Source: Candidatus Hodarchaeota archaeon
GTDB taxonomy: Archaea; Asgardarchaeota; Heimdallarchaeia; Hodarchaeales; Hodarchaeaceae
Assembly: GCA_016840305.1 (NCBI GenBank)
Contig: JAEOSP010000276.1
Location: 1 to 29,879 of the forward strand
DNA length: 29,879 bases
Reading direction: 5' to 3'
Positions 1 to 29,879 of this stretch are shown piece by piece; the first letter of the stretch is position 1; each line of letters starts with the position of its first letter. The notes beneath the pieces are model-generated. The model saw only the letters and a program-made list of their open reading frames with translations. It had not been told where the DNA came from and ran no database searches. Both the position numbers and the translations under genes were made by a program.

Positions 1-173
1 ATTTAGATGCACTAAGATCAAAATAACGTAAGAGAATTTAAATCCCGTTTTTTTACTTTGGGTAAGATTTTCATGTAAAGAATTTCAACAAATGACTCAA
101 TATTATCTAATCTGGATTTAAATGACAGAAAAAGAGAAAAAAGCAAAGAGGAAATGATAAGGTAAAAAAACGA

Positions 174-416
174 TTATGAGATATTACCACCAGTTGTTCT
201 GGTGATCATATACAATTTATCTAAATCTTCTATTCCAGCAGTTTTCAAGCTCTCACTTTCATCAAGTTGTTTCCCCTGAAATACTAGAATTACTGAACGT
301 GCAGGAATTCGTTTTTGTTGAGCAACCCGCTCTTTGATGGACGCTAAAGAATCGGTTTTTTCACACTCTAGTGTAATTGTCCCGCCACCTATTGCTTGTA
401 CAATATTTATCTGCAT
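174..416 (-). CDS. Ubiquitin-like protein (Asgard ubiquitin, pro-form)
   Basis: This is an 80-residue beta-grasp protein that aligns with eukaryotic ubiquitin along its full length. It opens MQINIV (ubiquitin MQIFVK), has an FQGKQLDE stretch matching FAGKQLED, so K49 sits at the ubiquitin K48 position, and ends RTTGG followed by three residues (NIS). V45 and I71 match the I44 and V70 hydrophobic-patch positions; the K63 position is Asp. Glycines 76-77 would be the conjugation terminus once NIS is removed by a processing protease, so the gene encodes a precursor. An upstream in-frame ATG at 437 would add seven residues; the internal ATG is preferred because it matches the universal MQI start. 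It is likely activated by an E1 not in this window and passed to the E2 encoded at 5462-5917. It lies downstream of a KaiC-like ATPase and an Arf-type GTPase on the same strand. Confidence 0.93.
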   Translation of the reverse strand: MQINIVQAIGGGTITLECEKTDSLASIKERVAQQKRIPARSVILVFQGKQLDESESLKTAGIEDLDKLYMITRTTGGNIS

Positions 417-495
417 ACCAAGATCCCAACACCTCATTGGTGCTACCGCTTAAAAAAGATACTGAAAGGGGAATTCAAAAACACATATCTCTTTA

Positions 496-1287
496 TTATT
501 TATCCTCTTCACTATCAAGAAACGTTATTCCGTCATCTGTGATCTGAAAACTCAATGTTTTTGTTGTATGCTTTGTTCCCCGCATTTTACTTATTCTAAA
601 AATGCGCATCATTTCGCCTCGAACGGAAAGCATGTCAAGATGTACTATTGAATCAGCGATGTACTCCTCTCCAAATATTGATGATCCTGTACTACCTGCT
701 AGTTCCGATATGGCGATAGTTGTTACATTTAACGATGCTATATTCATCAAGAAGCCAGTAGTTATTTTTCGTAAAAATCCAACATCATTACCGTAATCAT
801 AAAATCGAAATGCTGCCAGAGGATCAATTACTATTCGTTCTATCTTTTTTTCTTCTACTACTTGCGAAATATGATAGAAAACTCTATGGAGGAAAGTAGG
901 TAACGAAGTTTCATCATAAGGAACACCTTCAGCTTCAATAATTAGTGGTGAATCTTCAGCAATATTCAGACTATCAGGATCCCATAATTCCCATCCTGAT
1001 GGGGTAAAATCAAGCATTACAATTTTTTCAGGTTCAGCGAAGTGATTATGGTCAAAAAACGAAAAATTACTTGCATCGCGGCGAATTGCCCAAGGAGGTT
1101 CTTGCATAGCTACAAGAAGCCCATTCTCATTTCTGGCCGCGCCTTCAGATAAGAAATGCAAAGCAAAAATAGTTTTTCCAGCACCTGCAGGTCCTATAAC
1201 AAGATTGGTTGTACTTTTAATGAATCCTCCTTGCATTAATGAATCTAGGTAAGGAATACCGCTTGTTACACGTATTTTTTCAAACAA
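496..1287 (-). CDS. KaiC/RAD55-family RecA-like ATPase
   Basis: A 263-residue single RecA-fold domain of the KaiC/GvpD/RAD55 type common in archaea. The N-terminus reads SGIPYLDSLMQGG, the family's typical start before the P-loop. Walker A is GPAGAGKT (residues 32-39), and Walker B is probably the hydrophobic strand ending at D155 (RIVIDPL). Only one domain is present, so it is not a clock-type double KaiC. The start is a TTG at 1285-1287 with GGGAG about 10 bases upstream; an in-frame stop lies just before it, so no longer start is possible. It sits between the Arf-type GTPase and ubiquitin genes on the same strand, 101 bp after the former. A signalling or regulatory ATPase role is inferred; the substrate is unknown. 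Confidence 0.85.
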   Translation of the reverse strand: MFEKIRVTSGIPYLDSLMQGGFIKSTTNLVIGPAGAGKTIFALHFLSEGAARNENGLLVAMQEPPWAIRRDASNFSFFDHNHFAEPEKIVMLDFTPSGWELWDPDSLNIAEDSPLIIEAEGVPYDETSLPTFLHRVFYHISQVVEEKKIERIVIDPLAAFRFYDYGNDVGFLRKITTGFLMNIASLNVTTIAISELAGSTGSSIFGEEYIADSIVHLDMLSVRGEMMRIFRISKMRGTKHTTKTLSFQITDDGITFLDSEEDK

Positions 1288-1388
1288 ATCTTGTTATCTC
1301 CCATTGGAAAAGGAAAATTCCTATTTATTAGGTAAACTAAATTTCAATTTTTATCCAGTTTTGCACCTTTTGTTATTTAGGAGCTTTA

Positions 1389-1961
1389 TCACTGTATTTG
1401 GGTTTGTTCAAGCTTCATTTTACGATAAATTTTCATCTGTGAAATCAAATGTTCAAATGAAGCAGTTATATTCTCACCACTTCTTATTCCTCCAGGATCT
1501 GCAGCCACCGTTCCAAAAATCTGGTAATTATAACCTTCTAGGTGAGAATGAATGAAATATTTTCGAATAAAATCAGGTGATAAAGTAGTAGATAAATCCT
1601 GCTTATTAGCAATTATTAATATGGGAATGTTATCAGGAATTAATCTCAAAGCCTCATCTAGCCATTGTTCATCATCATCAAAGTTTCTTTGGGCACTGTC
1701 CATGACAAAAACAAGCCCATCGGCAGAGCGTACAAACCTTTCATGATACCGCATGTCTAGGAACTTCTTTTGTCCCCCAACATCAATTAGTCCTATTACA
1801 GAATTACTCATTTCAACATGAGAAATTCCAAACGCAATGGTCGGTTTTATATTACTAGGTGGAGGATAACCATGCTCAAGATAGAATGCAATTGAAGATT
1901 TACCAACACCACTTGTACCCAAAAGGACTACCGAAAAAATTTCTTCTGATGGCTTTTTCAT
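1389..1961 (-). CDS. Arf-family small GTPase
   Basis: A 190-residue Ras-superfamily GTPase. The P-loop is GTSGVGKSS (residues 15-23), the switch I threonine is T41 (KPTIAFG), switch II is DVGGQ (60-64), and the base-specificity motif is NKQD (119-122). The DVGGQ glycine pair is diagnostic of the Arf/Sar and G-alpha branch rather than Rab/Ras (DTAGQ). There is no N-terminal amphipathic helix with Gly2, so classical Arf myristoylation is not expected, and there is no C-terminal prenylation Cys. Arf-like GTPases of this kind are an established feature of Asgard genomes. The ATG is the first in-frame start; a CATATACA element about 25 bp upstream suggests a nearly leaderless transcript. No GAP or GEF (roadblock/longin) is encoded next to it. 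Confidence 0.9.
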   Translation of the reverse strand: MKKPSEEIFSVVLLGTSGVGKSSIAFYLEHGYPPPSNIKPTIAFGISHVEMSNSVIGLIDVGGQKKFLDMRYHERFVRSADGLVFVMDSAQRNFDDDEQWLDEALRLIPDNIPILIIANKQDLSTTLSPDFIRKYFIHSHLEGYNYQIFGTVAADPGGIRSGENITASFEHLISQMKIYRKMKLEQTQIQ

Positions 1962-2160
1962 TTGTTAAGATAACCTTTCGTGTGTGTATATGCTGGGGGA
2001 GAGTGTTCAAGCATCAAGATAAGATATGTACGTTGTTTCTCATATGTAACGTTAATAAAAGAATTTCTAACCTTAAAAGAGATTCTAAACTAAATACCAC
2101 ATTTGAACGATGTTATCTTCTAACAATTTCAATAGAGATTTAATGCTTGAAATGAAATTG

Positions 2161-2176
2161 GATATTATATATATAA
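2161..2176 (+). promoter_or_regulatory. TATA-box promoter for the coiled-coil/RING genes
   Basis: A run of alternating A and T (tattatatatataat), preceded by an A-rich BRE-like stretch, is centred about 28 bp upstream of the ATG at 2197. An archaeal transcript would start at about 2195, so the mRNA would be nearly leaderless. There is no Shine-Dalgarno before this ATG, which agrees. Confidence 0.55.
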
Positions 2177-2196
2177 TCACGTTCCTGTGAAAAATT

Positions 2197-2571
2197 ATGA
2201 AAGAGAAGCCACGAGATATCACTATTGAGACTTTAACCACTCCTAAGGGAGAGGTACCTACTGTAAAAGGATTAGAAACAGTTATTAATTCTACATTATC
2301 AAATTTTCATGAAGATATCAAAATTCTTGAAGATAAAATCGATAAAATTTCTTCTACTATAATAGGGCAATCAGAACTCATTTCTAATCTGGGAAGGAGG
2401 TTATCTGAATTAATTGTTTCTCTAGGGAAACTTGATCGGAGAATTGAATTAAATCGTTCCACTGAAGCTAATACTAGGATTGTAGGAGCAATCGATCTTT
2501 TATCATTAAAGGAAGAGATATCCTCAATATTAAGCAAGATAGAAGATTTATTGCCTGCTACTAAGGAGTGA
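2197..2571 (+). CDS. Coiled-coil protein of unknown function
   Basis: A 124-residue soluble protein with no family I recognise. Residues about 25-80 and 100-120 are heptad-rich and amphipathic (repeated I/L with E/K/D), so most of the protein should be long helices forming a coiled coil. There are no Cys residues, signal peptide or membrane segment. It is the first gene of a compact plus-strand set: the RING protein starts 7 bp after its stop, and a third protein 1 bp after that. This tight spacing suggests co-translation, and possibly a scaffold or substrate-binding partner for the RING protein; that role is inference. The ATG follows a strong TATA box by about 25 bp. Confidence 0.7.
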   Translation: MKEKPRDITIETLTTPKGEVPTVKGLETVINSTLSNFHEDIKILEDKIDKISSTIIGQSELISNLGRRLSELIVSLGKLDRRIELNRSTEANTRIVGAIDLLSLKEEISSILSKIEDLLPATKE

Positions 2572-2578
2572 TATCAAT

Positions 2579-2812
2579 ATGGATCACCGCTTTCCTATTC
2601 AAAAGAAAAGAATAAAACTCATTTCTCAATCAAAAGGGAAATGGAATCCTTTCCAGGCGCCTTCCAAGTGTATAATTTGTTGGAAACCAATAGAGACTGA
2701 TGATACTGCCACGATGGAATGTCCCCATTGTCATAGTAAAGCTCATCAAGATCATATGCTTCAATGGCTCTCGAAAAGAAATTATTGTCCTTATTGTAAT
2801 GCAAAGTGGTAG
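2579..2812 (+). CDS. Small RING-finger protein, candidate E3 ubiquitin ligase
   Basis: A 77-residue protein with a C-terminal RING-like zinc domain. Eight likely zinc ligands are visible: C31-x2-C34, C48-x2-C51, H56-x2-H59 and C70-x2-C73. The stretch AHQDHMLQWL followed by CPYC copies the typical RING-H2 pattern FH-x2-C-I-x2-WL...CP-x-C, including the conserved Trp (W63), with a His replacing the usual sixth ligand. The first 30 residues are basic and probably disordered. Small RING proteins occur beside ubiquitin, E1 and E2 genes in other archaea (for example Caldiarchaeum), and this protein is a good E3 candidate for the E2 at 5462-5917. GGAGTG upstream of the ATG is a plausible ribosome-binding site. 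Ubiquitin ligase activity is inferred. Confidence 0.8.
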   Translation: MDHRFPIQKKRIKLISQSKGKWNPFQAPSKCIICWKPIETDDTATMECPHCHSKAHQDHMLQWLSKRNYCPYCNAKW

Positions 2813-2813
2813 T

Positions 2814-3269
2814 ATGGCTAAACAAACATCTCTTCCATCAATTCTACTGGAAATTGTAAAAGAACTTGAAAAATATTTGGAAAAAAAAATTCCAAACCGA
2901 GAAACGACTTTACCTGTAAAACGGCGTGATAAAGGTAATAACTCAATACTTACTTGGAATATCTATCCAAGAAGTCCTGAAGAAATAACTGAACTATTTG
3001 AAAGTATTCAAAGCTTATTGGATAAAAAACTCGTGGATTTTGAGGAAGGGGAGCTTCTTATGTATAAAATATCAGAGGGAAGGATTCTAGATTCAGGTAC
3101 AGACGCTTTCTTAATATCAAGAGGATTTTCATGGGATCTTTATATTTACGAACCTGAGATATTTGTATACATTCGTATATTACAAGAGAAAAAATTAGAA
3201 ATGGACAACAATGAGTGGATATCGGTCGATATTGATTTAATTAGACAATCGGCTTGGTTTTTGGATTAA
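2814..3269 (+). CDS. Acidic hypothetical protein in RING operon
   Basis: A 151-residue soluble protein I do not recognise. The reading frame stays open upstream through the RING gene, but the ATG at 2814, one base after the RING stop codon, is the sensible start; residues before it are an out-of-frame reading of RING sequence. The N-terminal half is helical and charged (EIVKELEKYLEKKI), and the C-terminal half looks like mixed alpha/beta with aromatic strands (WDLYIYEPEIFVYIRI). No metal ligands, P-loop or membrane segments are visible. The one-base gap implies translational coupling with the RING protein and hints at a shared complex. Confidence 0.7.
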   Translation: MAKQTSLPSILLEIVKELEKYLEKKIPNRETTLPVKRRDKGNNSILTWNIYPRSPEEITELFESIQSLLDKKLVDFEEGELLMYKISEGRILDSGTDAFLISRGFSWDLYIYEPEIFVYIRILQEKKLEMDNNEWISVDIDLIRQSAWFLD

Positions 3270-3289
3270 TCTCCCTCAGGATACACGTT

Positions 3290-4237
3290 TTACTTTATAC
3301 TCCATCTCTCTGTATGAGATTCATAATGTACATTGCCTTCGCTTTCTAATTCCTTTAGAAAAGCCGTCACAGTTGTCTCAGCTACACCTAATTCTTTGAA
3401 AGGGGTATCCCATGATATACCTATTGTTCTCAGATATTCTCCAGCGAGTAAATGTACCTTAGCCTGACCTGTACTCACAAGTAAATCGTAAATTGTTTCT
3501 TTAGTGTGAGAATGCTCGAAAATTAGATTATGAAGATAAAGATCATACGGTTGAGGTACTGGGCTTTGATGAGCAGGGCAAATCACATCCGTTGAGATGT
3601 TTGATAGCAGCTCGAGCACTTTCAATCGTTTCTTTGTACTTCCCGTACCATCAATAAAAAAAGAAGCTGGACGATCGGGAGCAATATTTGCTTCATCTCC
3701 TATGAATGTGCATTTAGCTTTATAAGCTTGAATCAAAATGCTATCTTTTGAATGTCCTCCAGTTGATTGAAGTATGAGCTCTTCTCCTCCCAAATCGAGT
3801 GTCTCACTTCCACTAAATGAATAAATCAACTCTTCTTTCACTTTACCAATTTTTGTGAAAAGGGAAGATTTCATTGCTAGATTGAATTTTGATGGACTAG
3901 GAAACTGCTCCTTTAAAATAAAATTCTTACCTTGGGTAAGAGATTGTACACCTGACTCATGTACGACAATTTGAGGTTTTATTTTCTCCATTACACCCAG
4001 ACCAGCCCAATGATCCGGATGAGTATGTGTAAGTATGATATATTTTATATCTGAAGTTTCTCTTCCAGAATCTTTTACAAAAGAAATTATTTGTTTTCCT
4101 ATTGAACGAGTAGGTAGATCTATTACCGCTATCTTTTCCTGACCCATGACAAGATAACTAGCGTATTCTTCTCTTTGTTTTCCTGTCTCTCCCACAATCC
4201 GATAGACTCCAGGTGCCCATTCTATAAAATTCCCCAT
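3290..4237 (-). CDS. Metallo-beta-lactamase-fold hydrolase with C-terminal winged helix (LACTB2-like)
   Basis: A 315-residue two-domain protein. Residues 1-235 are an MBL fold with the signature THTHPDH (H71, H73, D75, H76), a third metal His H162 (GGHSKDS), bridging Asp D181 (GDEANI) and H223 (PAHQSP): a complete binuclear zinc site. Residues about 240-315 form a winged-helix-like tail ending in TERWSIK. This architecture matches the LACTB2 / MBL-fold family, whose characterised members are thioester hydrolases or endoribonucleases; the substrate here cannot be chosen from sequence. It has no signal peptide. It is convergent with the RING operon and divergent from the glycoside-hydrolase-like gene. 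Confidence 0.85.
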   Translation of the reverse strand: MGNFIEWAPGVYRIVGETGKQREEYASYLVMGQEKIAVIDLPTRSIGKQIISFVKDSGRETSDIKYIILTHTHPDHWAGLGVMEKIKPQIVVHESGVQSLTQGKNFILKEQFPSPSKFNLAMKSSLFTKIGKVKEELIYSFSGSETLDLGGEELILQSTGGHSKDSILIQAYKAKCTFIGDEANIAPDRPASFFIDGTGSTKKRLKVLELLSNISTDVICPAHQSPVPQPYDLYLHNLIFEHSHTKETIYDLLVSTGQAKVHLLAGEYLRTIGISWDTPFKELGVAETTVTAFLKELESEGNVHYESHTERWSIK

Positions 4238-4426
4238 GGTTAATCACATATGTTCTGGTTTTATGTTTAGCTTCGAATTAATTAGCTTCTCTTTGCTTAT
4301 TAATGCTTTTCGGTGAAGGTTCTAGGATTTCAGTCTAGTATTTTCTTGAAGAAAAGAAAGGGTAATTTTTAAAAATAATCACTAGAACCGAGAGCGTATG
4401 CCAGAGTCCTTCAAGAGGGCCGATTT

Positions 4427-5443
4427 ATGAACTTAGATGAATTGATTGAACATGGATTTATTCCTGTAATTGATCCAACAACTCCAAACTCTTTAGCAGG
4501 CCAAGGAGCAAACGCTTTTCTTGCTGAATATGGAGGTGTTGTGGAAGAAGTTGCGTTGGTCTGTAAGAAGGAAGATGGACTTGTAACTTTTCGTAGTGGT
4601 GCTGCTCCAAGCGATCGAAACTATGATAATTTCTTCACTGACTTCACAGAGTTAGCAAACGATCTCGGAATGAATACTCATGCATTTTGCTACTCCTTTG
4701 GGGATTCTTACTTAGGAGCAGATCCAGGCTATTCAATTGGTCGCTCTGATGGAACACTAGTAACCACATATGTTGATCCTAGCATGGAGGGTTATTGGAA
4801 ACATATGAGTTACATATCAAGAGAAGTAGCCCGAAAGCCAATAAATTCGTTAATTTTACAAGAATTTCATTTTCCAAGACAAGAATTCTCTTTTTCAAAA
4901 AGAGCCGTGCGAAAATTCGCAGAAGTTTCTGGTGTAAGTCTTGATACATCCTATTTAGATATTCAAAAAGATCCTAGTATACAAAGATTATTCGAAGATT
5001 GGAGATCGGATATTATCAGTACCGCATTTCGTGAATCAGTTGAAAGCGCAAAATCTGAACGATCCAGCCTTGATATCGGGATGGTAGTTCCAGTTGATCC
5101 TGAAACTGATTGGCACGATGGATTCGGGCGACATTACGGTATTAACTTAGATAGAATAATCGAAATCTGTGGGTACATAGTTTTCCATATTATGCCTTAT
5201 TCACCCATGTATCCCGATCCTAATACATCAAGTTGGGAAACTCTTGTCCAATCTATTCGATCTTCATCACTTTACGAAGAGAGTGGTTATAAAAAATCAT
5301 TATTTGTTTGGGGATTAGAATCTGAAGATGATGTAAGCTGGTTGACAACTCTAAAAGATGAAGTGAGAGCTGATCGGGTTTTTGCTAGATTAGAATATCC
5401 AGAGAAATATACAGTCAAACGAGAAATACATCGTGGAGTTTAG
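4427..5443 (+). CDS. Putative glycoside-hydrolase-like TIM-barrel protein
   Basis: A 338-residue cytosolic protein without signal peptide. The order of strands and the motif ILQEFHFPR (about 143-151, with E146 as a candidate catalytic acid), followed by FAEVSGV and the helix DWRSDIISTAFRESVESAK, recall the GHL10-type hypothetical glycosyl-hydrolase families, in which an analogous '(D/E)xxRxP ... F...W...R...I' block precedes the C-terminal half of the barrel. I assign fold class only; substrate and activity are unknown. A TTTTTAAAAATAATC element at about 4366-4380 is the likely TATA box, giving a ~30-base leader. The gene stands alone between oppositely oriented neighbours. Confidence 0.55.
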   Translation: MNLDELIEHGFIPVIDPTTPNSLAGQGANAFLAEYGGVVEEVALVCKKEDGLVTFRSGAAPSDRNYDNFFTDFTELANDLGMNTHAFCYSFGDSYLGADPGYSIGRSDGTLVTTYVDPSMEGYWKHMSYISREVARKPINSLILQEFHFPRQEFSFSKRAVRKFAEVSGVSLDTSYLDIQKDPSIQRLFEDWRSDIISTAFRESVESAKSERSSLDIGMVVPVDPETDWHDGFGRHYGINLDRIIEICGYIVFHIMPYSPMYPDPNTSSWETLVQSIRSSSLYEESGYKKSLFVWGLESEDDVSWLTTLKDEVRADRVFARLEYPEKYTVKREIHRGV

Positions 5444-5461
5444 TTTGGTTTAATCGAGAAT

Positions 5462-5917
5462 TTATTTACCTTGATTCCAATGTGCATATCTTTTGATATA
5501 GTCATCAACTTGGTTCTTGAAAACATTCCTATTTCTTTTCCATTGACGAGAAGCAGAAGCATTTAACGGATCGTCTGGATTTGGACTGGTTAATAAAAAT
5601 CGTATTGTTTCAACTATCTGTACAAGGCTATATGCTGGACTCCAGTCTTTTCCAAGTATTCCAACGCATACTTTTTCTTTGAAAATGTTTACGTGCCAAA
5701 TTGGGGTTTTAAATCGTACTTTCGGTGGTTCATAGGGATAACCTCGTGGAATCATTATTTCAATTACAAAAACTCCACCTTCGTACAATCCTGACCCTAA
5801 TATTTCACCTCTCCAATGCGTAAAATCGTTATTTACTGAACGAAAGGTCGGTTGCTCTCGTGTAAGCTCTTGAGCCTCTATCGCTAATCGATCTAACCAC
5901 TCTTCTTCCGTTAGCAT
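5462..5917 (-). CDS. E2 ubiquitin-conjugating enzyme
   Basis: A 151-residue UBC-fold protein, the usual length of a minimal E2. YPYEPPKVRFKTPIWHVN (residues 60-77) matches the eukaryotic 'YP..PP.v.f.t.i.HPN' block, with the HPN proline replaced by Val. The active-site cysteine is C84 (EKVCVGIL), followed by the conserved Trp-Ser-Pro (WSPAYS, 92-97) and NPDDPLN (113-119). The essential Asn (N77) is kept, so catalytic competence is likely. It should receive ubiquitin from an E1 encoded elsewhere and act with an E3 such as the RING protein at 2579-2812. A GAGGT Shine-Dalgarno 8 bases before the ATG supports this start. It is separated from ubiquitin by about 5 kb of other genes. Confidence 0.95.
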   Translation of the reverse strand: MLTEEEWLDRLAIEAQELTREQPTFRSVNNDFTHWRGEILGSGLYEGGVFVIEIMIPRGYPYEPPKVRFKTPIWHVNIFKEKVCVGILGKDWSPAYSLVQIVETIRFLLTSPNPDDPLNASASRQWKRNRNVFKNQVDDYIKRYAHWNQGK

Positions 5918-6049
5918 GCATTAATACCTCTGAATAAAAATTGGGGGGAACAATAAAATTTTTATTTGTACTTTATATGAAAGCCTTAAAACCATTCTCA
6001 AACTGATCTTCCTTCTGCAAATACATATTCAACTAGGTGTCTTGATTAG

Positions 6050-6343
6050 ATGAGTCACATATATTTAGAAGTTCTTGAGAAATTTATAAAACTTCAAGAG
6101 ATTATGATGTTAGATGACAAGGATTTCAGAAAGAATCCAAAAAAAACGGCAAGAATCGCCAGTATGCTAGTGATGGCGAGTTTATATTCGAAATTTTCTT
6201 TAGATCGTCAATATAATGTTTTTAAGGCAATGAAACAATCAATGAAAGAAAAAATGGATAATTTCAAAGTCATTGGTGATTCTGTTGATGATATAGCAGC
6301 CACGTTGATTTATGCCGCTGAAATCAATAAAACTAAACTTTAA
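6050..6343 (+). CDS. Small helical hypothetical protein
   Basis: A 97-residue, Lys- and Met-rich, probably all-helical protein of unknown family. It has no Cys, no signal peptide and no continuous hydrophobic helix long enough for a membrane anchor. It is divergent from the E2 gene, with 132 bp between the start codons; whether they share regulation is unknown. A TTTATATG-like element near 5973 could serve as promoter. The composition is compatible with a real archaeal gene, and there is no competing frame. Confidence 0.6.
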   Translation: MSHIYLEVLEKFIKLQEIMMLDDKDFRKNPKKTARIASMLVMASLYSKFSLDRQYNVFKAMKQSMKEKMDNFKVIGDSVDDIAATLIYAAEINKTKL

Positions 6344-6655
6344 TAATTGCTAAATAGACCGAAATTCTTTTCTTTTTTATGTCGGATCCTTCCATCAAGG
6401 AATATTGTAGATTTAAAGCTCCCTTAATTTGTATAGATTTTTCAGGCATTATAAAGCGAAAATCCTCTCAGCATCTTAGGAAAAAACCAATCAATTCTGG
6501 GTTAATTTCATCCTATTTTCTTATTTTTATCCTAGACGTAATTTCTATAAACAGATCCTATAAATTTCCATTATTAAAAAACTAAAAAAAATAGTTATTA
6601 ACAATAATTATTGCTTAGAGTTAACAAAAATATAGGAAAACTTGAGTATTAAGAG

Positions 6656-6761
6656 GGGGGAGGGAGGGAGCTACGACGATGATGAAAAATAAGCTTTTTC
6701 GGTACGCCGTAACTCCAAATTATTCAATTTTCTTCCCCAGTTAGATAAAAGTATCTAACTG
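6656..6761 (+). ncRNA. Candidate structured non-coding RNA
   Basis: A TATA-like AAAAATATA at 6626-6634 would start transcription near 6655, at a purine-rich GGGGGGAGGGAGGG run. Two nested stems follow: GGAGCTACG (6667-6675) pairs with CGTAACTCC (6708-6716) with one C-A mismatch, and inside it GAAAAA (6684-6689) pairs with TTTTTC (6695-6700). A perfect 10-bp hairpin, CAGTTAGATA/TATCTAACTG with an AAAG loop, lies 21 bases later (6738-6761). An ATGATGA (6679-6685) resembles a C box, but no D box was found. The RNA class is unknown; a structured leader or small RNA are both possible. Confidence 0.3.
6738..6761. repeat. Perfect 10-bp inverted repeat (hairpin)
   Basis: CAGTTAGATA, a four-base loop AAAG, then TATCTAACTG. 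It is the strongest simple hairpin in the 820-bp non-coding interval. It could be the 3' end of a small RNA or a protein-binding palindrome; there is no U-tract typical of an intrinsic terminator directly after it. Confidence 0.6.
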
Positions 6762-7167
6762 TTAATTTATGCTTTCTTTGATACCCTTTAAAATGTTTTT
6801 TATGTGCTTAACGAATCTTGCCATTTATCTCTCCATAGAGAAGAGTCTCAATAGCTGGTACTATAATCCTCTTTTAAAGACTATTTAAGGTTTATATACT
6901 CGGTTTCCTTTTGTTATTGAGCTTTTGAATTTTAGGATTCAATGTAGAATCTCGAAAGAAATTTATAAGGTCCTAAAATCTTTCTATTTGAGGCGAAAAA
7001 CTATGTGGGATTGCCAAATGCTTGAGTAAGCAGAATTTTAAAATTGGTTTCTATCAAGACAATATTAGAGTTCGCCTTTTCTTAATTAAAACTTATTCTT
7101 TTAATGATCAAAGTATCTATCAACGACACATATTTAGTTATCAGTTTATCAAAAAAAGATTATCTCA

Positions 7168-9264
7168 TTGGGTGTGTTTATTTTGGAAGATCTTACCAAT
7201 CAGAAATTTGTAATTTGTCCTGCCTGGCCATATGTCAATGCTATTCCCCATCTTGGCACCGTTTTACATTTATTAAGTGCTGACATTTATGTTCGGTATT
7301 TAAAATTGCGGGGAGCTGATGTTATTTCAGCTACTGGATCAGATTGTCATGGAACTCCGATTGAAGTTGCAGCACTTGCAGAAGGAATTGATCCAGAAAC
7401 ATTGGTTGCGAGGAATCACTCTAAAATTCTCGAATTACTCCGAATCTGGAATATTGATTTGAATTATTCCAAAACTGCCAATTCGTTTCATTATAGTTGG
7501 GTTCAGGATTTTTACAAACGTTGTAACGAGAATGGTTATATTTTCAGTCAGGAAGTTGAACAGTTTTACTGTAATACTGATAAACGATTTCTACCCGATC
7601 GGTTCGTGGAAGGAATTTGTCCTCATTGTGGCACTCCTGGTGCTCGTGGAGATCAATGTGATGCCTCAGATTGTGGAAAACCATTAAATCCTGACGAGTT
7701 ATTAAAACCTGTCTGTAAAATTTGTGGTAATCCTCCAGTTCTTAAAAAAACTACTCAATGGTACTATGACTTCAGTGCTTTTCAAGAAAAATTGTTGGAG
7801 AGTATTAAGCTTAACAAGCAGCTACCTGAAAATGCGCGGAAGTTTTCTTCTCACATCCTTGAAGAAGGTCTTAAAGCAAGAACTTTAACACGAGATCTTT
7901 CATGGGGAATCCCTGCGGGTCCTTCAATAAAGGAGGCAGAAGGAAAATCAATTTATGTATGGCTTGAAGCTGTTCTGGGATATGTATCTGCTTCTGCAGA
8001 GCTTGGTGTTCGCCTTCACAAGGATCCTGAATTTTGGAAACAATATTGGCTTGATCCAAACTCACGTACAATCTTTTTCATTGGCAAAGATAACATCTTT
8101 TTTCACACCCTCCTCTTTCCAGCTCTTCTCTTAGGTGCGGAAGAAAGTTATGGAAAACCCTTTGTTCAACCTTATAATGTCAGTACAACTGAATTTGTCA
8201 ATTTTGAGGGCGAAAAATTTAGTAAATCAAAAGGTATAGGTATTTGGATTGATGAAGCGGCAGATCTACTTCCTACTGACTATTGGCGATATTATTTAGC
8301 TGCTACACGTCCTGAAATAAAAGATACATCTTTTACTTGGAGCGATTTCAGTCAACGTATAAATACTGATCTTAATGACGTTCTCGGTAATTTTATACAT
8401 CGAGTGTTTGTGTTAATACATAATTACTTTGAAGGAAATATCCCAGAATGTCATAGATTAGACAGCACGGATAGAGAATTTGTATCAAGTATTAATCAAA
8501 TTCCGGAAATTATTGCTGATCATTTCGATCAGTTTGAATTTAAGAAAGCAGTTACGGCTATTATTGATTTCGCAAGATCCGCTAATACATATCTAAGCAC
8601 GAAAGAACCTTGGAAATTAATCAAAACCGATCCTTCAGCCGTAGAAACTGTTCTTTATTTAGCAGTCCAATCTGTTTCCACTTTAAGTATTATTTCATCC
8701 CCAATTATCCCTGATACTGCCGAAAAAATCTGGAAAATTCTTAATCAGGAGGGACATGTTAACAAACAGAGATTAATTGAAGCTGGAAAGCTAAAATTGC
8801 AGCCTGGTCAGAAAATTCAAGAATCAAAACCTCTATTCCAGAAGGTTGATCCACTCGAATTGGAAAAAAAATTAAAGAAAAAGAAAGTTCAATCGAAAAA
8901 AGTGAAGAAGAAGGCACAAAAAATGGTAGATAGTGAAATTATCCCTTTCAAAGATTTTAAAAGATTAGATATTCGAATAGGAACAATAATTGCTTCAGAA
9001 AGAGTATCAGATACGAAAAACCTGCTTAAATTACGGGTGGATCTTGGTGAGGAGATTGGCCAAAGACAACTTGTAGCAGGACTTGCTTCTTTTCGAGAAT
9101 CAGAGGTATTAGTTGGTCAAAAAGTTACTGTTATTGTTAATTTGGAACCTGCTACGATTAGAGGAATTCGTTCAGAAGGAATGATTCTTGCGGCGGTTGA
9201 AGGTGAAGAATTAGGTTTATTGGTACCAGATCAAGATGTACCAAATGGAACGAAAGTTAGCTAA
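7168..9264 (+). CDS. metG: Methionyl-tRNA synthetase with C-terminal tRNA-binding domain
   Basis: A 698-residue class I aminoacyl-tRNA synthetase that charges tRNA-Met. The nucleotide-binding HIGH motif is present as PHLG in WPYVNAIPHLG near residue 28, and KMSKS as KFSKSKG near residue 350. A zinc insert with two four-Cys knuckles lies at about 150-190 (CPHCG..., CKICG...). A Lys-rich linker (KKKKVQSKKVKKK) leads to a C-terminal OB-fold tRNA-binding domain from about 590 (DIRIGTIIASERV), as in Trbp111-fused MetRS. The start is a TTG at 7168; an in-frame GTG (7174) or TTG (7183) a few codons later are equally possible because no clear Shine-Dalgarno is seen. Confidence 0.95.
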   Translation: MGVFILEDLTNQKFVICPAWPYVNAIPHLGTVLHLLSADIYVRYLKLRGADVISATGSDCHGTPIEVAALAEGIDPETLVARNHSKILELLRIWNIDLNYSKTANSFHYSWVQDFYKRCNENGYIFSQEVEQFYCNTDKRFLPDRFVEGICPHCGTPGARGDQCDASDCGKPLNPDELLKPVCKICGNPPVLKKTTQWYYDFSAFQEKLLESIKLNKQLPENARKFSSHILEEGLKARTLTRDLSWGIPAGPSIKEAEGKSIYVWLEAVLGYVSASAELGVRLHKDPEFWKQYWLDPNSRTIFFIGKDNIFFHTLLFPALLLGAEESYGKPFVQPYNVSTTEFVNFEGEKFSKSKGIGIWIDEAADLLPTDYWRYYLAATRPEIKDTSFTWSDFSQRINTDLNDVLGNFIHRVFVLIHNYFEGNIPECHRLDSTDREFVSSINQIPEIIADHFDQFEFKKAVTAIIDFARSANTYLSTKEPWKLIKTDPSAVETVLYLAVQSVSTLSIISSPIIPDTAEKIWKILNQEGHVNKQRLIEAGKLKLQPGQKIQESKPLFQKVDPLELEKKLKKKKVQSKKVKKKAQKMVDSEIIPFKDFKRLDIRIGTIIASERVSDTKNLLKLRVDLGEEIGQRQLVAGLASFRESEVLVGQKVTVIVNLEPATIRGIRSEGMILAAVEGEELGLLVPDQDVPNGTKVS

Positions 9265-9298
9265 ACCTTTTTTAGAGTGTATTTCGATCAAAACCCTC

Positions 9299-10429
9299 AT
9301 GTCTGAATGGGATTTGATCATTTACTCTGATGATCAGAAGAAAAATGTGAAACACAAGTTTAAACTTTCCACAAAAAAATTATCTGCTTCAGGCCAGCAT
9401 GGGAAAGCTACCATTCTTGTTGAAGAATCTGGGAAAGAATGGTTACTCAAAACTTTTGGGAATCTTATTGATTTTGAAGTGAAGGAAATTTATAATCTTG
9501 ATGTAGATATTAAGGATACACCTGAAAGAAGTCGTGATCGGCTACATCTTTGGCGTTTACTTAATGAGGTAACCGCATCACGTCTTGGGAGAAAGTTACA
9601 TTTAAATGTTCCAAAGACATATATAATATGCTCTCAAAAAATTTCTGACCTTAAACTCCTTCACACTACTGATTTAGAGCTAGGAGATATCATAGTTTTA
9701 GATGAAGAGGAAGGTGGGAAGGAAACTGCAGACGAATTCTATCACTTTGATGATCGGAAAGAAGGAGGAACTTCAACATCAAAACAATTTGAGGCATTAT
9801 TGGCCTCAAAAAGTGAAAGAAAGAACCCAACTGATGTTCTTGCTCTTCTCCAAGAAAAAATTCCTGATTCTATGAACCTAGATGAATATTTGGATGCAAA
9901 CCAAGACGATTTAGACGGTGTATTCGAAAAAATCGGGAATATCGATGATGGATTTTACCTTTTACCTTTTGATATTTGGTTAAATGATCCTGATAGGAAT
10001 GCTGGTAATTATCTTGTACAATTAGATAAGAATAAAATCGCCTCACGGATTTGGGGTATCGATTACGAAATGTGGGCCTTTGGTAGTGATATTTGGATGG
10101 AGGAGGATGACATTACCCAAGGAAGGAGTTATTTAACAGCAATAATTCATCCAAAAAGCCATGTTTTTGATCCCCGAGTTACTGAAACTTTTTATCGTAT
10201 TCGAATGTTAAAAGATGAAGAAATTCTACAGATGACACGTGCTCCAAGATTGCTTTGCAAATTTTTCGAGTATCATATTAATAAGGGTCATATACATTCA
10301 GATGAACGAATTGTACTCAAACAAGTTGAGGGAAATCTCGAAGATTTTCTTTTAGAATCGCGCCCTCGTTCAGACAAGTTATTCGAAACGATTACTCGTC
10401 AAATTGGTCTTCCAGAAGATTTTAAGTAA
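9299..10429 (+). CDS. HipA/PI-kinase-like protein
   Basis: A 376-residue protein with marks of a HipA- or phosphatidylinositol-kinase-like fold: a candidate ATP-anchoring lysine (WLLKTF, K51), a helix Glu (LNEVTASRLG, E90), a catalytic-loop-like LNDPDRNAGNYLV (D232, N237) and a metal-binding-like GIDYEMWAF (D255) in place of DFG. The middle (about 125-215) is an acidic, variable insertion. The kinase assignment rests on these motifs and their order; substrate (protein, lipid or nucleotide) is unknown. The frame extends upstream into metG, but the ATG at 9299, 34 bp after the metG stop, gives a more normal N-terminus. Its position after metG suggests co-transcription. HipA-type kinases are known to target translation factors, which would fit, but that link is speculative. 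Confidence 0.55.
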   Translation: MSEWDLIIYSDDQKKNVKHKFKLSTKKLSASGQHGKATILVEESGKEWLLKTFGNLIDFEVKEIYNLDVDIKDTPERSRDRLHLWRLLNEVTASRLGRKLHLNVPKTYIICSQKISDLKLLHTTDLELGDIIVLDEEEGGKETADEFYHFDDRKEGGTSTSKQFEALLASKSERKNPTDVLALLQEKIPDSMNLDEYLDANQDDLDGVFEKIGNIDDGFYLLPFDIWLNDPDRNAGNYLVQLDKNKIASRIWGIDYEMWAFGSDIWMEEDDITQGRSYLTAIIHPKSHVFDPRVTETFYRIRMLKDEEILQMTRAPRLLCKFFEYHINKGHIHSDERIVLKQVEGNLEDFLLESRPRSDKLFETITRQIGLPEDFK

Positions 10430-10455
10430 TAAGTTCACTCAATTTAGATAAATAT

Positions 10456-11664
10456 CTATTTATTATTTTTCATTATCAAGTTAAACGCTTTTTGCGCCAT
10501 CATCAATTCTTCGTTCGTGGGTATCAATAAAACTTCTACTTTGGAGTCTGATCTTGATATTGAGGTTCCCTCTTTCCTTGTTACGGCCTCGTTATTTTTC
10601 TCCGTATCTAAAAACGCTCCTAAAACTTCTAATCCATCCATTACCATTGCACGAAAGTGAGCTGACTTTTCTCCGATCCCAGCTGTAAAAACAATTGCAT
10701 CCAGTCCGCCTAATATAGTATAATACGCACCAACATACTTTTTGATACGATAAGATGCCATCTCAAGAGAAAGCAAAGCTTTTGGGTCACCTGATTTTGC
10801 ACTTGTTTCAACTTCTCGCATGTCCCTGAATTTCCCTGTTAATCCTAATAATCCACTTTCTTTATTCAAAACTTGATCTATTTGATCAACAGTCAGTTTT
10901 TTACTTCTCATCATAGCTAAGATTAGACCGGGATCAAGATCACCTGATCGAGTTCCCATGATTAATCCTTCAAGGGGTGTTAATCCCATGCTTGTATCTA
11001 TTGATTTTCCATCCTTTACAGCAGTAATAGAAGCACCATTTCCCAGATGAAGTACAATAAGCCTTCTAGAGTTCTTTATACCCAAAAAAGAGATTGCTCT
11101 CTGATATACATATTCGACTGATGTACCATGGAATCCATAACGACGAAATTTATTTTTGTTGTACCATTCCGTAGGAATTGCATATCGATAAGCGTAATCA
11201 GGAATGGTGTTATGAAAAGCTGTATCGAATACAGCGACATGCGGTACCTTTGGAAGTAATTTTCTACAAGCTTGGATTCCTTGTAAATTAGAAGGGTTAT
11301 GCAATGGAGCTAATACACTTAATTCCTTAATGATTGATTCTACTTCATCATTTATTATTATATCCTCCATAAATCTCTCTCCACCATGAACAACACGATG
11401 TACCACAGAATAAACATCATCGAGGGTACGAATAAGTGGTTCTTTAGAACTCATTAATTGTTCCAAAACTATTTCTAACGCTTCACTATGATCACTACAC
11501 TCAATTTCTTTTTTTCTCTCACGATTTTCTTTCTTATAAGAAATTAAGGATTTATTAAGTCCGATCCTTTCAACTCTTCCCAGAGTTAATAGTTTGAACC
11601 CTTCTGTTTCATATAAAGAATATTTTAAAGATGAAGAGCCAGAATTTATGGTTAAAATTAACAA
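10456..11664 (-). CDS. ackA: Acetate kinase (BMC operon)
   Basis: Acetate kinase, converting acetyl-phosphate and ADP to acetate and ATP; 402 residues, the standard family length. The N-terminus carries the family signature INSGSSSLKYS; HRVVHGG, VFDTAFHNT, RRYGFHGTS, LHLGNGAS and GTRSGDLDPG are all intact, so the active site is complete. Two TTG codons compete for the start. The first (11670) abuts a GAGGT Shine-Dalgarno with no spacing, while the second (11664) has six bases of spacing and gives the same N-terminal length as Methanosarcina Ack, so the second is chosen. It is the last gene of the BMC operon, where it would take acetyl-phosphate made by PduL. It has no encapsulation helix, so it may act in the cytosol or at the shell surface. 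Confidence 0.95.
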   Translation of the reverse strand: MLILTINSGSSSLKYSLYETEGFKLLTLGRVERIGLNKSLISYKKENRERKKEIECSDHSEALEIVLEQLMSSKEPLIRTLDDVYSVVHRVVHGGERFMEDIIINDEVESIIKELSVLAPLHNPSNLQGIQACRKLLPKVPHVAVFDTAFHNTIPDYAYRYAIPTEWYNKNKFRRYGFHGTSVEYVYQRAISFLGIKNSRRLIVLHLGNGASITAVKDGKSIDTSMGLTPLEGLIMGTRSGDLDPGLILAMMRSKKLTVDQIDQVLNKESGLLGLTGKFRDMREVETSAKSGDPKALLSLEMASYRIKKYVGAYYTILGGLDAIVFTAGIGEKSAHFRAMVMDGLEVLGAFLDTEKNNEAVTRKEGTSISRSDSKVEVLLIPTNEELMMAQKAFNLIMKNNK

Positions 11665-11674
11665 ATTCAAACCT

Positions 11675-13120
11675 CTAATTAGTGCCTGATTTTGAATCTG
11701 TGCCTTTCACAATTGCTATTGACGCAGAGGCTCCTATACGAGTTGCACCAGCTTTAATCATTTCTTCTGCTACTTCATGAGTTCTTATTCCGCCTGCAGC
11801 CTTTACTCCCATCTCAGGTCCTACAGTTTTTCGCATTAAAGCGATATCTTCCACTAATGCACCAGCAGTACTAAATCCCGTTGAAGTTTTTACGAAATCT
11901 GCACCTCCTAATTTTGCTAGAAGGCTACCTTTCACGATTTGTTCTTTAGTTAATAACGCAGTCTCCAATATTACTTTTACAATTGCCTGACCAGCAGCAG
12001 CAGTGACAACAGCCTCAATATCCTTTCTTACTAAATTATCATTCCCTGATTTAAGAGCTCCAACATTTATAACCATGTCAACTTCTTCTGCTCCATTAGC
12101 AATAGCATCTCGAGTTTCTATCGCCTTAACAGTAGGTGTTGTTGCTCCTAAAGGAAAACCTATTACTGTACAGACTTTTACAGGACTATTTTTCAAATAT
12201 TCAGCCGCTATAGAAACATTGGTCGGATTAACACATACAGATGCAAATTTGTACATATCTGCCTCCTCACACAGTTTAATTATTTCCTCTTCAGTTGCAT
12301 CTGCATGGAGGTTTGTATGGTCAATGGCAGATGCTATTTCCATGTCATAACCATTGATTCCAGACTCAGAAGTTATTCTTGAGGCTCCACCATTTACTAG
12401 TGCTTTAACTGCGACCTGAGATTTTCCGTGAATTGTAATATCCTTTCCAGCTGATCCTATTGTGAAGTTACTGTTAGTATGTGGAGATGATGAAAAAGAT
12501 TTATGATCCGTAAGATGAAATATATCTACCATTTCAATCCCCATTCCACTCAATTGCCCAATTATATCATTGATTCGATTTTTCATAACTGGAGGTATGT
12601 TTTCAGGTACAATTTGGCAACAATAGATAGAATCCTTAGCAGCAATCACAGGTTTTCCGTACATCAAACCAAACACCATTGTTATCGTTCCTAAAGTATC
12701 AGCATTCAATGTAGCTACCTTAGCAGCAGTATTTAGGGAAAGAATGGGAACATAGATAACATCACAATTCCCTAGAATGTCTTCAAAGTATTCTGCTGAA
12801 TATTCTGTAATAATTGTTCCACCATCAGATGCTCTTCTAATCTCTGGAATTCCAACGATTTTTATCGCAGCATGTGTCATAACAATATAAATTTTGGAAT
12901 GAGATTTGGAAATTTTCTCTATCTGTCGTAAAACTTCTGGAATCTCACGATTCCCTCCACAAAGAAGAATTAAGGCAGTACTCTTTAACGAGAGTGAGGT
13001 ATTATTTTTTTTTGTTGAATGTTGTGAGTTAACACTCCTTTGGGTCTGAGAAATCTGTTGATTCTGATTTAAACTTTTTAAAACTTCCTCGGTAATTTTT
13101 TGGATCATATCATTACTCAT
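11675..13120 (-). CDS. deoC: BMC flavoprotein-like domain fused to deoxyribose-phosphate aldolase (DeoC)
   Basis: A 481-residue three-part protein. Residues 1-20 ([15 protein letters not shown]) form an amphipathic helix typical of BMC encapsulation peptides, followed by a Ser/Gln/Asn linker to about 45. Residues about 46-205 are a Rossmann/flavoprotein-like domain seen in BMC loci. Residues about 260-475 are DeoC: IDHTNL, C296 in SVCVNP, D348 (EVDMVINVG), the Schiff-base lysine K411 (FVKTSTGF) and the second lysine K440 (VKAAGGIR). DeoC cleaves 2-deoxyribose-5-phosphate to glyceraldehyde-3-phosphate and acetaldehyde, the toxic aldehyde a BMC would contain. The start ATG overlaps the stop of the preceding EutN gene as TAATG. 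It is the probable signature enzyme of the compartment. The flavoprotein part may bind FMN or only serve structure. Confidence 0.93.
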
Positions 13121-13431
13121 TATTTTCCACCCTTTGTACTAAAACTTAAAGTAGATTGTTTTCCATTCTCTTCGATATAGTCAATAACCCCTATCACCAA
13201 TGCATCAACTGCTCCTTTACTGTCTTTCATTATACTTCGAATAGAATTACCTTCTTGTAGTATGAGAACGCAATCCCCAACCCCAGCTTTAGCAACATCG
13301 ATAGCAATTATTGATGAACCAATGAACCTTCCTTTTGTATCTATTGGACGAACTATTAATAATTTCCAATTTTGATGACTTTTTGTTTTAATTGGTGCAA
13401 CTATATTCCCAATTACCTGAGCGATGATTAT
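13120..13431 (-). CDS. BMC-P shell pentamer protein (EutN/CcmL), non-canonical start
   Basis: A 103-residue EutN/CcmL-family vertex protein, easily missed because it has no ATG, GTG or TTG start. The frame reads [15 protein letters not shown], then [25 protein letters not shown] and [12 protein letters not shown], matching the family from its first strand ('M.lakViG.vv.t.k'). The only plausible initiation site is ATA (13431-13429) or one of the following ATC codons; AAAGGAGG lies 8 bases upstream of the ATA, inside the end of the preceding BMC-P gene. The ATA overlaps that gene's TAA stop, and this gene's own stop overlaps the next ATG (TAATG). A -1 frameshift from the preceding gene is an alternative, though no slippery heptamer is seen. 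Confidence 0.85.
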
Positions 13432-13952
13432 TGTGATTGCCTCCTTTGTGAGGGGATTTTCGTTTGTTGACTCCTACTCTTCTTTCTAGCTGGTTTTTTT
13501 CGCGATTGTTTATCAGTCACCACACGTGGAATCGTAGTTTTAGGAGGTGTATCTTGGGGTTGTTTGGAACTTATTGCCTTCGAAATTGTCTTTTTTGGAG
13601 GTTTTGGTTGTATTTCACTTTGGGATTCCTCTACTGATATTGTAGGAGGAAGTTTTCTCTTTCTAGGCTTTTTCTTTGCGTGTTTTGCTACAAAATGCTC
13701 TTCAACAAAACCTACGATACATTCGTCTATTGGTACTAATTCTTTTGAAAAAACAATAGCTGCTTCTTTCTTACTTACAAGATAAACAATATCACCAGGG
13801 CCAGAGGTAAAGATGCCATCAGCAGCAACATATGGATTTCCATCTGGTTCTAAGTTGTCATCTAATCCTTGGACTATTAATAATCTAAGGGAATCAAGAC
13901 CAGGATCTTTTATCGTTGATACAACTTTTCCAATTACTTTTCCGAGTTTCAT
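13428..13952 (-). CDS. BMC-P shell pentamer protein (EutN/CcmL) with long basic tail
   Basis: A 174-residue protein. Residues 1-90 are a full EutN/CcmL pentamer domain (MKLGKVIGKVVSTIKDP, LRLLIVQGLD, NPYVAADGIFTSGPGD, IVGFVEEHF), which caps BMC vertices. Residues about 91-174 are a low-complexity tail rich in Lys, Arg, Pro, Ser and Gln (for example KKKPRKRK and KKPARKKSRS) with no recognisable domain. Family members are normally about 90-100 residues, so the tail nearly doubles the length. It could bind nucleic acid, acidic cargo or neighbouring shell units; none of this can be chosen from sequence. It is followed by a second EutN gene that overlaps its stop codon. Confidence 0.9.
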   Translation of the reverse strand: MKLGKVIGKVVSTIKDPGLDSLRLLIVQGLDDNLEPDGNPYVAADGIFTSGPGDIVYLVSKKEAAIVFSKELVPIDECIVGFVEEHFVAKHAKKKPRKRKLPPTISVEESQSEIQPKPPKKTISKAISSKQPQDTPPKTTIPRVVTDKQSRKKPARKKSRSQQTKIPSQRRQSQ

Positions 13953-13967
13953 ATGTATACACTGACC

Positions 13968-14441
13968 TTAGACACTTCGTAAGTACCTCATCTCAATATC
14001 AATAATCTTTTTTACCCTATTTTCATGTCTTCCCCCTCCAAAAGGTGTTTCTAGCCACTCCTTCACAATATTTTGGGCCACACCAGAACCAACAACTCTT
14101 GAGCCCAAGGTTAAGATATTAGAATTGTTATGCTCCCTTGCAGAATGCGCAGTAAACACGTTCGTGCATGGTGTCGATCGAATGCCTTTTATTTTATTTG
14201 CTACGATAGAGCTGGCTACTCCTGTACTATCAATAAGAATACCACGCGAATCAAGTGAAACAGCAACTGTTTGTGCCACTAACAATGCTATATCTGGATA
14301 ATCCACCGCATCTGTAGAATAGCAACCATAATCTGCTACTTCATAACCGAGTCCAATGATGTAATCCATAAGTTCATTCTTGAGGTGAAATCCCCCGTGA
14401 TCGGATCCAATGATTATTTTTCTCATATATTTTCTACTCAT
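13968..14441 (-). CDS. RpiB/LacAB-family sugar-phosphate isomerase
   Basis: A 157-residue RpiB/LacA/LacB-fold isomerase, expected to interconvert aldose and ketose phosphates (ribose-5-phosphate and ribulose-5-phosphate in RpiB). SDHGG, AREHNNSN and GGGRHENRVKKI are intact. The catalytic cysteine of E. coli RpiB (C66 in ICGTG) is replaced: the motif reads IDSTG, with Asp at that place, as I recall in LacA-type enzymes, and the alternative Glu of the actinobacterial type is also absent. The true substrate may therefore differ. A second ATG at 14426 gives the length and numbering of E. coli RpiB (Asp at 66); neither start has a clear Shine-Dalgarno. No encapsulation peptide is visible. RpiB together with DeoC is the mark of sugar-phosphate BMCs. 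Confidence 0.88.
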   Translation of the reverse strand: MSRKYMRKIIIGSDHGGFHLKNELMDYIIGLGYEVADYGCYSTDAVDYPDIALLVAQTVAVSLDSRGILIDSTGVASSIVANKIKGIRSTPCTNVFTAHSAREHNNSNILTLGSRVVGSGVAQNIVKEWLETPFGGGRHENRVKKIIDIEMRYLRSV

Positions 14442-14453
14442 TTTAACATGTTT

Positions 14454-14999
14454 TTACAGGAGGGTTTTTACGAGATCTGCATGAGGAGCGGGTAATACTG
14501 CTGTTGATAATACTAATCCTTCTCCTTTAACTCGATTGACACCTGCTTCGAGAGCAGAACGAACCGATCCAACTTCACCCGTGAAAACAACAAACGCTTT
14601 TCCGCCTATTGCTCTGCTTACACGAATTTCGATTAGCTTGACTTGGGCACTTTTAACAGCTTCATCAGCAGCCATAATCGCTGTAGGAGCTGAATAAGTC
14701 TCAATGATACCTATTGCTCCTATTTTATCAACAGAAGATGTAGCAGATAGGGCAGGAAAAACCTCGGGATGAACGTTCGGTATTACAATATAATTTACCA
14801 ATGTTTCCCCTGCAATTTCACTGCCTGCTGTCAATGAGCTTTTCACAGCTGCGACAGAACCTTGAATAATAATAAGATACTTACCAGGACATACAGGTGA
14901 AGCAAATAGCAATTTCACCTTGGCAGATTTTACTATTGTATCTGCACTTAATATTCCACGAGCTATTACATTTGTTTCAAGGACTCCAATCGCACGCAT
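14454..14999 (-). CDS. pduT: BMC-T trimeric shell protein, PduT-like with Fe-S pore cysteine
   Basis: A 181-residue tandem BMC-domain protein (domain 1 about 1-88, domain 2 about 92-181) that forms pseudohexameric trimers. It matches PduT along its length: AIGVLETN, ASPVCPGKYLI, IPNVHPEVFPALS, SSVDKIGAIGIIET and VLPAPH. C37 in the SPVCPGK loop is the residue that in PduT binds a [4Fe-4S] cluster at the trimer's central pore, so electron passage across the shell is likely conserved. AGAGGTAA six bases before the ATG supports the start. It lies between BMC-H and the isomerase; PduS is two genes upstream, in keeping with the PduS-PduT pairing known for Pdu compartments. Confidence 0.95.
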   Translation of the reverse strand: MRAIGVLETNVIARGILSADTIVKSAKVKLLFASPVCPGKYLIIIQGSVAAVKSSLTAGSEIAGETLVNYIVIPNVHPEVFPALSATSSVDKIGAIGIIETYSAPTAIMAADEAVKSAQVKLIEIRVSRAIGGKAFVVFTGEVGSVRSALEAGVNRVKGEGLVLSTAVLPAPHADLVKTLL

Positions 15000-15053
15000 T
15001 CAGTTTACCTCTATCTAAGTAGTAGTTGTAGATGTTCGTGCACCTACTTCTGT

Positions 15054-15332
15054 TTAAGCTTTCTTTGGAAGAATGCCTTCTACTTCATCGTGTGGTCTGG
15101 GAATTACATGTGCGCTTGTTAATTCGCCAACTTTCCTTGCTGCTACAGCACCAGCTTCTACAGCTGCTTTTACAGCTCCTACGTCTCCTCGTACCATCAC
15201 AGTAACAAATCCGCCGCCAATAACTTCTCTTCCTAAGAGTTGTACATTAGCTGCTTTCACCATTGCATCAGCTGCTTCAATAGAGGCAACTAATCCTTTC
15301 GTTTCTATTAATCCAAGTGCTTCTTTAGCCAT
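15054..15332 (-). CDS. BMC-H hexameric shell protein (PduA-like)
   Basis: A 92-residue single BMC-domain shell protein, the canonical length for PduA/PduJ-type hexamers. It has [20 protein letters not shown] (conserved edge Lys), the pore loop [17 protein letters not shown] and [11 protein letters not shown]. The pore motif has Gly-Gly-Gly instead of the common Gly-Ser-Gly. The frame is open back to 15386, inside the PduS gene, but the extra residues are a Lys/Asn-rich stretch from overlapping sequence; the ATG at 15332 matches the family start. It is probably the main facet tile of this compartment. Confidence 0.95.
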
Positions 15333-15351
15333 TTTTTTCACATTTTTTTTG

Positions 15352-16677
15352 TTATTTCGTTTTTTCGATGACAATTTCTTGTCCAATTTCGCGAACGATA
15401 CCGCTTATACTAGCATGAACCGTTGCACCAAGGGATCCATCAGGAATTTTGCCAATTAGATCCCCTGATTTTACATGATCACCTACTTCCACGACTGGAA
15501 GAGCGGGATCACCTATATGTTGTTTGAGAGGAATAGATACTTTGAGAATTTTCTTTGATTGAGATTTCAATGGACATTGATGATCATATTGTGTTAGATC
15601 TAGTCTGGAAGTAAGCCTTTTAATTGGTAATTTTCGATATTCTCTCTCTGGATGAATCGATAACACCTTTCTATGTTTAGGGTTCTTTATTCCTTCTTTA
15701 ATTAAATGAGATTTAACTTCTATCATCATTTTACATGGATCAAGCCCCATTGGACACCCATAATATGTACATGCACCACATGCTACGCATAGAAAGGATG
15801 AGGTCATATCATCAGATGTTTCCAAAGCTCCCCATGCGATACCGCGCATGACTTTATCTGGATGTAATTCATGACCCAGTAAAAATCTAGGACAGACTTC
15901 TGTACATAATTGACATCTTATACATGCTGCTTTTGTTACTACAACCTTTTTTGATGTTGTTTCTATTTTTGATTGAATAACAAAATGTGATTCTGGTAAA
16001 ACAATAATAGCTGATGTCAATTTAGTAATAGAATCTTTTGGTTTAGCAACATGACCCATCATAGGGCCATTTATTAATATTCTATAGTTGTCGATAGTAG
16101 ATCCCCCAACTGATTGAATAGCATCTTTTAATGATGTACCAATAGGAAATTCTAAGGTACACGGATTTTTTACTGCTCCAGTAATAGTTACATAACGAGA
16201 GATGACTGGTTTGCCTTCTGAAGCTTCATAAAGATTGATTAATGTGTATACGTTGTTTACAACTGCTCCAACATCGAGTGGAAGACCACTTTCAGGGATC
16301 AGTTTCCCTATTGTCTCATAAACTAACACAAATTCATCACCCGCAGGATACACATCATCCATTAAATGTAATTCTATCTGGTTTTCATTTTTAATTAAAT
16401 CAGTGAAGAGCTCCACGGCTTTCTGGTACTTTCTTTTAATGCCAATAATACCTCTCGTAGCGCTGGTTGCACGCATTCCTAATTTAAGTCCCTTTATCAC
16501 CTTTTCAGGTTGGTTTTCCATTAGAAGTTGATCTACTCGCAACAGAGGTTCACATTCTGCACCATTTGCGATGAATGTATCTACTTTTGCTGAAAGCTTT
16601 ACATGTGTTGGGAATCCAGCTCCACCTACTCCTACAACTCCTGATTTTCGTGCCAATTCAGCAATATTTAAACTCAC
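15352..16677 (-). CDS. pduS: PduS/RnfC-like Fe-S flavoprotein (BMC electron transfer)
   Basis: A 441-residue protein of the PduS/RnfC family. Residues about 13-40 hold the NADH/FMN-binding start [23 protein letters not shown] follows. Two four-cysteine clusters are seen at C252/255/258/262 ([12 protein letters not shown]) and C297/300/303/308 ([13 protein letters not shown]). The C-terminus (about 390-441) is a lipoyl-like hybrid domain ([14 protein letters not shown]). PduS reduces cobalamin in B12-dependent Pdu compartments, but no diol dehydratase is encoded here, so a general NADH-oxidising, electron-exporting role with BMC-T is more likely. The start is GTG with GAGGT 7 bases upstream. 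There is no obvious encapsulation helix at the N-terminus. Confidence 0.92.
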
Positions 16678-16702
16678 TTATTGAACCTCTTCCAAATTAG
16701 CG

Positions 16703-18130
16703 TCAAATAATTCTAAAAGCATCAACCAACACACATCTTCGCTGGCGAGTGAATGTTCTTGCTGATGTAATCCCCTCGCCAGTTGGACCTGCAATTGTCA
16801 TACTTGTAAAACCTTCTCCACCAAAACCGATTCCTGCTAAGGAAGGCGCGTTCTTAACAAATATTGTTGTTTCGATATTCTTTGCTACAAGACTCATATT
16901 ACCAACAGAGTCGCTCCACATCATTGCTGTATGTTTAAAACCATGTTCAGCTTTTTTTGCCTTCATTAGTGCTTCTTCTATAGTTTTCACGCGAACTATT
17001 GGTAGGATTGGCATCAACATTTCTGTAATAACAAAGGGGTGATTATCATCTGAAACTTCAGCGATAATTAGTCTAATCTCATCTCCAACATGAACACCAA
17101 TTCCCTCAAGAATTATTCGAGCATCCTTCCCAATAAAATCACGGTTTAGAATTGGATGTTTACCTTTCATTCCTTCGAAAACTAAGCTTTCTATCTGTTC
17201 AATTTGACTACCTGTGATTTCATATGCTCCATACTCAGCCATTTCTTGTTTTAATCTGTCAGTAATATTCTCGAAGGCAAATACTTCCTTTTCTACAATA
17301 CATACAATGTTATTATCAAAACTTGCTCCTTCTATAATCCCTCTTGCGGCTTTCCTTATATCTGCTGTATCATCTACAATTACTGGAGGATTACCAGGTC
17401 CAGCACATATCGATTTTTTGCCTGATTCCATAGCTGCCTTAACAACTGCCCCTCCTCCAGTTACAACTAAACAACGAATTTTTGGATGTGTCATTAAGGT
17501 CTGTGCAGATTCGATTGTTGGTGAAACTGTTGAAGTCAATACGTTTTCTGGACCACCAGCTTCAATTATTGCCCTGTTAAGTAATCGAACAGTTTCATTT
17601 GATGCACGCTTAGCCGATGGATGAGGGTTGAAGACAACACTATTACCCGCTGAAACTATCGATAACCCATTATTTATTACCGTAGCAGTTGGGTTTGTAG
17701 ATGGTGTAATGGATCCCATCACTCCATATGGGGCCATTTCAACTAGACTCAATCCCTTATCTCCAGTCCATGTATGAGGAGTTAAATCCTCAATTCCAGG
17801 AGTTTTTCGTGCGCACAATAAGTTTTTAGCTACTTTATCCTCTAATCTACCAAGACCAGTCTCTTGTATTGCTAATTCTGCTAGATATCGCGCATGTTTT
17901 ATAGCTGCTTCCCTCATTGACTGAATGATTTCTTTTCTATGTTCAAGTGAAAGATCCATTAATGCTCCTTGGCTAAATTCTGCAGCTTCGATGGCTTGAT
18001 CTATTGTTTGAAACACACCACCACCAGATGTTGTTGGCAGATCATTGACACCTGAATATACCTGATAGGCGCGTATTTTCTGTACAACTGTACTTACAAT
18101 CTTAGCAATCTGCTGTTCATCGTAGCTCAT
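16703..18130 (-). CDS. pduP: CoA-acylating aldehyde dehydrogenase (PduP/EutE type)
   Basis: A 475-residue aldehyde dehydrogenase that oxidises an aldehyde to acyl-CoA with NAD+. Residues 1-22 (EQQIAKIVSTVVQKIR) form the N-terminal encapsulation helix, followed by a short linker. The core has SITPSTNPTATVINN, TGGGAVVKAAMESGKK, CAGPGNPPVIVDD and the catalytic C277 in FDNNIVCIVEKE, the typical PduP/EutE pattern with no Glu general base. With DeoC in the same operon, acetaldehyde is the expected substrate. AGGTAATTAA precedes the ATG as Shine-Dalgarno. It lies between an EutN gene (49 bp gap) and PduS. Confidence 0.95.
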   Translation of the reverse strand: MSYDEQQIAKIVSTVVQKIRAYQVYSGVNDLPTTSGGGVFQTIDQAIEAAEFSQGALMDLSLEHRKEIIQSMREAAIKHARYLAELAIQETGLGRLEDKVAKNLLCARKTPGIEDLTPHTWTGDKGLSLVEMAPYGVMGSITPSTNPTATVINNGLSIVSAGNSVVFNPHPSAKRASNETVRLLNRAIIEAGGPENVLTSTVSPTIESAQTLMTHPKIRCLVVTGGGAVVKAAMESGKKSICAGPGNPPVIVDDTADIRKAARGIIEGASFDNNIVCIVEKEVFAFENITDRLKQEMAEYGAYEITGSQIEQIESLVFEGMKGKHPILNRDFIGKDARIILEGIGVHVGDEIRLIIAEVSDDNHPFVITEMLMPILPIVRVKTIEEALMKAKKAEHGFKHTAMMWSDSVGNMSLVAKNIETTIFVKNAPSLAGIGFGGEGFTSMTIAGPTGEGITSARTFTRQRRCVLVDAFRII

Positions 18131-18179
18131 TTAATTACCTTCATTTTAGATCATGATTTTTCATCAATAACTCCAAATT

Positions 18180-18470
18180 TTATTTTCTGTAAGTTTCTTT
18201 GCCATTAATATAGACAAAATCAATTATTGCTTGAATTGTAGCATCGCTAGGCTTATCTTTGGTCATTGCTGTTAATCGGGAAGAGCTCCCAGTAACAACC
18301 AATACAAGCTCACCATCACCAGCACCTACTGCATCAATGGCAACAAAAGGAGAACTTTCAGGTTTAAATCCAATCATATCCACTGGTTGCACAATGAGTA
18401 ATTTAAAACCCTTAATACTTTCATCTTTTTCAGTACTAACGACATTTCCAATAACTTTACAAATTTTCAT
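18180..18470 (-). CDS. BMC-P shell pentamer protein (EutN/CcmL)
   Basis: A 96-residue EutN/CcmL-family protein of normal length: MKICKVIGNVVSTEKDES, FKLLIVQPVD, SSPFVAIDAVGAGDGELVLVV and QAIIDFVYIN. It caps vertices of the polyhedral shell. A GTG at 18482 is in frame, but the ATG at 18470 is preferred because it matches the family start and has AGGTGA about 8 bases upstream; that AGGTGA includes part of the stop codon of the preceding flavoprotein gene. It is one of three pentamer genes in the operon. Confidence 0.94.
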   Translation of the reverse strand: MKICKVIGNVVSTEKDESIKGFKLLIVQPVDMIGFKPESSPFVAIDAVGAGDGELVLVVTGSSSRLTAMTKDKPSDATIQAIIDFVYINGKETYRK

Positions 18471-18482
18471 GGTAGAATTCAC

Positions 18483-19202
18483 CTAAACTTTAATTATTTT
18501 AATATTTAGATCCTTAGCTTTTTCTTGAGCCAAAGGTGTAATGATGGTTGAATTAGGGACGTGTAATTCTTTTGTTTTCTCTTTCAGAGATTCTAAATAA
18601 CCCTCAGTGATAAGATCAGGAATTTCTGGTGTGTGTTTGATAAATTGATCAGTTAAATCTCTCACATCCACCAATCTGAATCCTAGCTCTATCAAATCAG
18701 ATAATCGTTTATTCAATTCTTTGGTAATAGTACCTGAAGGCCCAAATTCAAAATTCAAATCTGATGGAGGAAACGGTGTAACGATGTAAACTGGTTTTTT
18801 AGCTAATATACCTTGAAGCAGTATATTCACAGTTGAATTAGAATCCTCTAAGCTGACTAATTTGGCAGCTATTTCGAAACTAAACCCACCAAAAATCATG
18901 TATTCAAGTTTTTCAAGAAATTTAAGACAGAAACTTCCATCAGAATTTCTTATTACGTCTAAAGTCGGAATGGTATTTACACGAGAACTGAATTCCAACG
19001 TATCATCTATTTCCTTTGTCGTCCAAATTAAAATCTTCAGATTACTTTGAGCTAATTGTATAAGAGAGTTGAATACTTCCTCAATCCCTTGTCCTATGTG
19101 TGTTAATATTCCTAGTATATTATATGGCCCTAGAGGTTTATTGTTCTGGAGTGCGTTCCTCACTTGTTGCATTACAAGTGATTCGAGCTTTTCTTCATCC
19201 AT
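18483..19202 (-). CDS. BMC-associated flavoprotein-like protein
   Basis: A 239-residue protein resembling the flavoprotein-like proteins of BMC loci and the N-terminal part of the DeoC fusion at 11675-13120. Residues 1-20 (EKLESLVMQQVRNALQNN) look like an encapsulation helix. The middle is a Rossmann-like alpha/beta fold (about 28-185). The C-terminus (STIITPLAQEKAKDLNIKII) carries the 'TPLA..A...I.I' ending common in BMC cargo proteins. No confident FMN-binding motif can be named, so cofactor binding is unproven. It is followed by an EutN gene whose ribosome-binding site overlaps its stop codon. Confidence 0.75.
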   Translation of the reverse strand: MDEEKLESLVMQQVRNALQNNKPLGPYNILGILTHIGQGIEEVFNSLIQLAQSNLKILIWTTKEIDDTLEFSSRVNTIPTLDVIRNSDGSFCLKFLEKLEYMIFGGFSFEIAAKLVSLEDSNSTVNILLQGILAKKPVYIVTPFPPSDLNFEFGPSGTITKELNKRLSDLIELGFRLVDVRDLTDQFIKHTPEIPDLITEGYLESLKEKTKELHVPNSTIITPLAQEKAKDLNIKIIKV

Positions 19203-19224
19203 TTTCTAGGAACCTTCCTCATTA

Positions 19225-19530
19225 TTATTTTGATGCTCTTTTGATACCAGCTGTAAGCCTAGTATGTTTGTTAAGCGTTTCAACAGTCTCTTTTGCTGGT
19301 CGGGGAATGGAAGTCACCGTTAAATCGCAGGATATTTTGCATGCTTGTTTTTTTGCCGATTCAATAGCCTCATTTACAGCAGCAATTGTACCTTCGATAA
19401 CTACTGTTACTAATCCACCTGAAACTCTTTCTAAAGATATCAACCTTACATTTGCAGATTTTAAGGCGGCATCTGCTGTAATAATTGCACTTGTTCTTCC
19501 CCTTGTTTCCAAAAAACCTAATGCTTCCAT
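19225..19530 (-). CDS. BMC-H hexameric shell protein, second copy
   Basis: A 101-residue BMC-domain protein: ALGFLETRGRTSAIITADAALKSANV, pore loop VSGGL, VTVVIEGTIAAV and TSIPRPAKETVE. It is clearly diverged from the PduA-like copy at 15054-15332, with a different pore loop (Ser-Gly-Gly) and a 15-residue basic tail (LTAGIKRASK). The ATG at 19530 is preferred over the in-frame GTG at 19539 because AGGTGA, which contains the TGA stop of the upstream gene, is placed correctly for it. Different pores suggest the two hexamers pass different metabolites. This gene is second in the operon. Confidence 0.93.
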   Translation of the reverse strand: MEALGFLETRGRTSAIITADAALKSANVRLISLERVSGGLVTVVIEGTIAAVNEAIESAKKQACKISCDLTVTSIPRPAKETVETLNKHTRLTAGIKRASK

Positions 19531-19535
19531 AATTT

Positions 19536-21392
19536 TCACCTAAAAGGAGAGTAACCTTCCTTAGATAAATCCGTTATTAGTGTTCCTAAATCTCCATTAT
19601 TCAAAGCTAGAGCATTTCCTTCATCCAAGTCCAAATGCATCTCAAGAGCATAATCAGGATGAACACGGACCATAACCTCATCAAGTATACCTGCTCTTTT
19701 ACCTGGAAATTTCACCGCAACTATTTGTCTATTTGAAACATTCAATCTTCTTGCATCATCTGGTGACATATGAAGATGTCTTGCAGCAAAAATTACTCCT
19801 TCCTTGAGCATTATTGCGCCCTTAGGTCCCATAAGATGAATTCCTGGAGTACCCTCCAAATGGCCTGATTGACGTGTAGGAGGATTAATTCCTAGTACAT
19901 ATCCATCACTACGTGAGATTTCCACTTGCGTTTTTTCTCTGAAAGGGCCAATAATTCTTACACCATGGAGGGCGCGTTTTGGGCCAACAATATCGATTGT
20001 TTCTTGACAAGCAAATTCTTTCGGTTGAGACAAATAATTAACTGAATGTAGATCGATTTCCTGTCCAAAGAGTTTTTCAAAATCGTTTTTCGATAGATGG
20101 ATGTGACGTGCAGACAAAGAAACTGGGATTAATCGAGAATTGGGAACTTTTGTGAGTTCCTGTTGTATAAGGTTTTTTACTAACTTGTCATTGTTGAATC
20201 CAGAGTTCCTTTCTTCAATTGGTTTGAACTCACATCCTAAGGGTCCGCAATACCTCCCAACATACTCAGCAGAAGGACGATAAATTACAGGTTTAACAGA
20301 GGGGGTTTCGGGATATTTCTCCTCTAAAATGTGCGCAGACCACCCAGCTGCTCTAGATGTTGTAAATATTGGAGTAAAAAGTTCAACAGGGATATTAAGA
20401 CTTGTATATACTGTAGCGCCGTATAGATCTACATTTGGATATATATTCCTATTTTTCAGTTTTTTAAATTCATCCTGAGTAATTTTAACCATCTTGTTGG
20501 TTGTCTCATACATCCATTGAGCTAATCCACCCCGAGTTTTTACCATTTTGGAGGCCATTTCCTTTAGTATCTTAGCTCTTGGATCCATTGTCTTATAAAC
20601 CGCATGACCCATCCCCATAACTCGTTTGCCACTCGAAAAACGATTTTTTACCCATTCTTCGACATTAGATAATTCTTTTATCTCTAAGAGGCTTTCGTAT
20701 ACGAGATGATTAGCCCCTCCATGATATTTTCCAGATAACGAACCAATGGCTCCGGAAATAGAGGCATATAGATCAGCCCCTGTAGAGGCAATAACTCTTG
20801 CAGTAAACGTTGAAGCATTGAATGAATGTTCAGCATGAAGAATTAGTGTAACATCAAATAGCCGAGCCTCTTCTTTCGTTGGTATTTTCCCATGAAGCAT
20901 ATATAGGAAATTTGCTGCATAACTAAGATCTTTATTGGGTGATAATGGTTCTTTATTATTCCTGATTCGTTCCCATGCGGTTACTATTATTGGTAAAAGG
21001 GCAATGATCCTAATAGCAATATTACGATCAGTTTCTCTTGTTTCAGTCCCAATCTCCGAATCATATCCAGCTAATAGGGCCAGTGATGACTGGAGTACAC
21101 TCATTGATGGTGTATTTTTTGGAGTTTTTTGGAGATGAGTAATCAATTCTGCAGGTAGCTCTTGATTTGATCTAATAGTAGTTTTAAATTTATTTAATTG
21201 ATCAATAGAGGCTAGGGTTCCAAAAAGAAGAAGGTATACAATTTCTTCGTAAGTAGAATTCTCTGCTAAATCCTTTATATCATAGCCTCGGATGAAAAGA
21301 TTTCCTTTCTCTCCTTCAATCAAGCAAATATTTGTATCCGCAACCTCAACACCACGAAGTCCTGTTGATTTGTGGCTATGTTCTTCAATCAT
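19536..21392 (-). CDS. Citrate synthase fused to PduL-type phosphotransacylase
   Basis: A 618-residue fusion and the first gene of the BMC operon. Residues about 10-378 are a complete citrate (or 2-methylcitrate) synthase: HGGANH (H229), MGHAVYK (H263), the NVD aspartate (D322), DPRAK and YRPSAEYVG. Residues about 420-605 are PduL: RHIHLS (H430, H432), RHLHMS (H539, H541), VRVHPDYALEMHLD (H578, H586) and DEGNA, so all probable zinc ligands are present. Between them, about 399-415 (NNDKLVKNLIQQELTKV) is an amphipathic helix resembling the encapsulation peptide usually at the PduL N-terminus. PduL turns acyl-CoA and phosphate into acyl-phosphate and CoA; citrate synthase condenses acetyl-CoA with oxaloacetate, also freeing CoA. 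Both halves regenerate CoA inside the shell. I know of no characterised protein of this architecture. Confidence 0.95.
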   Translation of the reverse strand: MIEEHSHKSTGLRGVEVADTNICLIEGEKGNLFIRGYDIKDLAENSTYEEIVYLLLFGTLASIDQLNKFKTTIRSNQELPAELITHLQKTPKNTPSMSVLQSSLALLAGYDSEIGTETRETDRNIAIRIIALLPIIVTAWERIRNNKEPLSPNKDLSYAANFLYMLHGKIPTKEEARLFDVTLILHAEHSFNASTFTARVIASTGADLYASISGAIGSLSGKYHGGANHLVYESLLEIKELSNVEEWVKNRFSSGKRVMGMGHAVYKTMDPRAKILKEMASKMVKTRGGLAQWMYETTNKMVKITQDEFKKLKNRNIYPNVDLYGATVYTSLNIPVELFTPIFTTSRAAGWSAHILEEKYPETPSVKPVIYRPSAEYVGRYCGPLGCEFKPIEERNSGFNNDKLVKNLIQQELTKVPNSRLIPVSLSARHIHLSKNDFEKLFGQEIDLHSVNYLSQPKEFACQETIDIVGPKRALHGVRIIGPFREKTQVEISRSDGYVLGINPPTRQSGHLEGTPGIHLMGPKGAIMLKEGVIFAARHLHMSPDDARRLNVSNRQIVAVKFPGKRAGILDEVMVRVHPDYALEMHLDLDEGNALALNNGDLGTLITDLSKEGYSPFR

Positions 21393-21449
21393 TGTTAGGC
21401 CTTATTATTACAACTTAGATTTCAGTAGCAAAAGGAGTACTTATCACTC

Positions 21450-21457
21450 TTTAAATA
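21450..21457 (-). promoter_or_regulatory. Probable TATA box of the BMC operon
   Basis: TATTTAAA on the minus strand lies about 58 bp upstream of the citrate synthase-PduL start codon, which would place transcription initiation near 21425 and give a leader of about 30 bases. It is the best TATA-like element in the 233-bp divergent region. No operator palindrome was identified. Confidence 0.45.
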
Positions 21458-21625
21458 CAATTTTATGAATCGTCTGACGAATCATTTTGTCTATTTCACC
21501 TCAAACAACCTGAATGGTAATAGCCTTTTATCAAAGCAGTTATTTCGTAATATAAATAACCAAAAATCCTATATAATAGAAGTAAGCTTTTTCTAGAACG
21601 ATACAATTCGCAGAGGTTAATATTT

Positions 21626-22591
21626 TTGTTGATTAGAGGTTTTTCAGAACATACTAGCTACACTTGTGCTAGCTGTCACTCGAAATGCTGTGCAACAGAG
21701 TTTAATCTACCCCTTTGCGGAACAGAAAAACAGATCATTTCAAATCAATATCCAGAATATCAGTATTACTTCCAATCTACAGAAAACGGGGGTAATATAC
21801 TTCGTGGAGACTCATGTCCGTTCTTAACTAACGTGGGATACTGTCAACTTCATTCCTCATCACTAAAACCTATCACATGTCAAATTTATCCTTTAGTATT
21901 TTGGAGATTCAATAAGAAGGATACTCTAGTATCGATTCATCCTTGTAGGGGAAAGGGTTTTCAGTGGTACTCTACAAAAAAAGCAAATCTCACCAACTCC
22001 TACATTGAACAGCTTTTACTCAAGGCGAACAATTATTTCGATATATATTGGGGGGAAGAAATTGATAGAAACAATCCTTATGTAAATATTCCCACATTAC
22101 GAGTACAGAACCAAATAAAATTCTATCGGAAAACTTCTGAAAGGGAATTATTAGAGAAGATGGTGCGTAACATTACTCTTTCATCCTTTTCTCAGATTTT
22201 TCCCTCTGGATTTGAAAAATATATAGAGATAATAAAGGATGAAGAAGTGGGAACATTTCTGAATTCAGTTTTAAATTGGTTGATTTGGAGTCCTGTAGGG
22301 CTGCAATTATCTATCAGAAATGCTCAGTTAGTATTTTCCATTGCTGCACTTTGGCTAATTAAGCAAACTAAATTTGAACTAGGACTTGAAATTTCATCAT
22401 TAGACAATCCCAATTACATTAACCAATTATCTTCTTTTTACGCCAGATGTATTCTCCCTTCTTTTTGGTCCAATATCAGTACTCGTACGAATAACAAAGC
22501 CCTCATTTCTTTATCGAAGAAGGTAAACTTGGTGCTCAGAGGAGAACTCCCTCAAGAAGATTTATCCCAATTTTACACTTATTCTAACTGA
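21626..22591 (+). CDS. YkgJ-family cysteine-cluster protein
   Basis: A 321-residue protein with the Cys cluster of the YkgJ/UPF0153 family, which is thought to bind zinc or iron: C14-x2-C17-x3-C21-C22 near the N-terminus, then CPFL, GYCQLHSSSLKPITCQIYP and HPCRGKG. These Cys stretches occupy residues 14-120; the rest (about 125-321) is a helical region without recognised motifs, longer than in minimal YkgJ proteins. The start is TTG at 21626 with GAGGT nine bases upstream; the next TTG is also possible. It is divergent from the BMC operon across 233 bp. The exact role is unknown. Confidence 0.72.
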   Translation: MLIRGFSEHTSYTCASCHSKCCATEFNLPLCGTEKQIISNQYPEYQYYFQSTENGGNILRGDSCPFLTNVGYCQLHSSSLKPITCQIYPLVFWRFNKKDTLVSIHPCRGKGFQWYSTKKANLTNSYIEQLLLKANNYFDIYWGEEIDRNNPYVNIPTLRVQNQIKFYRKTSERELLEKMVRNITLSSFSQIFPSGFEKYIEIIKDEEVGTFLNSVLNWLIWSPVGLQLSIRNAQLVFSIAALWLIKQTKFELGLEISSLDNPNYINQLSSFYARCILPSFWSNISTRTNNKALISLSKKVNLVLRGELPQEDLSQFYTYSN

Positions 22592-22674
22592 AAAGAATAA
22601 TTGAAAGTAAAACATTAAGAAGGTCTTAGAAAAGAGAGTAGAACAACGAAGATTTGTTATAAGAGTGAATAATC

Positions 22675-22845
22675 ATGGCAGGAAGTCACGGAAGCCTAAC
22701 AAAAGCAGGCAAAGTTCGAAATCAAACCCCTAAAGTTGAAGGGCGAAAAAGAAAAGGTGTTGCACCCATTTTACGCAATAAGAAAAATTATATTAAACGC
22801 GTTGAACGAGAAATGCCCGTGGGTCAACCAGAATACAAGCGTTAG
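22675..22845 (+). CDS. rps30e: Small ribosomal subunit protein eS30
   Basis: A 56-residue basic protein, the archaeal/eukaryotic ribosomal protein S30e, a component of the small subunit. It opens [20 protein letters not shown], the highly conserved eS30 start, and continues [19 protein letters not shown]. In animals eS30 is made as a fusion to a ubiquitin-like domain (FAU); here it stands alone, although ubiquitin is encoded 22 kb away. It is encoded singly between the YkgJ-like gene and a convergent zinc-ribbon gene. Confidence 0.95.
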
Positions 22846-22861
22846 AATATCAACAAAATTT

Positions 22862-23101
22862 TTATTTTGTACGATTTCCACATCGCTCACAAAAACGAGA
22901 ATCAGGAGTAATCTGAGCCCCACATTTTGTACAAAATCGTATACTACCTAATTTTTCCTTTTTATCTTCAGACTTGTCAACTTTTTTATCAAAGTCGGAC
23001 CAAGCAGATTTATGTGGATCGATTCCTTTTTCCTCGGCATATTTAAACCAAACAGACTTCTTTGTTCTCTTTTCTTTCAAACGAACACCCCTGATTGCCA
23101 T
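22862..23101 (-). CDS. Small zinc-ribbon protein
   Basis: A 79-residue basic protein. The first half is Lys-rich (MAIRGVRLKEKRTKKSVWF), and the C-terminus is a zinc ribbon with ligands C57-x2-C60 and C71-x2-C74 (CTKCGAQI...CERCGN), the double-zinc-ribbon half motif common in archaea. Function is unknown; binding to nucleic acid or to the ribosome is plausible from charge and from the convergent eS30 gene, but unproven. Confidence 0.75.
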   Translation of the reverse strand: MAIRGVRLKEKRTKKSVWFKYAEEKGIDPHKSAWSDFDKKVDKSEDKKEKLGSIRFCTKCGAQITPDSRFCERCGNRTK

Positions 23102-23248
23102 AATTTCTACATCTACCTATTCAATGTTCCTAAGTATTTGAATGCATTTTTTCCTAAAAAAGTTTACGATAACGGAACTACTATTTCGTTGTTTTAAGGA
23201 ATAAATTGGTCATGTAAAGAGGGAGGGACTACCTAATGGCAAAAGGAA

Positions 23249-23998
23249 TCAAAATAGGAGTGATAAACACGTTAAAGCGCCTTCACATTTTTCAAATTCA
23301 GACATTTCTAATGAAATCACATCATAATCTAGCTCTCCCAATAATTCAATCACAGAAGGAAAATTTTTTGGGACAAGTACAGTTCCATTATATGTCAACG
23401 TGTTACTAGCATAACTTTCAGAGTCCTTCAATAATATTTTATTCATACCACTGAATACTGGATGATCAGAATACTGTTTATTCATAATTATGTTATTCTG
23501 ATCCAAATATGTAACATAACTCTTGAGGTGAGTAATATCTCTATCAATGATCGTCTTTACGTCGGTCTGAAGAATATTTCTCAACATTTGGATACCTTCA
23601 TTATTTGTCCTCTGAGTAACCCCTGAAATTAAATAATTGGGAAAATGGATCACATCTCCACCTTCAACTGTAGCTGGATGAAGTACCTTTTCAACCTCGA
23701 AATATTCCCGTAAAATATTTTGAACAGATTCTTCCTCCCCTCTACGACTCTCAGCACCCATATTTGATATTAAAACTCGACCTTTATGAATAACAGCGGT
23801 ATCTTCTACAAAACATGAATCAGGAAAAGATTTAAGAGGAGGAAGTTCAATAACATCAAATCCAAGATCTTTGAGAGTTTGCACATAAATCCTATGCTGA
23901 GATATTGCCCGATTGGTTGAGACGTTACTATGGGAAGGATGAGAAGAAATGCACCGTGGAAATGATTTTCCTGGTTCGCGAACGAGAGCATTTTTCAT
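23249..23998 (-). CDS. DDAH-like amidinohydrolase (arginine deiminase superfamily)
   Basis: A 249-residue guanidine-modifying-enzyme fold protein. The family motifs are present in order: PDSCFVEDTAV (acidic pair), VEGGDV, the catalytic His in THLKSYVTYL, and the nucleophilic Cys near the end in CEGALTCLSLLF. This set fits N(G),N(G)-dimethylarginine dimethylaminohydrolases, which release citrulline from methylarginines or arginine. Whether methylarginine, arginine or another guanidine is the substrate cannot be told. Two ATGs are possible: 24007 gives three extra residues (MFF), while 23998 gives MKNALVREPG, which matches the family better. A fold-III PLP decarboxylase-like gene lies beyond the tRNA upstream. 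Confidence 0.85.
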   Translation of the reverse strand: MKNALVREPGKSFPRCISSHPSHSNVSTNRAISQHRIYVQTLKDLGFDVIELPPLKSFPDSCFVEDTAVIHKGRVLISNMGAESRRGEEESVQNILREYFEVEKVLHPATVEGGDVIHFPNYLISGVTQRTNNEGIQMLRNILQTDVKTIIDRDITHLKSYVTYLDQNNIIMNKQYSDHPVFSGMNKILLKDSESYASNTLTYNGTVLVPKNFPSVIELLGELDYDVISLEMSEFEKCEGALTCLSLLF

Positions 23999-24054
23999 AA
24001 AAAACATCTTGATAGTTAATAAGAAGAATAGTAGTTGTTGTAAAAAGGGTTTAG

Positions 24055-24130
24055 TAGCGGCTGGAGGATTTGAACCATCCGATCTCGGGGTTATGAGCCC
24101 CGCGGGATAACCTAGCTACCCTAAGCCGCT
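24055..24130 (-). tRNA. tRNA-Met (CAU), initiator type
   Basis: A 76-base cloverleaf on the minus strand without encoded CCA. The acceptor stem AGCGGCT pairs with AGCCGCT and the discriminator is A. The anticodon arm is CGGGG-CTCATAA-CCCCG, with anticodon CAU. The A1-U72 first pair and the three G-C pairs at the base of the anticodon loop are the marks of an archaeal initiator tRNA. The D-arm has GGG/CCC. The T-arm is odd: six bases (GGATGG) face five (CCTCC) around TTCAAAT, so one U must bulge. Initiator identity is inferred from these features; an Ile2 (CAU) tRNA is less likely. Confidence 0.9.
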
Positions 24131-24291
24131 AATGATTGCAAATAGTCTTTTTCTCATCAGAAGAAGAAGATACTATGCCAGAAAATGCTGTTATTTACAT
24201 TTTCACGCAATTTTCTTCTAGTCTTCATTATCATATAACTTTTTCTAACAATAATCCTTAGACCGTTTTCCCCTGCTTGTTAATATTGCAT

Positions 24292-25779
24292 TTAATCCAA
24301 AAAAGACATTTTTTCATTATAATTCCCTTCTTTTGACACAATTTCTTCATGTGACTGTTTCTTTCTAATTAAGTGAATTTTTTTCTCAGTATCGATAAGA
24401 ATTACTGGTGGTTTTGAATATAAACAATAGTTTGAGTTAAAACAGGTTGAATAAGCCCCTGCATTCATAATCAAAACTAAATCGCCTGGATTCAGACTTC
24501 TTGGGAAAATTCTTGTTCTTACTGGTGTGATGGTTTCTCCACACTTACACATGCGTTTTTGTGGATCAATGAGATCTAAGGAATCATTAGTTATACCAAA
24601 TAACGCGTACTCTTTCATTTCCTCATCGTCTGGGATATTATTTACCAGTCTGGATTCAAAGTACCAATGTGCTGCAATTGTATCAATCAGATCACTGTAA
24701 AAAGACACATCCAAGACTGCAACATTCTTTGTAACGGCATTTTCTTTTGTTAATAATACTTTAGATAATAGATTTCCAGCGTTTGCTGTGATGTATCTTC
24801 CCGACTCTAAAATTAGCTTGGGCATTATATTTGCTTTCTCAATATTTGAAATTATGACTCTAGCTATCTCTTTCACGTCAGGTATACTTTCTCCAGATTC
24901 ATAATCTACTGGATAACCTCCTCCGACGTCTAAATATTCCAAACTATTTTCTAGTGATTCATTCAACTGTTTAAAAAATCGAGTAATAATTAGACTGAAA
25001 TAGTGATAATATTCTAAGCTAGTAACTTGACTTCCAGGATGTGCATGCAGACCAAGAAAATTAAAAAGCTCATTTTTAGCAATATATTGCGAAAGGTATT
25101 CTGCAGTATCTTTTGAAGGAATATTACGTATTGGTGCCAACCAAGACTTGATTTCAGATTGGTCTAAATCTTCTAACAAATCTTCACTTGTAGAAATAAT
25201 ATTTGCGCATTTAGCCCATGTGGTCGCAGAGGAGAAAATTGTGTCCTCAATTAACATTCTTATTCCTGGATTTACTCTAAGGAAAATATTTGCTTTGATT
25301 CCAATTTTTTTCGCGATTCTTTCAACATTTAGACAATCCTGATAGGAATCTATTGCTAAGATGTATCCATTCTCTATACTTTCTGTTATTAGATCATTAG
25401 GTTTGTAAATATTTGTTTGAATAATGTTTGGCTTAATTCCAACCTTATTAGAGGCTTTTTTTACTGATTGGGTCTCTCCCAGTGATGTAACTTCAAACCA
25501 GTCTGTCTCTTGAAGGATTTTCTCAATAATACCACCAAGAACATTATTTTTTGTTGAATAAGCAATTTGAATTTTAGGATAGAGAGAATTAAAGGCTTTA
25601 TATAGCTCATTATAATTATCTAGAAGTTTATTTTCGCTAAAAATATACAGTGGAGTTCCGAAAGTCTCTGATAGATTAGATAACGATATATTATCCATTA
25701 AAAGTTCATTATTTGTAATAGTGTGTAAATTCGAGGTTTCCAATCGATTCACCAGAAAAAACAATTTTATTTCTTTCAA
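24292..25779 (-). CDS. Fold-type III PLP decarboxylase-like protein (LysA/ODC family)
   Basis: A 495-residue protein of the alanine-racemase-fold decarboxylase family. The PLP lysine is K77 (AYSTKNN), followed by LGLHAHPGSQV (about 242-252), LDVGGGYP (283-290), LESGRYITANAG (324-335) and the C-terminal NAGAYSTCFNSNYC. These match diaminopimelate/ornithine/arginine decarboxylases. The usual catalytic Cys of the 'GPTCDSLD' block is missing: the sequence reads FGITNDSLD, with N398 at that place, and an extra CKCGE segment follows. The substrate is therefore uncertain, and the reaction may not be a standard decarboxylation. The start is TTG at 25779; the ATG at codon 28 is the more conventional beginning of the family domain, so the first 27 residues are doubtful. 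Confidence 0.8.
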   Translation of the reverse strand: MKEIKLFFLVNRLETSNLHTITNNELLMDNISLSNLSETFGTPLYIFSENKLLDNYNELYKAFNSLYPKIQIAYSTKNNVLGGIIEKILQETDWFEVTSLGETQSVKKASNKVGIKPNIIQTNIYKPNDLITESIENGYILAIDSYQDCLNVERIAKKIGIKANIFLRVNPGIRMLIEDTIFSSATTWAKCANIISTSEDLLEDLDQSEIKSWLAPIRNIPSKDTAEYLSQYIAKNELFNFLGLHAHPGSQVTSLEYYHYFSLIITRFFKQLNESLENSLEYLDVGGGYPVDYESGESIPDVKEIARVIISNIEKANIMPKLILESGRYITANAGNLLSKVLLTKENAVTKNVAVLDVSFYSDLIDTIAAHWYFESRLVNNIPDDEEMKEYALFGITNDSLDLIDPQKRMCKCGETITPVRTRIFPRSLNPGDLVLIMNAGAYSTCFNSNYCLYSKPPVILIDTEKKIHLIRKKQSHEEIVSKEGNYNEKMSFLD

Positions 25780-25829
25780 TAAAGTGTTTTTAATCGATCA
25801 CAATATTAGAATATCTAATGGTTGGCAAC

Positions 25830-26198
25830 TTATTCAAAGAAAAAAGCTTTGAACTCATTATCCTGTTGTAAAATCTCAGTCACCTGGAGTCCTAGAGGAG
25901 TTAATTGCCAACCCTTTTCCCCTCTTTCAACCAGATTCATTTCTAACAGAGAACGACTATATTTTCCAGTGCGAATATGGCTTCTTATTGTATCTAAACC
26001 AACGCCAATTATTTTACTTAATCGTTTATACCCAACTGAATTACGATAAAGTTCGATTAGGATACGTTTTTTTGTTCTTCCTAACCTCTCTATAATTTCT
26101 GTGGGAGTTTGGTTTAGAGTAGATGAATTTTCAGATTTTTCTTCATCGTGTGTATTTTTATTGTCTGAATCCTTTTTAGTGTTGTCCTTTTCCACCAT
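25830..26198 (-). CDS. Winged-helix transcriptional regulator-like protein
   Basis: A 122-residue protein. Residues 1-33 are hydrophilic and disordered (many Asn, Lys, Asp, Ser), and about 35-118 form a winged-helix domain: KRILIELYRNSVGYKRLSK (helices 1-2), GVGLDTIRSHIRTG (recognition helix region) and a C-terminal wing WQLTPLGLQVTEIL. It is probably a DNA-binding regulator of a kind common in archaea; its target is unknown. It lies 46 bp downstream of eL42 and 50 bp upstream of the PLP-enzyme gene on the same strand, so co-transcription with them is possible. Confidence 0.7.
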   Translation of the reverse strand: MVEKDNTKKDSDNKNTHDEEKSENSSTLNQTPTEIIERLGRTKKRILIELYRNSVGYKRLSKIIGVGLDTIRSHIRTGKYSRSLLEMNLVERGEKGWQLTPLGLQVTEILQQDNEFKAFFFE

Positions 26199-26244
26199 TA
26201 TGAATTCCCAAAAAAGTGCGATTTCTTGTACCTAGATTGAAAAT

Positions 26245-26547
26245 TTAGGCTCGCTGTAATTCAGATTTTCTAGCACGAGGTCTATTACGAATCCATTTTT
26301 TTCCACATTCAGGACATGTTAAGCGGAGGTCTGTTTTCTTAGTGGTTTTAGATGTCATATTACGTGAAGCAATTGGTCGTCGGGAATACCGTCCATGATT
26401 ACCAATACGTGATGTCCATCGGGCCATTTTACGGCTTCCTTTGCCCATTCCACCTCCACGTTGTTTGGCTTTTTCGAATTTGACGGTCATTTCTGTGTGT
26501 TTATTGCAGTTTCTGCAGAATGTGCGCATTTTTGCTGGAATTTTCAA
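26245..26547 (-). CDS. rpl44e: Large ribosomal subunit protein eL42 (L44e)
   Basis: A 100-residue basic zinc-binding ribosomal protein. The zinc pairs are C11-x2-C14 (RTFCRNCNKHTE) and C78-x2-C81 (LTCPECGKKW), with GRYSRRPIASRN and KTDLRLTC between, all typical of eL42, which lines the tRNA exit site. The frame is open from a GTG at 26568, but a TTG at 26547 gives MKIPAKMRTFCRNC, the family start, with GGAGAAGG placed about 6-10 bases before it, so that start is used. It heads a minus-strand set with the winged-helix and PLP-enzyme genes. Confidence 0.93.
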   Translation of the reverse strand: MKIPAKMRTFCRNCNKHTEMTVKFEKAKQRGGGMGKGSRKMARWTSRIGNHGRYSRRPIASRNMTSKTTKKTDLRLTCPECGKKWIRNRPRARKSELQRA

Positions 26548-26568
26548 CCTTATCCTTCTCCAGTCCAC

Positions 26569-27020
26569 TTACCAAACGAGCGTTCTTCTAAACATCTCGA
26601 GATAGTTAATCAATCATTTTCTCCTATCAGTTAAAAATAAAGTGCTTTGTCTTTTCCATTCATTTATACTCACGAAATTGTACAATTTCCTACTCTATAC
26701 CGTATGCGAGCTTAGAATCATGACTTGGTACATCAACAGGCAAAAAATTGTTTACAGATTTCTTGTATCCCGACGAGATGATCTAAATATCCCCTATCTG
26801 GCAGGATAGAACAAGATACGCTTGAGCTGGTCGAGGGATCTTCTTGTTAATGCACACACGTTCGTTTGCATTATTCTTTTTTTGATGTACACAACCTTGT
26901 TACTGAGAGAGATCACTGAAAGCGAAAATGAGATTCTCTTTTTTTACTACTTTTCCGACAAATTAGGCAATGTCCGATAGCTCTAAAAAGGTGATTCTAA
27001 CTAACCATTTATGATGAGAG
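26569..27020. other. Intergenic region, possible small structured element
   Basis: About 450 bp between divergently transcribed eL42 and signal peptidase genes, without a convincing ORF. A short hairpin CTATC/GATAG with a TGGCAG loop lies near 26795-26810, flanked by TCCC-GAC (26767-26773) that can pair with GTC-GA-GGGA (26830-26838) leaving a GA bulge. This may be a small RNA, but the pairing is short and no known class fits. Promoters for both neighbours should lie here; no single TATA box stands out. Confidence 0.3.
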
Positions 27021-28160
27021 TTGCCGTTAGGTTCCAAATATAAATCTTTAATTGAATCTATCGTATTACTTGGTTCTGCGATAGTACTAGTGATTATTAT
27101 CTCAATAACTTTTATTACTTTCTTAGGGAATTCAACCATGCCAAATGTAGCTGTCTCAACTGGCAGTATGTTGCCTATTTACAACGGTTTTCAAGATGAT
27201 GATCGTCCTGATGATGTTTTGTATCCATTTAGGGGTGATATTTTATTAGTAAAAAAAGTCCCGATAAACAGCCTTGAAGTTGGGGATGTCATTGTTTTTA
27301 ATACTATCACTATTCCAGATCCAGTAGTACACAGAATAATCGCTAAATGGGAAAATAACAGTATTTTATACTTTAAAACCAATGGTGATAACAACGAGGG
27401 TATGACAGATCGCTGGGTAGTGGAAGGAGAAGATATTATTGGTAAGGTTGTCATAAGAATTCCACATATTGGTTGGTTCTTACTTGTTATTCAAACGGAC
27501 TTAGGTAAAATACTTGTGATCCTAGCCGCATTTTTAGTCCTCTTTGGAGAGGATATTCTTCCCATTCTTGGAATAATTGAAAGGAAGGAAGAAGAAAAAA
27601 GTGAAAATGATAAAGAGGCGAATGAAACTGGACAATCCAATCCCAAGGTCTCTAAAAATGGTAAAATTGCTTTCCTAAAAAAGAGAGAGTTCTTTTACAC
27701 GGGTATTGCAATTTCTATTCTGTTTATTTTTTTAATGAGCAATCTTATGAGTAGTATGACCTTAAATCCATCTCTTAATTGTTATCAGATAAGTGACTCT
27801 ACACATAGTCAAAATCTCCTAGATTCATCGTCAGACTCTAGAATAACTCTTTCGACAATTTATAGCAGGAATAGCTGGATAGAAAATTCTCAACGAGTTT
27901 ATTTTTTTCCTATCCTAATTGAAATCACATCTGGAGGAATTTTTAACAATGTTGATCACTTTGATATTCGAGTAAACAGCAGCGAAGGAATTTATAGCTG
28001 GAATATAGTCTACAACTTTGCTGGAGTACGTATTATTAATGGTGGTGGAATTATTTCTCATATTCTTGGAAATGTGGAAATCACTATCGATTTATACTCA
28101 AGAGGTATTTTTGCTAACTCTCTTCAATCATACTCGTTTACTCTCATACTAGAATCATAA
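27021..28160 (+). CDS. Signal peptidase I (archaeal type) with C-terminal ectodomain
   Basis: A 379-residue membrane protein. One transmembrane helix lies at about 12-36, followed by an S26B-type signal peptidase domain: catalytic Ser S49 in STGSMLP, His H104 in PVVHRII and Asp D123 in TNGDNNEG, the Ser-His-Asp arrangement of archaeal and ER signal peptidases rather than the bacterial Ser-Lys pair. A second hydrophobic segment is at about 155-182 and a third at about 227-248, separated by a charged Lys/Glu/Asn cytosolic loop. The last ~130 residues are Ser/Asn- and beta-rich, probably extracellular. Archaeal signal peptidases are usually shorter, so the tail is unusual. The start is TTG at 27021. 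Its TAA stop overlaps the ATG of the GPN GTPase gene. Confidence 0.85.
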   Translation: MPLGSKYKSLIESIVLLGSAIVLVIIISITFITFLGNSTMPNVAVSTGSMLPIYNGFQDDDRPDDVLYPFRGDILLVKKVPINSLEVGDVIVFNTITIPDPVVHRIIAKWENNSILYFKTNGDNNEGMTDRWVVEGEDIIGKVVIRIPHIGWFLLVIQTDLGKILVILAAFLVLFGEDILPILGIIERKEEEKSENDKEANETGQSNPKVSKNGKIAFLKKREFFYTGIAISILFIFLMSNLMSSMTLNPSLNCYQISDSTHSQNLLDSSSDSRITLSTIYSRNSWIENSQRVYFFPILIEITSGGIFNNVDHFDIRVNSSEGIYSWNIVYNFAGVRIINGGGIISHILGNVEITIDLYSRGIFANSLQSYSFTLILES

Positions 28161-28927
28161 TGGTGAGGAAAATGGTAAATATTTGCTACTTAGTTGGTAC
28201 AGCTGGTTCAGGGAAGACAACACTTGTTTCTTCTCTTCATCAATATCTAAAACAGAAAGGTGCAAGTCTAACGCTCGTTAACCTCGATCCTGCGGTACGA
28301 CATATACCATACCAAGCTGATATTGACATCAGAGATTATATTGACTTTGATCAGTTTGTTGATGAATATAAACTTGGTCCTAATGGTGCTTTAATAGCTG
28401 CAACTGATTTGATTGCTGACTATATAACAGATATAAAAGAGGATATTGATGATTTGGGAGAAAGTTCAGATGTCGTTCTGGTTGACACTCCAGGCCAAGT
28501 AGAGCTGTTTGCATACCGAAGAGCAAGTATAACAATCACTAGAAGTTTTCCTACAGATTCAACTTTACTAGCGTTTTTATTTGATTCCTCTCTTGTAGCA
28601 AATGTATCAGGTTATCTCTCTGTTAATTTACTAGCAACATCTGTTCAGATTCGTTTAAATTTGCCGATTATCCATATAATGTCAAAAACAGACCTTTTGA
28701 AATCTCATCAGATAGAAGAGATATTGGAATGGAGGGAAAACCCTTTCGATGCTATTGATCAACTTCATGGGATGAATCGTGAATTTGCTTTAAGAACGGG
28801 GCAAATTTTCGAGGAAATAAGTGATATCCCATTAATTCCAGTCAGTTCATTAACAGGAGATGGATTGGATCTTCTTGGAGCTCAGCTTAGTAGAACTTTC
28901 ATAGCTGGGAATGATTGGTCAATTTGA
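28160..28927 (+). CDS. GPN-loop GTPase
   Basis: A 255-residue GTPase of the GPN family, whose eukaryotic members (GPN1-3) help assemble and import RNA polymerase. Walker A is GTAGSGKTT (13-21), LVNLDPAV follows, the hallmark GPN loop is LGPNGAL near residue 74, switch II is DTPGQVELF, and the base-specificity motif is SKTD. The length and motif order match the archaeal ortholog. Its ATG shares one base with the signal peptidase stop (TAATG), so translation is probably coupled; an ATG four codons later is also possible. Confidence 0.95.
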   Translation: MVRKMVNICYLVGTAGSGKTTLVSSLHQYLKQKGASLTLVNLDPAVRHIPYQADIDIRDYIDFDQFVDEYKLGPNGALIAATDLIADYITDIKEDIDDLGESSDVVLVDTPGQVELFAYRRASITITRSFPTDSTLLAFLFDSSLVANVSGYLSVNLLATSVQIRLNLPIIHIMSKTDLLKSHQIEEILEWRENPFDAIDQLHGMNREFALRTGQIFEEISDIPLIPVSSLTGDGLDLLGAQLSRTFIAGNDWSI

Positions 28928-28932
28928 TTAAG

Positions 28933-29334
28933 CTAGAATCGGGGACCAGGTAACATCCATATTAAAGATGAGAGAACAATAAATAACAATGTGAATGTAA
29001 ATGTTCCAGAGAAAAGTAAGCGCTTTAAATCAAGCTCCTCTGGAGTTACCTTTAGATATAGTCTAAATACTGCTAAAGAAATTGCTAAACCCATAATTAG
29101 AAAAAGAATCCACATATCTGGAGAAATGTCTGGTAGAAGAGTGAATATTATCCCTGTGATTACTCCACTTAAAGCCCCAGTAACTACTTTTGTATAATAC
29201 AGCTTCGTATTTGGAGAAAGTTCTTGAAATTTCAGAGTATTTTTACTAATTTGAATTTGATCGTTTGATTCTTCTGGCTTCCTCGAGATTTTTCTGATTT
29301 TTCTCTTACTAAGATCACGTCGTTCTCTGGACAA
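28933..29334 (-). CDS. Three-helix membrane protein, possibly EMC6-like
   Basis: A 133-residue protein with a basic, disordered N-terminus (1-42) and three predicted transmembrane helices (about 48-68, 73-93 and 106-128), the last two joined by a charged loop with TPEELDLKR. The size and three-helix layout, and YYTKVVTGALSGVITGII at the first helix, recall EMC6/Rab5-interacting proteins, the archaeal partners of EMC3-type insertases. This is a resemblance of topology and a short motif only. The start is TTG at 29334 with AAAGGAG nine bases upstream; ATTTATATCG near 29385 is a likely TATA box. It is convergent with the GPN gene. Confidence 0.65.
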   Translation of the reverse strand: MSRERRDLSKRKIRKISRKPEESNDQIQISKNTLKFQELSPNTKLYYTKVVTGALSGVITGIIFTLLPDISPDMWILFLIMGLAISLAVFRLYLKVTPEELDLKRLLFSGTFTFTLLFIVLSSLIWMLPGPRF

Positions 29335-29618
29335 AATAATTTTCTCCTTTGAAATAATATAATCCTTGTGATTATACAGCGATATAAATACAAATTACAC
29401 TGTTTCTGATAATCTCAAGCTATTCTAAGTCATGTCGAAGAACTTAGTGGTCAATTTTTATTTATTTATGATTGACCCATAAAAGGAATCATTGACTAAG
29501 TATTGGAGAAAGAAAAGTAAAATGTATAAGCATTAGTGAGAATCAATTCATTTACATTGACTCAAAAAAGAGTGGGTTATTTATTCTGTTTCAAAAAGTA
29601 TTTTGTTTGGGTTTGTAA

Positions 29619-29879
29619 ATGGATTATTCCGGAGAATATTTAGTTAAAGTTGCTAGAAGAACTATTGAAACCTTCTTAGAAGATAATTATAAGCTTAAAC
29701 CTCCAAAAGATGTACCAAAAGATCTCTTGAACGAATCAGGGGTATTTGTTACCTTACATCGTTTAGAACACAATCAAGAATTAAGCTTAAGAGGTTGTAT
29801 TGGCCGTATTGAAAGTCGTGGCGGAACATTAGTCCAATCCACGATTGATTCAGCAATAGATGCCGCTTTTCATGATCCA
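29619..29879 (+). CDS. AMMECR1-domain protein, 3' end beyond window
   Basis: The first 87 codons of a gene cut by the window end. The protein begins MDYSGEYLVKVARRTIETFL and contains ESGVFVTLHR and the AMMECR1 signature LRGCIG (LRGCIGRIES), followed by DAAFHDP, a typical order for this conserved archaeal/eukaryotic family. Family function is not firmly known; some archaeal members are fused or linked to MEMO-type proteins. The ATG at 29619 is the natural start; about 280 bp of non-coding sequence precedes it, with a TTATTTATTC element about 40 bp upstream as candidate promoter. Confidence 0.9.
   Translation, partial: MDYSGEYLVKVARRTIETFLEDNYKLKPPKDVPKDLLNESGVFVTLHRLEHNQELSLRGCIGRIESRGGTLVQSTIDSAIDAAFHDP

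What the first reader, a model, noticed from the sequence alone, without database searches (positions are those of the whole stretch)
10456..21392. A complete microcompartment operon in an archaeal, probably Asgard, genome
Thirteen same-strand, tightly spaced genes encode every class of shell protein (two BMC-H, one BMC-T, three BMC-P) plus aldehyde dehydrogenase, PduL, acetate kinase, PduS, DeoC and an RpiB-family isomerase. BMCs are known almost entirely from bacteria. The flanks hold ubiquitin, E2, Arf-type GTPase, eS30, eL42 and an archaeal initiator tRNA, so the host is archaeal. Gene content matches the sugar-phosphate-utilising class, implying an organelle-like compartment for deoxyribose (DNA/nucleoside) breakdown. 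Horizontal acquisition from bacteria is the simplest origin.
Basis: partly seen in the sequence, partly recalled or inferred. Interest (0 to 1): 0.95.

Follow-up and report, generated by a model that had tools for sequence, protein, structure and literature searches.

The report
Protein-shelled microcompartment operon in Hodarchaeales archaea
Some archaea of the group proposed as the closest relatives of eukaryotes carry, at one fixed chromosomal place, a set of about 13 genes of the kind that builds a protein-shelled compartment in bacteria; it is predicted to break down deoxyribose from DNA, and because it holds a citrate synthase fused to the usual acetyl-transfer enzyme it likely feeds the products to the citric acid cycle as well as to acetate.

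Summary
The window has a 13-gene operon with 2 BMC-H, 1 BMC-T and 3 BMC-P shell genes. It is not a chimera: the operon lies between the same flanking genes in 8 other Asgard genomes. Five match gene for gene; G004, a 4.94 Mb single-contig chromosome, lacks acetate kinase; G051 has citrate synthase and PduL unfused; G052 is broken by a scaffold gap. BMC shell genes occur in 8 of 227 Asgard genomes, all in one order (8 of 14), and in 0 of 790 sampled from two other archaeal phyla.

(1) "PduL" is a citrate synthase–PduL fusion. (2) G004 has no acetate kinase at all, so the usual PduL–acetate kinase route cannot be completed there. (3) Relatives without the operon carry DeoC, or DeoC plus an aldehyde:ferredoxin oxidoreductase, at this locus; G001 and G050, about 95% identical in both flanks, differ by this swap.

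I read it as an SPU-type metabolosome with an added citrate exit. Encapsulation, substrate and citrate export are inferred.

The parts
19536..21392 (-). citrate synthase-PduL fusion (618 aa): CS 1-395, linker helix ~401-415, PduL 422-605
   Evidence: PF00285 1.1e-122, PF06130 5.7e-71; NF011652 248.9 bits over cut-off 209; CS aligned with 1IOM, PduL with 5CUO; linker helix from a low-confidence model
19225..19539 (-). BMC-H2 shell protein
   Evidence: PF00936 2.5e-22
18483..19202 (-). 239-aa protein, N-terminal helix-like start, conserved C-terminal (I/V)TPLA motif; function unknown
   Evidence: no Pfam hit; found in 7 of 7 archaeal orthologous loci examined
18180..18470 (-). BMC-P1 pentamer (start by orthologues)
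   Evidence: PF03319 9.2e-30 on the longer ORF 18180-18482; start as in L001-L004
16703..18130 (-). acylating aldehyde dehydrogenase (EutE/PduP type) with N-terminal encapsulation-like helix
   Evidence: NF011927 656.7 bits over cut-off 403; Cys region DNNIVC in window and 7 of 7 archaeal orthologues
15352..16677 (-). PduS/RnfC-like flavin and iron-sulphur protein
   Evidence: Complex1_51K, SLBB, Fer4, RnfC_N
15054..15332 (-). BMC-H1 hexamer (start by orthologues)
   Evidence: PF00936 3.4e-29; 85-95% identical in 7 orthologues
14454..14999 (-). BMC-T with CPGK cysteine
   Evidence: two PF00936 stretches; nearest solved 3NWG, 3PAC, 3N79 (PduT); CPGK in window and 7 of 7 archaeal orthologues
13968..14441 (-). 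RpiB-family isomerase
   Evidence: PF02502 1.1e-50; TIGR01120 158.9 bits over cut-off 138.65
13428..13952 (-). BMC-P2 with 86-aa Lys/Arg-rich tail
   Evidence: PF03319 9.6e-20; tail of 47-96 aa with 19-30 K+R in 8 of 8 archaeal copies, not in bacterial G005
13120..13431 (-). BMC-P3, non-ATG start (ATA/ATC)
   Evidence: PF03319 2.7e-19; 7 of 7 archaeal orthologues have ATG
11675..13120 (-). encapsulation-like helix + flavoprotein-like domain + DeoC (DERA)
   Evidence: TIGR00126 281.5 bits over cut-off 117.3; 62-66% identity in structural alignments to solved DERAs 5DBU, 6D33, 8QPS; PF02441 weak
10456..11670 (-). acetate kinase
   Evidence: PF00871 1.8e-138
21466..21484 (.). near-palindrome TGATTCGTCAGACGATTCA between operon and divergent gene; candidate operator
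   Evidence: 11-base core in 5 of 5 close loci, window included (4 exact, 1 with one mismatch); not found upstream at <=1 mismatch in the more distant loci scanned
21626..22591 (+). Cys-rich flanking gene, also adjacent to the alternative DeoC-AOR cassette
   Evidence: no Pfam hit over cut-off; next to the operon or cassette in the loci compared
9236..10429 (+). flanking gene of unknown family marking the other border
   Evidence: no Pfam hit; syntenic with and without the operon

Best explanation
The operon encodes the shell proteins and enzymes of an SPU-type (sugar-phosphate-utilising) microcompartment in Hodarchaeales archaea, predicted to cleave 2-deoxyribose 5-phosphate to acetaldehyde inside the shell and oxidise it to acetyl-CoA, with a citrate synthase-PduL fusion that would give this acetyl-CoA two exits, citrate and acetyl phosphate, each freeing CoA. 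Steps: DeoC makes glyceraldehyde 3-phosphate and acetaldehyde (family assignment shown; activity inferred). AldDH makes acetyl-CoA and NADH (inferred). PduL makes acetyl phosphate, which acetate kinase turns into ATP and acetate; the fused citrate synthase instead condenses acetyl-CoA with imported oxaloacetate to citrate for the TCA cycle (inferred). NADH would be reoxidised by PduS, passing electrons through an iron-sulphur cluster on the CPGK cysteine of BMC-T (inferred from the PduT precedent, recalled). At the same locus, between the same outer genes, relatives have DeoC plus aldehyde:ferredoxin oxidoreductase (shown), which I read as another way of disposing of the same acetaldehyde.
For: Shell set and enzymes. 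The two enzymes shared by all SPU subtypes are present (definition: PMC8217296 passages). Synteny in 7 genomes, five of them gene for gene, flanks shared by 8. CS-PduL fusions are 33 of the 120 listed proteins (189 found, 69 not listed); 11 of the 33 bear an organism name, all Hodarchaeales/Hodarchaeota/Heimdallarchaeota. The fused CS groups (100/99) with a CS from G005, a bin with its own BMC locus, whose CS carries a ~110-aa tail ending in the TPLA motif of the operon's 239-aa protein, and not with the host's stand-alone CS. In G051 CS and PduL are separate neighbours and PduL has its own N-terminal extension. Acetate kinase occurs in 6 of 14 genomes of the order, each time only in this operon; the single-contig G004 chromosome has the operon but none. 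PF00330 (aconitase family) matches in 13 of 14. DeoC-AOR cassette at the locus in G047 and G050, AOR in G053 up to a contig end, lone DeoC in G046. G001 and G050: 95.1% and 94.4% identical flanks, 12.2 kb operon allele against 4.0 kb cassette allele.
Against: No biochemistry or microscopy. The linker standing where PduL's encapsulation helix should be is not significantly amphipathic (35% of shuffles reach it), nor is G051's PduL N-terminus (40%) nor the first helix-like stretch of G005's CS tail (52%; the second 6%); only the AldDH and DeoC helices pass clearly. The AlphaFold model is poor over PduL (pLDDT under 50 from residue 398). TIGR01800 for the CS is just under cut-off (410.9 against 421.3), so acetyl- versus propionyl-CoA is open. 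In four carriers no other full-length CS was found, so the fusion might be the housekeeping enzyme. PduL in G004 could still free CoA if acetyl phosphate is used otherwise. No triose-phosphate isomerase in the operon, though the first SPU loci had one. Most genomes compared are MAGs. G005's CS lies on a 3.5 kb, 1.2x contig, so its binning is unsure.
Confidence: 0.65

Rival explanations
1. The compartment is an ordinary SPU metabolosome with PduL as the only lumenal exit; the citrate synthase half sits outside, or only tethers PduL, and works for the general TCA cycle.
For: Linker not significantly amphipathic. In G002, G003, G048 and G049 no other full-length citrate synthase was found, so the fusion could be the housekeeping enzyme.
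Against: G001 and G004 have a separate 384-aa CS yet keep the fusion in the operon; the fused CS is related to a tailed CS in a bin with a BMC locus; CS is the first gene of the operon even where unfused.
Confidence: 0.22
2. The substrate is not deoxyribose 5-phosphate but another source of acetaldehyde or a ribose phosphate.
For: RpiB acts on pentose phosphates and has no clear place in deoxyribose breakdown (family knowledge); substrate cannot be read from sequence.
Against: DeoC domain is closest to solved deoxyribose-phosphate aldolases (8QPS, 5DBU, 6D33); DeoC is also present in three of the four operon-less loci compared (the fourth, G053, is cut by a contig end); no ethanolamine or propanediol signature enzymes among the 13 genes.
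Confidence: 0.2
3. A bacterial contig was joined to an archaeal one.
For: BMC loci are otherwise described from bacteria.
Against: Same operon and flanks in other genomes, among them contigs of 4.94 Mb (G004) and 3.16 Mb (G051); matching codon usage.
Confidence: 0.01
4. The operon-less relatives never had the operon, and the locus is a hot spot that received the operon and the AOR cassette independently.
For: The MetG tree puts three operon-less genomes (G046, G047, G053) together at midpoint rooting; the DeoC proteins of the AOR cassettes are a different lineage.
Against: G050 is sister to carrier G001 (100/99) inside a carrier clade, so at least there one allele replaced the other; G046 holds, between the two flank genes, a lone DeoC 80% identical to the operon's.
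Confidence: 0.3

Closest known systems
SPU (sugar-phosphate-utilising) metabolosome, Axen 2014 (PMC4207490) and Sutter 2021 (PMC8217296)
   Same: DeoC and RpiB enzymes, AldDH, PduL, PduS, shell genes (passages)
   Different: archaeal host; PduL fused behind a citrate synthase; DeoC carries a flavoprotein-like domain; basic tail on BMC-P2; no triose-phosphate isomerase in the operon; BMC-T closest to PduT, whereas several SPU subtypes have BMC-Tdp
BMC locus of bacterium G005 (L125; the record of its contig L005 is titled Myxococcales bacterium)
   Same: DeoC-P-P-T-PduS-AldDH-P order; a tailed citrate synthase elsewhere in the same bin
   Different: CS not fused to PduL; DeoC without the flavoprotein-like part; no basic tail on BMC-P2; TIM-like and class II aldolase-like ORFs, by eye
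Bacterial acetate kinase-PduL fusions
   Same: PduL fused to an enzyme of the acetyl branch (85 of the 120 listed proteins by their Pfam columns)
   Different: partner is acetate kinase, not citrate synthase
Aldehyde:ferredoxin oxidoreductase (AOR)
   Same: family of aldehyde oxidation, beside DeoC at the same locus
   Different: no shell, no CoA step; uses ferredoxin (family knowledge)

Membership tests
Bacterial microcompartment (BMC) | BMC-H/BMC-T (PF00936) and BMC-P (PF03319) shell genes together | tested here: met
Bacterial microcompartment (BMC) | encapsulation peptides on cargo | tested here: inconclusive
   amphipathicity reached by shuffles: AldDH 0.7%, DeoC 0%, 239-aa protein 6%, CS-PduL linker 35%
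Bacterial microcompartment (BMC) | polyhedral bodies form | not testable with these tools
   needs microscopy
SPU metabolosome (2021 definition) | pfam01791 aldolase and pfam02502 isomerase in the locus | tested here: met
   definition read
SPU metabolosome (2021 definition) | assignment to one of the seven subtypes | not tested
   subtype models not available
SPU as first named in 2014 | triose-phosphate isomerase in the locus | tested here: not met
   no TIM family among the 13 genes; the 2021 passages do not list it as shared by all subtypes, so I file it under the 2021 definition only
PduT-type BMC-T | NCBIfam TIGR02526 cut-off | tested here: not met
   127.6 bits against 250.3; so it resembles PduT but is not filed as PduT
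PduT-type BMC-T | pore cysteine that holds a [4Fe-4S] cluster | tested here: inconclusive
   CPGK cysteine aligned with 3PAC and present in 8 of 8 archaeal copies; its role in PduT is recalled; cluster untested
Citrate synthase (type II) | PF00285 and conserved catalytic His/His/Asp regions | tested here: met
   residue roles recalled; TIGR01800 just below cut-off
PduL phosphate acyltransferase | NF011652 and PF06130 over cut-off, His motifs as in 5CUO | tested here: met

The most novel reading that the evidence does not exclude
An archaeal metabolosome, in the lineage proposed as sister to eukaryotes, that exports its acetyl units as citrate: a protein organelle that feeds DNA-derived carbon straight into the TCA cycle, and that recombines in and out of the genome as a single allele in exchange for a DeoC-AOR cassette.
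Probability: 0.5. Interest if true: 0.93.

Novelty: new variant of a known kind. Interest (0 to 1): 0.86.

Why it matters
Microcompartments are described as bacterial: one 2019 survey states that they are found only in bacteria, not archaea (PMC6620236, passages), and the held main text of the 2021 catalogue has no match for 'archaea' (PMC8217296; its supplements were not readable here). A conserved set in Hodarchaeales would put protein organelles in the archaea proposed as sister to eukaryotes (PMC10307638 passages). The citrate synthase-PduL fusion would be a second exit for acetyl-CoA; the standard model regenerates cofactors with a phosphotransacylase (PMC4207490 passages). The allele swap with AOR gives a natural experiment: two closely related genomes, same locus, two ways to dispose of what should be the same aldehyde. 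My ten open-literature searches showed no report of it in the rows listed; several lists were capped (20 of 100; 20 of 235; 20 of 558), and subscription papers and preprints were not searched.

Tried and rejected
Chimeric contig: rejected by synteny in independent assemblies and codon usage. Derivation of the fused CS from the host's own CS: rejected, the stand-alone CSs of G001 and G004 sit on a separate long branch. G052 as a degraded operon: rejected, its two ends lie about 0.3 Mb apart in one scaffold and the CS end breaks at a run of N. AlphaFold of the fusion gave a usable CS only, and of flav-DeoC a moderate model; Foldseek showed only DeoC-type matches in the 50 rows printed; a PDB sequence search with the flavoprotein-like part found nothing. 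A second AldDH clade with Asgard-labelled members (P0153, P0156) was sought through P0155 in 222 Asgard genomes: only 7 genomes matched, each with its operon AldDH at 60-62%, so the context of that clade is unknown. A search for other tailed citrate synthases in G005's phylum covered only 5 genomes; G005 alone matched over the tail. Amphipathicity of the CS-PduL linker failed. Shared operator in the distant or AOR loci: not found.
Full report
WHAT IS THERE. Thirteen minus-strand genes occupy 10456-21392. In order of transcription: citrate synthase-PduL fusion, BMC-H2, a 239-aa protein without a Pfam family, BMC-P1, acylating aldehyde dehydrogenase, PduS, BMC-H1, BMC-T, RpiB, BMC-P2, BMC-P3, flavoprotein-like-DeoC fusion, acetate kinase. 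BMC-P3 has no ATG; the frame opens at ATA/ATC after a GGAGG, where 7 of 7 archaeal orthologues have ATG.

IT IS REAL AND ARCHAEAL. A scan of named genomes gave the fusion in L001 (Heimdallarchaeota B3_Heim), L002 and L003 (Hodarchaeota YT2_004, YT5_056) and L004 (CP070695.1, 4.94 Mb, titled Heimdallarchaeota chromosome). The operon, between the same flanking genes, is found in 7 held genomes: G001, G002, G003, G048 and G049 gene for gene; G051 with CS and PduL as two genes; G004 without acetate kinase. An eighth, G052, has both ends of the operon but a run of N and a scaffold join between them. The window's methionyl-tRNA synthetase is at most 76% identical to those of the 11 genomes compared, so it is a further lineage. 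PF00936 occurs in 8 of 227 genomes of the phylum, PduL in the same 8 of the 14 genomes of the order, and PF00936 in 0 of 392 and 0 of 398 genomes drawn from the phyla of a Methanoperedens and a Nitrososphaera genome. Other archaeal phyla were not searched. GC3 and codon usage of the operon match the flanks.

TWO FUSIONS. A search that by its rules takes only proteins of 0.55-1.75 times the query length returned 189 proteins; of the 120 listed, the first 33 are citrate synthase-PduL fusions. Eleven of the 33 carry an organism name: Hodarchaeales, Hodarchaeota or Heimdallarchaeota. Of the other 87 listed, 85 are acetate kinase-PduL fusions, those with organism names all bacterial. In G051 CS and PduL are separate neighbours and PduL begins with its own N-terminal extension, so the linker of the fusion stands in the place of PduL's N-terminus. 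The flavoprotein-like part was found in 39 proteins, 47-91% identical, 37 of them with a DeoC domain listed, none with an organism name; bacterium G005 has DeoC with an N-terminal helix but without that part.

WHERE THE CITRATE SYNTHASE COMES FROM. In a tree of 32 rows the operon CSs group (100/99) with one bacterial CS, L005, from bin G005, and away from the stand-alone CSs of G001 and G004. G005 has a BMC locus with the DeoC, BMC-P, BMC-P, BMC-T, PduS, AldDH, BMC-P order, and its L005 CS has a ~110-aa tail with helix-like stretches and an end (SIVTPLAKDKANRLGIKLVFRN) like that of the operon's 239-aa protein. That hints at citrate synthase as a cargo outside the archaea too, without fusion. 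Limits: that contig is 3.5 kb at 1.2x, its tail helices score 52% and 6% in the shuffle test, and only 5 genomes of its phylum could be searched.

HOW IT LIKELY WORKS. DeoC, 62-66% identical over structural alignments to several solved deoxyribose-phosphate aldolases, would release acetaldehyde; AldDH would make acetyl-CoA and NADH. In the known model PduL returns CoA and acetate kinase makes ATP. Here citrate synthase offers a second, more strongly downhill way to free CoA (thermodynamics recalled). Three facts favour a real second exit. The fusion is kept where a separate CS exists (G001, G004). The single-contig G004 chromosome has the operon but no acetate kinase, and acetate kinase in this order (6 of 14) is found only in the operon; PduL there could still free CoA if acetyl phosphate has another use, and ADP-forming acetyl-CoA synthetase was not looked for. 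PF00330 matches are in 13 of 14 genomes, and a published reconstruction predicts a complete TCA cycle in the three ancestors it modelled (PMC10307638 passages). Against it, in G002, G003, G048 and G049 the fusion is the only full-length CS found, so it could be housekeeping. BMC-T carries the CPGK cysteine also seen in PduT 3PAC in 8 of 8 archaeal copies, which with PduS suggests an electron path out of the shell. None of this is shown biochemically. The linker failed the amphipathicity test, so lumenal placement of the fusion rests on analogy.

THE SAME LOCUS WITHOUT THE OPERON. In the four operon-less members of the order that have the flank gene, the locus carries related functions. G047 and G050 have DeoC, aldehyde:ferredoxin oxidoreductase and the Cys-rich flank gene as a co-directional cassette: there the flank gene is inverted and next to the other flank gene, and the two enzymes lie on its far side. 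G053 has the oxidoreductase and flank gene up to a contig end. G046 has a lone DeoC, 80% identical to the operon's, between the two flank genes, as the operon is. G054 and G055 gave no flank-gene match. G050 and the operon carrier G001 are sisters (100/99). Their DNA is 95.1% identical over 6.8 kb on one side and 94.4% over 1.8 kb on the other; between these, G001 has 12.2 kb (operon and Cys-rich gene) and G050 4.0 kb (cassette and a Cys-rich gene only 43% identical). G050's stretch has no N. So one allele was exchanged for the other recently. The Cys-rich gene varies fast in general: 35-41% between the two carrier sub-clades as well. I read the exchange as two interchangeable ways of oxidising acetaldehyde from deoxyribose; it is the best functional evidence in the data, though still inference.

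ORIGIN. The 28-row AldDH clade that holds the window (SH-aLRT 100; one member labelled Odinarchaeota) lies next to two unnamed rows, then a six-row clade with two Asgard-labelled members, then rows many of which are labelled Myxococcota; the tree is midpoint-rooted and 'quick'. Operon and MetG trees agree in splitting the carriers into the same two sub-clades, as far as rows are shared, consistent with descent within the order. Acquisition from bacteria remains the simplest account; donor, direction and date are open.

PRINT. PMC4207490 (passages) named SPU from 2014 loci; PMC8217296 (abstract and passages) extended it to 26 bacterial phyla and seven subtypes sharing two enzymes. Searches for microcompartments with Asgard, Heimdall- or Hodarchaeal names showed no report in the rows listed; I read passages of five of those papers and found only references or general mentions. 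Citrate synthase with PduL and microcompartment found no paper, and with encapsulation peptide one review, seen in the listing only. Only an open-licence library was searched.

Noticed in passing
window 13428-13952; copies in L001-L004, L127, L129, L130: BMC-P2 has a 47-96 aa Lys/Arg-rich C-terminal tail (19-30 K+R) in 8 of 8 archaeal copies, absent from the G005 bacterial copy; it could bind nucleic acid or anchor the compartment.
   Followed up: partly
window 21466-21484: Near-perfect palindrome TGATTCGTCAGACGATTCA between the operon and the divergent Cys-rich gene, its core kept in 5 of 5 close loci: a candidate operator.
   Followed up: partly
window 13425-13431: BMC-P3 appears to start at ATA or ATC, overlapping the previous stop codon, where 7 of 7 archaeal orthologues have ATG.
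   Followed up: partly
P0153, P0154, P0156, P0157 (and P0155): AldDHs with encapsulation-like N-termini, two labelled Heimdallarchaeota or Hodarchaeales, about 60% identical to the operon's; their genomes are not among those searched, so a second archaeal BMC locus is possible.
   Followed up: partly
L170:7487-8188: G046 has a lone DeoC, 80% identical to the operon's DeoC, between the two flank genes: remnant or seed of the operon.
   Followed up: partly
window 21626-22591: Cys-rich gene of unknown family next to both the BMC operon and the DeoC-AOR cassette and exchanged along with them in G050; 36-44% identity between carriers and the three cassette genomes, but also 35-41% between the two carrier sub-clades.
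   Followed up: partly
L005:543-2063: Bacterial citrate synthase with a ~110-aa tail ending in a motif shared with the operon's 239-aa protein, in a bin that holds a BMC locus: a possible citrate synthase cargo in bacteria.
   Followed up: partly
P0052, P0034: Other PduL fusions in the list by Pfam column: flavoprotein-PduL (PF02441) and PduL with PF01841.
   Followed up: no
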